From: Alentia gelatinosa
Lineage: Eukaryota > Annelida > Polychaeta > Phyllodocida > Polynoidae
NCBI GenBank assembly: GCA_950022655.1
Contig: OX465584.1
Location: 63,490,841-63,554,840 of the forward strand
Direction: 5' to 3'
DNA length: 64,000 bases
The position numbers were made by a program, and so were the translations under genes. How positions within the stretch are numbered: position 1 is the first letter of the stretch; the number at the start of each line of letters is the position of its first letter. A model generated the notes under the pieces. The model did not search any database. It worked only from the letters and a program-made list of their open reading frames with translations, and was not told the DNA's origin. Shown piece by piece: positions 1 to 64,000 of the stretch.

Positions 1-29
1 GTGAGGTGGTGCCTTATTGCGTAATCAGA

Positions 30-322
30 CGTAACCAGACGATCTGCAGTCGCCACGCTCTTGGCGTTTATATTAGACGATTTCTAGACTTTTACGGCTG
101 AAAGTCGTCAGGTTCAAGAATCGCCGCCTATAATCGTCTAGTGTAAACGCCGGGTAAGTTTCCACAAGGGCGGCGATTCTGTGAAGACCTAGTCGTCAGT
201 GTAAATGCTCATGTACATTCTGAGGTCGACGACTTTTGTGGTGGACATTGCCACCGCCTGACGACTATTGTCATGACAATCTACAGTTGTCACGTTTTTA
301 GTCATTCAATGTAAACGCCGGG
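30..322. repeat. Foldback-type repeat
   Basis: ggcgtttatattagacgat (63-81) pairs with atcgtctagtgtaaacgcc (133-151) at 17 of 19 positions. gtaaacgccggg recurs at 143 and near 311. No target duplication could be defined. Confidence 0.45.
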
Positions 323-939
323 ATAGGTCAAAATAATACATCTCCTTCAAGCGACACAGGCTTGTCCTTGTCTGAGAAGATATGTTTATCAGAAAAATAT
401 GTACACACCTTCATAAATGACCATTCCTGTTTAAAACGGAGTTTCCACTTCACAAATGTCCTACTTCCTGTAAGTGAAATCAACTGCTCTGAAAATGTCA
501 CCATTGTTGTACACAGTAGATTTGATACTGGCATTGTGAAAAATGCTACGACTAGTTATAAGATACTCTGTACGCTGCACATCCTATTTCCGAGTGACTG
601 TGGCATACAATGAGCATCACTTACCCGAAACAGTTAAAATAGCATGATTTTGTAGGGTGGAAACTGAGGCATCCACACGAAGGAGGCGTCTATAGACAGC
701 ATTAGTGTGACGTCATTTGACTGGGGTTTCCCTACGTTCTGGTGCCAAACATTGGGATATCCCAGGGGAAATCCCTTCATAAGTGCAGCAGTCGGCATCT
801 AGACATCTCAAATTTTTTAATTCTACAGTATATTTAACTCTACTATGCCATGATGTTACGATTATGCAGTGCTTCTCGGAGTTTGGATTTGTTTGGCACC
901 AAAATGACGTCAGGACTAATGTGGTCTATAGCACCAATA
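323..939. other. 3' flank, no recognised feature
   Basis: Only short, unconserved open frames; no similarity to other parts of the window noticed. Confidence 0.4.
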
Positions 940-1170
940 ACAGGGAGCTGTTTCAAAAGTCGGGAGGGTGCTAAATGAGAGTACTCATCGCCAATGCGAG
1001 AGGCCAACAATGGAACTTGAGGCGTCGCTGTCGAGATGGAGGTGCCGCTCTCTATGGGATATTGGTTGTAGTTTTGCTGCCGCTTTGATTTGAGGTGCAG
1101 CTCGCTGTTGCCGGCCTCTCGCTAACTGCCGCTGGCGAGACCTCACTCGACTTTTGAAACAGCTCCCTGT
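940..1170. mobile_element. 231-bp MITE with perfect 23-bp terminal inverted repeats
   Basis: acagggagctgtttcaaaag at 940 is repeated inverted at the right end; 23 of 23 bases match (940-962 against 1148-1170). The interior is itself partly palindromic (gcgagaggcc and ggcctctcgc). No transposase. Confidence 0.8.
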
Positions 1171-1333
1171 ACTGTAGCAGTATGTGCATTGATCTCCTTG
1201 TGTAAAAAAATAGATGACCCAAATCTAGTTTTTTTAACTACAACTTTACTATAGAAAACGTTAGAATTCTGTCGGATCCGCTTGGAGTTTCTAACCCTCA
1301 TAGAGACAGACATACCAGAACTATGCATGAAGT

Positions 1334-1702
1334 TATACGGCATATAGCCTATGATCCATGGGGGCCGCCATGATGCCCCCGAGTAGGTGTTCTTTACTAA
1401 AGGAGATGAAAAAGTAGCTGTTCTTCACTAATGGAGGTGCAAAAGAAGTGAGTGATAATTGGGAAATGTCACTTTTCTTGCCTTGCTCACGTATGTAAAT
1501 TAAGTGTTCCATGTAAAAAACATCATGTCCTGGGTTTTAGCATTATATCTTCCTGCTCTGGGATCGGTGAAGAGAGTCAAAGGAACCTTGGTAAAACATT
1601 GAAAGGTAGCTGAATTTCGTAAGAACAAAGAGCCAGAATACAGGTTTTGTCCCACGACCACCTAGTGACTGCTTTATGAACTAACAATGGCTCTGTCCCC
1701 TA
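1334..1702 (-). mobile_element. Dispersed element G, copy 1 (inverted)
   Basis: About 365 bp similar to 15215-15570 and 22783-23149. One end reads ggggacagagcc and the other gccatgatg...tatagcctatgatcc. Non-coding; class unknown. Confidence 0.75.
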
Positions 1703-1946
1703 TATTTTACAGTACTACGATATGTCGTACCTCATTTTCTGCGACACATTGCATGCAATGGTTTGTGTATTTTTTCGTGATGATGTTTGGTGCTCCACTA
1801 GTCGCTGCACATCACGATCTACCGCGGCAAGAGCACTACGAGGGTGCTTAACCAGACTGATGCATCTCGTCAAAAATGCACACAATTACTCGAACCTGAC
1901 CAAGACATGGCCAGACAAGCAAACCGTGACATATCTTGATATATCG

Positions 1947-2253
1947 TGAGTGTTGGTGGAACCAGCACTATAAACTGACTATCACTGTACAATCGTATTA
2001 ATGAAATAATATTTTCTTGTACAATATATTTATAAATAGTTCATCAGTCCACCCCGTCAGCCATTTTGTATTTTGGTCAACACTTTAGTGAAGACCTGCT
2101 TGAGTGTCGGTGGAACCAGCACTATAATCTGACTATCAATGTACAATCGTATTAAGAAAATAATGTTTTCTTTTACAATATAAATAGTTCATCCTTCCAC
2201 TGTCCCATGTCAGCCATTTTGTATTTTGGTCAGCACTTTAGTGAAGACCTGCT
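1947..2253 (-). repeat. Tandem duplication of the gene's 3' end
   Basis: Two units of about 154 bp (1947-2100 and 2101-2253), similar throughout. The unit nearer the gene holds the real last 14 codons ([14 protein letters not shown]) and stop. The distal unit holds a copy encoding the same residues, now in the 3' UTR. No canonical AATAAA was seen in either unit. Confidence 0.85.
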
Positions 2254-2620
2254 TGACCTGCTGGGCTGAACTGCGCCTGCGCGTCTTCCCCTCCAGCGTC
2301 TTCCGGCGTCTCACCTCGCGGTGTAGTTCGTGAAACGTCTCCTCGATGTCGCCACCTCCGTCACAGGCGGAAGTCTCGAAAAAGGCGCATGCGCTATCAG
2401 CTGCCAGTCGCTCTCCTTCCGCCGTAGACACTTGGCGTTCGTGCTCCAGATCCGTCTTGTTCCCCACGAGAACGCACGAGACATTGCGAGATTTGCGCAC
2501 CTCGTCCAGGTGGCGCTTTATCGACTGCGCATGCTCGAATGTCCGCCTGTCGGTGATGCTGTAAACTATGAGGAAACCGTCGCCCCAACGGACGTAGCCG
2601 TCGGCGTTGTCATCGTGCAC
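2210..2620 (-). CDS. RERG: RERG-like GTPase, terminal coding exon 4
   Basis: Encodes residues 72-207 and the stop codon. The acceptor is a pyrimidine tract ending ctcccag at 2621-2622; the first codon GTG is an internal Val, not a start. Visible features are [15 protein letters not shown] (RERG has MRWGEGFVLVYDITDR), the guanine-specificity motif NKTD (residues 125-128), the ETSA motif (Ser155-Ala156), and a basic tail EVRRRK...GKTRRRSS...VKQ with no CAAX cysteine. All are hallmarks of RERG. The exon joins exon 3 in phase 0 with no length difference from human RERG across the junction. Only the last 14 codons are also found in a tandem duplicate just downstream. Confidence 0.95.
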
Positions 2621-3731
2621 CTGGGAGAGAAATATAAAGGGCTGTTGTATAGAGGTTTAGCTGGTATCTTCCCCATAAACATTTTTTACGTCGGAAATAG
2701 GTAGATATAAGTTTGTTTCTTAATTCAAGTATGTTTTAAGACGTTTGAAACGTTCATCCGTTTCCGGACGATCTTCCACGCTGGCGTCAACAAAAGAAAT
2801 GGACGCTATTTACTAAGTTGGTTTCAAACCAGACGTATCTCCAACGTTTAAAACCTTCACCTCTTGCACATCGGCGTTGCGTGGCGATCGCCGTGATAAC
2901 GGGTTTCGCTGGTTCTATGAATTTGATAAAATATCAGCCGCGAACCAGCGAAATTTCCGCACCCCAGAACGAGGCAAGCACTGTCAGAGTGAAGCCAACC
3001 CTGCAGCAAGTGCTAACACCATTATAATAATGAAAATATAAATTGTTCTTCTGTAATGAATAAACAACCGAATTTTACAATCAAAACATTGTTAGAAACC
3101 TGGGACTTAGGCCTCTCTGTTGGTATGTATATCATAAACCTGTGTTATGTCTATGATTTCCTGTCATAGATTGAACATCGGAATTATTTAGGTAAAAAAA
3201 ACCACAAACATGTTTCCTTCCTGCTTTCACAGTGATTTAATGAAAAATCTATCGCGATGACCTATAGAAATAAAGGTCCTATCTTTATAGGCACTTCAAG
3301 ACGATTAAAATGATACCTATATTGCCAGTCTGTGATAGATATTTCTAGAGGTAATGGACTAATGATGCATCAGTTAATTGTCAGGAAATTTGGGAATTTC
3401 AGTGCTTTTTTTTACTCTTTGTCACCTGTCATTAAGCTCCATTATCTAGTTTGCCGCGATTGCATATATGAGTTGGGTCGCTATAGGGGGCGCTGCGCTT
3501 CACACCTCCTCTGCCTGTAATGGTTAACTGGACGTTATATCAAACCAACCACCCACCCAACCAACTAACCTTATAACAACTGATAACAGTGGTTGTCCCC
3601 CGACTACAGTGGCGCTATATTATAATATTCTGGCAGATGATGGGGGAGCTATGAATCACTCTGTGGCCTATAGATCTACTATGGACGACTTGTATCAGGT
3701 GGATGATAGTAATGTGCATGTGTCCTCTTAC
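2621..3731 (-). other. Intron 3, with a dispersed-repeat fragment
   Basis: Non-coding. Apart from the fragment at about 3555-3620 (inverted part of the 37.7/58.5-kb element family, sharing gataacagtggttgtc and agtggcgctat), nothing is recognised. A run of short ACCAACC-like repeats lies at 3544-3570. Confidence 0.6.
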
Positions 3732-3805
3732 CAGTCCAGCAGTGTCGAGAATCTCCAGCATCACCGTGTCGTCATCAACCTGCGCCTGGTGTCTGTACGT
3801 GCACT
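3732..3805 (-). CDS. RERG: RERG-like GTPase, coding exon 3 (DTAG motif)
   Basis: A 74-bp exon starting with AG (completing Glu47) and encoding residues 48-71. It contains CTYRHQAQVDDD followed by LEILDTAGL. TYRHQA is characteristic of RERG, and DTAG (residues 67-70) is the G3 motif that contacts magnesium and the gamma phosphate. The acceptor is tacttttcag and the donor gtaagag, phase 0. The last codon is CTG (Leu71), where Ras and human RERG have the catalytic Gln; the glutamine is therefore lost in this reading. An alternative donor that restores Gln was not seen. Confidence 0.93.
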
Positions 3806-3924
3806 CTGAAAAGTAAGATCAGGTTCTCTTTTATTACAATTTAATACAAATTCAAAATGGAATTACAGCCAACACCGCTCCGTCAAAAGTCAGTGTTTCC
3901 CAGACTGTAACAACGTTGGCAATA

Positions 3925-4104
3925 ATTTATTATCCATCGTATACAAAGACCCCTGTGGTATAATCTATGGTATGCGGCACCAAAGCCATGGTATACGGAA
4001 AAATAGTCCCGATGTGCTTTAAAGCAAATAAATAATCCCTATTGTTATACCCTTTAATATGGCAATTACTGGGTTCAATTTATTCGAAAAGATGGATAAT
4101 AAAT
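3925..4104. mobile_element. MITE family D, copy 1
   Basis: Bounded by atttattatccatc and its inverse gatggataataaat. The interior has several short palindromes around tggtatac. It abuts the LINE remnant at 4105. Other copies: 25399-25653 and 63428-63682. Confidence 0.7.
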
Positions 4105-4780
4105 GATGGATTATTGCAGCGTCTCCAGAATAGTGCTCTCAGATTATGTCTGAGGGATCATTGTATGGTCCACACTGTCGAAGAGCTGCATTCACTCACC
4201 AACACCAAGTTTCTTGCACGTAGACGCAAAGAGCTGCTTTTGTCCTTTGTGAGGAAGCGGTATATTAAAATGAATGATGGTATTGACGTAAATCCCACAA
4301 AAGAGAAAGAATAGTATGCTCCAAAAACAAACTCTTATTTACACAACCCTGTCCAAGGAGCGAATTCTTGCGAAAGTCACCCAAATATAGGGGCGAAAAT
4401 GCCTGGAATCTCCTACCGTAAGAGGTGAAACAATCTTCTAGTAAATACTGTTTCAAACATATGGTCTCCAGTATCCCAAACCTGTAGTTTGAGACTCACT
4501 GTTTAGTGATTGTCCTAAAATGTACTATTGTACTCGTTTGTGTATGACCTACTGATAGGAAAGAATCAACTATTTGTAATACTGAATGTATCATGCATGT
4601 GAATTTATCATATCATTCCATCTCATATACATACCAAGCCCGGTGGTATCAAGCTATGAGTCTGATAGATTATTACTGTAATACGAGGGGCTACTACTCT
4701 CAATACTTTATGTATCTGTATTCTTCCCTATAATTATTACAAGATTTGTATACCATAATCTTAAGTGTACATAAACCGGA
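4105..4780 (+). mobile_element. LINE remnant: end of reverse-transcriptase ORF and 3' UTR
   Basis: 4111-4310 encodes LQRLQNSALRLCLRD...VHTVEELHSLTN, and after a frameshift and stop 4350-4430 encodes SPKYRGENAWNLLP. This pattern (loss of RT core, then R-G-x-x-x-WN-LP) is typical of the C-terminus of non-LTR retrotransposon ORF2. 5'-truncated and decayed. Confidence 0.6.
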
Positions 4781-4860
4781 CTGACTAAAACGCTCTAATG
4801 GAAGACCATCTCACCCGAGGTGAATTACTTGCAATAAATTTCTTTTAAAAAAAATGCAGC

Positions 4861-5002
4861 AAACGATTATTTTTAGACAGGCGGTCCTGTAAACCACTTG
4901 AGGATGACATCGTAATACACGAGCATTAGCGAGTGTGTTACAACGCGTCAACCTCTCGTGGTATACGGCCGCCTGTCCATCAAACCATCGACCATTGTCT
5001 AT
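4861..5002. mobile_element. MITE family E, copy 1
   Basis: Palindromic element. Arms acaggcgg and ccgcctgt flank a central inverted repeat, acgagcattagcgagtgtgt. It ends ccattgtctat. Other copies: 25654-25784, 44819-44950, 63683-63828. Confidence 0.65.
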
Positions 5003-5227
5003 AAGCATTACAGCAGTAAGCCCAGATTTATGCCTGCAGTTTTATTGCTGTTAGTATATTAGTGAAACTAGTTAACCTAATTCAGTAATTGGGACAACTT
5101 ATCCTTCCGCGTTACGTACGAGTAGAGCAAGTACGATAATTCTATACCAAGTAACAAGGTACGATAAACTACTTATCTATGACGTCATATATCCAGTGTG
5201 CCTTCTTTCTATTTAGTGTGCGTACAG

Positions 5228-5350
5228 GGGTGAGATAAATACAGAAAACGACTCATTTTGGTCAAAGTCATCATTCTCCCTGTAAGTCGTTTGAATGATA
5301 TTCACTCCGCGTCAATCTCGTAGGGAATGACGACTTTGCCCAAAACTTGT
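5228..5350. mobile_element. MITE family A fragment
   Basis: Starts ggggtgagataaatacag, followed by the family's ttttggtcaaagt and its inverse, and the gatattcactc segment. Full-like copies are at 22339-22565 and 37970-38355. Confidence 0.55.
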
Positions 5351-6454
5351 TTGTTGCTGCGTTATAACTTGAACCATGAAGGCATTCCACTGCATCGTTT
5401 CCCGTGCAATAAAATATACATCCGAAGCAAATACCTCACATCATAAAACCCCTGTGAGATATAAAGTCATGGAAATCACGTTAGATAGAGGTGTTTTTTG
5501 TCTCATTGCTTATGGTGCATCTCTCTGGGATACTTTGAGTAGTGCCACTCATCACACATTCTGCCCTGACTAGAGGTCAGCTGAGGGGACTACTTTCATG
5601 GCGGATGAATATCTATGACATCACGGAGTGAACGTGGCGCGTGGCACGCACGTGATCCGAGCACGTGACCATAGATAGCGGATAATCAAGATGGATGGTC
5701 CCGAGGCTGCCCACTGCACCGCTTGACCTCCTCCACCTGACACTGCAACGCATTCATAAAATTTTGAGTGGAAAATTATAGCTGCTACTGGAGGTACAGA
5801 AGCTTCCTATAAGTCAAGGAAATCGTGGGCCATTCCAAATAATACTACAGTAGAAACATTTTCCCATAAGCTGGCTTTGCACTTCATATGCCTGGTTACG
5901 CAATGCTTGCAGCCAAACAAACCCCTGGCAACGTATGCTTTAGCATTGGATCACTGAGTGTATGAAAGTAATACGTTTATAATACCCGTTTACATTATTT
6001 CCAGAGAAATAATAATAATAATTGCATCATATTCTATGGTATCCCAGCTCATATCTGGCGTGTCATACATGCATATTGCCTCAATAATGCTTTAGATATA
6101 GCATAGATTACATATGATCACCGAAATTTGATACACATTAATACATTGGCAGGCCTAGCTATCATATGCTTATCTTTCTCCAAGTTAAAACCAAAACAAC
6201 TATAAAGTTTAGACAGTCCAGATTCGCTGATACAATGCCTTTGATTGTTCCTGCAATCTAATCTTTCAAAAACCAATACTCATGCAATCACACCCACCAT
6301 TCATACTCTAGCTGTGAATGCTGTATGTCTCTATAGGCATGTGGCTGGATTCGGCCATGTTTGTCCCAGCGCCTGCCTAACTAAGGAACTCACCATTAGG
6401 TGGCGTTTGACGGAAACATGTGTATTATGGAAAACTATGTCTACTGGGACACCA
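5351..6454. other. Intron 2, no recognised feature
   Basis: No coding segment or repeat recognised. Two CACGTG E-box cores lie close together at 5648-5653 and 5662-5667; their meaning is unknown. Confidence 0.4.
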
Positions 6455-6570
6455 AGATGAAGGGGATATCCCGCTTAGGAGACACCATAAGACTATGAGG
6501 GACACCTTGCTAAGGGGGACACCCTGCTAGTGGGGACACCCAGTGAGGCGGGACACCCCGCGAGGGGGCT
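6455..6570. repeat. Short degenerate tandem repeat (gggacaccc)
   Basis: About five irregular units of 18-24 bp containing gggacaccct or gggacacccc. It resembles the ends of element family K (ggacaccc next to gcttaag). Confidence 0.5.
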
Positions 6571-6711
6571 GGGGGCTCCCTGATCTGGGAGAAACTTTGA
6601 GGTAGGATAGACTACCCCTTTTCAGTTTTTTCTTATCAGTGCTAAGCAAAGAATAGGAGATAATTGGAAAATACCGTTATCTTACTCCTGATACTTTTCT
6701 ATGTTTCCCTC

Positions 6712-6810
6712 ATACACTTAACATTTGGAACTCGTACACACTACCCATGGAGTATCGTACAAAGAAATACAATGGGTGACGACGTAACAAACATGAGCCA
6801 ATCAGTCACC
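6712..6810. mobile_element. MITE family C fragment
   Basis: Contains cacttaacatttggaactcg and the tgacgtaacaaacatgagcc segment, as in 15628-15925, 16768-17053 and 56155-56445. Confidence 0.5.
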
Positions 6811-6923
6811 GATGTGTTTTCAGTAGACTTATGAGACGATCCTGGCACTATCATGAAGAAAAAAGAGTCCGATATCAAAATTTGAAGAATTTAAATGAAT
6901 GAAAAAAATTTAGATACTGGGAA

Positions 6924-7985
6924 CTGTGGTTGGACTAGGAATGCCTGGAGGCATCATGCTGTAGATAGACTGGGAATGCCTTGATGCATTATGCTGTGGT
7001 TAGACTGGGAATGCCTTGAGGCATTATGCTGTAGTTGGACTGTGAATGCCTGGAGACATCATGCTTTGGTTAGACTGGGTATGCCTTGAGGCATCATGCT
7101 GTGGTTGGACTAGGAATGCCTTGAGGCATTATGCTGTGGTTAGACTGGGTATGCCTTGAGGCATTATGCTGTGGCTAGACTGGGAATGCCTTGAGGCATT
7201 ATGCTGTGGCTAGACTGGGAATGCCTTGAGGCATTATGCTGTGGTTAGACTGAGAATGCCTTGAGGCATTATGCTGTGGTTGGACTGAGAATGCCTTGAG
7301 GCATTATGCTGTGGTTGGACTAGGAATGCCTTGAGGCATCATGCTGTAGATTGACTGTGAATGCCTTGAGGCATTATGCTGTGGTTGGACAGGCAATGCC
7401 TGGAGGCATCATGCTGTGGTTTTACTGGATATGCCTGGGGGTATCATGCTATGGTTAGACAGGGAATGCCTGGAGGCATCATGCTGCAGTTGGACTGGGT
7501 TTGCCTGGAGGCATCATGTTGCAGTTGGACTGGGTTTGCCTGGAGGCATCATGCTACAGTTGGACTGGGTTTGCCTGGAGGCATCATGCTGCAGTTGGAC
7601 TGGGTTTGCCTGGAGGCATCATGCTACAGTTGGACTGGGTTTGCCTGGAGGCATCATGCTACAGTTGGACTGGGTTTGCCTGGAGGCATCATGCTGCAGT
7701 TGGACTGGGTTTGCCTGGAGGCATCATGCTGCAGTTGGACTGGGTTTGCCTGGAGGCATCATGCTGCAGTTGGACTGGGTTTGCCTGGAGGCATCATGCT
7801 GCAGTTGGACTGGGTTTGCCTGGAGGCATCATGCTACAGTTGGACTGGGTTTGCCTGGAGGCATCATGCTGCAGTTGGACTGGGTTTGCCTGGAGGCATC
7901 ATGCTGCAGTTGGACTGGGTTTGCCTGGAGGCATCATGTTGCAGTTGGACTGGGTTTGCCTGGAGGCATCATGTTGCAGTTGAAG
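6924..7985. repeat. 35-bp minisatellite, about 30 units
   Basis: The unit holds a perfect stem, atgcc-ttga-ggcat, then catgctg and ttggactggg. The left half has the ttgaggcatta type and the right half (from about 7470) a homogenised cctggaggcatcatg type, which suggests recent expansion on the right. As 35 is not a multiple of 3, all forward frames stay open and produce artefactual ORFs. Confidence 0.95.
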
Positions 7986-8075
7986 GTTTAGGAGGCCACA
8001 TTCACACATCATGAGAAACTCTGCGCATCTTGATAACTACGTGGAATTAGGGTAATTGAGAGACGTAGTGCTCAC

Positions 8076-8132
8076 CTAGTGTTGGGTCGTATTCCCAAAT
8101 GAACCGCTTCGTTAAGTACCGCACGACCAGTG
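8076..8132 (-). CDS. RERG: RERG-like GTPase, coding exon 2 (switch I)
   Basis: A 57-bp exon too short for ordinary ORF finding. It starts with CA, completing Ala28 after the G left by exon 1, continues with 18 codons ([18 protein letters not shown]) and ends with G of Glu47. The segment FIWEYDPTL is nearly identical to vertebrate RERG and contains the switch I threonine (Thr45, Ras Thr35) that coordinates magnesium and contacts effectors. The acceptor is ttttacag and the donor gtgagc. The 35-bp minisatellite ends about 90 bp from its donor, and a dispersed repeat begins about 35 bp on the acceptor side, so repeats have closed in on both sides. Confidence 0.93.
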
Positions 8133-8167
8133 CTGTAAAACCGAGAAGATATAGTCAGTGAGATTTG

Positions 8168-8345
8168 TACATTGAAAGGTTTAAGTAGGAATAAATGGTG
8201 CGTTCATCATTGATAAATGAGCATGGAATAAAAAAAGATAACAATTCAAAGGTTTGGGTTACATTCAGTCTATGGGCCATTCTCTATAACACCCAATGAA
8301 CTTGTCATTTCGGTAACTGCCTTTCTAGCACCAGTGGGTCAATGA
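8168..8345. mobile_element. Dispersed element S, fragment beside exon 2
   Basis: Contains gttcatcattgataaatgag and aaaggtttgggttacattc, as in 21590-21960 and 24590-25095. It lies about 35 bp from the exon 2 acceptor. Confidence 0.65.
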
Positions 8346-8962
8346 GGGATTTCAGACTTCTTTTTTATTTCAAGGAAGCAGATTATATTCGCCAATATGG
8401 GCCTCTTTATATGCAGTTTGCAGCAACAATTTACTCCAAAGCAAATTGGATTGGGATACCAATACACCGGACAAACAGAACGAACGGGACATTCGTTATC
8501 AAAGACATGTGTCCTTTAAGACGTATGGTCGTAGAGGATCGGCCAATGATCGTCACTCAACGACACGTAGGACTGTCTTTGGGAAACTGGACATCTTTTG
8601 TCGTCCAAAATGTCGTGTATTCGCTGGACGATCTGAGGGTATCATTGACCGAAAAACAGGGCCCTGGAGACAAAATGTTGGTTTTGTTAATTAAGAACTG
8701 AAGGAAAACATTTCTAGGAGACTGACGTTAATGAACCAATTTGGCGGGAACTAATTCATTAGTGTACCACCAGATGGCGCCACAGATGTCCCTAGTGGTG
8801 CTAGTTGGCGAATCACTAATATACATAATGTAATAGTATACATGGTGCATAATGAGGCACTTCAGGCGACAGAACCGCAATGATTATGTGCACCCTTCAC
8901 TAAAAACCCTCAGTGGTCCTCTTTGAGAAGTTACCGTGCTAATAATCGTTGACTCTAAAACA
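8346..8962. other. Intron 2/1 boundary region beyond exon 2; unassigned
   Basis: A 119-codon open frame (8342-8701, plus strand) overlaps another open frame and resembles no family known to me. It starts inside element S, so it is not taken as a gene. Confidence 0.35.
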
Positions 8963-9037
8963 TATTATAGAGGAAACCTCGTATCCCATCGAGTTTGATT
9001 AACGTAGAAATTCACAATGTGAATTACATGACAATTA

Positions 9038-9318
9038 GGCCCGGCGTCCACCTACTACAATATGGCTCCAATATGGTCTACGATGCACTTTCCGATACTA
9101 AATCAAAATCGCGTCGGAAGGTCACCTAATATCGGGTCAGTTGACCACGTCTCTGCGATTAGACACCGAAGAAAACCCTTACGATGCCTGGTGAAGTAGG
9201 ATGGCTAGACACATGTCTACGATTTTACACCTTCCTGATATGTCTCCGATATTGACTTTTTGTATCGGTACCATATCGGTAGGTCTAAAATTCTATCGTA
9301 GTAGGTGGACGCCAGGCC
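9038..9318. mobile_element. Harbinger-like MITE family L, full copy 1
   Basis: Ends read ggcccggcgtccacctacta and its inverse tagtaggtggacgccaggcc. It is flanked by TTA on both sides (9035-9037 and 9319-9321), the target site of PIF/Harbinger elements. The interior repeats ccgatat and catatcg. It inserted into a family C fragment (about 8963-9030). Confidence 0.75.
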
Positions 9319-9954
9319 TTACAGTCACCTTCGGGTTCTCTTTCAAGGTTTGACTATCATCACTCACAAATTCACTTGTGTAATGTGAGTGAGAGAACCA
9401 TCCAATGAGCGCGGATGTCTCTAGAATGGGGGATGGACATTATGGTAAACAATTATTGCTAGCTCGCCCATATGTATTACCCATCATATTACGACTGTAA
9501 AACACTCCCCTGTTTTACATTATCATTTATTATATACCCATGCAGTATATTTGATAATTACGTACTGCTGCTCCCCATGGAATATGAATTGTACACTGAA
9601 CCCTGTGCAGTACGCTGTTATACTGCACACGTTGAAACCTCAGCAGTGTGTGGGCTTTCATGCTGACATGTCTTCTATGCCAATATATGGTAAGATTTGT
9701 TTAATTTTGGGTGTATAATAAATATTTAACAACCCACCATGCTTGTACAAGCTACAAAACTCGATGGGAATTGATGTTATTTACAGCACTCGGCCTGGGG
9801 CCTCGTTCCGTAAAAAACAAACAATTCCCCATCTCGTTCTGTAGCATGTACAGCATGGTCAGGTCGTCCTATATAATTATCCTGAAATTGCGGGATTATA
9901 CCTTCTATTGCTGTCCATTAAACGGCTACCCACCCACCACATTGTGACTCTGGG

Positions 9955-10260
9955 GGCTGTTGAACAAAGTTCGTTTGTTTCTGGTGCTGGTGCTGGACGA
10001 TACGATAACTCCAATGATAACAACGAAATCCTGGACGATTTTTACCATTCAGTGTTGTATGACACAAGAGAAGATATTTCATAAATCAAGGTATTTGTAT
10101 AAAACACCTTATAAGACCGTTAAGTTACTCTTATGATCAATACATCTAGTGCATACAGCACATTATTTCATACAACACCATGCCCAAAAGACAAATCTAA
10201 GATACTTTTTTTGTCGTTCGTAGTTTATTCAACGGCCCGCTGTTTCCTTCTCGTAGTGAA
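9955..10260. mobile_element. Dispersed element M, copy 1
   Basis: Shares gctggacgatacgat, ctggacgatttt and tcgttcgtagtttattcaac with 15965-16530. Non-coding; class unknown. Confidence 0.55.
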
Positions 10261-10890
10261 TGGATCTTCTTGCAGTTCTCCAGGATCTCTAGGGTTCAAC
10301 TGGTGCAGCAGATGGCTACTGTAGGGTTGGGACAGGTCTGTATTACGCCGAGGTTACGGATTACCCTGATCCCTCCCCGCTCTGGCCGCTTAGGTCTTAT
10401 AAAACAAGGGTGTAATACGGGCTGCCCTGCCAACACGGTCTGCCAAGTTCCCGTGCTCTCCGCTAGAGGCTCTTCTCACAGCAATACATCTACTTACACC
10501 CCTGTTACTTGTTTAAAGGCATATCAGACAATCCATGCTAGCGCCAAATGATGATCATTGAATATCATCTTTTATCAGTAAAAACTGATTTCTTGTGATT
10601 CATTCTTATGCCATATGTGTAAATCCAATGTTTTGTCCAGTTTATCCAATCACAAAAGGTAAGATATACCGATTTACATTTGTTTTATTTACATGGGAAA
10701 TGTACTGAAATTATGGTTTTCTGCAGTTCCCTTATGAACAAGTAGAATGACCTATACATTTTAGTGGTCAAATAGATAGAACTACACATTTACTATATCC
10801 TGTGAAAGTCTGAGGTAAATGACATGATGATATTTAAAAAAAACACCAAAAATCCATAGTTGAGGAAAACATGAAAAAAAAGACTATAAT
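10261..10890. other. Intron 1, no recognised feature
   Basis: Short unconserved open frames only. Confidence 0.35.
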
Positions 10891-10895
10891 ACTTA

Positions 10896-10997
10896 GGCCT
10901 GACGTCCACCTACTACGATATGGCTCCGATATGGTCTACGATGCACCTCCCGATACAAATAAAAATCGTTTCTATCATAGTAGGTGGACGCCGGACC
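10896..10997. mobile_element. Harbinger-like MITE family L, internally deleted copy
   Basis: A 102-bp derivative keeping both ends (ggcctgacgtccacctacta and tagtaggtggacgccggacc) but missing nearly all of the interior seen at 9038-9318. Confidence 0.75.
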
Positions 10998-11084
10998 TAA
11001 CACAGTGTAATTCATAATCGAGAAGCCCCTTAGCTCAGACCTAGAACGTTGTGTTAAATGTTGAGTGATGAGTATAAATACTTA

Positions 11085-11456
11085 AATAGAACTGCATTGA
11101 GAACCGTCTAAATACGCGATACTTCACGAATTTGGATGGGGCGCAATCACCATCGAGGCGAAGCCAAGTGACGATTTCGGCCAATCCAAATGAGGTCAGT
11201 ATTCTGTATTTTACGATTCTAGTGCGGTTCTGGATTTATCTCACCCTTTTCACTGACATTAAATAGCATCACAATATCAAAATAATTAAGATTATATTGC
11301 AAATCCAGTTGGTCAATAGCGTATGACATCATCTCACATTCACTCCGTCATGACCGTGGTGTAGTATTGTCACTTTACTGGGGTGATCGTTGAGTGTTTT
11401 TTCTAACGTTATTGCTATGGCTAAACTTGTACCAGAGGTGAGATAAAAGTCAGGCT
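11085..11456. mobile_element. MITE family B, copy 1 (composite hairpin)
   Basis: A foldback segment (cacgaatttggatggg against ccaatccaaatgagg around a gaggcgaagcc loop) is followed by a MITE with ends tttatctcacc and ggtgagataaa. Similar to 17050-17443 and 41915-42330. Confidence 0.65.
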
Positions 11457-11554
11457 CTTTGTAACTTGAGTCTAACCACCAGCAACCACCTAGACAACGG
11501 AAGTGACTGAAATCCGAGGTGAATAATTAAATACATTTCATTCGGTAACCGAGC

Positions 11555-12332
11555 ACTCAGAATCATGGTGGGGGATCTGTCTATGGTGCATACTGTCGAG
11601 GGGCTTCACGAGAGAACTAAGACTCCTATGTTGGAAAGGAGAAGAGCAGAACTCACTTTGTCTTATATGAGGAAAATCTATGTGATGGAGGTGGGGCCAA
11701 TTGAGGCTTCTGATACTCGTTTACTAGAGGATACTGTGAGGGCCATGAATGATAATAGTAATGACAGTAACGATAATGGGGATAACTCCAGAGAGCTACG
11801 CTCAAAGGAGAAATTGCTTTTTAAATTGCACAGACCAAAGACTGAATTCTATAAAAAATCCCCAAGCTACAGAGGGAAGTATTTATGGAACTTGCAAACT
11901 GAAGAACTTAAAAAGTGCCAATCCAAGACCTCGTTTAAAAAACGCCTTAAGGCCCTACCTATCATCCCAAGATAATATCCAATGAACTGTATTGAATGTA
12001 ATGAAATCACATAAATAATATAACAATATAGAATATGCTACTTACAGGCAATAGTATCTGTGGACAAGGTGTGTTGCGTATATTCTTTGATGAAGATTGA
12101 TGCTTAAACCACTTGACCTTCTCATACAATTTGGCAACAACCTGTTTTTGACTCATATGTATCATCTATTATATAATATACATCTCATATTCCTATTTCC
12201 TAACCAATCCACGGATTGTGAAAACGAAATGTAGAACATTGTTATGATATAGTGGTGGTCACACTTTAAAACCGACTACATTGTCGAAATGTGTCCAATA
12301 AATAATCTAAAAAAAAAAATAAAAAAAAATTT
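11555..12332 (+). mobile_element. LINE remnant: ORF2 C-terminus, 3' UTR and A-rich tail
   Basis: 11565-11972 encodes 136 residues with VHTVEGLHERTKTPMLERRR, an acidic Asn/Asp linker and SPSYRGKYLWNL, matching the remnants at 4.1 and 46.5 kb. It ends in aataatctaaaaaaaaaa and more A-rich sequence at 12302-12332. 5'-truncated, no RT catalytic core. Confidence 0.65.
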
Positions 12333-13040
12333 ATATTTATATATTAATAATATATAACAATATAATATTGACCTCATTACATAAAGAAGTAGAGTAACAC
12401 GGGAGTTTGCGGTAATTAATTACATACTGTAATTAACAAATAACATGCCAACACTCCGCCAACTACAAGGAGGAAATTTGTTAAAGATACTATCTGTTTG
12501 AAGATGGTTTCTAAAATCGTCATGGAGATATCGATTTCCAGCTGACGATTTCCAGTTCCCTCTACGTTTAGGACACCTAGGGACTCCATAAGGGTAGCGC
12601 CTCCATGGTAAATTGAGTCTATCACACCTTGTTATTGGACAAGGGACACATGATCAAAGACCAAGTAAATCATCGACTGTTGAGTAAATAAGATAAAAAC
12701 GAAGTCTCTCTTGTGAAAAAACCCCCCCAGATTTCCTCATTTCTGGTGTGTGTTTAAGATTACGGAGCTGGCAGCGGTCACTGTGTGACTCTGGGTCTGG
12801 CTCAACCTAGCCCAGCACTTATCTCAGTCTGTCACACCAGCACTAGGCCCTCTGATGAATGGCCACTAGGAGGCAGGCCTAATGAAGGCCTAGATACCGG
12901 CCTAACCGCCTATCCCGCCGCCTATCCTGCTTGGCCATTCCCGAATGTAAACTACTCGACTGATGTGAGAGTGCCATGGGTCTATTGAAGTTCCAAGCTA
13001 TTAGGCTTCTGTGACATTCTCCATACACAACTTCACCTCT
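12333..13040. other. Intron 1, no recognised feature
   Basis: AT-rich, then mixed sequence; no family similarity noticed. Confidence 0.35.
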
Positions 13041-13059
13041 GATTCCTGGGTAAAATAGC

Positions 13060-13515
13060 AAAGAATCTGCCCGGAGAGTGAAGCGACGACAGGCAAGAAC
13101 TACCTCTCCAAACCGATGTTTTGGCAGAGGGTTGCGTGTTAGGAAAGGTGCCAGAAATCTGCCCGGAGAGTGAAGAGACGACAGGAGGAACTGCTTCTCC
13201 AAACCTATGTTTTGGCTGAGGGTTGCGTGTTAGGAAACGTGCCAGAAATCTGCCTGGAGAGTGAAGAGACGACAGGAGGAACTGCCTCTCCATACAGATG
13301 TTTTGGCTGAGAGTTGCATGTTAAGAAACCTGCCAGAAATCTGTTCGGAGAGTGAGTAGACGACAGGAGGAACTGCCTCTCCGTACAGATGTTTTGGCTG
13401 AGAGTTGCATGTTAAGAAACCTGCCAGAAATCTGCCTGGAGAGTGAATAGACGACAGGAGGAACTGCCTCTCCGTACAGATGTTTTGGCTGAGGGTTGCT
13501 TGTTAAGAAACGTGT
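13060..13515. repeat. 91-bp minisatellite, about 5 units
   Basis: ccagaaatctg recurs at 13151, 13242, 13333 and 13424, exactly 91 bp apart. The core tctgcccggagagtgaag is similar to sequences at 51320-51345, 24450 and 62355. Confidence 0.9.
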
Positions 13516-13992
13516 TGCCGACACTGTTGCCGGTGGCGGTCGGACTCGGTGGCGGAGTTTACAGCTCAGTAAAGATTTCACCTGTTGACAGGGGGCGCCG
13601 TTAGAGCGGCACACGTTGCGCATGCGCGGTGACGGAGATGAGCAGGTATGAGCAGGACCTGTGAGCTGCTCCTAGACCTGCTCAAGTGTTAGATTATGAA
13701 CTTTTATTAGATAATCAAACTAAATCAGAGTAATTTAAGCACGTGATCCACCAAGAGTGAGTAAGGGCCAGATGATGACCATGTGGAGGAATTGTGGACA
13801 TCGGCCGCCCAAAATGCTCATCGGCTCAGCTTGGCTGAGACAATCTGCCTTGTGGACCAGCCCATTGAAAACCCTGTCACCTGCAACCGTGCGGTCATCG
13901 CCTCTGGTAGTCCGGCCCTGTAAAAACCTGCCGGCCAGCCACCTCTGGCCATCTCTGAGCGTCGATTTGGTGGATCATGTGGTTAACACAAA

Positions 13993-14161
13993 GTAGAACG
14001 GACACCCTAAGTAAGCGGACACCCCGTGTTAACGAGCCCCTTGGCTTGGAATGGTTCCCTGTATTAGATGTTTATTCTGACCCTGTGTAAGCGGACACCC
14101 TGCATAAGCAGACACTTTGGCCTGGAACGGAGGATGTCCGCTTATACATGGTTCTACTGTA
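13993..14161. mobile_element. Family K element (pogo/mariner-like ends)
   Basis: Starts tagaacggacaccc, has aagcggacacc near both ends and ends gcttatacatggttctactg. Family ends resemble cagtaaaaccccgc, as in Tc1/mariner-pogo elements. Non-autonomous. Confidence 0.5.
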
Positions 14162-14310
14162 CTTAAGAAGAAACCAACAAGTTTTGGTCAAAGTTGTCGT
14201 TCTCCACGAGTTTGATGCGGAGTGATATGAATGAGGCGACAGCCGAGTGAACATCACGTAGTGTTCAAATGAGTTCTGTATTCATCTCACCCCTGTACAA
14301 GCTAAAAGAA
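14162..14310. mobile_element. MITE family A fragment
   Basis: Contains aacaagttttggtcaaagt, the gatatgaatgaggcgacagc segment and tcatctcacccctgtac, as in the copies at 34.9-35.6 and 38 kb. Confidence 0.6.
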
Positions 14311-14430
14311 TGGACGACCTTATGGACAGCTAATACTGTCTTAGCGAACAGACTTAGATATCATTAAACGATAAGCCTTGTACAAGGTACAGAAAAGAGT
14401 CTTCATGTACGAGCCTAGATTATTAAACAG
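14311..14430. mobile_element. Dispersed element N fragment
   Basis: Contains cttgtacaaggtacagaaaa and cctagattattaaac, shared with 34160-34265 and, inverted, 34744-34830. Confidence 0.55.
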
Positions 14431-14861
14431 GCCCCCGGAAGTGGCAGACGACATTAAAAGTGCGGGAAGCTGCTGGTCACGTGACCGCGGCGAGGACGGC
14501 TTGATGGTTATTGCGCATGCCCTGGCAACAATCTCCACCGATATCCCCGACGTTTTCATGCTGTTTGCGCTCTCGGGTGTTTTCTGGTTATTTCTCTGTT
14601 TTCTGTTGTTTTTCTTCTTGTTTATGGAGTGCTCCCCACTTTCATCCGGGTCCCTGTGATACGTATGACATCACGGGTCCAGAGGTCATGACCCCTGACC
14701 TGGCGACCTGACAAGTTTGGGTCTTAGGGTGCCTGAGAAACAGGTTTAAGATCCATCCTGAGCCTATGTTTATCAAAACTGTAACGATCTATAAACCCAG
14801 TATAGTTCAGACACGCTTTACAAATAGCTCAACTGATATGCGAGTCTTACTTTGAATTTGG

Positions 14862-15090
14862 GGAGATGCACATGTATAGATAGGATGGAAAAGGGGGAAA
14901 TAAATCCAGAAAGTTTCTGAATCCTGCTGGTCTCCATTCTCTATCTATATTTCTAGCTCTTATTATCTGAGTCACTCAGAGATGCACATTATGTCTAGAT
15001 AGGATGGAAAAAGGGGAAATAAATCTAGAAAGTTTGTGAATCCTCCATTCTCTATCTTTTTTAGCTCTTATTATCACATTCTGGGTGAAT
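14862..15090. repeat. Two-copy tandem repeat, about 119 bp
   Basis: gagatgcacatgtatagata (14862) is repeated as gagatgcacattatgtctag (14981). Both are followed by ggatggaaaa, aaataaat, agaaagttt and the ctccattctctatc segment. Confidence 0.8.
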
Positions 15091-15214
15091 CCAGTTTCTT
15101 CCCTTGCAGTGATAATCAAGTCAACCTTAAAACAAGAAAAAGACCCGGAAATAACCGTAAAACCTGAATACATCTATATCTTATAGATTAATACATGAGT
15201 AGATGACATCTATA

Positions 15215-15570
15215 GGGGACAGAGCCATTGTTAGCTCATGAAGCAGGCACTAGGTGGCTAGCAGTATGGCAGGCCCCTTGAGGGGACAGATCTATATTCT
15301 GGCTCTTTGTTCTTATGAAATTCAACTGCCTTTTAATGTTTTACCATGGTCCCCTTGACTCTCTACACCCATCCCAGAGCAGGATGAGATAATGATTAAA
15401 CCTCAGACATGATGTTTTCACATTGAACCTTTTAAATACATATGTGAGCAAGGCTAGAGTTGTGACACTTCCCAATTATCACTCACTTCTTTTGCATCTC
15501 CATTAGTGAAGACCACCTACTCGGGGGGCATCATGGCAGCCCCCATGGCTCATAGGCTATATGCCGTATA
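15215..15570 (+). mobile_element. Dispersed element G, copy 2
   Basis: Same sequence order as 22783-23149: ggggacagagccattgttag ... catatgtgagcaaggctag ... ggctatatgccgtata. Confidence 0.75.
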
Positions 15571-15627
15571 CCCTTTTCATTAGGGTGTTCTTAACGTCTG
15601 TGTAGTATTTGGACATTTATTTGGCAC

Positions 15628-15925
15628 CACAGAGTATAGAGGAAACATATGAAGGTCAGAGTTTATGTCCCATGGAGTTTGAGATGCGTAGTAATTATTG
15701 AGGCTTCACCTCACAAATTATTACGCAATTCAAACGAAATGGGATCGGCCTCTGACCCTAAACTTGAATAGGTTTCGGAATTCACCTCACCCCTATCACT
15801 GACTAATTGGCTAACATTTGTGACATAATCCCCTATTGTTTAATTTTTTAATAATACTCCATTGGCGTTGAATACGAGTTACCAATGTTAAGTATGTGGG
15901 GAAAAACAGAGGTGCGATAATTCCT
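15628..15925. mobile_element. MITE family C copy
   Basis: Foldback core (gtcccatggagtttgagatg ... attcaaacgaaatgggatc) followed by cacctcacccctatcactga and ctaacatttgtgacataatc, as in 16768-17053 and 56155-56445. Confidence 0.65.
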
Positions 15926-15964
15926 CGTAACTATATTCGTTCACCCGTAATCAGTTAACTCTAT

Positions 15965-16530
15965 CACTAGTGTGCTGTGATCTGGAGGATTTTTTTTCCA
16001 TTCGATATTGTATGACAAGATACTTTCTAAGTGAACATATTTGTATACAACACCTGGTAAAAGGTTTAGGTCATACCGGGGACATACCAAGCGAGTGAAG
16101 TCAGCGATCTATGGAATCTCCAACACAAATTGGCGTGTATGTGAGATATTATTTCATAGGAATATCTCCTGCCTAGTGTGCTGTGAGCTGTTGAATAAAG
16201 TTCGCTCGTTTCTAGTGCTGTGCTGGACGATACGATTACTCCTGCGAATCTGGACGATTTTATTCCATTCCATGTTATATCATTTCATAGGAATATCTCC
16301 TGCCTATAATTTAGCATCTTGGAAGCAATAATCAGGTAAAATATGAAATAACATCTGACATACACGCCATTTTGTGTTGGCGATTACGGAACTCGCTGCG
16401 TTTCTCGCTTGGTGTGTCTCCAGCTTTACTTTTATCATCAAACCATGCTTACACCACAATGTTTTATACACTCTGGCCCCAAAGACAATTCTGAGATACA
16501 TTTCTGTTGTTCGTAGTTAATTCATCGGCT
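15965..16530. mobile_element. Dispersed element M, copy 2 (with internal duplication)
   Basis: tttcataggaatatctcctg occurs at 16153 and 16280. gctggacgatacgat and cgttcgtagttaattcatcg match copy 1 at 9955-10260. Confidence 0.55.
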
Positions 16531-16767
16531 CCCTGAATTCCCCCTCCCGACACATTCCTGGTAAAGGTGGGCTGAGGACGTGTGAATGGGTGAGAGTTGT
16601 TCACCTGAGACTCCGCGATCTCCGACCTGACCTGTGACACCTGTAAGTCACTGCGCCTCTCCACACCTGTCTGCCAACCCTCAGCCCTCAGGTGTGGCCC
16701 ATCACAGCATCCACACACCTAAATGTGAGCCTCACAGAACCTGCAACCTAGACCTACAGGATACGTA

Positions 16768-17053
16768 CTTTTATCTCACCCCAGATATTTGTTTCCATAG
16801 ACTTAACATTGGGAACTCGTATCTAACGCCCATTAGATATTTAGGAAAAATATCCAATGGGGGATAAGGTCACAAATGTTAACCCATTAGTCAATATTAA
16901 AGGTGAGATAAATTCATAAACCCATTCAAGTTTAGGGTCAGAGCTCGATCCCATCTCATTTGAATCACATAGTAATTCACACGGCTTCGCCGTGTGAATT
17001 ACTATGTGATTCAAACTCGATGGGATACGGGCTCAGACCCTAAACTTTCATGT
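16768..17053. mobile_element. MITE family C copy with a perfect 27-bp hairpin
   Basis: Starts tatctcacccc. The centre is a perfect inverted repeat, 16959-16985 against 16989-17015, with a 3-base loop; pairing continues imperfectly outward (gatcccatct against atgggatac). Such an intact hairpin suggests a young or foldback-type copy. Confidence 0.8.
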
Positions 17054-17443
17054 GTTTACTCTATAATATAGAACTGCATAGAGAATTGTATAAATAAACA
17101 ATACTCCACGAGTTTGGATGGGCCGCAATCTTCATCGAGGCGAAGCCGAGTGACGATTACAGCTCTTTCAAACGAGTGGAGTGGAGTATTGTTTATTTTA
17201 CGATTCGAGTGCGGTTCTGGATTTATCTCACCTCTTTCAAGGTTAGGGAGTTGAAATTTCTTGTCTTGTCTTGTCATCTCTCTGAAATCCTGGCCGCTGA
17301 TTGGTCAATCGCCTATGACGTCATCTCGTATTCACTACGCTTCGACCATGGTGTAGTATAGTCACTTTACCGGGGTGATCGTTGAGTATTTTTTTCTAAT
17401 GTTATTCCTATGGCTACACTTGTACCAGGGGTGAGATAAAGGG
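17054..17443. mobile_element. MITE family B, copy 2
   Basis: Same composite as 11085-11456: foldback with gaggcgaagccgagtgacga, then a MITE with ends tttatctcacc and ggtgagataaa. The interior has cctggccgctgattggtcaa, shared with 41950. Confidence 0.65.
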
Positions 17444-17449
17444 TATGGT

Positions 17450-17772
17450 GCACCCCTCTCATAAGATCTTACACTCTCTAAGTCGTATTCTGTACAAGGT
17501 TCTCACGGCGCTCTATGGGATAAGGGCCTTGAGAATCCAGTGGCACACAGTATTCCTGCTAGGTGGCATCATTGAGATTATAGGAATCTTTGGGTTGCAT
17601 TGATGTACGTCTTTAGCACGGGAGGCAGGCCAGTTGATTCTCAAGGCTCTAAGCCTAGTTCGTTAAGAATCCTTCTCCTATAGAGCGTAGTGAGAGTACA
17701 TACACAATATTACCTTGAACCTTGTACAGAATACCACTTAGAGAGTGTGAGATCTTATGAGAGGGGTGGTAC
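17450..17772. mobile_element. MITE with long terminal inverted repeats
   Basis: cacccctctcataagatctt at the left is inverted at the right (aagatcttatgagaggggtg in reverse sense). Pairing runs through acactctctaag, tattctgtacaaggttc and the ctctat segment, about 75 bp with gaps. Confidence 0.8.
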
Positions 17773-17917
17773 AAAGAGGCCTCCTACAGGGTTATCATTT
17801 AATAATATTCGCACTCGCTCACTAAGACAGCCCCTGAAGATACAAGGTCGTCCATAAATGTTGAATAAAGTTGATTCATATCATCTCTGGGTTTCGTTGG
17901 CATACAGTGAAGGGTCA

Positions 17918-18655
17918 TGGCTCCAGTCCCTGCATCCTATGGCTACCCTCCTCACTGGGATACAGGAGACTGGCTCCAGTCCCTGCATCCTATGGCTACC
18001 CTCCTCACTGGGATACAGGAGACTGGCTCCAGTCCCTGCACCCTATGGCTACCCTCCTCACTGGGATACAGGAGACTGGCTCCAGTCCCTGCATCCTATA
18101 GCTACCCTCCTCACTGGGATACAGGAGACTGGCTCCAGTCCCTGCATCCTATGGCTACCCTCCTCACTGGGATACAGGAGACTGGCTCCAGTCCCTGCAT
18201 CCTATGGCTACCCTCCTCACTGGGATACAGGAGACTGGCTCCAGTCCCTGCATCCTATGGCTACCCTCCTCACTGGGATACAGGAGACTGGCTCCAGTCC
18301 CTGCATCCTATGGCTACCCTCCTCACTGGGATACAGGAGACTGGCTCCAGTCCCTGCATCCTATGGCTACCCTCCTCACTGGGATACAGGAGACTGGCCC
18401 CAGTCTCTGCATCCTATGGCTACCCTCCTCACTGGGATACAGGAGACTGGCCCCAGTCTCTGCATCCTATGGCTACCCTCCTGGCTGGGATACAGGAGAC
18501 TGGCTCCAGTCCCTGCATCCTATGGCTACCCTCCTCACTGGGATACAGGAGACTGGCTCCAGTCCCTGCATCCTATGGCTACCCTCCTTGCTGGGATACA
18601 GGAGACTGGCTCCAGTCCCTGCATCCTATGGCTACCCTCCTTGCTGGGATACAGG
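17918..18655. repeat. 53-bp minisatellite, about 14 units
   Basis: The unit runs tggctccagtccctgcatcc ... ctcctcactgggatacagg with few differences between units. A single related unit, inverted, is at about 32665-32735. Open frames of up to 271 codons across it arise from the repeat. Confidence 0.95.
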
Positions 18656-18790
18656 GACTGGTACAATCGGTAATGGTGTTGGATTTCTGGCGCTGTTGAG
18701 CTCCAGTATTTCCAACACTCCCCATACAGATATCCTGGCTACTGGTGAGGATATCCGTTTGGAGATTGATATCTTCTCACATATACAGGA
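18656..18790. repeat. Flank of the 53-bp array, duplicated inverted at 32.6 kb
   Basis: ggtacaatcggtaatggtgt, ggcgctgtt and ccatacagatatcctggcta are all found inverted at 32577-32680, so array and flank belong to one dispersed element. Confidence 0.75.
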
Positions 18791-18799
18791 GGTTCTGTT

Positions 18800-19125
18800 C
18801 CTACTGGACAAGTCTTTGATTCATGGGCCAGTTAGAGGAGGATACATATGATAATGAACTTTATTCTGATTGTGTTTAATCATTTAATGAATGTTCATAA
18901 TCAAAGACTTGAGCAGGTCCATGGGCCAGTCAGAGAATGATACATACTATAATGAATTTTATTCTGATTGTGTTTAGTCATTTGATGAATGTTCATAATC
19001 AAAGACTTAGGCAAGTCTAGGGCCAGTCAGAGAATGATACATACTATAATGAACTTTATTCTGATTGTGTTTAGTCATTCAATGAATGTTCATAATAAAA
19101 GACTTGAGCAAGTCTAGGGCCAGCC
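18800..19125. repeat. 97-bp tandem repeat, just over 3 units
   Basis: gggccag recurs at 18825, 18923, 19020 and 19117. The unit contains atacatactataatgaa and ttctgattgtgtttagtca. A single copy is at 58245-58350. Confidence 0.85.
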
Positions 19126-19381
19126 CAGTGTATGGTTCAGGTTTCTATAAAGGCCTGTTATAATGGATTGCTGACAAATGTGATGTTCTCACGTCGAAAA
19201 CTCTCATACCTTCACTCGCCAGGTCTCTGCATACTGCATGGGTTTGTAATCAGGGATGGATGGATGTTGTGGCTAAGAAAAAGATCGGAAATTCATAGAT
19301 TACATTGGTGGTTTTAGTATTTGAGAGAAGATGAATGTGAAACTAACCAGGATGTGCCACTCTCCCAGCAGAGGTATGTAG

Positions 19382-19511
19382 TTTTATCCTACTCATCATA
19401 TAGATATCCATAAACTTAACATGGTGTTACTGTATGCCATAGTTATACCATCAGATATCTATAAACCACTGATGACATGAAGTTAAAAACAAGTGGCAGG
19501 GTAGGATAAAA
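19382..19511. mobile_element. 130-bp MITE, ends ttttatcctac
   Basis: ttttatcctac at the left and gtaggataaaa at the right; the interior is palindromic (gatatc, tatggt). Related ends occur at 20752-20881 and 44552-44703. Confidence 0.7.
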
Positions 19512-19526
19512 TCTAAACATCACTCA

Positions 19527-19639
19527 ATTTCATATAATTGTTTACATGGCGTTCATATATCACTCAGCTCTGCTTCGTGATATCATTCCACAAAGACCCA
19601 TTCCTCAAACTCACGCCATATAAACAATCATATGAAATT
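19527..19639. mobile_element. Foldback MITE
   Basis: atttcatataattgtttaca pairs with tgtttatatggcgtg-type sequence at the other end (acaatcatatgaaat), and the centre forms atatcac ... gtgatat. About 113 bp. Confidence 0.65.
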
Positions 19640-19828
19640 TCGTGTTGTTTCAAGATAATATTGCGGGTGCTGCCGGTGTGTAGTAAATGTCTAAATTCCA
19701 TTATTTGTCAGCAAAACTTGCATCCCTGTGTATTAAATCAATACAAATAGTATGTCGAGGTGCAACATGGGAAATCCACTTTTTCAGTTTCAGTATAAAA
19801 AAATATGATTCCTTCTGTAAAACGGTTA

Positions 19829-20374
19829 CTGGAGAACTCGACCCGAAACGAACTTGACCCGTAGTTGTCAGGAGAACTCGACACGTTTTGGAGAAATTGA
19901 TTGGAGAACTCGACCTGTTTCAGGTACTTATGAATAAGACATTTGCATATAGAAGGGATGCTCTGACTAGTTAGGGATAGGGTTAAGGGTAGGGTTAAGG
20001 ATAGGGTTAAGGTTAGGTATAGGGTTAGCGAAAGGGTAAAGGTGAGGGATAGGGTTAGGGAAAGAGTTAGGGTTAGGGATAGGGATAGGGTTAGGGATAG
20101 GGTTAGGGGAGGGTCAGGGCTAGGGATAGTGTTAGGGGAACGGTTTTCTGTTTGTTTTCTTCCCCAGAGAAGACCAAATCTGAAGCCAAAATAACATACT
20201 TACTAGGTCGAGTTCTTAAAATGGGTCGAGTTATCAAAACGGGTCGAGTTCGTTACGGTTCAAGTTTTTTAAGGGGTCGAGTTCGTTATGGGTCGAGTTC
20301 TTAAAACGAGTTGAGTTCGTTATGGATCGAGTTTTTTACGGGTCGGGTTCGTTTTAACGGGTCGAGTTCTCCAG
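19829..20374. mobile_element. Foldback element of gggtcgagttc repeats around a telomere-like tract
   Basis: ctggagaactcgacccg (19829) is inverted at 20358-20374 (cgggtcgagttctccag). The arms consist of short units gggtcgagttcgttac or gggtcgagttcttaaaac. Related arrays are at 26085-26182 and 40495-41005. Confidence 0.75.
19970..20140 (+). repeat. Degenerate telomere-like tract
   Basis: A run of TAGGGT, TTAGGG, TAGGGA and AAGGGT hexamers, resembling the animal telomere repeat but much diverged, inside the foldback element. Confidence 0.75.
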
Positions 20375-20599
20375 CATTCGTGTGCAGAGCACTACAAGTG
20401 TTAGCTGTGAAAACGCCCTGTCAATCACTGACAAGTAAGCCACGCCCCCTCCTACACCTGTCCGGGGTTACAGAGGGCGCCCCTTGTCAGACACACCCAG
20501 CAGATCTAAGCGTTCACATCGTGAGCGATAAAAGGGGCTGTCCGTCACACCAACCCCACTGCGGACTGTAATAAGACATGGAGAGAGCAACAAGATGGG

Positions 20600-20882
20600 T
20601 CATATCGTAAAACTGGATGAGGTTTAATCTTGTCCACCGTATGCCACGACTGGAGTTTGGCAAAGTGACTTTATGAGGCGAAGCCGAGTGAAGTCCGGAG
20701 CCAAAACTTCAGGAGTGGAATGTGGTGGCCAAGATTGAAGGAATCAGGTTTTGATTTTATCCTACTCTTTCTCCTCGATTTTGGAATATTACGTGATAAC
20801 AATGCTCCGTATGCCAGTCAGCGTGGCATACGGAAACCTAATGTTAAGCCTATGAGATTTTATATTAAGGGTAGGATAAAAG
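20600..20882. mobile_element. MITE family F, copy 1
   Basis: A hairpin with gaggcgaagccgagtg in its loop, then a MITE with ends ttttatcctac and gtaggataaaa. Contains ccgtatgccagtcagcgtgg, shared with 44635. Confidence 0.7.
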
Positions 20883-21081
20883 GAGGGATTTCCCTGTAAG
20901 AATGTGAGGACATTCGTCAAATATCATAGGTAGTGTTTGAGGTTACAAAATAAAGGGTGGGGGTGAAACACAGTGAGGCTTTCATCAATAATACTCTTTT
21001 AGGATCTCTAACAATTCATATTCTTACGAAATACAAAGAAAGGTTACTTGAGAGGTTGTGAGCAATCGCCAATGATGTGTC

Positions 21082-21295
21082 AGTGGGAGAGAGAGAGAGA
21101 GGTAGAGAGAGAGAGAGGGAGAGAGGTAGGGAGAAAGAGAGCGGGAGGAAGAGAAGGAGGGATAGGGAGGGATAGAGATAGAGAGAGAGAGGTTGAGGGA
21201 GAAAGAAAGGGAGAGATAGAGATAAAGGGAGCGGGAGAGAGGTAGAGAGAAAGAGAGGAGGAGAAAGAGAGAGGGAGAGAGAAAGAGATAGAAAT
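21082..21295. repeat. (GA)n-rich polypurine tract
   Basis: Almost only G and A on the plus strand, with gagaga and ggaggga motifs. Long open frames here are composition artefacts. Confidence 0.9.
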
Positions 21296-21589
21296 ACCGA
21301 AATAAAGGATAGCATTTCTCGACTAGTATACCCGGCAGTGTATCTCGCATCTGTTGTGAATCACAGATCTGTATTATCCTAAGATCATGTCACTGATTGA
21401 TAATTGAGTTGTGTTCTAAAATAAGAGACGGCCCTTAAATGGTTTACGCGAAACAGGTGGGACAACAGTGAAGAACTTATAGTTCAGTGAAGAGTTTATA
21501 GCTCAGATAGTATGAAACCTTATATGGCCACTGGAGACACCGAAAACAGAGACTTGCTCCCAGTAGATCCTTCAGGATGAGGTAGGAGC

Positions 21590-21960
21590 AAATACAGTAG
21601 TATGTTCATTGATGAATGAGCGTGCAATTATAAACGAATAACAATTAAAAGGTTTGGATTACATTCAGTCTATGGATACTTTTCTGTAACCTAATTGCAC
21701 CCAATAAACCTGCCATTTCTGCAACTGCCTGAGTCTAGGATCGAAATAAATCAATGAGGTATTTAGATCTCAAGGGATTGGTCATGGTCAGCTGGGCATG
21801 CTTCTAAGACCCTGAGACACTGACACCCTGCTCCTTTTACATTACTACAGTGAATGGTACGCAGATAGTGAAGGGATAGTTTTCTGGAAGTATGTATGAC
21901 CACTCTCACCTTTGGGCAATGTAATTATACGTGCAAGCACGCTCTAATAAAAACTGAACA
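21590..21960. mobile_element. Dispersed element S copy
   Basis: Contains tgatgaatgagcgtg, aaaggtttggattacattc, tctgcaactgcctgagtcta, gtgaagggatagtttt and gcacgctctaataaaa, in the same order as 24590-25095. Confidence 0.75.
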
Positions 21961-22202
21961 AAAAAAAGAAAAAAAAAGAAGTAAGAAGCTTGAGCATTCA
22001 CTCCGGGCCGGTTTGGCAGTTAATTATTATTGTGCAAACTCGCGCTGGGGAAGCCTGCCAAGCGACAGATGTATCGAGGCACGTGATTGGGCAGATTCAG
22101 TTAGGTGGTACTACGCATGCGCGATAAGACGTCAGCAGATCGATTACTGACGTTGTGGGGTTTGCATCTGCGTCTCACGTTTACCTGGTCACTCTCCAAG
22201 CG

Positions 22203-22338
22203 TTATTACAATACCTGGTATTATCTCACCCCTGGTATTTTTGTCATATAGGCTTAACATTGGGAACTAGTTATTACAATACCTGGTATTATCTCACCCC
22301 TGGTATTTTTGTCATATAGGCTTAACATTGGGAACTAG
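22203..22338. repeat. Perfect 68-bp tandem duplication of a MITE end
   Basis: ttattacaatacctggtatt ... tgggaactag occurs twice without visible differences at 22203-22270 and 22271-22338. The unit holds the family end ttatctcacccctgg. Confidence 0.9.
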
Positions 22339-22565
22339 TTCTCCCTGCCCCTACGAGTATTGCAGTCCGTTCTCAATAGTCTATATCCTGTGTGTTGTCC
22401 ATTATTTTAGGTTGAACAGGGGTGAGATGAATACAAAAAACAACTCGTTTTGGTCAAAGTTGTTGTTCTCGAACTCATTTGACTGCTATGTGATATTCAC
22501 TCGGCCGTCACCTTTCTCATATCACTCCGCCTCAAACTTGTGGAGAACGACAAACCTTGTTGGTT
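22339..22565. mobile_element. MITE family A copy
   Basis: Contains tacgagtattgcagtccgtt, caggggtgagatgaat, ttttggtcaaagttgttgtt and gatattcactcgg; the inverted part caaacttgtggagaacgac closes the hairpin. Confidence 0.7.
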
Positions 22566-22582
22566 TCATCTTGATCTCTCCA

Positions 22583-22782
22583 TAGATCAGTACCTCACTT
22601 TTCAGTATTTCTGTACTCTCCATACATTATTTCAATACCTGGTCACTCTCCATGCATTATTTCAATACTTGCTCACTCTCCACACATTAATGAAATACCT
22701 GGTGACTCTGCATGCGTTATAACAATACCTGCTCACTCTCCATATCTCAGTACCTGCTTTCATTCCACGCATTACTTCTAAA
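22583..22782. repeat. Minisatellite of about 34 bp, left part
   Basis: Degenerate units of the form atttcaatacctggtcactctccatgcatt. The array is interrupted by element G at 22783-23149 and continues at 23150-23345. Confidence 0.75.
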
Positions 22783-23149
22783 GGGGACAGAGCCATTGTT
22801 AGTTCACGAAGCAGTCACTAGATGGTCGGGGGACAAACCTGTATTCTGGCTCTTTGTTGTTACAAAATTCAACTGCCTTTCAATATTTTACCATGGTTCC
22901 CTTGTCTCTCTACACCCATCCCAAAGTAGGATGACATAATAACTAAACCCAAGACATGATATTTTCCATATGGAACACTTTATATAAATATGGGAGCAAG
23001 GCTAAAGTTGTGACATTTCCCAATTATCACTCACTTCTTTCCCACCTCCTTTAGTGAAGAACACCTACTTTTTCACCTCCTTTAGTGAAGAACACCTACT
23101 CGGGGGGCGTCATGGCGGCGCCCATGGATCATAGGCTATATGCCGTATA
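22783..23149 (+). mobile_element. Dispersed element G, copy 3, inserted in a minisatellite
   Basis: Similar to 15215-15570 but with a small internal duplication of cctcctttagtgaagaacac at about 23045 and 23077. Confidence 0.75.
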
Positions 23150-23345
23150 CTTGTTCATTATTTCAATAACTGGTCACTCTCCACACGTTTAGCTGAATAA
23201 CGGATCACTCTCCACGCATTATCTTCATTCCTATTCACTCTCCCTACCGGAAGACCTGTTCAGTCGCCATGCATTATTTCTATACCTGTTCAATCTCAAA
23301 ATGTCTTTTTAAATACCCGGTCGCTTTCAATGCATTATTTCAATA
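23150..23345. repeat. Minisatellite of about 34 bp, right part
   Basis: Continues the units seen before element G (atttcaataactggtcactctccac and variants). Confidence 0.65.
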
Positions 23346-24589
23346 ATTAGATAATGAATTGCAATTGCAATGGGAAGAAATCGTCTACAGTAACAGTATA
23401 TCAGATCTCTCCTAATTACCCTTTTGAAAGTGGTGATGGAGAACTTCAAATAGCAGAAGGTGCATATTCTACCTCGCTCTCCTGATATGGGTGAAGGCCA
23501 GCGAATTTTACGTAGAAGCTGTAGACTGTAAATAAACAACTAGAATCGTGACTTTATGCAGGTACCCATGAAAAAACATCCAAACGCATAAAAATCAACT
23601 TAAAGGCAACTCCTGCCTATTCTTCATCGACAAGGCCAAGCATTTCCCCATGAAAAAGATGTAAACAGTGAATGAAGTAACAGACATAAAATGAAGAGGA
23701 AAACTGGTGACGTCCATTTATACAGCTCAAGTCGGGCAAAAAGGTAACCACAACTCAGCCTGTGTATTTAGGTGAGGTCGACTCTTTTTTATTCAGCTTT
23801 TGATATCTTGTTTGTTTCTCTCCCTGCTACGATGGGCTCTCGAGTCTGTCAGGCCTGTCAGTGTGAGCCCCCCCCCCCCCCCCCCCCCCCACGATCTTTC
23901 GTGGAGCTAGCGCTGGCTTAATCTCTGCCCCAACCCAAAGCTAGTTCCCTGGGTATCAACTAAAGACCAGGGAGACCAGCGAACATTTCAGATTCAAAAC
24001 AAGGCAACTGTCAAAAGTTATACAAGTCAAACAACTCACATATCGTGTTTACGGAAATATGGGAATTGTTAAAGGAGCTTCACAGACAATCCGGCTGTTT
24101 CTTTTTCAGACTTAGACCATTTTATAATGGGAATTCACAGTTGATTAGACTGCTCCTTCAGAGGAGCACATGGCATTGTTGACAAAACAAAACCCTGCAA
24201 CACATGAGGTGCTTTCCACTGTAGAAAGTAATCCCAGAGACTATGTCTGGTTTGAAATAAAAGATAACAGAAATGAGAATATTTTTTTACCATATGAATA
24301 TTTTCATCTCTATTTGCAAGTAGAACACAAAATACCCCCAAAAGCCCTCAGAATTTAGGATATTTCAAAAACTGGCATATGGGCCAGATTTGGGCCCAAA
24401 CAGGCAAGTTGGGGCAGAGATATAAGCGGCCACAGGAAGTAGAGCACAGGATCTCTGCTGGGAGAGTGAGTGTGAGGTAAACTGCCCTCGAGTCTGTCAG
24501 GTCTGTCAGTGTCAGGTGAACTCCAGTCTTCAGTCCCCAGAAGCCACATTTATTCCCACTGAAGCCATCCCAGAAGCCATTATATGACT
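23346..24589. other. Intron 1, mostly unassigned
   Basis: Contains a pure C run (about 23868-23890). Two related segments, gagtctgtcaggcctgtcag near 23840 and a near copy near 24489, share no other flank. No gene recognised. Confidence 0.4.
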
Positions 24590-25095
24590 AGGAGCATGTT
24601 CATCATTGATGAATGAGCATGCAGTTATAAATGAATAACAATTAAAAAGTTTGGGTTACATTCAGTATATATTGATCGTTTTCTGTAATTCATTTGCACC
24701 CAGTAACCTTGCCATTTCTGCAACTACCTGAGTCTAGGATCCAAACACATCAAGCACCAGCAGGTCTTGAGGTATTTCAATCTCTAGTGATTGGTCATGG
24801 ACAGCTTGGCATGCCCCTAAGACCCTGAGACCCTGCTCCTTTTCCAATATCACAGTGAATAACACCCAGATAGTGAAGGGATAGTTTTTTAGCAGCACGC
24901 TGGAAGTCTACATGTTACCACTTTAAATCTGAGACAAAATATTTCGCGTACGCGTTCGCGGCCCTGGTCCCGGGTGTGGGTGTGGGGCGTCTAGCGTTAA
25001 CAAATTTTTGTTTTTTTGTTTTTTTGTTAGTACATGTTACCACTTTAACCTTTAGGCAATGTACAAAGGGCGTTCGAGCACGCTCTAATAAAATA
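24590..25095. mobile_element. Dispersed element S copy, interrupted by a small insertion
   Basis: Same order of blocks as 21590-21960; the blocks are split by the insertion at 24927-25030. Confidence 0.75.
24927..25030. mobile_element. 104-bp insertion with a perfect 18-bp target-site duplication
   Basis: tacatgttaccactttaa lies on both sides (24909-24926 and 25031-25048). The insert is CpG-rich (ttcgcgtacgcgttcgcgg, ccctggtcccgggtg) and ends in a (gttttttt)n tail. The long duplication and simple tail suggest a retroposed small element. I do not recognise a tRNA or other source RNA. Confidence 0.8.
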
Positions 25096-25398
25096 AATTA
25101 GAATTCAGCTTTGAATTATGAGGCGTTTCTTCCTGCAACCTATTCAACGTGCCCTGTCTCCTCTTGGAGCAACAAACAAACAATCACCCGTGGATTTAAT
25201 TCACATGAGGCAGTGATTCAATCTCTCTGACAGAACGAATTGCGGGAACAAAACTTGAGCAGCCAAAAAAAACACCCGTAAAGAAAGAAAAGTTATCACC
25301 AAGCTCGAAACCATATGGCAGAGGTAGGAGAGGGAGGCTCAGTTTTGTTTGTGGAGGTTCTCCTTTTCGCTCAGGTTACACTTTCAGCCTTGCAGCGA

Positions 25399-25653
25399 AT
25401 TTATTATCCATCGTATACAAAGTCCGCATTGAAAATGTATGGGGACTCGGTAAACCACGACTCATTGTATAAAACCTGTCGGATACCATAACTGTGGTAT
25501 ATGGAATCAAATCTGTGGTATATGGCCTCAAAGCCATGGTATACGGGAAAAATAGTCCCTTTTGCTATAGAGCAAAGAAATAGTTCCTAATGTTATACCC
25601 GTTAACATGGCAATTACTGGGTTTGATTTATTCGAAAAGATGGATAATAAATA
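25399..25653. mobile_element. MITE family D, copy 2
   Basis: Ends atttattatccatc and gatggataataaat; contains several tggtatac and gtatacgg palindromic pieces. Directly followed by family E, as at 63.4 kb. Confidence 0.75.
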
Positions 25654-25784
25654 AAACAGACGATGGTTATGTGGAGAGGCGGCTCTGTAAACCACTCGTG
25701 GTTGACATCGTAATACACTCGCTAGCGCTCATGTATTACTACGCGTCAACCTGCCTGTCATGAGAACCATCGTTTATTGTCTAT
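25654..25784. mobile_element. MITE family E, copy 2
   Basis: acgatggttatgtgg at the left and the matching inverse aaccatcgtttattgtctat at the right; centre acactcgctagcgctcatgt. Confidence 0.7.
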
Positions 25785-26084
25785 ATCTTTCTGTGGTCAG
25801 CTACTGCAGAACACTTCTGTCTGAGTCCGGCCCAGCTGACAGCAGGACACGTGACCTACAGGGTCTTACCTCTCCTGGAGACCTGGGGCCTGTTGAATAA
25901 CTGAGGGCCCGATTCCCACTTGGAGATTCCTGACCCAGAGACTGGTGCCAGTACACGGATGTCTCGGCCCCTTCTGCACCTCGGCCCCCGTTTCGCGAAG
26001 TCATCTCGGCCCCCTCGCGGCCTTATCCCTATCGCTATCTAGTCAGACCTTTCCTTCTATATGAAAATTTCATCTCCATAAGTA

Positions 26085-26182
26085 TCTGAAACGGGTCGAG
26101 TTCTCCAAACAATTTCTCCAAAACGGGTCGAGTTCCCCTGAAAACTACGGGTCGTTTCGGATCGAGTTCTCCAGTAACCATG
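26085..26182. repeat. Small gggtcgagttc repeat cluster
   Basis: Four units of cgggtcgagttctcc or variants, matching the arms of the foldback element at 19829-20374. Confidence 0.7.
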
Positions 26183-26270
26183 CCAAGGGAGCTGTTCCTT
26201 GTTAGGGATGATTGTCACCGACAATTGCAAAGATAGAATACTTGTCTCAGCAAAATGGAACCCTATAATT

Positions 26271-27140
26271 CAGACTAGGAGATTGTGTTCCAGTACCGAA
26301 TCTCAACAGGATTCGTCTCAGACAAACACCCTATGAGGTACATGGATCCCATCATGCATCCCACGACTAGGAGATTCTTACCCCAGAGCCAGGAAACGCC
26401 AGTCGCACGGCGAGTGGGAGGGCATAGGCGGCGACTAGCAGCCCGAAAATTTCAAACATGTTTGTAATTAAATCGTAAGAGACTAGCGCCTTTTTGGAAT
26501 GGACTTAAGGAAAAATGGCAAAAATTGATTCACTTCAGACGAGGAGAATGTGTTCTAGTACAGAATCTTAATGGAATTGGTCTCAGACAAATGCCCCGGG
26601 AGGTACATGAATAATTCTGTGTGAATTCCGATTGGATTCATGTACCTCACAGTGTGTTTGTCTGAGACAAATCCTGCTGAGATTCATATACCTCGCAGGG
26701 TGTTTGTCTGAGACAAATCCTGCTGAGATTCATGTCGCCTCATGTGCCTCACATGGTGTTTGTCTGAGACAAATCCTGTTGAGATTCATGTACCTCACAT
26801 GGTGTTTGTCTGAGACGAATCATGCTGAGATTCACATACCTCACAGGGTGTTTGTCTGAGACAAATCCTGCTGAGATTCATATACCTCGCAGGGTGTTTG
26901 TCTGAGACAAATCCCGCTGAGATTCATGTACCTCACGGCGTGTTTGTCTGAGACAAATCCTGCTGAGATTCCTGTACCTTACAGGGTGCTAGTCAGAAAC
27001 AAATCCTGCTGAGATTCACATACCTCACAGGGTGTTTGTCTGAGACAAATCCTGCTGAGATTCATGTACCTCACAGGGTGTTTGTCTGAGACAAATCCTG
27101 CTGAGATTCTGTACTGGAACCGAATCTCCTCGTCTAAAAT
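26271..27140. mobile_element. Foldback element with internal 46-bp minisatellite
   Basis: The left arm (cagactaggagattgtgttc ... gaatctcaac ... gtctcagacaaac) is inverted at the right end (gtttgtctgagac ... gagattctgtactggaac ... ctcctcgtct). Internal units of tttgtctgagacaaatcctg with a 46-bp period run from about 26637 to 27115. Confidence 0.75.
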
Positions 27141-27155
27141 GCTGAGATTTCGATT

Positions 27156-27569
27156 TTAAAGCCCAATACACATCTACCGATTCAGGATTGAACGATTAGT
27201 TCCCAAATCTTATAGGAGTCGGTGAACTTGTCCCAGGCAAATTACATAGTATCTCGGCCTGTGTCGGCCATCCAATCAATCCGTGGTCCCAATCAAGTGC
27301 CATTTACAAACGTCCTGTTGTTGGCGACTAGATTTATCAAAATGTTGATAAACCTTTAGCCACAGATTTAGGAATATAGAAACCGGCGACAAAATAACAT
27401 CTGAAGGAGGTGGTTCACTAATTATTGCCTGACCCTTGCCTAACTGTGCTACATCTACGACTACGAACGACTCCGTTAGGATGCCTCGCCTGAGACAAAT
27501 TGCCGTCCGTTTGTCGCCGACAAAGGTACATAAATGTTCCGAAATCGGTAGATGGGCACTGGGCTTTAA
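27156..27569. mobile_element. MITE with TTAA target duplication
   Basis: Ends agcccaatacacatctaccg and inverted cggtagatgggcactgggct lie between TTAA at both ends, as in piggyBac or Kolobok elements. It sits in the foldback minisatellite, since right flank cagcagtacagaatctcag is array sequence. A half copy is at 31440-31540. Confidence 0.75.
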
Positions 27570-28275
27570 CAGCAGTACAGAATCTCAGTGGAATTAGGCC
27601 CGGCGCCCACCTACTACGATATGGCTCCGATATAGCCTACGATGCACCTTCCGATAAAAAAATCAAAATCGCGTCAGAAGGTCACCTAATATCGTGGCAG
27701 TTGACCACGTTTCTGCGATTAGGCACCAAAAGAAACCCCATACAATGCATGGTGGATTGACATGTCTAGAAAGATGTCTACGATTTTGTACCTTCCCGAC
27801 ATATCTCCAATATTGGCTTTTTGTATCGGTGCCATATCGGGAGGTCTAAATTTCTATCTTAGTAGGTGGACGCCAGGCCTAAGTCTCAGACAAATGCCCC
27901 CGGGAGGTACATGAATCACTCCGTGTGAACTCCACTTTAACAGCAGTACAGAATCTCAGTGTAATTCGTCTCAGACAAATGTCTTGGGAGGTACATGAAT
28001 CACTCCGTGTGAACTCCACTTTAACAACAATACAGAATCTCAGTGGAATTCGTCTCAGACAATTGCCCCGGGAGGTACATGAATCCCACCGTGCGAATCC
28101 CACTTTAACAGCAGTACAGAATCTCAGTGGAATTCGTCTCAGACAATTGCCCCGGGAGGTACATGAATCACTCTGTATGAACTCCACTTTAACAACAGTA
28201 CAGAATCTCAGTGGAATTCGTCTCAGACAAATGCCCCGGGAGGTACATGAATCACTCTGTGTGAACTCCACATTA
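27570..28275. repeat. 84-bp minisatellite (inverted relative of the 46-bp array)
   Basis: tttaacarcartacagaatc recurs at about 27937, 28021, 28105 and 28189, exactly 84 bp apart, with gtctcagacaaatgccccgg in each unit. Because 84 is divisible by 3 an open frame runs through it. Interrupted by a family L MITE. Confidence 0.85.
27597..27879. mobile_element. Harbinger-like MITE family L, copy 3, inserted in the 84-bp array
   Basis: Ends ggcccggcgcccacctacta and tagtaggtggacgccaggcc, flanked by TTA and TAA. The array unit gtggaatt...gtctcag is split by it. Confidence 0.8.
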
Positions 28276-28386
28276 CCCTCCAGCAGATCACTTGGTTTCC
28301 CCCCCACGCCGTGGTCCGCGGGGTGTCTGCAGGCAACACGCTGGTCGCGAACACCGCTCAGAAGTCGGCATCGTGAAGGGGTTAAC

Positions 28387-28821
28387 TGAGCGGTATGGCG
28401 CGCCGTTCTGCACATGGTCAGGTCGTCAATAGTCCGTCCATGGAATCAGTGTAAAACTCATTCCGTCTATGGAATGCCACCAAGAGATATATAAACATAT
28501 AGTTCATCTATTATTCCGTCCACGGAATGGTTTTGTTTTCTCCACGAAATGGGTTTCATAAAATGGCTTTTCTTCATGAAATGGCCTTTTTTGTGTGCAA
28601 AACGACCCTTCTTCTTACAATATGGGGTTTCATGAAATGGCTATTTTTCACGAAATTACCCTTCTTCTAACGAAACGAGATAAAATCAGTCGTAGACTCA
28701 TTTCTTGGACGAAATCAATCGTAGACTCATTTCTTGGACGAAATCAGTCGTAAACTCATTTCTTGGACGAAATGAGTGGTAGACTCATTTCTTGGACGAA
28801 ATCAGTCGTGTCCAGAACGGC
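28387..28821. repeat. Inverted arms around short tandem repeats
   Basis: gtatggcgcgccgttctg (about 28395-28412) pairs with cagaacggcgctccatag (about 28804-28821) at 15 of 18 positions. Between them lie gaaatgg-rich repeats and a 29-bp repeat gtagactcatttcttggac (28690-28808, four to five units). Confidence 0.6.
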
Positions 28822-29199
28822 GCTCCATAGTATGAACGGCACACCTCTAAACTGTATACCTTCTGGGTATACACAGTGGCCATACCGCCCCAGGCTCACC
28901 CGCTCTCATGCTGTATACACGGCTCATTCCACCTGTTATCGCTCAGGGTAAGTCTCACAGAACAGCGAGATAATACGAGAGTCAGCTGATAATGTGGACC
29001 GCCAATCGAGTGCATATGACAATGGTGGGAGAAGAATTTCCCTGTAGATTCTAGGCGCTTAGAAATCTGAAATCAAAGTGTTTTAAATCTGTCGGTTCTT
29101 GGTGGCATTTCAAATGCCTTTCACCAATCTTGCGTCGTTATTCGAGAATAATCAGCTGGTGTGATTATAGAGTGAAGTGGCATTAAAATCAGTTCCATT

Positions 29200-29915
29200 T
29201 CCATCGGCCAATGGAAACGGGCCTTTCGAGGAACTCATATAATCGGTGCCAATTTCATCGGCCAATGGAAATGGGCCTTTTGTGGAACTCCTATTATTGG
29301 TGCCATTTCATTGGCCAATAGAAACGGGCCCTTTGAGGAACTCATAAAATCTGTGCCATTTTAATCGGCCAATGGAAATGAGCCTTTGGAGAAACTCATT
29401 TAATCGGTGCCAATTTGCTTTGGCCAATTGAATGAGGCTTTGTGAGCCGAATTTCCCTGCATCTCTCATATCTATACCAATGGCATTTTCAGGTTAAAAA
29501 TTTGAGTCTCGCTGCTGAAATCAAAGTATTTTAAATCTGTTGGCTGTTGACAAAGTTGGTGCCACTTTTATCAGCCAATGGAAATGGGTCTTTGGAGGGA
29601 CTCATATAATCTGTGCCATTTTCATCGGCCAATGTAAACAGATCTACCAAAGAACTCATATAACTGGTGCAATTCTTATCAGCCGATGGAAATGGGCCTT
29701 TCTAGGGACTCAAATAATTGGTGCCATTTTTATCGGCCAATGAAAACGGGCCTTTCGAGGAACTCTTAACAGCGGTGCCATTTTTATCATTATATGGAAA
29801 AGGGTCTTTCGAGGAACTCATGTAATCGTTGCCACTTCCATCGGCCAATGGGAAGAGGTCTTTTAAGGAAATTATATAATCATTGCCTTTTTTGTCGGCC
29901 AATGGAAACTGGCTT
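29200..29915. repeat. 54-bp minisatellite, about 12 diverged units
   Basis: Units of atcggccaatggaaatgggc, ctttcgaggaactcatataa and tcggtgccattt. A break at about 29440-29530 holds an unrelated stretch. Confidence 0.85.
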
Positions 29916-30014
29916 CACAGATGACTCTGGCTTAGTGAGAGGCTCCCAGGCAGAATGCACTCCGTGGAAGGCAGGGGGCGCTCGGCCGCTCCCATAATGC
30001 AATGCACGTGAGAG

Positions 30015-31300
30015 GGAAACCCATGCTGCTACTCCAACCTGCCCCCATTACTCCCCCCACCACCCAGCCACCCTCCACCCATATCCCTCTACTCCAACCT
30101 GCCCAATCACTCCTACCACCACCACCCAGCCACCCTCCACCCATATCCCTCTACTCCAACCTGCCCAATCACTCCCCTAACCACCCAGCCACCCTCCACC
30201 CATATCCCTCTACTCCAACCTGCCCCATCACTCCCCCCACCACCACCCAGCCACCCTCCACCCATATGCCTCTACTCCAACCTGCCCAATCACTCCCCCC
30301 ACCACCACCCAGCCACCCTCCACCCATATGCCTCTACTCCAACCTGCCCCATCACTCCTACCACCACCACCCAGCCAACCTCCACCCATATGCCTCTACT
30401 CCAACCTGCCCCATCACTCCCCCCCCCCACCACCCAGCCACCCTCCACCCATATCCCTCTACTCCAACCTGCCCCATCACTCCCCCCACCACCACCCAGC
30501 CACCCTCCACCCATATCCCTCTACTCCAACCTGCCCCATCACTCCCCCCACCACCCAGCCACCCTCCACCCATTTCCCTCTACTCCAACCTGCCCCATCA
30601 CTCCCCCCACCACCACCCAGCCACCCTCCACCCATATCCCTCTACTCCAACCTGCCCCATCACTCCTACCACCACCACCACCCAGCCACCCTCCACCCAT
30701 ATCCCTCTACTCCAACCTGCCCCATCACTCCTACCACCACCACCCAGCCACCCTCCACCCATATCCCTCTACTCCAACCTGCCCAATCACTCCCCTAACC
30801 ACCCAGCCACCCTCCACCCATATCCCTCTACTCCAACCTGCCCCATCACTCCCCCCACCACCACCCAGCCACCCTCCACCCATATGCCTCTACTCCAACC
30901 TGCCCCATCACTCCCCCCACCACCACCCAGCCACCCTCCACCCATATCCCTCTACTCCAACCTGCCCCATCACTCCTACCACCACCACCACCCAGCCACC
31001 CTCCACCCATATCCCTCTACTCCAACCTGCCCAATCACTCCCCTAACCACCCAGCCACCCTCCACCCATATCCCTCTACTCCAACCTGCCCCATCACTCC
31101 TACCACCACCACCCAGCCACCCTCCACCCATATCCCTCTACTCCAACCTGCCCAATCACTCCCCTAACCACCCAGCCACCCTCCACCCATATGCCTCTAC
31201 TCCAACCTGCCCCATCACTCCTACCACCACCACCCAGCCACCCTCCACCCATATCCCTCTACTCCAACCTGCCCCATCACTCCTACCACCACCACCCAAA
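30015..31300. repeat. 59-65-bp minisatellite, about 21 units
   Basis: ctctactccaacctgcccca recurs with steps of 59, 62 or 65 bp; differences are gains and losses of CAC triplets. A 464-codon frame runs through but reads PPPP/LLQPAPS-type repeats in any frame and has no gene signals. Confidence 0.95.
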
Positions 31301-31439
31301 TCGCCCGGAATCAGCTGGAGTCGGCCAGACTTGCCCATTGAAAACCTTGTAGCTCGGAACCGTGTGGTCGTCGCCTCTGGCCGGCCGGCCCTGTAAAAAC
31401 CAGCCAGCCGCCTCTGAGCGTCGATTTCGTGGATCACGT

Positions 31440-31540
31440 GCTTTAGGATGGCTCGCCTGAGACAAATTACTGTTCTTTTGTCGCAGACAAAGGTACATCA
31501 ATGTTCCGAAATCGGTAGATGTGCATTGGGCTTTAGACTC
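31440..31540. mobile_element. Half copy of the TTAA MITE
   Basis: ctcgcctgagacaaatt, cgcagacaaaggtacatc and aatcggtagatgtgcattgg match 27485-27569; it ends in ggcttta. Confidence 0.65.
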
Positions 31541-32560
31541 GCTGAAGTCATCCTTGTCTGATGGCTATGGGCAGCATGCAGCAGTCAAACCACATCCTGT
31601 CTGGGTGCTTGAGACTCGGGCCACGTGAATGTGATTAACGGTTTGTTTTGGCGGCTCCGCGCAGCCTCTCCCGCCTATGTTAGGCTCAATACATCAACGT
31701 CAGGCGTGCACCAAGCCTATTTGTCGCTGTCTCCCTCTCACCCGCGCTTCATTTCTCTCCTCCTTCACAGGAGATGTATTTCCGGTATCGCTCGGGGTGT
31801 CTGTGACTTGTAACGTCGGGTAGAATTAGAGGAAAACTGGTTCGGGGTGAAAGAATTTCAAACTTACAAGGTGAGGATGATTAGAGTGACTTATCGAGGC
31901 TTATTCACCCGGAACTTGTTTCCCTATAATACACGGAAACAGAGTTTGCTATATATGGTCATAAGCAAAGTAGTTTTGCACTATAGATAGGAGCGTAAAC
32001 AAACTTTGAAAGTATATCTGATTAAAATTTATCAAATCCACTTTGGAGCCATCCCATAACCCTATATACAGAGCAGTAAGGACTTGCATATCCAAGTTCA
32101 TGAGATCAGCATTTATATCCCATTTGATGAGTTACAAATGCTGCAGGCTGTGGTGTGGCATTAGATGCAGCGCAGCCTTGGTGTACTACTTTTGCACAGA
32201 TATACTTCCAAAATCGGTCTATACCTGTTTTGTGTATTGTAAACCTTCAAATTTTGATTGAACTGGCGATCTTTTAACTCCGATTGAGTGGCAAGCCTTA
32301 TCGAGTAACTACAATGTCATACTCGTTAAACAGATCTAAGGTACGATCTGATTGGTCTAGATTTCATCACGTGATATCCTCGATAATGAAACAACCACAC
32401 TAGGTATGAGGCACAGTCATTACATTTTTAACAGCCGTATGTATCTAAGGAGTGTTCAGCTATAAGTTTATAATAATGATAATAATAAGAGAAAACGTGG
32501 TTACTTAGCCCATAGGAAAGACCGTTCGAGGTCTTTTGATGCCATGAATAAGTCCCGACA
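31541..32560. other. Intron 1, no recognised feature
   Basis: No repeat family or coding segment recognised. Confidence 0.35.
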
Positions 32561-32576
32561 CCGCAGGAGGAGGGAC

Positions 32577-32735
32577 ATATCTAGCGTCAGTAGCCAGGAT
32601 ATCTGTATGGAGAGTGTTGGGAATACTGGAGCTATTAAAACAGCGCCAGGAATCCAACACCATTACCGATTGTACCAGTCCCTGTATCCCAACGAGGAGG
32701 GAAGCCACAGAATGCAGGGACTGGAGCCAGTCTAG
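32577..32735 (-). repeat. Inverted copy of the 53-bp array unit and its flank
   Basis: Inverse of about 18600-18765: tagccaggatatctgtatgg, gcgccaggaatccaacacca and cagggactggagccag. It has one array unit instead of about 14, so the array at 17.9 kb expanded from such an element. Confidence 0.8.
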
Positions 32736-32759
32736 GTCTACATGTACGGTCCTTGATTA

Positions 32760-33167
32760 GGCCACTCAAAAAAACCAACTTGTTTCTCATCACCAAGCCA
32801 TGAAAAATATGACAAGGGCGCTTTTTTTTTTTTTTGCTGGATCAAAGATGGCTTAAAAGTGTCATAAAATGGGCTTTAGACATACAGTAAAACCCTGCGT
32901 AAGTGGTCACCCTCCGCTCCAGGCCAAAGTACCCGCTTATGCGGGGTGTCTGCATATGCGGGGTTTTCAGATTCATACTGTTTATACATTGAAAGCATCT
33001 CTGGCATGAGGAGCTTTAATTTGATACTAAATACACATACTTTTTATAATTTCTATCAAGGTTCATCTTATTTTAACAAAAAAAAAAAAAAAAAAAAAAA
33101 ATCTTCTAAAATTGTTTTTGCAGATGCGCGCGGTGATGAGAAACAAGTTTGTTTTTTTTGAGTGGCC
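32760..33167. mobile_element. MITE with TTA target duplication, carrying a nested family K element
   Basis: ggccactcaaaaaaaccaac at the left is inverted at the right (gtttgttttttttgagtggc), followed by pairing of tgtttctcatcacc. TTA lies on both sides, as in PIF/Harbinger insertions. The interior holds a family K element (about 32884-32971) and a long A run (33079-33102). Confidence 0.75.
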
Positions 33168-33331
33168 TTATTGAACGTGCCCTAGACTCAGGGCAGAGGC
33201 TCAGGGTGTGATGTTGAGAGGCTCAGTTGGCAGGTGTGACCAGTCCACCTCGGGGTTATTTTCTGCGGGGCTGTGATCCTGGAAGCATCCGTGAACAGGT
33301 CACTCGGTCAGCTCCTGGAGGTATTCCAACA

Positions 33332-33392
33332 CGTGCCTAATTCCCGGTGCACGTGAGCACCGTGAGCCGGGAATTAGGTCAGACACGTGGTG
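33332..33392. repeat. Imperfect inverted repeat bounded by CACGTG
   Basis: cacgtgcctaattcccgg and gccgggaattaggtcagaca-cgtg form arms around cacgtgagcaccgtga. Three CACGTG cores lie within 60 bp. Confidence 0.6.
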
Positions 33393-34140
33393 GCCGTTAA
33401 GTGGGTCAGTGTGCGGGTCACTGCGGGAACAGGGTTAATACAGCCCGGTCACTGCGCCACTCCGAGCATTGTTTTCGTGCAGTGAGCCTCTGAGTCCTGA
33501 GAATGCCTGGAGGCATTCCCCTGACGGATCCTGTGTGTCGTTGAATAATCCAGGATATGTCCTAGAAATGATCCTCGGACCGTCCTTGGTGAAATGTCGT
33601 TGCATAAACTAGTAAATCCTACAGCCAGGACGAGTGAAGGACAAGATCAAACATAGGCAGACAAAAGTCGTTTCATTACAAAATCCTGAAGATGGGATTT
33701 CTCCTCCAAATTGTCCCAACTTATCCAAAATTGTCCTCCAAGTAGGACAGCTAGAGGGCAGTCCTAGATGAATCTAGTTCTCCAAATATAACAAGGTGTT
33801 ATTTTGACTGTAATCAGCAATCTTTCTCAAAAATGGATGGTTTAGATCTTATGAGAAGGACTGAGTGTTATTTTGAGGACAAGAAGAAGCCTTTAGACGA
33901 TCTTGATGATCGTAGATTTATGCAATGATTTTGACTGGATCCTGGGAATTATAAAGCAGAACGTGTATGACCTATCATAGAATTCGTTTCATGAATCTTG
34001 TCACTGTCCCTTGAGTCAGGACGGATTCCTATATCATTGAATAATCCTACGACCACCTGGGGCCATTTAATAATCTAGGATCCTAAATGTAGACTGTTTT
34101 CTGTATGCCATAGACACACAGGGACGATGTGGGTCAACTT
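33393..34140. other. Intron 1, weak inverted similarity only
   Basis: tgaataatccaggatat (33542) and cattgaataatcctacg (34036) hint at element ends of family N. A gaatgcctggaggcattc hairpin at 33502-33518 matches the core of the 35-bp minisatellite. Confidence 0.4.
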
Positions 34141-34925
34141 TATTCAACACTTATGAACAACCTTATGGATGGCTGATACTGTCTTAACGGAGGAGCTTAA
34201 AAATTATTAAATGATAACCATTGTACAAGGTACAGAAAAGGGTCTTTATGTAAAATCCTAGATTATTCAACGGGGTGCTGGGTCATAGACAATGTCCTCT
34301 CTATTGATAAAGCAATACTCAGTTATTTCTCATAAACCCCAATCAAAGATTTTACCACAAAATTGCTGAGTAAAAACCAGCCATCTGCTCCTAGGAGTTG
34401 ACTCTACGCAATATCCTCGCATGTGCTCGGATATTACAACTCCTCGGAGCATACGGCCGCTTTTATCTGAAACTGGTCAATGTTCTGCATCAACAGAACA
34501 TTGGATTAAACCAGAATATAATAAAGATGATATCTAGGATTCTCATCATAATAGCAGATTTTAAAAGACTTACTTAAATTGAAATAAAATTGAGATTTTA
34601 CTGAGGACAATATGTATGGTGTGTTTTGACGATCCAGTTGGTACCATTATGTGATTCCTTTCTACTTTCTCATTATAAACGTACCGACCGTACAGTATCA
34701 AAGTATCAGCAGTTGTTGCCTACATCCTCACCCAAATATCCCAGCTGTTTAATAATGTAGGATTGTACATGAAGACCCTTTTCTGTACCTCGTACGAGGG
34801 TTACCGTTTCATACTTTTAAAGTTTGTTCACCAAGACAGACTTAGCCGTCCATAACGTCGTCCATAAGTATGATATAAAGTTAACCCACATCTTCCCAGG
34901 ACTACATGTATGATCCTAGATTATT
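34141..34925. mobile_element. Dispersed element N, inverted pair
   Basis: caaggtacagaaaagggtct (about 34228) and its inverse agacccttttctgtacct (about 34765) face each other, each with a tagattatt(c/a)aac edge and a ttatgaac or ccataa block. 34270-34740 between them is unassigned AT-rich sequence. Confidence 0.6.
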
Positions 34926-35575
34926 AAAGAGGAAAGCAACAAGTTTTGGTTAAAGTCGTTGTTCTCCACGAGTTTGATGTGGAGTGATATGAATGAGGCG
35001 ACAGCCGAATGAATATCATTTGGCATTCAAACGAGTTGGAGAACAACGATTTTGACCAAAACGAGTTGCTTTCTGTATTTATCTCATCCCTGTACACACT
35101 AAAAGAATGAACGACACACAGGATATAAACCATAAAGAACGGACTGCAATACTCATAGGGGCATGAAGAACGAATTCCCAATGTAAAGCCAATGAACGTG
35201 GCGACAGCCTGAAGAATATCATGTAGCATTCAAACTGGGTATATGACGTCATAGATAAATAGCCCATCGTGCGCTAATTCTAAGGACGATGCACAGGATA
35301 TAAACCATAGAAAATGGACTGCAATACTCATAGGGGCAATGTTAAGTCTATGGGAGAAAAATACCAGGGGTGAGGTATAATAAAGAAGAAACCAACGAGT
35401 TGCTCTCTGTATTTACCTCACCCCTGTACACACTAAAAGAATGGACGACACACTGGATATAGACCATGGAGAACGGACTGCAATACTTGTAGGAGCATGG
35501 AGAACGAGTTCCCGATGTTATGTCTAGGGGACAAAAATATGAGGTGTGAGATATAGACTTTAACATGTATTCCAT
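34926..35575. mobile_element. Cluster of three MITE family A copies
   Basis: tctgtatttatctcaccc or close variants, followed by ctgtacacactaaaagaatg and the gaacggactgcaatactc segment, recurs at about 35075, 35275 (partial) and 35405. Confidence 0.7.
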
Positions 35576-36400
35576 TGATATTGATTATATCATGGACGGT
35601 CTATTCTCTTTATAAACGGTCCATGATTTTAATGTTCCTCCCGGTTGTTATGTTGCTGCATTTTCATCATTTGATAGAACATGCTGGCACCATGGGACAA
35701 AGATTCCAGGGGTGAGATAATAAACGGGCCACTGCACTGCACCTGCTTGCCCCTGAAACTGTCCTCAGTGGTCGAGTGCCTTGCCAAGATCTCAATAAAT
35801 CAATGTGTTGCACCAACACGAAATACATGTCGCTTCCTCGTGGGCATCATGTATGAGCCGGGATACATTTACAGTTTATATAAGCCGCACTCATATGACA
35901 CCAGTGTTTAGGAGAAGCACCAGAATACCCGGTAATTGAGAGGCGGCATTGTTTGCATCGAGGAGATGTCTCCTTGTCTGCAGGAGTACATCATTTGAAG
36001 GGGGAGATGGGCGTTAGTGGGGGATTATTTTCCAAGATAAAGAACAAGTGTGGTCTACAGGGTATAAGTGTGCCTGTATCCTGGGCCAAGGATTCTTGGA
36101 ACACCGACCATTAGGTGTCACTACATCAAAGGGACCCGCGACATTTTAAAACCAAATGAACGAAGTCATCATTGTGGCTTTGTTACCTATCTCCATCGGG
36201 GAAACTCTGGAAAATAAAGTTGACCCAGACTGCCATCACTCTCACTAAATAAAAAAACAATTTGGCAATTGGAAAAAAATCCAGAAAAGGTGGGGGGTCC
36301 TGCTCTACCACTCAGGCTTGGTATCTCCCCATGCACTTATCTAACCACTCACAACAAACATTGTGGGTCTGTTGGGCAGTAACCCACCTATCACCCAGGC
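35576..36400. other. Intron 1, no recognised feature
   Basis: One more gtgagata edge at about 35712; otherwise nothing recognised. Confidence 0.35.
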
Positions 36401-36665
36401 AACCAGCCAGTTCTACACCCTGCCACCCACCCAGCCAACCAGCCAGCCAGTTCTACATTCAACTACCCACCCACCCAGCTAAACAGCCAGGTCTACTCCC
36501 TCCTACCCACTTAGCCGACCAGCCAGTTCTACACCCACCCACCCACCCACCCAGCCAGTTCTACACCCTCCAACCCACCCAGCCAACCGACCAGCCAGTT
36601 CTACACCCTCCAACCCACCCAGCCAACCAGCCAGTTCTACACCATCCTACCCACACACCTAGCTA
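36400..36665. repeat. Degenerate 36-40-bp minisatellite
   Basis: About seven units of agccagttctacaccctcc and aacccacccagccaacc. Confidence 0.8.
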
Positions 36666-37654
36666 GTTCTCATTCTGTTCAGAACTACACAACCCCAACA
36701 GGTGCTTCTATGTCATCAAAGAGGCTACGCTAACAGTTAGTCTCAATGAAATGTCCCCACAACATTAGCCAGTGTACCCGGCCCTGTCCCATACAGGGCC
36801 GGGTTCCTCTGCCATAGAGCCCTCCACCAGGTCGTCATTTTACACTGGACGCACTCTGACATGAATGGAAAAAAATTGAATCGATAAATATATACCCATT
36901 GTCTTTGCCAACCTTCAAAACAGCTGCCTCTTACTTTATAACAGTGTATTTAGAGGTAGTTTTCCAGTGGAGCTTGGCTGGTTCTCAAATCAAGCCATTT
37001 TGTTCAGTCTTCCTCGCTGGTTCCCAAACTTCACAGTGACTCGGCAATTAACAAAGAACAGCTGTTCATCCCTAAATGGAAATGAGGGGTGAAAACTTAA
37101 CCTCCCATAACATATATCATTGCCGCACTCAATAGCCCAGAATAGAAATCTGTGCTAAAAAAAAAAAAAAAAAAAAATCCTTGAAGACCCGCGCAAGTCT
37201 AACCTCCCCGCGCTCGCTGGTGCCGATCCTGTCGCTGGTTCCCCGTGGCTGTCCTCTCTGTCTTTGTTTATTTTGGTCAGATTCCGGCGGTAAAGCTTCG
37301 GGCAGCGGCGTCCTTGGCAAACTCAACCACTCACCATTTACTCATTATGTGACTTTGTTTTTAGAGAGCGGGATATAAACATCCAGCTCTTTCACGTGCT
37401 CAGATCCGTCTACAACCCTCTTCACACTGGTATGCTTCAGAAATAACACCCCCTTTGATTCAATCAACGGGAACATTAACAAACTGGGCCACCGGTTAGT
37501 GTGATCGTCTCACAAAGGGGTATCCCCTCTCTGCGTCAAAGCACAAAAACCGATTTGTTTATCATTATATACCGGTGCCTGTATGTTATACAAATACCAA
37601 CCTCTGCTAGGGTATTGGCGTTAATCATATTTCACCAGAGTGAGCTGGAATATA
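36666..37654. other. Intron 1, no recognised feature
   Basis: Contains an A run at 37157-37178 and unremarkable sequence. Confidence 0.35.
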
Positions 37655-37920
37655 GGGAACAGAGTGATTGCTAGTTCCGCTAAGATCCGCCTGGAAATTG
37701 TAAGATAGCGCCACTGTAGTTGGAGGCAACCACTGTTATCAGTTGGTTTAATCTATAGATGATATTGAAACAAAGTTCAAATTTCTCTGTGGCAAGCCCA
37801 TCAAAATATTTTGAATAAACTCCATTTATAATTGATCCCGCCACCTGGTGTTTTGGATCGCGTCAGGGGGCAAGATGGCCGCCTACATAGTATAATGGCT
37901 ATGTGACCTATAAAAATCGT
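37655..37920. mobile_element. Dispersed element J, uninterrupted copy
   Basis: agagtgattgctagttc, ttgtaagatagcgccactgt, cccgccacctggtgttttg and gggggcaagatggcc appear in the same order as at 58470-59075, where element I splits it. Confidence 0.75.
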
Positions 37921-37969
37921 ACCATCAAACTTTGAATACGTGTTGTGATTGGTTGAAGAAGTTAACATT

Positions 37970-38355
37970 TAAACGAGTTAGAGAACGACTCATTTTACCA
38001 AAACGAGTTGCTTTCTGTATTTATCTCACCCCTGTACACACTAAAAAATCGGACGACACACAGGATATAGACCACGGAGAACGGACTGTAATACTCGTAG
38101 GGGCGAATTCCCAATGTTAAGCTTATGAACGAGGCGACAGCCTGGTGAATATATTATCATGTAGCACTTAAACGAGTTGGAGAACAACAACTTTGACCAA
38201 AACGAGTTGCTTTCTGTATTCATCTCACCCCTGTACATACTAAAAGAATGCGTGACACACGGGATATAAACCATGGAGAACGGACTGCAATACTCGTAGG
38301 GGCATGGAGAACAAGTTCCTAAAATTAAGCCTATGGGACACAAATACCATGGTTG
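37970..38355. mobile_element. MITE family A, two adjacent copies
   Basis: gagttgctttctgtatttat (or tcat) followed by ctcacccctgtaca occurs at about 38005 and 38205; both are followed by the acggact(g)taatactcgta block. Confidence 0.7.
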
Positions 38356-38613
38356 AGATAATCAGCTGTTGGTAACGCCACAGTAGGTGGATATGGAGCG
38401 GACCTGACTGGACCTGACATCGTCTTCACGTCTGACGGAAGTGCCCGGGCTTATCAAACCGGAAGTCCAGGCCGTTACCATGACGACGGAGGATGGGGCC
38501 CTCTGACGACGTCAGGGCACATCAATCACCTGGAGGACTTTGATGTGGCCGACATGGTTCTCGCCTCTGAGGCAGGGTGCTCGCTGGACGGGGGGACACC
38601 TGTGCTGATTAAT

Positions 38614-39358
38614 CAGGGACCAGTTTCACTAGTTACGGGCTCATAGCGAATGAAAGACCGAAATAACAGGGACCAGTTTCACTAGTTTCAGGCTCATAGC
38701 AAATGAAAGACCGAAATAACAGGGACCAGTTTCACTAGTTTCAGGCTCATAGACAATGGAAGAGAGAAATAGCTGGGACTCGTGTCGATATTTTCTGGCT
38801 CATAGCAAACGGAAGACCAAAATAGAAGGGACCCGTTTCACTAGTTTCGGTCTAATAACAAACATAAAACCAATATTGCAGGGACTCGTTTCAATATTTT
38901 CGGGCTCATAGCAAATGGAAGACCAAAATAACAGGGACCTGTTTCACTACTTTCAGCCTCATAGCGAAGGGAAGACCAAATTAGCAGGGACCCGTTTTCC
39001 CTAGTTTCGGCCTCATAGTAAATGAAAGACTGAAATAGCAGGGACCTGTTTCACTAGTTACAGGCTCACAGCGAAAGGAAGACTGAAATAGTAGGGAACT
39101 CTTTCACTAGTTTCGGGCTAATAAAAATTGGAAGACCGAAATTGCAGGGACCTGTTTCACTAGTTTTAGGCTCATAAAGAATGGAAGACCAAAATAGCAG
39201 GGACTCCCTAACTAGTTTCAGGCTCAAAAAGAATGGAAGACCAAAATAGCAGGGACTCCCTAACTAGTTTCAGGCTCATAGAGAATGGAAGACCGAAATA
39301 GCAGGGACACCTTTCACTAGTTTCGGGCTCATAGCCAAGGGAAGACCAAAATAGCGGC
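38614..39358. repeat. 53-bp minisatellite, about 14 diverged units
   Basis: cagggaccagtttcactagt recurs at 38614, 38667 and onward, each with ggctcatagc and gaagaccgaaatag. The first 24 bases of the unit match the terminal repeat of the MITE at 51953-52257. Confidence 0.9.
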
Positions 39359-39420
39359 ACCAATAGCGGAAACAAAAGTCTTGTTTCATAAGCTTTGTTG
39401 CTGTTGAGATCCTCATTCCA

Positions 39421-39442
39421 TTCACTATGCTAGCATAGTGAA
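39421..39442. repeat. Perfect 22-bp palindrome
   Basis: Half-site ttcactatgct is followed by its exact inverse; the surrounding attcc/ggaat extends it imperfectly. Confidence 0.8.
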
Positions 39443-40200
39443 CGGAATATTAAAAAATCAATATCTAATAAATAATCTAATAATTCAAATTATTCCTCTA
39501 CCAGACTCCACCCCTAAACCTCATTCAACCATGACCTCCTGTACCGCTACCAGACTCAATCTTTCAATTAATAGTCCTCACGCCACTAGTCCCTGGGCCA
39601 AGACCCCAAATTTTCATTTCGGCTGCCCCCCCTAGAAACATTTGTTTTATTGTTTTATCTTGTAGATCCATCCTTCTAGTTAACATTTCCACTTGTTGTC
39701 ACTCTGGCAAGTGGTCGGATTACCATGACAATAGCTGTTGAAGAGACCTCCCTTCAAAATGCCTGAACGCCTATAACTCTGAGTGCTGAAAACCATTACT
39801 TGGTTCTGTGTTCTTTTAAGTATTACAATGACTCGTTAGGTTAAACTTTGGTATTGGACTCCATTTTATGGAGAATAAAATCATGTCTTCTCAGTGGCCT
39901 ACAGCAGCCTTTTTCATGTGTACTATTTATGTCCCCTTTACAGATCTGCAATTTTCCACATATTTGTTTCTTAAATAATCTAAAGACTATAAAATCTTTT
40001 CATATGCAGGTTTTTGCATGTGACCATATTGGGAAATCATGAACATCTTCAGGTATTTTTAGTGTTTTGTGATATCAGGATCCAGGTATATTACCAATTT
40101 TGCTACCCCTGCCACTTACGTTGTTTGACATATCAGACAGCCCATACTAAAGACATATAGTATCTAAAGACTGAAGAACCTTTTTATATGCAACGTTCTT
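39443..40200. other. Intron 1, no recognised feature
   Basis: Nothing recognised. Confidence 0.35.
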
Positions 40201-40216
40201 AACCCATTTACGCTGG

Positions 40217-40270
40217 GTGATGCCTTGAGGCATCATCCAGGGCTGGCCGGGTGATGCCTTGAGGCATCAT
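40217..40270. repeat. Two copies of a gatgcc-ttga-ggcatc hairpin
   Basis: gtgatgccttgaggcatcat occurs at 40217 and 40251, with the ggctgg segment between. The same stem builds the 35-bp minisatellite at 6.9 kb. Confidence 0.75.
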
Positions 40271-40494
40271 TTCCAAAATATTCGTTTTTGTGAATAAAAT
40301 ACAGTATGTAGGTATAATAGCATATTTAATATTTCTATGTAAAATAAAGAATAATATTGAGGATCACATATCATGTCACGTGATGCAAAGATAAAATTAT
40401 CCCAATTAGGCCTCTATACCCGGCCTCTAGAGGTATTCAATGGCAATAGCACCCGGCTTCATGCCTGTGCTATTGCCGTGGGCACCCGGCGTGA

Positions 40495-41005
40495 TAGGGT
40501 CAATACGGGTGGAGTTTGTTACATGTCAAAGTCTTTTAAGGGTTGAGTTCTTAAAACAGGTCGGGTTCGTTACGGGTCAATTTTTTTATGGGTCAAGTTC
40601 ATTACGGATCAAGTTCTTAAAATAGGTCGAGTTTGTTACAGGTTGAGTTCGTTACGGGTCAAGTTATTAAAACGGGTCGAGTTTGTTACAGGTCAAATTA
40701 GTTCGTTACGGGTTGAGTTTTTATAATGGGTCGAGTTCTTCTCATGGGTTAAGTTTGTTATGGGTGGTTATATTAAAACGGGTCAAGTCGTTACAGAATT
40801 ATTCAAACGGGTCAATTTGTTACGGGTCAGGTTTTTGTGGGTCGAATTCGTTGCAGGTCGAGTTCTTAATGGGTCGAGTTCTTAATGGGTCGGATTTTTG
40901 CGGGTCAGGTTTTTATGGGTCGAGTTCACTATGGGTCGAGTTCTTAAAACGGGTCGAGTTCGTTACGGGTCGAGTTCGTTACGGGTCACGTTCTCCAGTC
41001 TTCAC
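40495..41005. repeat. Irregular gggtcgagttc array
   Basis: More than 20 units of gggtcgagttcgttac, gggtcgagttcttaaaac and variants; ends gggtcacgttctccag, like the arms at 19829-20374. Confidence 0.85.
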
Positions 41006-41693
41006 TGCGGACACTGAGGGTCTGTCAGCTCTGAGGGGCGGTGTGTGGGCCTCTGTTGCCTAATGGCCGCTCGTCTGAAGTCGCCGGGTAAACAAGCTGA
41101 GAGTGAGCTACACATGTTCCGACACGGGTTCACAGCTCGCAAATCTCAACATGACCACAGCTAACGTTTCTCTAACCCCCAACAGTTCAGAGAAGCTGAT
41201 TACCACAGGAGAGTAGCACCCAATGCGGGCCACAGGGAGCACGTGCTTAAATCTGTATCTGTTGTTGTAAAAATCTTTTCTATTTTCCAAATTTCTCTGT
41301 GGAGAGGTGTAAAATGAACCCGGAGGTGTCTAGACCTGACCCTTTTACCGTTTCCGGACATTGCAAAAAAAAATTTTCGGCCAATGAAAAGCGAGAAAAA
41401 TGATCACACGATCGACTGGACCAATCACGGTCGTGTTCTGTAGAGTTCTGATGAATAAATAAACGCCCAGAGCACAGGCAGCCTGATAGACATAGTCACT
41501 TGCTCGTTAGTCGCGAAGCCGTCTTGTACTACAAATTAAATCTGTATCTGTGAGATTTTGAAGAAAATGACTTAGAAGGGAAACCCAGGAGATGAAAATA
41601 ACTTGGTCTGTACTCCACCGAGTTTAACTGTGGGGTAAGACATAAAGCAGACAAGATATAAACTGCTTCCCAGGTCCATACAGGAACGTATAA
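41006..41693. other. Intron 1, no recognised gene
   Basis: Two CCAAT motifs (about 41381 and 41420) and a gaataaataaacgc segment lie close together, but no coding sequence follows. Confidence 0.3.
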
Positions 41694-41912
41694 GGCCTGG
41701 CGTCCACCTACTACGATATGGCTCCGATATGGTCTACGATGCACCTCCCGATGAAAAATCAAAATCGCGTCGGAAGGTTACCTAATATCGGGGCAGTTGG
41801 CCACGTTTCTGCGATTAGACACCGATAAAAACCCCATACAATGCGTGGTGGATTGGCATGTCTAGATATATGTCTACGATTTTGCACCTTCCCGATATGG
41901 CACCGATTTTGA
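41694..41912. mobile_element. Harbinger-like MITE family L, right end missing
   Basis: Left end ggcctggcgtccacctacta and interior as in 9038-9318; it stops where family B begins. Confidence 0.75.
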
Positions 41913-41914
41913 CA

Positions 41915-42330
41915 TTTTAATCTCCATGTTGATATCTTGTCTGATCTCTGAAATCCTGGCTGCTGATTGGTCAATCGCATATGACATCATCTCGCATCAC
42001 TCTGCCACGGCCATGGGGTATTATTGTCCCTTTACGTGGGTGATCATTCAGTTGTTTATTCAATGTTATAAATGGAGATTTATTCGTTTCTACATGGGTC
42101 TGGCGAGTAATTTGGATTATTCTGATATTGTGATGCTGTTTTAATGTCCATGATAGGGGTGAGATAAATCCAGAACTGCACACGAATTGTAAAATAGACA
42201 ATTTTCCATCCATTTGGATATACCGTAATCATCACTCGGCTTTGCCTTGATGACAGTTGCGGTGCATCAAAACTCGTGGAGTATCGTTTATTTAAACGAT
42301 TCCCAATCCAGTTCTATATAATCATCAAGC
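41915..42330. mobile_element. MITE family B, copy 3 (inverted)
   Basis: Contains cctggctgctgattggtcaa, ggggtgagataaatccagaa and the foldback with the gagtatcgttta block. Confidence 0.65.
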
Positions 42331-42916
42331 TCGATATGTATTTTATAACACTTTGAGATCACCACATCTAAATTCTAATAAAATGTCATGTTTTTTTATT
42401 AAGATGAATTGTTAAATATGCCTTTAAACGTTAGTTTAAATTATTATGAAGCGGATTCTGGATAAAGATAGGTTTTTTGATGCTGGATATATCTTAGAGG
42501 CATATTGCTCAATTTGTTTTGAAAATTTAAACTCATGTCATTTTCCTGAAATTAATATATATTGATCTCTAAATGTCGAAGAACACATAGGTACATGTAA
42601 TTTAGAAATCGGGGGTCACCATGCTGGTTTTTGATTTAGAGACCAATATTATGATAAATATCTACTATTATGATAATTCTATAAGAGAATATATAGAAAT
42701 TACGAATAAGAAGTTACGGTACCTTTCACATAGTAAACCCCATGTACTAAGGACTTTATATTGGTGATGGGTATTTATCTTGAGAGTTGATTATGTTAAT
42801 AGTTGAGTAATTATTGTTGATGAGTGTACCAAAACTGTGAGGGCACTCATACCGGCGCGAGCTGAAGTCCTCGCAGTATAAAGACACCAAATAAAAAAAA
42901 AAATAAAAAAAATTGT
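42331..42916 (+). mobile_element. Probable retroposon 3' end with A-rich tail
   Basis: The last ~100 bp (cactcataccggcgcgagct, gcagtataaagacaccaaat, then a run of A with T) looks like the 3' end of a LINE. 42331-42790 is AT-rich and unassigned. Confidence 0.4.
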
Positions 42917-43996
42917 CCTCAAACCTTCACTGAATATAGTGGATGCATACTCATGTATTAAAGCATGATTTTGAAAGATTTGAAGAAAAAAATATTTATC
43001 AGTACTTTTCCTATGCAAATCAAGCAAATGTAAACCGGCCTATTTTGCCTAATAGAATTGAATAAACTAGACAAAACATTTTTTTCATTTAGAATTAGAA
43101 TGAAACAGAATGAACAAGTTTTGACTGATATAAATTGAAAATATTTAGAAATCACCGGGTGGCGCCTTCGTGAATTGTAAGATATGCCTTCAAGTTTAAC
43201 GTTGTCAGGCAACACGTACCTAGTAACCACGCTGGGGCAACACAATGAGTTGGGATTGGTAAGTAGAGATTTCTTATCTCAAACATGCAAGGAATGCCAT
43301 ATATCTGAGGTTTTCCACACCGTACAAACTTCCTGCAATCCACGACACTCCTTGTAGCATGGTCGTCAGTCCTATTTCTAGATCCGAGTGCCATGTTTAA
43401 GTATTCAAAGTGGATACGGTATCAGAGGTCAACCCCATCTAGAAGTAGAAACTACTGCGGGATATCACCAACTGTGTCCTAACGTCGTAGTTGAGTTTAA
43501 CAACAACTTGTCTCAGCAGAAGGAGGGAGGTGGGGTACTAGACTCTAGTACAGCCCGTTTCCGCCAGGGCCAGGGCACTCAGGCTTGCATACTGGGACTG
43601 TTGTGCGCTGCCATCTTAAGGCAGGGATTCCTGCCCGATTCCCAGCATTCAACTTGAAAATGGCAGTCCGCTGGTCCCAGCTTCGAATACTGACATACCA
43701 GGAATCAGTTTTTCGAACATGCGCATAACATGTAAACAAACGAGGCCGTCGTAGTTCCCCTTTGTCAAACTGATGCTATAAATATAACAACGAATCACGA
43801 TATCCCTTCCGCGCGTAGGGGACTGGCCAATAGTGTCCATGCTCTGTTAGACCTTCACGTACCGTAACCCGAAGGCGGCGCGGTGCGTGGATGGACTAGT
43901 GGGGTACTGGAGGCTTCCACACCAAAAGGATTGTTTCCCTTTAAACACTAGCGACCAATCAGAAAGGAGCTGCTTAGAGCTAAAACCTCCTCTATA
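42917..43996. other. Intron 1, no recognised feature
   Basis: Short open frames only. Confidence 0.35.
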
Positions 43997-44349
43997 GGGA
44001 GCCAAAGTGAACCCGCTGAAATGACAGATACCCGTTTACAAAACACCATTTCCGGATATAGGCGCTCAGTATTTTAACAATAAGGTTCGAGATTATATAT
44101 ATGTGTCATTCTCCAATCTTTTAGATCCATATTTTTTATAAACTTAACAACTGTCATCGTAGCTTTGAGACGGAGTTATTCAGAGTCGATAGTAGTAAAC
44201 TATACTTCAAAAGTAACAAACAAGACCAAAAACAAAAGTCTAGCCTCAAACCCCCATAGGTTTAGCACTAAGCCTCGTTCTTACTGGCCACCGGAAATGG
44301 TGTTTTGTAAACGGGTATCTGTGGTTTCAGCAGGTTCACTTTGGCTCCC
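43997..44349. mobile_element. MITE family I, copy 1
   Basis: Terminal inverted repeats of about 60 bp starting gggagccaaagtgaacccgc and reaching ccatttccgg; flanked by TATA and TATT. Second copy at 58576-58925. Confidence 0.85.
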
Positions 44350-44504
44350 TATTAGACTACATGGGGAATATTATGAAGGAACTGTATCAAGATCCATAGC
44401 CGCTGAAAATATGCCATGAATGGTATGCTACCAGTAGCTATGGATCAAGTGAGGTTCAAATTTCACTGACTAACTGGCTAAACTTTCTTATTTCATCTCC
44501 CGCT

Positions 44505-44785
44505 GAGTAACTATATTGTAAAACTGGATGAGACCCACAAATCAGGTTTTGATTTTATCCTAACCTGTCTCTTCGATTTTAGAATATTACGTGATGACAA
44601 TTCTGTATGCCACTAGTGGCATATAAAACTCCGTATGCCAGTCAGCGTGGCATACAGAAACTCGATGTTAAACCTATGGGATTTTATATTAGGGGTAGGA
44701 TAATCTCCAATACTCCATGGGCGTTGAATACGAGTTTACAATGTGAAGTCCATGGGGGATAAATATGCCAGTGGTGAGATAAATG
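44505..44785. mobile_element. MITE family F copy 2 and a family C fragment
   Basis: ttttatcctaacctgtctc ... ggggtaggataa (44552-44703), then tactccatgggcgttgaata and tggtgagataaat. Confidence 0.6.
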
Positions 44786-44818
44786 ATGGATATGTATAGG
44801 GAAGAGATAGTGGTTAAA

Positions 44819-44950
44819 TAGACAATAATCGATTGTTTTGTAAACAGGCGGCAGCTAACCACGAGAGGTTGCCATGTAGTAATACACGAGCATTAACGAG
44901 TGTATTACGACGACAACCTCGAGTGGTTTACAGAGCCGCTTGCCCACAGG
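44819..44950. mobile_element. MITE family E, copy 3
   Basis: tagacaataatcgattgttt, aggcggc and inverse gccgcttgcccac; centre acgagcattaacgagtgtat. Confidence 0.65.
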
Positions 44951-44984
44951 GACAAATATTTTCTCTACAGCACAAAGTGACCAT

Positions 44985-45935
44985 TTTCCCCGTATACCAT
45001 GGCTTTGAGAAAACAAAATTATGTATTTTTGGTCCCAAATCTAAATTGAACAAAATCAACCACAATTTACCTGCAAATAAGGCCTATCAGAGAGGGACTG
45101 AACTACCCCATAGTTTGAGTTATAACTACCTAGGAATCCTATTAGATGAAACCTTGACTTGGGAAAAATGTATTAACGAAACCGTACACAAAGTAAATCA
45201 CAAGTTATTCAAGCTAGCAAAAATACGGAAATATATAACTCAAGATACCTGTATCAAAATCTACAAATGCATGATTGCGCCAATTTTTGACTACCCAAGT
45301 TACTTTGTTGCCGGAGCTAACAAGTTAAATCTGTCAAAGTTACACACAACGCAGAATAGAGGACTAAGAATATGCACATGGTCGAACGTCAGGGAAATAT
45401 CCTCGAAGAGATTGCATGATATATGCCACATGCATACTATTGATTATAGAAGTCGATACTTGAACCTGCTGTATATGCGCAAAGTAGCAAATAGTATTGA
45501 TCCGATAGAGAACCCCAGGACTAGGGGGCAGGAAAATATACTTATCAAACTTGATAGACGGAAAACTAACTTCTTTAAGAAAAGCCTGATCTATGAGGGA
45601 AAGAACAATGGAATTGTTTACCTAAGGAGATACAGAATGGTTCTTTGTATGGTTATAAAATATTCATCCGATCTAAATTGTCCTCTGTATTAGATACGGA
45701 TAGTTAACTTTATTGTATAGTTTATGTAGTTATCAAGGCATAAGATTCTCATGATTTGGAGCCCTAATCATCCTCATTACCTCATCCAACACTGTATTTA
45801 TTGTAAAATCCCAGCCGTGTTATGTTACCTGACTGGGAATCTACACAGATCTTAGAGTGGCCAGAATACCTGCCATGGCAGAGGCCTTTTATGTACCCTT
45901 TGTGCAAATAGAAAAAAAGAAATAAAAAACCTTAT
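44985..45935 (+). mobile_element. LINE, 5'-truncated: RT C-terminal region, 3' UTR and tail
   Basis: The open frame to 45690 encodes KTKLCIFGPKSKLNK, YNYLGILLDETLTW, then a long helical region and KKSLIYEGK. YLGxxLDxxLxW is the conserved motif after the RT catalytic core of non-LTR retrotransposons. The C-terminus is frameshifted or stops early, and an aaaaaaagaaataaaaaa tail follows at about 45911. The best preserved of the five LINE pieces. Confidence 0.8.
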
Positions 45936-46089
45936 ATAATTTTGGAAACAAGTATCATTCACTTCATGACAACTGGTCGTGCAAGTAAACCAGCTTCATT
46001 TGATGCTGAGCTATAGCCAGCCTAAAGAAAAGATTTAAAAAACCCAAACAACCCAGCCGCTTGTACACCTGCCTTTGGGGGGCCACAAA

Positions 46090-46250
46090 CATCCCGCACC
46101 AGTAGGTCAATGAGGTATACCCGTCAGAGGTGATTGGTCAGAGTCAGCTGGGTAATCCTCTCTGACACTAAGACACTGGGCCTCTGCGCCTTAACAATGT
46201 CACAGTGTTGGCATGCGGATAGTAAAGGGATAGTTTATGCAACATGTTAT
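46090..46250. mobile_element. Dispersed element S, 3' part
   Basis: gtcaatgaggtatacccgtc, gtgattggtcagagtcagct and tagtaaagggatagttt match 21760-21885. Confidence 0.6.
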
Positions 46251-46429
46251 TATAGCTTCATATAACCTCTTCCTAAATCACATAAAGAGCATTTGAACGT
46301 TTCCCACGCTCATTAAAGTCAGAATGATTTTAGTAGATTGTAGAGTTTCCGTGAGTATAAAGAAAGAAATTGATGAGTGTTTGGTCTGTGTCTTCGTTCG
46401 CCATCGAATTTGGAGTGCGCAGTAATCTG

Positions 46430-46900
46430 AACGAGTCAATAGACGTACATACTTACTGTATATGTTTATGAGGAGATATGTCAACAAAAATGTTACTAAG
46501 ATCGATAATCCGAAGACAAGAGGTCAGGCAAAAAGAACGATTAATTTAAAGAGACCAAGGCCTAATTTCTTTTAAAAAAAACCGTTATATGAAGGAGGAC
46601 AAAACTGGAATAATTTACCACTAGAAGTGCAGGAAGCATCTACTATATATTTGTACAAAAATTTGTAAAGAGTAAAAGTAGAACTATGTATGAGTGATTA
46701 TGACAAGTATGTATATTAGTCCAGCTGACATTATACGTGAATCATCTCATCACATGACATCCTATCACATATAATGATATCACCTTGTATATATGTATAC
46801 ACGATTGGTGTAGTTGTCGATGCAAAAAATGTAAAAAACCTGCTACTCGCAGACTGCCTGTAATACCTAATGTTTAAATTAAAAAAAAATTATAAAAAAA
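46430..46900 (+). mobile_element. LINE remnant: ORF2 C-terminus and A-rich tail
   Basis: Encodes KIDNPKTRGQAKR, a stop, then KPLYEGGQNWNNLPLEV, similar to the ends of the other LINE pieces. Tail aaattaaaaaaaaattataa at 46876-46900. Confidence 0.6.
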
Positions 46901-46904
46901 TAGC

Positions 46905-47100
46905 CGAGTGAATATTATGAGGCACTCCAAACGAGTTGGTGAATGGGTACTGAGACCAACCACGAAAATGTTCCTGATTTTATCTTGGAAATATTTATCT
47001 GTTCATCACCCGTTGAGTATGAGTTACCGTACTCGCAAGCCTGTTAAGAACGAGTTCCTAATGTTAAGACTATGGCGGTTTATACTAGGCTAAGATAATA
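46905..47100. mobile_element. MITE family A/C fragment
   Basis: agccgagtgaatattatgag, ccaaacgagttggtgaa and gagttcctaatgttaagact are shared blocks. Confidence 0.5.
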
Positions 47101-47585
47101 TATGATTCTCCCGCAGTCAACATCATTCCAATCAATATCCCCAATGATGTAAAACGTTTACTCCATCGTGATCATCAAAGTATTTGTCTAGCTAGAATTG
47201 TTATCCATCCACTACGAATCATGTCAGGAAAGAATTGCTGACACAAAGGCTTCAATCCTCGTAGTGTCAGAAAACATGGATATAGAAAAAAAGAAATCCC
47301 CCTAGCAGAATGTTATATGGAGATGTGGTCAGTGCCCCTGAATGAAATCTGTTCCGAGTTGTTTTAGTTGGAAATATTCATCGAGTCCGAAGAATACATT
47401 TAACATAATATAAAGTTTTGGGACTAAAAACAAGCCCTTTCACACAGATCTAAGACACATTCAGTAAAGACACCAGAGTTGTATACACCTACAATGAATC
47501 AGTGGGAGTGAAACGATCCACTCCCAGTATTTAAACATAATACTCGGGGCACCTCACTGTACCCCATCCATTGTACAACGTTAAA
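47101..47585. other. Intron 1, no recognised feature
   Basis: Nothing recognised up to the exon-1 array. Confidence 0.35.
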
Positions 47586-47641
47586 GTCCCTGTCCCCTTC
47601 CCGCTGCCCCTGAGGCTCATGTTAATATACGTAGGACGTAC

Positions 47642-47722
47642 CTGACTTGCCAACTCCTGGCTGACCCAGTACGACGAGCCTGGTATCGGTCGCAGTCCCC
47701 TGCCGCTGCCCCTGAGGCTCTT
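47642..47722 (-). pseudogene. Exon-1 copy with lost start codon
   Basis: Same layout as exon 1, but the start codon is AAG and one base is missing in the N-terminal part. The P-loop (GGAGTTGGCAAGTCAG) and donor gtacgtc remain. Confidence 0.7.
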
Positions 47723-47830
47723 GTCATTATTCCAGGGACTTACCTGACTTGCCGACTGGCTGAACCATTTTATTATAGAGAGGACTTACCTGACTTGCCG
47801 ACTCCTGGCTGACTGATACTGAGGACTTAC

Positions 47831-47911
47831 CTGACTTGCCGACTCCTGGCTGACCCAGTACGACCAGCCTCGTATCGGTCCCCGTCCCCTTCCCGTACCC
47901 CTGGGGCTCAT
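47831..47911 (-). pseudogene. Full-length exon-1 copy with a 1-bp frameshift
   Basis: The copy retains the ATG, the beta-strand segment, the P-loop and donor gtaagtc but is 81 bp instead of 82. A single base lost in the glycine codons puts the ATG out of frame with the P-loop. Confidence 0.7.
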
Positions 47912-47932
47912 GTTATTATACAGAAGACTTAC

Positions 47933-47999
47933 CTGACTTGCCGACTCCTGGCTGACCCAGTACAGTCCCTGTCCCTTTCCCGCTGCCCCTGAGACTCAT
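47933..47999 (-). pseudogene. Second exon-1 copy with open frame and the same five-codon deletion
   Basis: ATG, 22 codons and one base, then the donor gtaagtc. It differs from the copy at 48109-48175 by a few substitutions (Gly to Ser in the glycine run) but has the identical 15-bp in-frame loss, so the deleted form was itself duplicated. The P-loop is intact and the phase matches exon 2. Confidence 0.7.
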
Positions 48000-48108
48000 G
48001 TTATTATACACAGAACTCACCTGACTTGCCGACTCACTGAACTAATGTTATTATACACAGAACTCACCTGACTTGCCGACTCCTGTATGACTGATACATA
48101 GAACATAC

Positions 48109-48175
48109 CTGACTTGCCGACTCCTGGCTGACCCAGTACAGTCCCTGTCCCCTTGCCGCCGCCCCTGAGACTCAT
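48109..48175 (-). pseudogene. Exon-1 copy with open frame and intact P-loop (five codons deleted)
   Basis: ATG, 22 codons and one extra base, then the donor gtatgtt. It reads MSLRGGGKGTGTVLGQPGVGKS minus five codons of the first beta strand found in the real exon (an in-frame 15-bp loss). It has the same splice phase as exon 1 and could join exon 2 in frame, but a missing beta strand should harm folding. It may be an alternative first exon or only a decoy donor; no separate promoter is evident. Confidence 0.7.
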
Positions 48176-48254
48176 GTTATTATAGGGAGCTAACTGTTAC
48201 AGAGGACATACCTTGCGGAATGGCTGACCCCATGTTGATATACAGATGACTCAC

Positions 48255-48336
48255 CTGACTTGCCGACTCCTGGCTGACCCAGTACGACCAGCCTTGTATC
48301 GGTCCCCGTCCCCTTGCCGCCCCCCCTGAGGCTCAT
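48255..48336 (-). CDS. RERG: RERG-like GTPase, coding exon 1 (start codon and P-loop)
   Basis: Encodes residues 1-27 plus the first base of codon 28. It starts MSLRGGGKG and ends in the first beta strand RLVVL and the P-loop GQPGVGKS (residues 20-27), which binds the GTP phosphates. The donor at 48254 reads gtgagtc. The start ATG has A at -3. A second in-frame ATG lies nine codons upstream at 48363 (MRERVRADT), also with A at -3, and an in-frame TGA lies further upstream, so the protein may be 216 residues. The glycine-rich N-terminus is longer than in vertebrate RERG. Pro22 takes the place of Ras Gly12 (Ala in human RERG). This is the most complete member of a tandem family of exon-1 copies just downstream; it has full length, the gene's CpG-rich 5' flank and the right splice phase. 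Confidence 0.9.
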
Positions 48337-48504
48337 GGTGTCAGCCCGGACTCGCTCCCTCATGGTCCGCCGCGGCCCGTCTCTCTCCCCGTCTCTCTCC
48401 CCGACTCTCTTCTCGACTCTGATCCGAGCAGCTCAGCGCCGCTAGTACCCTCCCGTGCCGCCGGGTGGCGCGCCGATCACTGTGGAGGATCACTGAGCGC
48501 TCAG
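48337..48504 (-). promoter_or_regulatory. CpG-rich 5' UTR and probable promoter of the RERG-like gene
   Basis: The stretch upstream of the start codon is clearly richer in G, C and CpG than the AT-rich surroundings (ccgccgcgg, gcgccgcta, ggcgcgccga). It also has a C/T-rich segment of repeated tctctccccg. It contains an upstream in-frame ATG (48363) and an in-frame stop before it. No TATA box is evident. Its place directly before exon 1 suggests a CpG-type promoter and leader; the start site cannot be fixed from sequence. Confidence 0.55.
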
Positions 48505-48515
48505 TACGTGTGTGT

Positions 48516-48586
<71 letters not shown>

Positions 48587-48590
48587 GAGG
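48505..48590. repeat. (TG)n microsatellite followed by a G run
   Basis: About 30 tg units and then about 20 g, just upstream of the gene's CpG-rich 5' region; on the coding strand this is (CA)n preceded by a C run. Confidence 0.95.
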
Positions 48591-48764
48591 GGGTCAGAGC
48601 GGGGTTCACCGGGGTACACCCTCCTCCTGCTCACTGATAGACGACACACGGGCTCCTTTATACATCTGTTCTCTCAGCTGATCGGAGGAAGAATCGTCAC
48701 TGTAAGCAGCACTGGAGGCCGCAATTTAAGTCTCTTGTTGTGTGGTCCTATGATATTCCTCCTT

Positions 48765-49060
48765 GCCTAAGTTTGTGAATATAACGGCCTATTATATTCC
48801 TCTTTTCCTAAGTCTCTCATTATGACGTACTATTATATTACTTTTTTCCTAAGTCTGTGATTATGACATCCTTTTGTATTCCTCCTTGCATAAGTCTCTG
48901 ATTATGACGTACTATTATATTCTTCTATCCCTAAGTCTGTGAATATAACGGCCTATTATATTCCTCTTTTCCTAAGTTTCTGAGTATGACGTACTATTAT
49001 ATTCCTCTTTTCCTAAGTCTCTGATTATGACGTCCTATTATGTTCCTCTTTCGCCAGGTC
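48765..49060. repeat. 41-bp minisatellite, about 7 units
   Basis: cctaagtctgtgattatgac and tattatattcctctttt recur; unit starts at 48770, 48811 and 48852. Confidence 0.85.
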
Positions 49061-49554
49061 TGTAGAGTAACCTAGAAAACACAAACACATGGAATAAATG
49101 TAAGGTAAAGAAATGGAAGACAATGTAACAGAGAACCACAGAAGTGACTGATATTGAACAATGAGAAGTGAAATAAACGCACTGCCTATAGAAAAAAAAG
49201 AGGAGAAAATATTTTATGACATCCTATTATATTCCTATTTGCCTAAGTCTGTGATGATGATTTTCCTACGTATATATATACTGGATATAGATTGCTGTTC
49301 CTACTTTTCTATGAAGTATAGACTATATATGTTACTGTTTTCGATCATACCTATATTCTATACGTGTTATCATAGTTCTATACAACATTTCTCCTGGTGA
49401 TGAAACACATAATTCTGTGACTGGTCTGTGTAATGTTGTGTTACTGCTCGCTAATCTTCCTGTGTGTCTATCATCCTGCTGCAGCTACACAGGAGTCTAG
49501 AGCTCTGGTCTGTGTGCCTCAATGCTGCTACAAGTTGTCCACAGCTATCATGAA

Positions 49555-50045
49555 CTGTGCCTTAATTCTACTGTCACAGTAATCATAAATATATCCCCAG
49601 TCTCCTGTCAATGTCCACAGTAATCATAAATATATCCCCAGTCTCCTGTCATTATCTCACCCCGGTATTTTTCTCCCTAGGCTTAACATTAGGAACTCGT
49701 ACTCCACAGCCGTGAGGTTCGTGTACCAAATACTCAATGGCTAATTGGGTGATTCATTTCATCAATAGTTAATGTTATACGGGGTGAGATAAAATCAGAA
49801 ACCCACTCGATGAAAATAACTTGGTCTGTACTCCATCTCGTTTGACCGCAGAGTAATTCACTCAGCTTCGCTTCGTGAATTACTCTGCAGTCAAACTCGG
49901 TGGAGTACGGACCAAGCTATTTTCATCTCGTGGGTCTCCTTCTAAATATCCACAGTAATCATAAAAAATCCCTAGTCTCCTGTCAATGTCCACAGTAATC
50001 ATAAATATATCCCCAGTCTCCTGTCAATATCCACAGTAATCATGA
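49555..50045. repeat. 41-bp minisatellite split by a MITE
   Basis: Units of ccacagtaatcataaatata and tccccagtctcctgtcaat before 49651 and after about 49935. Confidence 0.8.
49651..49935. mobile_element. MITE family C copy inserted in the 41-bp array
   Basis: Starts ttatctcaccccggtatttt. Its hairpin is ctgcagagtaattca-type, with cagcttcgcttcg at the loop; gagtaattcactcagcttcg is found on both arms. Confidence 0.7.
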
Positions 50046-50089
50046 AATGTACCTTATCGTGCTGTCCACAGCAATCATCAATATACATG

Positions 50090-50916
50090 TATAAACAACA
50101 ATACCTGGTTTTGTGTACGAGTGGCCGTAATCTCCGATACAAGGAGAATACAGCCACTCGTATACAAAACCAGTCGTTATTGTATTTATTACCCACCTAC
50201 AAGATTAATAACAAGTCTATTACAATTAAAAGGTTTCTGTAAGCTATTTAGTTTTAGTTCACAGCACTGTCAAGTGTGGCAGTAATTCGGTGTAAACTTA
50301 CACCAATAATATTGTTCGCCATTAACCTGTGATTTTAGCATGCAAAGTGTGTTATGGCAGTGATTTCTGATGGTAAATGAGATTATTATGATTGATTCCA
50401 AATAATTAGCATTGAATGAACACTCAAGAAACTTATTTCGAAGTATATGAAGATTCAACCCATTATAGACAGGACTATTTTTCCGGAATCTCCTGCAGGA
50501 GATTCTGACATACCAGAATCTCCGGGTAGCTGTTTCCAGGTGTCCTATACATTTCCTATAGACCCTATTGAAGTATCCCGTAATTCAGTCTGTTGACAAG
50601 TTCCGGGTTTCGCTGGTTACCAACGTAGTATGGTGATAGACCCCTTACTCGTAGCCCAGAATTAATGCAGTTTAACGGTTTTCAGACATCCTCAAATTGA
50701 AATTCTGATGTCAGAAATGGAAATTTCAGCTATTTCTACATGGGAATCCGAAATTATATTCAGTTTCTCAAATTATAAATCAGAAAACTGTGGTTCATTT
50801 TGTCGTAGTGTGCCAAGTCTATCAGGAGCGGAACTTTGCTTTACCCGGGGCGATAATCGGGAGTTTAGTAACCTCTGGAGGCTCTATGGAGACTCAGTAA
50901 TCGGTGGGTAATAAAT
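50090..50916. mobile_element. Element H-H2 copy 1
   Basis: H: a hairpin from ctggttttgtgtacgagtgg to ccactcgtatacaaaaccag. H2: tttattacccacctacaaga at the left and ggtgggtaataaa at the right. This copy has about 300 bp more than the others (50575-50885). Confidence 0.7.
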
Positions 50917-51699
50917 CCCCAATCTGTTATCAATATTCACAGTAATCATGAACTGTACCTCAATGCTATCAAACTCCTCACAACGACGTGACGACGTTCC
51001 GTAATGAATGTGTGAGATTCCTGACGTAAATAAGAAAGGAGGTAGCTCTTGGAGAACAATGCACTACAAACTGACGAGTTGGTCCCGGCCGTGCGGGTTT
51101 ATATCGCGAGGGTCGGACGTCCACGAAGCAGGTAAACCACACCGCTAATCTGTGACGTCACTCCTCTGATTCAAGTCACGTGACCGATAACCACATCAGA
51201 CCACGTGATCGCACGCGCCTTCTCGCGAGATCTCCACCCAACCCCTGGTGGACGGTCCTGGAGGCACGGTGGTCTCCCAGCGGATCCCTCGTGTGCGATT
51301 GAGTATACGACTAGCAGTCTGGATATCTGCCAGGAGAGTGAAGCAATCCTGTCTAAATGAAATATTGCCTTCCGAGTTGTTCACTGGAGAACTGCGGCGC
51401 TCAGCAAACACGTGGAATCTGCTGGGAGAGTGTGCTGAGGTCACGTGACCCCTTATCACACTCTCCAATCACTCAATCACCTCCTCCTGTAAAGAGGTGT
51501 GTTCTTTTTTTGTTTCACTTGATGTTCGAGCGGCAGCACACAATCCAACATGTTTTTTTGTGTGTGTTTTTTTGTTGTTGTTTGTCTTTGGTTCCTTGGT
51601 AAGGGTTACCAGGGTGAAGGACTCGGCTGTGAGGATCTTGTGGGGGAGGAAGCTGGGTGCGCATTTAAGATGGCTGAAACCTCAGGACAACGTACAGTA
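50917..51699. other. Upstream flank, no recognised gene
   Basis: GC-richer stretch at 51060-51260 with several CACGTGAC motifs. 51315-51345 and 51415-51435 resemble the 91-bp minisatellite core (tctgccaggagagtgaagc). Confidence 0.4.
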
Positions 51700-51770
51700 A
51701 AACCCCGCTTAAGGGAACACCCTCCGGTCCGAGCAAAGTGTCCCTTGATGCGGGGTGTCCCCTGTGTAAT
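51700..51770. mobile_element. Family K element end
   Basis: gtacagtaaaaccccgctta, ggaacaccctccggtccgag and tgatgcggggtgtcccc. Confidence 0.5.
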
Positions 51771-51952
51771 ATTTTGTACCAAGCCCTACTGTATTTTATC
51801 AATATGATCTTGATAAACGTTTTGAGTATGATACACCTTTAAGAGATCTGATGTGTTGTCCCTTTAAGAGATCCGGTTGGGTGCGCTGGTGACGGTGTGT
51901 GACCTGCCCAATAGGAGAGAGCCAGAGCAGCGCCCACCCTCCACTGGACCTG

Positions 51953-52257
51953 CCAGGGACCTGTTTCAGTAGTTTCGTGACATGTCTAGATGGCGTCTGT
52001 GACACCATACGGAAAGTTCACAAGATTGCAGTCGATGACACAAGGAGTTTCACTCACTTCTCGTAGGAATTAAGCAATGACACTTTAACATGAGTAGGGG
52101 ATACATATATTCTATAATTGTTGCAAATATGAAGCAGATTGGCCACTTCGATCTTCTGATATTTGCTAGTCTTTTTCCGCTGTTGCTTGCACTGTTGGTG
52201 CCGCTGTTGATGTCTGTCTAGTCCTAATGTCACGAGACTACTGAAACAGGTCCCTGG
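51953..52257. mobile_element. 305-bp MITE, ends ccagggacctg
   Basis: Left end ccagggacctgtttcagtag is inverted at the right (ctactgaaacaggtccctgg); pairing runs on through cgtgacat. No transposase. The same terminal sequence forms the 53-bp array at 38.6 kb. Confidence 0.85.
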
Positions 52258-52279
52258 TCAAACCCTGGTGCAGTGAGGA

Positions 52280-53645
52280 GAGCGGGCAGAGGGTTGCTGG
52301 CTGGTAACAGAGATACTAGGTGTCTCTGTTACCAGCCAGCCTCCTGTATTCTCCTACCACTCTAATAGAGGACTCAGAGGGTTGCTGGCTGGTAACAGAG
52401 ATACTAGGTGTTGGCCTGTATCCTGTATTCTACTAACACTCTAATAGAGGACTCAGAGGGTTGCTGGCTGGTAACAGAGATACTAGGTGTTGGCCTGTAT
52501 CCGGTATTCTACTACCACTCTAATAGAGGACTCAGAGGGTTGTTGGCTGGTAACAGAGATACTAGGTGTCGGCCTGTATCCTGTATTCTACTACCACTCT
52601 AATAGAGGACTCAGAGGGTTGCTGGCTGGTAACAGAGATACTAGGTGTCGGCCTGTATCCTGTATTCTACTACCACTCTAATAGAGGACTCAGAGGGTTG
52701 CTGGCTGGTAACAGAGATACTAGGTGTCGGCCTGTATCATGTATTTACCTACCACTCTAATAGAGGACTCAGAGGGTTGCTGGCTGGTAACAGAGATACT
52801 AGGTGTTGGCCTGTATCCTGTATTCTACTACCACTCTAATAGAGGACTCAGAGGGTTGCTGGCTGGTAACAGAGATACTAGGTGTTGGCCTGTATCCGGT
52901 ATTCTACTACCACTCTAATAGAGGACTCAGAGGGTTGTTGGCTGGTAACAGAGATACTAGGTGTCGGCCTGTATCATGTATTTACCTACCACTCTAATAG
53001 AGGACTCAGAGGGTTGCTGGCTGGTAACAGAGATACTAGGTGTTGGCCTGTATCCTGTATTCTCCTACCACTCTAATAGAGGACTCAGAGGGTTGCTGGC
53101 TGGTAACAGAGATACTAGGTGTCGGCCTGTATCCTGTATTCTACTACCACTCTAATAGAGGACTCAGAGGGTTGCTGGCTGGTAACAGAGATACTAGGTG
53201 TTGGCCTGTATTCTGTATTTCCCTACCACTCTGTTAGAGGACTCAGAGGGTTGCTGGCTGGTAACAGAGATACTAGGTGTTGGCCTGTATCCTGTATTTA
53301 CCTACCACTCTAATAGAGGACTCAGAGGGTTGCTGGCTGGTAACAGAGATACTAGGTGTTGGCCTGTATTCTGTATTTCTCTACCACTCTGTTAGAGGAC
53401 TCAGAGGGTTGCTGGCTGGTAACAGAGATACTAGGTGTTGGCCTGTATCCTGTATTTCCCTACCACTCTATTAGAGGACTCAAAGGGTTGCTGGCTGGTA
53501 ACAGAGATACTAGGTGTTGGCCTGTATCCTGTATTTCCCTACCACTCTATTAGAGGACTCAGAGGGTTGCTGGCTGGTAACAGAGATACTAGGTGTTGGC
53601 CTGTATTCTGTATTTCCCTACCACTCTGTTAGAAGACTCAGAGGG
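52280..53645. repeat. 79-bp minisatellite, about 17 units
   Basis: gaggactcagagggttgctg, gtaacagagatactaggtgt and the ggcctgtatcctgtatt segment repeat every 79 bp with very few changes. Later units share gttagag or tttccctacc variants. Confidence 0.97.
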
Positions 53646-53749
53646 CGGCTTGTTTCCCCAAACACCAAACGTTGACGCTGAGTCCCACTGTATACCAATA
53701 ATGATACTAATAGATAAATGGTCACAAATGTCTAATCAGAGTTAACTAC

Positions 53750-54260
53750 AGTGCTTCCTTTGTTACACCTTAAGCGGGGTTTTCAGTCTGCTGATGGATA
53801 TTTTATCAATGTGTATACAGGTAGCACTATGGTGTAGAGACACTGATGTAACCATACAGACAGCCCACTGACGCCTATATCATGCCTACAGGGGCCTATG
53901 TAGGCTTTTGCCTGGTGTCTGATCACATAGACACCAGTCTACGCACCTCACACACACCATAAACAAGCAACAAGGATGATGTCCCAACACTGACCTGTCA
54001 GATCTGATAACCGTCCTCTTAAGTGGGGTGTTCACTTGACCGGGGTTAAAATAAATTGTTATTGGATAGAAAAATTTCCATTCCCAGCAAATTGTTCCCT
54101 TAAGCGGGGTGTACCCTTAAGCGGGGTGTCATTATATAGTAGAACCCCACCTAATGGACACCCCACGTAAGCAGACATCCAGCGTTAATGGACAGTTTTG
54201 CACAGAACGGAAATTATTTCCCCTATTAGATGTTTATTTCAATCCCATGTAAGTAGACAC
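53750..54260. mobile_element. Family K element pieces
   Basis: ccttaagcggggttttcag (53769), aagcggggtgtacccttaag (54113) and gtagaaccccacctaatgga (54139) are ends of the family, with pieces in both orientations. Confidence 0.55.
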
Positions 54261-54690
54261 CCTGCATAAGCGAATATCCCATATACTTTAGATGCAAATC
54301 AAATTCCTTTGCCATGGTAACAAAACCTTTCCAATGCTTGATTTACACAATTAAGTAAAGGTTTGGAGACCAACAGGCCGAAACGTCGTGTCAATGTACA
54401 AATAACCTACTAATAACCCATACTTCAGTAATAAAAAAGATCAATCAAGACTTGAAAACTATTTCTTTGGTGTTTGTTGATTTATGAAAAACTTCATTTG
54501 CATCTTTATTATGCTCAATAAAAAAATACATGAAAAAGGAAGAACCCACAAATTCAAACCAAAACACTGTGTATAAACTTGTTCGTTCCTCGAAATTGAT
54601 GAATGCATGGTTCGAAATCTTTTTTCATACCCAAACACTTCCTGGAAGACACCATTTGACCTCCATTAAGTCTGTACTTCCTGTTGTACG

Positions 54691-55958
54691 CTCCTCCTCC
54701 TCCTCCCCATCCCCTCCCCCTCTTCCCCCCTCCCCCTCCTCCTCCTCCCTCTCCTCCTTCCCTCCTCCTCCTCCCCCTCTCCTCCTCCCCCTTCCATCCT
54801 CCTCCTCCCCCTCCACCTCCTCCCCCCGTCCTCCTCCCTCTCCTCCCCCTCCTCCTCCTCCCCCTCTCCTCCTCCCCCTTCCATCCTCCTCCCCCTCCAC
54901 CTCCTCCCCCCGTCCTCCTCCCTCTCCTCCTCCTCCTCCCCCTCCACCTCCTCCCCCCGTCCTCCTCCCTCTCCTCCCCCTCCTCCTCCTCCCCCCTCCT
55001 ACTCCCCCTCCTCTCCGCTCCTTTCTCCTCCCCCTCCTCCTCCTCCTCCTCCATCCCCCTCCTCCTCCCACTCCCCTCCTCCTCTTCTTTCTCCTCCCTC
55101 TCCTCCTCCCTCCCCTCCTCCCTCCCCTCCCATCCTTCCCCTCCTCCTCCCCCTCTTACTCCCTCTCCCTCCTCCCCTCCCTCTTACTTCCCCCTCCTCC
55201 TCCTCCCTCTCCTCCCCCTTCCATCCTCCTCCCCCTCCACCTCCTCCCCCCGTCCTCCTCCCTCTCCTCCCCCTCCTCCCCCTCCTCCTCCTCCCTCCCC
55301 TCCTCCCTCCCCTCCCATCCTTCCCCTCCTCCTCCCCCTCTTACTCCCTCTCCCTCCTCCCCTCCCTCTTACTTCCCCCTCCTCCTCCTCCCTCTCCTCC
55401 CCCTTCCATCCTCCTCCCCCTCCACCTCCTCCCCCCGTCCTCCTCCCTCTCCTCCCCCTCCTCCTCCTCCCCCTCCTCCTCCCCTCCGCTCCTTTCTCCT
55501 CCCCATCCCCCTCCTCCTCCCACTCCCCTCCTCCTCTTCTTTCTCCTCCCTCTCCTCCTCCCTCCCCTCCTCCTCCTCCCCCTCCTCCTCCTCTCCCTCC
55601 CCCTCCTCCTCCCCTCTTCTTTCTCCTCCCTCTCCTCCTCCTCCCCTTCCTCCTCCCCCTCCTCTCCTCCCCTCCGCTCCTTTCTCCTCCTCCTCCTCCA
55701 TCCCCCTCCTCCTCCCCCCTTCTTCTCCCCCTTCCATCCTCCTCCTCCCCCTCCACCCCCGTCCTCCTCCCTCTCCTCCCCCGCCTCCTCCTCCCCCTCC
55801 TCCTCCCCCTCCTCTCCTCCCCTCCCCCCTCCTCCTCTCCCTCCTCCTCCCCCTCTTACTTCCCCCTCCTCCTCCCTCCCCTCCCATCCTCCCCCTCCCC
55901 CTCCCTCTTACTCCCTCTCCCTCCTCCCCTCCCTCTTACTCCCCCCTCCTCCTCCTCC
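54691..55958 (+). repeat. 1.27-kb polypyrimidine tract (CCT-rich)
   Basis: Almost only C and T on the plus strand, with a few A and G (ccatcc, cccgtcc, ttactcc). Longer blocks recur, for example ccttccatcctcctccccct and the cttactccctctccctcc segment. Open frames of up to 507 codons are compositional. Confidence 0.95.
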
Positions 55959-56154
55959 CAACAGCAGCATCCCACCACCTGACAAACCCCTGTGTGTGTT
56001 ATGCACCATCTGCTCTGAGCAGCTCACAGAGCAGTCAATGTTGTGGATGTTGAGGTTAAGACGGGAAACCTAACGTTAGGAGCTGTTTGTATATACACAC
56101 GTAAAGCTCTTGATCCTGTGTGTCCTTTATAAATAGACGTGTTTGTTTAGGGGT

Positions 56155-56445
56155 GGAGTACTATAGAGAGAACTTATGAAAGTTTAAGGTCAGAGCTTGT
56201 ATCCCATCTACTTTGAGTAATTCACAAGGCAAATCCACGTGAGTTACGTAGTCATTCAAACAAGATGGGATCGAGCTCTGACCGTAAACTGGAATAGGTT
56301 TCTAAATTTATTTCACCCTTCACATCAACTAATGGGCTAACATTTGTGACATAATCCCCCATTGGATATTTTTCTAGATATTTCATGGGCGTTAGATACG
56401 AGTTCCCAATATTAAGTCTATGGAGAGAAAATACCAGGGATGAGA
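56155..56445. mobile_element. MITE family C copy
   Basis: gtatcccatctactttgagt and its partner attcaaacaagatgggatc, then atttcacccttcacatcaac and gggatgagataata. Confidence 0.7.
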
Positions 56446-56449
56446 TAAT

Positions 56450-57001
56450 ATATACACAATAATGACTGGTTTTGTTTACGAGTGGCCGTAATTTTCGAGT
56501 TGTTGACGCGTAGTAATATCCGAGCGACAGCAAGGATATTACGTCGTCAACTACGAGGAGATTACGATCACTCATATACAAAACCAGTCGTTATTGTATT
56601 TATTACCCACCTACGAGATTAATAACAAGTATGAACCATATATCGACATATAGGATGACTTAACATTGATAAGGCTACAGCACTGTCAAGCATGGTTGTA
56701 GTTTGGTTTATACTTACGCCAATTATATAGTTCGCTGTGTTTCCTTGTTTTTAGCATGCAAAAGACTTTATGACAGTGAGATCTGATGGTAAATGAGAAT
56801 ATTAGGACTTAATGTAAATGATTTATATTGAATTAATATCCATGAAACTTCTTTCGAAGTAAATGATGATTTGACTTTATCATGGATGGGACTTTTTTCC
56901 GGAATCTCCTGCGAGTGATTCTGACATGCCAGAATCTCCGGGTAGGTGATTCCAGGTGCTCTATGCATTTCCTATGGAGACTACGAATTTGGTGGGTAAT
57001 A
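56450..57001. mobile_element. Element H-H2 copy 2
   Basis: H hairpin 56453-56600, then H2 from attacccacctacgagatta to ggtgggtaataaa. Confidence 0.7.
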
Positions 57002-57017
57002 AAAGGAAACATACTTA

Positions 57018-57109
57018 CTGAGGCTGCAGTGGTGGCGGTTCGAGGTCTTTTGTCAAGTAACTACAGCCTGATGCTGGAGGTGAACGGCCGTAGTTATCGT
57101 GAACAGCCA
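57018..57109 (-). CDS. Possible unknown exon (weak)
   Basis: ATG in good context (gtgatgg) opens 30 codons plus two bases reading MAVHDNYGRSPPASGC... and ending next to a strong donor, GTAAGTATG; an in-frame ATG also lies seven codons upstream at 57130. The composition looks protein-like, but I recognise no family. Its phase (2) does not fit any RERG-like exon, so it would belong to another gene or be chance. Lies between two inverted H2 copies beside a LINE tail. Confidence 0.18.
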
Positions 57110-57130
57110 TCACTATGGATTCAGATATCA

Positions 57131-57607
57131 TGGTTTTTTTTGTGTTTTTTTTGGATAAATTTCTTTATTGAGTCAAGAATCAGTACACATAACTTTTACA
57201 ATGTTTTCCTTGTGAATGTATCAGCTCAATAAAGAGGCAGAGGGCCTCAGTCTTATCATAAGGCTGGTATATTGTTGGCCAAGCCATAAAAATACAGTTA
57301 TTAACTCATTTATAACATGCTATAATAGTTAACGGGAAAAAGAACAATAAAAAATAAAAGGACAAAGAAATTAAAGATCAGTCAGGAGTAGTCTAATGAA
57401 ACAATGATTTAGTAGTACAAATTTAGTATCACCAATAACAATTAGTTTAGCCAAATTTTGGCCTTCATATTGGCTCTGGTCAACGCTTTAAACATAGTCA
57501 ACGACTCCGTGTTACGTACAATAGGGGGCAGATTATTCCAAGCCACACCACCATGAAAAGTTACCGATCTTGTATAAGCCATACCATTTGGGCGATCAAC
57601 ATATACT
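57131..57607 (-). mobile_element. LINE remnant: ORF2 C-terminus, 3' UTR and A-rich tail
   Basis: Encodes VTFHGGVAWNNLPPIVRN and TMFKALTRANMKAKIWLN, then a stop at 57442; WNNLPP resembles LINE C-termini. The tail (A runs broken by cac) is at 57131-57153 on the minus strand. It is 5'-truncated at the H2 boundary. Confidence 0.6.
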
Positions 57608-58140
57608 TCTATTACCCACCTATTATGGAGACTCCATAGAAAATGTATAGGGCACCTGGAATTAGCTACCCATGGATTCTGGCACGTCAGAATCTCCTGC
57701 AGAATAGTCCTGTCCATAATGGGGTTCAATCATCATGTACTTCGAAATATGTTTCTTGAATGTTAATTCAATGCTAATTATTTAGAACCATCATAATAAT
57801 CTTTTTTACCATCAGAAATCACTGTCATAACACACTTTGCATGCTACAGTCACAGTTTAATGGCAGACTATATTATTGATGTAAGTCTACACCAAAATTA
57901 CTGCCACAATTGACAGTGCTGTGGTGTCTGAACTAAATGTCTTGAAGAAACTTTTTAATTGCGATAGACATGTTATTAATCTTGTAGGTGGGTAATAAAT
58001 ACAATAATGACTGGTTTTGTGTACCAGTGATCTCCTCGTAGTTGACGATGTAATATCCTCGCTAATCTCTCAGATATTACTATGCATCAACTACTCGGAG
58101 ATTACGGCCACTCGTACACAAAACCAGTCATTAGGCCCTA
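57608..58140. mobile_element. Element H-H2 copy 3, inverted
   Basis: H2 inverted from tattacccacctattatgga to gtaggtgggtaataaa, then the H hairpin ctggttttgtgtaccagtga ... cactcgtacacaaaaccag. Confidence 0.7.
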
Positions 58141-58244
58141 TTGTGTATGAAAATCAGGAATTGATACAGCCGGGGTATGGCCGGGTGTGGCCGATTTGTA
58201 GAAATTGTGAAATTTCACTGTAAAGTTATATCTTGAAACTTCAT

Positions 58245-58350
58245 GATTCATGAGCCAGTCAGAGAGGGATACATACTATAATGAACTTTATTATGTTTGT
58301 ATTTAATTATCAAATGAATGTTCAAAATCAAAGACGTGACCAAGTCTAGG
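58245..58350. repeat. Single unit of the 97-bp repeat
   Basis: gatacatactataatgaact and caagtctagggct match 18800-19125. Confidence 0.65.
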
Positions 58351-58469
58351 GCTACCCATTTAGCATTTACGCAAAATTTCTTAAAGGTTTCACCCGCACC
58401 ACCTCTCTCCATTTTGTTCGTATTAGATTAGGAGGCCGCACGGAAATGTCCAAAATATTTATCACCCTT

Positions 58470-59075
58470 ATAGGGCTCAGAGTGATTGCTAGTTCTGCCA
58501 TGATCCTGCAGGACATTGTAAGATAGCGCCACTGTAGTCGGGAGACAACCACTATTATCTGCTGTTATAATTATAGGGAGCCAAAGTGAACCCGTTGCAA
58601 CCACAGATAGCCGGTTACAAAATACTATTTCCGGGTAAAGGCGATCAGTACTTTGACTATGTAGGTTCAAGATTATATGTCTCATTCTCCAATCTTTTAG
58701 ATCCAAATTTTTAATAAACTTAACAACTGTCATCATAGTTTCGAAACAGAGTTATTCAGAGACGATAGTAGTAAACTACACTTCAAAAGTAACAAAAGAA
58801 ACCAAAAATGAAAGTCTAGCCTCAAACCCCCATATCTTTAGCACTAAGCCTCGTTCTTACTGGCCACCGGAAACGGTGTTTTGTAGGTGGGTATCTGTGG
58901 TTTCAGCGGGTTCACTTTGGCTCCCTATAGACAATTGTGAAATGAGGCTATTACCCCTCTATGGCAAGGCGAAAAGACATTTTTAATCAGCTTAATTGAA
59001 AACTGGACCCGCCACCTGGTGTTTTGTTTGGTGTTGGGGGCAAGATGGCCACCTCTGTAATACATTATGTGCCAT
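58470..59075. mobile_element. Dispersed element J split by element I
   Basis: 58470-58571 and 58930-59075 match 37660-37910 in order; element I lies between. Confidence 0.8.
58576..58925. mobile_element. MITE family I, copy 2, nested in element J
   Basis: Starts gggagccaaagtgaacccgt, ends in the inverse, and is flanked by TATA on both sides (58572-58575 and 58926-58929). The empty site at 37753-37756 reads TATA once. Confidence 0.9.
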
Positions 59076-59529
59076 AAATATATCTCCATATCGGTAATTC
59101 ATCTGAACAAAATATAACTTTTCAAAGAGTCCCATCGCCATCGCGATTTGAAAACAGATGCTGTTGTATTCCGTTGCAGTGCTTTTCCGCCTCCTTCCCT
59201 ATTCCTGTGGTGAGTTCCAGATCCGGCTACATTTCCGTAAACACGGGATGTTCTCGACTCAAACTCGACTTTTAATGGGTCTGTGTCTGTAAACGGACCA
59301 GAAAACATCGGTAAATCTCAGCGGGCACTCGGTACAACACGATGAGCGGGGGGAGGGAGGGGGAGGGCAGCATTCCGCGAACTCCCAGCAAGGTGAGGTG
59401 GATTCTCTCTCGCTGGGAATTCAGCTCAATCTACCTACTGCCCTCTCCTACCCGATAACAAACAACCTGAGAGGTGCGAGTCATCAAACCAGGCTAATGA
59501 GTTCCCCATAAGGTACGATAAGAAACTCG
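59076..59529. other. Upstream flank, no recognised feature
   Basis: Nothing recognised. Confidence 0.35.
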
Positions 59530-60365
59530 GAGCAAATGGTATGTTCATCATTGATGAATGAGCGAGGAATCATTAACTAGGAGAAAATGGTATGTTCATC
59601 ATTTATGAATGAGCGTGGAATTATAAACTAGGAGAAAATGGTATGTTTATCATTGATGAATGAGCGTGGAATTATAAACTAGGAGAAAATGGTATTTTTA
59701 TTATTGATGAATGAGCGTGGAATTATAAACTAGGAGCAAATGGTATGTTTATCATTGATGAAAGAGTATGGAATTATAAACTATGAGAAAATGGGATGTT
59801 CATCATTGATGAATGAGCGTGGAATTATAAACTAGGAGAAAATGGTATGTTCATCATTGATGATTGAGTGTGGAATTATAAACTAGGAGCAAATGGTATG
59901 TTCATCATTGATGAATGAGCGTGGAATTATAAACTAGGAGAAAATGGTATGTTCATCATTGATGAATGAGCATGGAATTATAAACTAGGAGAAAATGGTA
60001 TGTTCATCATTGATGAATGAGTGTGGAATTATAAACTAGGAGAAAATGGTATGTTCATCATTGATGAATGAGCGTGGAATTATAAACTAGGAGAAAATGG
60101 TATGTTTATCATTGATGAATGAGTGTGGAATTATAAACTAGGAGAAAATGGGATGTTCATCATTGATGAATGAGCGTGGCATTATAAACTAGGAGAAAAT
60201 GGTATGTTCATCATTGATGAATGAGCGTGGAATTATAAACTAGGAGAAAATGGTATTTTTATTATTGATGAATGAGTGTGGAATTATAAACTAGGAGAAA
60301 ATGGTATGTTTATCATTGATGAATGAGTGTGGAATTATAAACTAGGCGCAAATGGCATGCTCATC
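59530..60365. repeat. 51-bp minisatellite, about 16 units
   Basis: ggtatgttcatcattgatga and gcgtggaattataaactagg repeat every 51 bp. The first half of the unit matches the start of element S (21598, 24594). Confidence 0.95.
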
Positions 60366-60848
60366 ATGCAGGGTGAACACTTACATAGGTTGAACCCTTG
60401 CACGGGGTGACCCCATCCACGGCCCAGATCCTTACACAGGGCGTCCCTTACAAACGAGGCTCTACTGTATCTAATTGTAGTCAAACTGCAAACAGATGCA
60501 ATTTTAATAAGCTTCCTGCATCTGCTGCTTGACACGGATGTTTTCAACCACATACAATGAAAAAATGCGCTATCCAAGTGAAACCAGTAAACGAGTAGAG
60601 AAAGGTGGAGCCTTCTTGGAAAACGTTCCTGTCAGCGCCATCAATTCGATAGTTCATTCAGTGTCCGAGAGGGGCACCGGGAAGCTATTCGGATCTCCTT
60701 GACCTCTTTCCCCTGGTTCATCATTCCCAGTACCAAGAAAGAGAAGTCATGAAGTGTTTAGTAGGTACAACGAGCATTCTCTATAGATACTCGTTGGTAG
60801 GTACTAGCCTACATACACAACAGGCACTGAGACAGGGATAGAATTGAT
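60366..60848. other. Upstream flank, no recognised feature
   Basis: Nothing recognised. Confidence 0.35.
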
Positions 60849-60859
60849 GTGTTTGTGTT

Positions 60860-61440
60860 GTTGTGTGTATATCTATGTGTGTTTGTGTGTGCGTGTCTCT
60901 CTGTCTCTGTCTCTGTCTCTGTCTTCCTTTCTCTCTCCCCTGTGTATATATATGTCTCTTTCTCTCTTCATTTTTCTTTCCCTCATTCTCCCTCTCAATC
61001 TGTATATATATATGTGTACCTTTCCCCTGTTCTCTCTCTCTCTCTCTCCCTCTCTCTTTCTCTCTCTCTCCCTCTCTCTCTCTCTGTGTGTGTGTCTCTC
61101 TCCCTCTCTCTCCTTCTCTCTCTCTTTCTTTCTCTCTCTCCTTATATGTCTCTCTCTGCCCCTCCTACCCCCGTCCACTCCATCCCTTTCCGTCTCCCTC
61201 CTTTTCTTCCCACATTTCCCTCTCTGTGTTCCTCCCTCCTTCTCTCTTCCACTCTCTCCCCTTTTCTCTCTCCCCCGTTTCCCCCTCTCCCTCCCTCTGT
61301 GTGTATGACTGTCTGCCCCTCTCTCCCTCTGTCTGCTTGTCTCTCCTTCTCTCTCTCTTTCTCTACAACTACCTCTCTGTCTCTCCCTCCTTTTCTCTCC
61401 CCTCTCTCCCTCTGTGTTTCTGTGTGCAAGTGTGTTTGGG
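60860..61440 (+). repeat. (TC)n-rich polypyrimidine tract
   Basis: tctctctc and ctccctc runs with tgtgtg and tatatatg interruptions. Open frames here read only Ser, Leu, Phe and Pro. Confidence 0.92.
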
Positions 61441-62698
61441 TGTGAGGACGAGGGGTGGGGGTAGGAGGGGTGGGGGCACAGACCTTGGTGGACTGAGCAT
61501 TCAAATATACTTTAATAATTTCTATGCTTAATCAAGATTATCAAATAGACTTAGATGTTCTAGCCTACTTTGGTAAAACTGTTCTTTTTTACTGTAGTTT
61601 TACACTGCAAAAAGAGCATGTTCGTTACGAATTTCAATTGAAAATATTTATATGTTATTAATATATTGCTGTATATAAAGTGAACTCTGGAAAAGTAACC
61701 ATTACAAGGAGACCAAGTCAACTTCTACCTTCAGTACAAGACAAGAATAACAATCGGAACTACTTCAGAACAGCATACCACTAGCCTAGGCGTCTCACAA
61801 ATGTTTGAAATGTCTGAATTATTTCTACTCTCAAAACACAAGGCGCACATTTGCCCCCTGGTGTACAGATAAGGAACTAGACCTCACTCTATTTGATTCA
61901 TGATAAACCAGGTGACGCCACTGAGCACTGCGAGAATGTAACCTGAAGATGAAGTAAAAGTAGGCCAAATGCATTTCGGATATCTTACATTCGGTTTGGA
62001 TGTTGGATTAGATCTAGGCTTAGCCATAGAGCTGTAACTGGGCTATGGCTTAGCTTATTGATTAGGCATATCTCGGTTAGGAGTAGTAGCACAGAGTAGT
62101 AGCCTAGACTAGAGTAGAGGCTAGAATCAAATTCAGATCTAGATCACGATTCACAGATCTCTACTCTGTGTCTAGATCCAGTCAAGATCTAGTACATTTG
62201 GATTGGCATGAGACTCACCGTAACTGTTCTCATGAAAGCTACTTCAAAATACTTCAAATCAAAGTATTTGCTGCATCTACCAGCTTAAACTTGACTAAAA
62301 ACGTAACCACACTTGATTCTGACTCTCCCAGCAGATACTTCATAGTGACGTGCACAGGATCTCTGCTTGGAGAGTGAGCTTCTTCCGTTTCCGCTTGTGG
62401 GCCGCTCTGCGCATGCGACCTTTTCCCAAAATGGTTGCTAGGCAACATAAGTCATGGTTTCCTTCAACGATGGATTGATACATTATTTCTCTTGGCATTG
62501 AAGAGTTAGCAATGTCGTAGTCTAATCATGCCAAATATCCAAGACTTAATTTGATGGTAGCCAGCCTCCTGAAGTATTGGAGTTCCTGAAAGGTAAGAAT
62601 CCGGAGATAATTTTTTATCGTTCTTCAACTTGTTGTCAAGTTACGAATAATATCACTTTGTTATCAATATTTAACCACTATCAGTATCACTACCGGTA
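61441..62698. other. Upstream flank, no recognised feature
   Basis: Several agatctag motifs at 62110-62200; no gene recognised. Confidence 0.35.
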
Positions 62699-62879
62699 CC
62701 GTAAAAATCCGCTTATAAGCCGATTTCTTTAGGGATTTGTAAAAAGTCATCTTATAATCTTCGCCAAAGTCAGGGGTCGGCTCAATACCAGGGGTGGGGG
62801 GAGATTAGGAGCGGGGGGGGGGGGGGGGGGGGGCAGTACCCCAAAGTGGGGGGTCGGCTTATAAGCGGAGTTTTACGGA
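62699..62879. mobile_element. 181-bp MITE with central G run
   Basis: ccgtaaaaatccgcttataa at the left pairs with ttataagcggagttttacgg at the right. The middle has a pure G run (62814-62833). Confidence 0.8.
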
Positions 62880-63427
62880 ACTTTTCGGTAGTATCAATAT
62901 AAAATCTAAAATAAGTCACAGAGATTGAGCTGCATACACAGTCATAAAAGTCTGAAAAGGATCTGTATTAAATAGTCGAACGGACGTGAGAATGAGACAT
63001 ACAAATTACACTCTTGCAAGCTACATACAAATCCCTTTTTACTTTTAGTAAAACCTGAAGCACGTACAGGTTATTCCGTTTAAAAAAGCTTCAGTCGCTT
63101 GCTATATTATTTACAGGCCTTTCTGAACACTTTGAATTGTGTTTTTATCTTTGTTCTGAACTAAATGGTCTAAAATAACGTGAGACTTTTAAAAGTTTTT
63201 TGTCACTGTCAGTGTCACGCCATATGATACAATTCTCAGATAGCGTGTAAAAGGTATCCCCTGATTTGAAAATCATGAAAAGCCTTTTGAGATATTTTAT
63301 TGCACAAGAGTTATTGCAGGCCGAACTTGGACACTTTGAGTTGTAGATCTAGATCTAGTCCTATTTTGGAATCTTATAATAAAGTTAGAACCACAATTAA
63401 AGATTGTCACAGAAAGGCCTGTAATAA
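62880..63427. other. Upstream flank, no recognised feature
   Basis: Nothing recognised. Confidence 0.35.
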
Positions 63428-63682
63428 ATTTATTATCCATTCGTATACAAAGTCCCCATTGAAAATGTATGGGGACTCAGTAAACCACCACCCATTGTAT
63501 AAAACCTGTCAGATACCACGACTGTGGTATACGGATTCAAACCTGTGGTATACGGCCTCAAAACCATGGTATATGGGAAAAATAGTCCCTTTTGCTATAG
63601 AGCAAAGAAATAGTTCCTAATCTTATACCCGTTAATATGGCAATTACTGGGTTTAATTCATTCGAAAAGATGGATAATAAAT
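63428..63682. mobile_element. MITE family D, copy 3
   Basis: Nearly identical in layout to 25399-25653, with ends atttattatccat and gatggataataaat. Confidence 0.75.
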
Positions 63683-63828
63683 GCAACAAAATGGTTTTGT
63701 GGACAGGCAGCTCTGTAAACCACTCGCGGTTGACCTCGTAATACACTCGCTAGTGCTCGTGTATTACTACGTGTCAACCTCTCGTGGTTTATGGCCGCCT
63801 GTCCACAAAACCATCGATTATTGTCTAT
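63683..63828. mobile_element. MITE family E, copy 4
   Basis: atggttttgtggacaggc and the inverse gcctgtccacaaaaccat; again directly after family D. Confidence 0.75.
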
Positions 63829-64000
63829 TTGTTGCATAGGGTATATATTACTGTAGCACCATCTAGTGGCACCTTGCGGAACTATTCACAAAACCTTTTT
63901 CCACTGGTCAGTGTCACATGTTATCTGGGCCCTGTTTTTCAGTCACGACATGTTTTATGGAAGACATCTTTGAGTAGTCAGTGTCCTATAGACGTGATAT

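Follow-up and report, generated by a model that had tools for sequence, protein, structure and literature searches.

Tandem repeats that span exon–intron boundaries have been described in amphioxus under the name of mirages, in the genes for Adh3 and the globins BflGb6 and BflGb9, and also in those for troponin C and PGBD5 (PMC3902484). According to the published passages, their units measure from tens of bp to ~160 bp, AG/GT signals occur in many of the copies, the arrays vary in length and evolve in concert within clusters, and RT-PCR suggests that normal splicing is undisturbed. The sources on boundary minisatellites, in the parts consulted, report lancelet and human cases (PMC3087553, PMC3902484, PMC12783039, PMC2812944), and all known mirages that they name are in cephalochordate genomes; in the open-licence literature on such minisatellites, judged by titles and the beginnings of abstracts, no annelid mirage was found.

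Human internal tandem repeats at exon–intron boundaries in segmental duplications are likewise expansions of a boundary minisatellite and can alter splicing but, in the passages available, they are recent, variable between paralogues, backed by transcripts and have a mean unit of 30 bp (PMC2812944). Intron gain by tandem duplication of AGGT also duplicates an AG/GT junction; there, as described in the passages available, an exonic AGGT provides both the donor and the acceptor of a new intron (PMC3443670), whereas the copies reported here sit inside an existing intron. A published annelid gene has minisatellites in intron 1 and exon duplicates missing from the final transcript, and the passages describing it do not state a donor within the repeats.

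The locus described here lies in the first intron of a gene of RERG type, within a window of 64 kb (the whole stretch of DNA that was analysed). It is a tandem repeat with a minisatellite-sized unit; the authentic unit (U0) spans an exon–intron boundary, comprising exon 1 and its donor, and the copies carry splice signals (a GT donor in nine of ten). The layout and the copied splice signals in many units resemble those of amphioxus mirages, but the protein of the host gene groups with annelids and not with Branchiostoma, the unit begins at the start codon and takes in the entire first coding exon, and the array contains truncated units of several types as well as a duplicated block. The lineage of the host characterises the mirages known so far and does not define the structure; our best reading is that this is a known kind of repeat, the boundary-spanning minisatellite, here in another lineage.

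The RERG-Type Gene

On the minus strand of the window, a small-GTPase gene of RERG type, modelled by homology, consists of four coding exons. Exon 1 splices in frame to exons 2–4, and the joined product is a RERG-type protein of 207 amino acids. In the donor motifs below, a slash marks the junction of exon and intron.

48255..48336, minus strand: coding exon 1 (the exon part of unit U0), 82 nt, MSLRGGGKGTGTDTRLVVLGQPGVGKS plus 1 nt, phase 1
48249..48257, minus strand: donor of the authentic exon 1, CAG/GTGAGT, 8/9 match to the U1 consensus
8133..48254, minus strand: intron 1, ~40 kb, GT at 48254-48253, AG at 8134-8133
8076..8132, minus strand: exon 2, 57 nt
3732..3805, minus strand: exon 3, 74 nt
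2210..2620, minus strand: coding part of exon 4 up to the stop codon, 411 nt

The predicted protein has a Ras domain (Pfam Ras, 6.8e-42), and its best PDB chain is 2atv, RAS-like estrogen-regulated growth inhibitor (3.3e-68). With a Ras domain and RERG as its closest solved relative, it shows both features by which we class it as an RERG small GTPase, in agreement with the first-pass annotation of this DNA, which had called the gene RERG-like. Among the best 120 of 4120 matches, most of the specifically named homologues are annotated as “ras-related and estrogen-regulated growth inhibitor” or -like. The acceptor AG at 8134-8133 matches the position of 8133 given earlier for the exon 2 acceptor, with the precision that the first base of exon 2 is 8132. 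An upstream in-frame ATG at 48363 is a possible start that would add nine N-terminal residues.

We inferred a tree from the protein and 30 homologues chosen from the best 120 of the 4120 matches. The protein groups with two homologues (P0054 and P0118; 97/83), the former of which is 84% identical to it over 141 columns (the exon-4 part). Both join the annelids Paralvinella and Owenia, and P0007, in a set of six rows that includes the window protein (92/84, below the starred level of the tool). A deuterostome set of 13 rows, including both Branchiostoma rows (62% and 57% identity to the window protein), is separate (99/96). Owenia, Limulus and Tubulanus are on long branches, and the exact place of the window protein is therefore unsure; its membership with annelids is moderately supported by this sequence comparison. 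The tree speaks against the amphioxus affinity that the resemblance to mirages had suggested and makes an annelid the most likely host, so that what is shared with the mirages is the kind of repeat and not the lineage that carries it.

Anatomy of the Array

In the single haplotype analysed, the authentic unit U0 occupies 48336-48234 on the minus strand, and ten tandem copies (U1–U10) follow directly at 48233-47585, inside intron 1. The repeat unit of ~103 bp comprises the start codon, exon 1, the donor and ~21 intron bases; the donor-bearing units measure 41-103 bp.

48176..48233, minus strand: copy U1, short, AAG/GTATGT, GT at 48211, ATG in phase, without P-loop
48088..48175, minus strand: copy U2, full type minus 15 nt, CAG/GTATGT, GT at 48108, ATG and P-loop in phase
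48047..48087, minus strand: copy U3, short type A, CAG/GTGAGT, GT at 48067
48000..48046, minus strand: copy U4, short type B, CAG/GTGAGT, GT at 48020
47912..47999, minus strand: copy U5, full type minus 15 nt, CAG/GTAAGT, GT at 47932, ATG and P-loop in phase
47810..47911, minus strand: copy U6, near full length (1 nt shorter), ATG out of phase, CAG/GTAAGT, GT at 47830
47769..47809, minus strand: copy U7, short type A, CAG/GTAAGT, GT at 47789
47723..47768, minus strand: copy U8, short type B, CAG/GTAAGT, GT at 47743, ATG in phase, P-loop incomplete
47621..47722, minus strand: copy U9, near full length (1 nt shorter), ATG changed to AAG, CAG/GTACGT, GT at 47641
47585..47620, minus strand: copy U10, N-terminal 36 nt only, a stub without a donor at the distal end of the array

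The first-pass annotation had counted about ten extra tandem copies of exon 1 at 47586..48336, nine of them with a usable-looking donor; all ten are located here, and copies U1–U9 each have a GT donor with the hexamers that had been given. The 5′ part of the exon is present in U2, U5, U6, U9 and U10 and absent from U1, U3, U4, U7 and U8. The short units fall into junction types: in type A (U3 and U7), the intron is joined into the CAGGAG region, while in type B (U4 and U8, and copy U1 by its shape), the ATG position is joined near GGTCAGCC. Twice along the array, a full unit is followed by types A and B and another full unit, and the two resulting blocks, U2–U5 and U6–U9, share 84.3% identity across 261 aligned columns. 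Pairwise identities between copies range from 0.69 to 0.98, with indels specific to individual units. The donor variants are clustered along the array: gtatgt in U1–U2, gtgagt in U3–U4, gtaagt in U5–U8 and gtacgt in U9.

When all units are compared, U0 alone joins an ATG in frame to a complete beta-1/P-loop start, and only there is DTRLVVLGQPGVGKS, a stretch that agrees with the family in the alignment, in frame with the ATG. This stretch is retained in U6 and U9, where the ATG is one base out of phase with it (U6) or replaced by AAG (U9); 15 nt of it are missing from U2 and U5, and the remaining copies are truncated. The P-loop codons had been described as intact in most copies, which holds for the VGKS end (eight of the nine donor-bearing copies, copy U1 being the exception) but not for the complete G-x4-GKS coding sequence, found in any frame in four of the nine (U2, U5, U6 and U9). 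Instead of the two copies said to have an in-phase ATG, there are four (U1, U2, U5 and U8), only two of which (U2 and U5) also have the P-loop.

The array stands well above chance expectation. The sequence GTCGGCAAGTCAGGT, with at most three mismatches, has 10 matches in the window against 0.93 expected, a number reached in none of 100 shuffles; nine of these are in U0 and U2–U9 (copy U1 is not among them), and the lone match outside exon 1 and the array, at 14693, has three mismatches. Similarly, CAGGTRAGT occurs seven times on the two strands of the window (1.23 expected; 0/100 shuffles reach seven), each time in exon 1 or its copies.

A coding repeat translated through the array was rejected: all three minus-strand frames contain stops, and no minus-strand stop-to-stop frame of at least 110 amino acids overlaps 47585-48336. 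We also rejected a structured RNA, with no Rfam match in the window that reached the gathering score and folding of the array no better than that of 20 shuffles (z -0.14).

Conservation around the Donor

Changes were counted by the Fitch method on a rough neighbour-joining tree, over 29 columns in ungapped register around the donor. In this register copy U1 is displaced, apparently by a 4-nt deletion just 5′ of its donor; results are given with and without it and, since it is out of register, the set without it is weighed more. In that set, exon positions -13..-1 have a single inferred change in 13 columns, matched by random columns in 0.14% of draws, compared with three changes in the six columns of the donor (+1..+6; matched in 45%), three in the nine columns of the splice motif (-3..+6; 17%) and 15 in the 10 columns of intron positions +7..+16. 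With copy U1 included, the counts are 9/13 for the exon positions (P 0.12), 3/6 for the donor (P 0.13), 16/10 for the intron and 4/9 for the splice motif; the column-permutation P of 0.025 for the latter is uncorrected and belongs to one of four overlapping sets. GT, +5 and +6 are constant in all ten donors, and the donor changes (n=3) are confined to +3 and +4, which tolerate variation.

Among the five long units that have a donor (U0, U2, U5, U6 and U9), variable columns number 1/26 at -26..-1, 12/56 in the upstream exon, 2/6 in the donor and 5/10 at intron +7..+16, their mean difference being 13% in the upstream exon and 30% in the intron. Over -13..-1, U0 is matched exactly by the short copies U3, U4, U7 and U8. 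Without copy U1, the best-kept part of the unit is, thus, the coding core (the P-loop codons) that ends at the donor, and not the donor hexamer. Copies that have no start codon keep this core as well, an argument against coding selection on the copies; the far lower variability of -26..-1 than of the rest of the long units is not what simple neutral decay of equal copies would predict. A possible cause of the invariant core is that copies were repeatedly re-derived from the constrained authentic exon. The five copies without an N-terminal half show two junction shapes between them, which block duplication appears to have multiplied; the losses, hence, represent few independent events.

It had been proposed that the donor end is the part most often kept and, by implication, that selection keeps it. 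The former agrees weakly with the counts that include copy U1 (motif P 0.025) and disagrees with those that leave it out (exon 1/13, donor 3/6); the latter is unsupported, the exon positions -13..-1 being the least changed in the set without copy U1. What the first-pass annotation had described, copies of exon 1 and its donor in intron 1 with usable-looking splice sites, stands, but selection on the donors is not supported.

Donor Strength and the Consequences of Using a Copy

The U1 consensus for donors is CAG/GTAAGT. We scored donor strength as the number of matches to it, bearing in mind that this general consensus may not be that of the organism. The authentic donor scores 8/9, as do U2, U3, U4 and U9, whereas U5–U8 score 9/9 and copy U1 7/9: most copy donors look usable, and four nominally surpass the authentic one in strength. 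Strong intron-proximal 5′ splice sites can reportedly win (Eperon and others); together with the better U1 match of four copy donors, this speaks against the reading that the copies are silent. According to passages of two papers, alternative sites can be occupied by several U1 snRNPs, the surplus being removed later, and binding to the copies, therefore, need not mean use.

The spliced frame was read by script for each donor joined to exon 2. From the donor of copy U1, the main open reading frame stops after 70 codons (authentic ATG) or 79 (upstream ATG) and, from any later copy donor, after 48 or 57 codons, respectively. ATGs in the phase of exon 2 occur in U1, U2, U5 and U8, and only U2 and U5 yield a protein with a P-loop: in that phase they encode MSLRG(G/S)GKGTGTVLGQPGVGKS. 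Every copy ATG is preceded by upstream ATGs, and products of this kind would require either a start within the array itself or re-initiation once upstream open reading frames had been translated.

Tandem Repeats across the Window

Tandem arrays with a period of at least 10 as detected with TRF, which include some low-complexity tracts, cover 12,686 of the 64,000 bases (~20%); merged, they form 35 intervals, several of which have more than 10 units. The 24 intervals that measure 100 bp or more were placed uniformly at random, and in 62% of 20,000 trials they covered one or more of the eight coding-exon ends; one of the 24 is the exon-1 array itself, for which the TRF interval ends at 48184 without reaching U0. 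In such a window it is, thus, not rare for an array to lie over an exon end, a result that bears on rarity and not on seeding. The coding end of exon 4 is also duplicated once in tandem, together with the stop codon and the 3′ flank (1947-2256), in pieces 148-154 bp apart:

2209-2256 and 2056-2103: duplicate piece of exon 4, 98%
2179-2200 and 2031-2052: duplicate piece of exon 4, 91%
2101-2182 and 1947-2028: duplicate piece of exon 4, 91%

The RERG gene has tandem copies at both ends, in a locus rich in tandem duplication. Elsewhere in the window, a 35-bp array of ~30 units (6924-7982) ends ~90 bp downstream of the exon 2 donor and leaves the latter uncovered, a telomere-like interstitial repeat with units of the GTTAGG/GGGATA type is located at 19970-20137, and a long degenerate CTC triplet array at 54691-55959 is open in several frames on both strands. 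Open frames at 44818-45693 and 11523-11975, which we take to resemble the tails of retroelement reverse transcriptases, had no Pfam match, and a protein search with the open reading frame at 44818-45690 found no homologue at E 0.001.

Discussion

We consider it probable (roughly 0.82) that the array is an exon-1-seeded, boundary-spanning minisatellite that works like the amphioxus mirages, with passive donors and non-productive copies. A ~103-bp tandem duplication, from the start codon to ~21 bp into the intron, would have been repeated within intron 1, after which a few internal deletions would have shortened units; a four-unit block would have been duplicated to give U2–U5 and U6–U9, and neighbouring units would have been homogenised locally. 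The donors would have been carried along passively with each unit. U1 snRNP may bind several of the copy donors, the authentic donor would mainly be used in normal mRNA, and transcripts spliced from a copy donor would be non-productive. We infer both this order of events and that the copies are mostly silent. Three observations count against this reading: the 9/9 U1 match of four copy donors, the nearly invariant coding core of the long units and, with copy U1 included, the somewhat low number of changes in the splice motif (P 0.025). Donor variants shared between neighbours, and junctions of types A and B at equivalent places, are what tandem turnover is expected to give; few deletions, a block duplication and local homogenisation make up the usual picture of minisatellite turnover.

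The copied donors could instead form a functional array of decoys or docking sites, which would bind U1 snRNP and either tune how exon 1 is spliced or shield the 40-kb first intron against premature polyadenylation (telescripting). Nine donors, four of them 9/9 matches, within ~650 bp at the head of a ~40-kb intron would suit such a role, as would the invariance of GT, +5 and +6 in the ten donors with changes only at the tolerant +3 and +4; in passages of the literature, multiple U1 binding to alternative sites is published, and telescripting is also described. Nevertheless, without copy U1 the coding stretch is more conserved than the donor, and three inferred donor changes are too few to argue for constraint, so that we hold this explanation to be unlikely. 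In its specific form, a selected U1 snRNP platform at the head of intron 1 that retains U1 on the nascent transcript, spares the polymerase premature termination and sets the frequency of exon 1 splicing, it appears decidedly unlikely; if true, allelic copy number would tune RERG output.

Alternative first exons, giving RERG isoforms with different N-termini, had also been envisaged. The in-phase peptides of U2 and U5, and the in-phase ATGs of copies U1 and U8, are consistent with such isoforms, but U2 and U5 are without the five residues (DTRLV) directly before the P-loop, copies U1 and U8 are without a complete P-loop, and no acceptor of the gene lies within the unit. As the main open reading frame from the upstream start terminates early, and upstream ATGs precede each copy ATG, productive first exons of this kind are unlikely: products from the same transcript start would stop after at most 79 codons, and we regard the isoform explanation as highly improbable. 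An assembly artefact, or a collapsed or expanded repeat, is brought to mind by one amphioxus mirage reported, in the passage available, to be aberrantly assembled in a draft genome; identities of 0.69-0.98 with unit-specific indels are not what mis-joined identical reads would give, and we judge an artefact very unlikely, although the exact copy number of the array is in doubt.

We return, then, to the minisatellite carried along with its donors: the array is real and well defined, and most likely a neutral bystander. If its copies are silent, nine competing donors, several of them near-perfect, are tolerated in a boundary minisatellite outside the chordates, and the locus is a natural assay of what, beyond complementarity to U1, marks a true 5′ splice site. 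If some of the copies are used, the length of a minisatellite would set the splice choice, or the N-terminus, of a growth-control GTPase.
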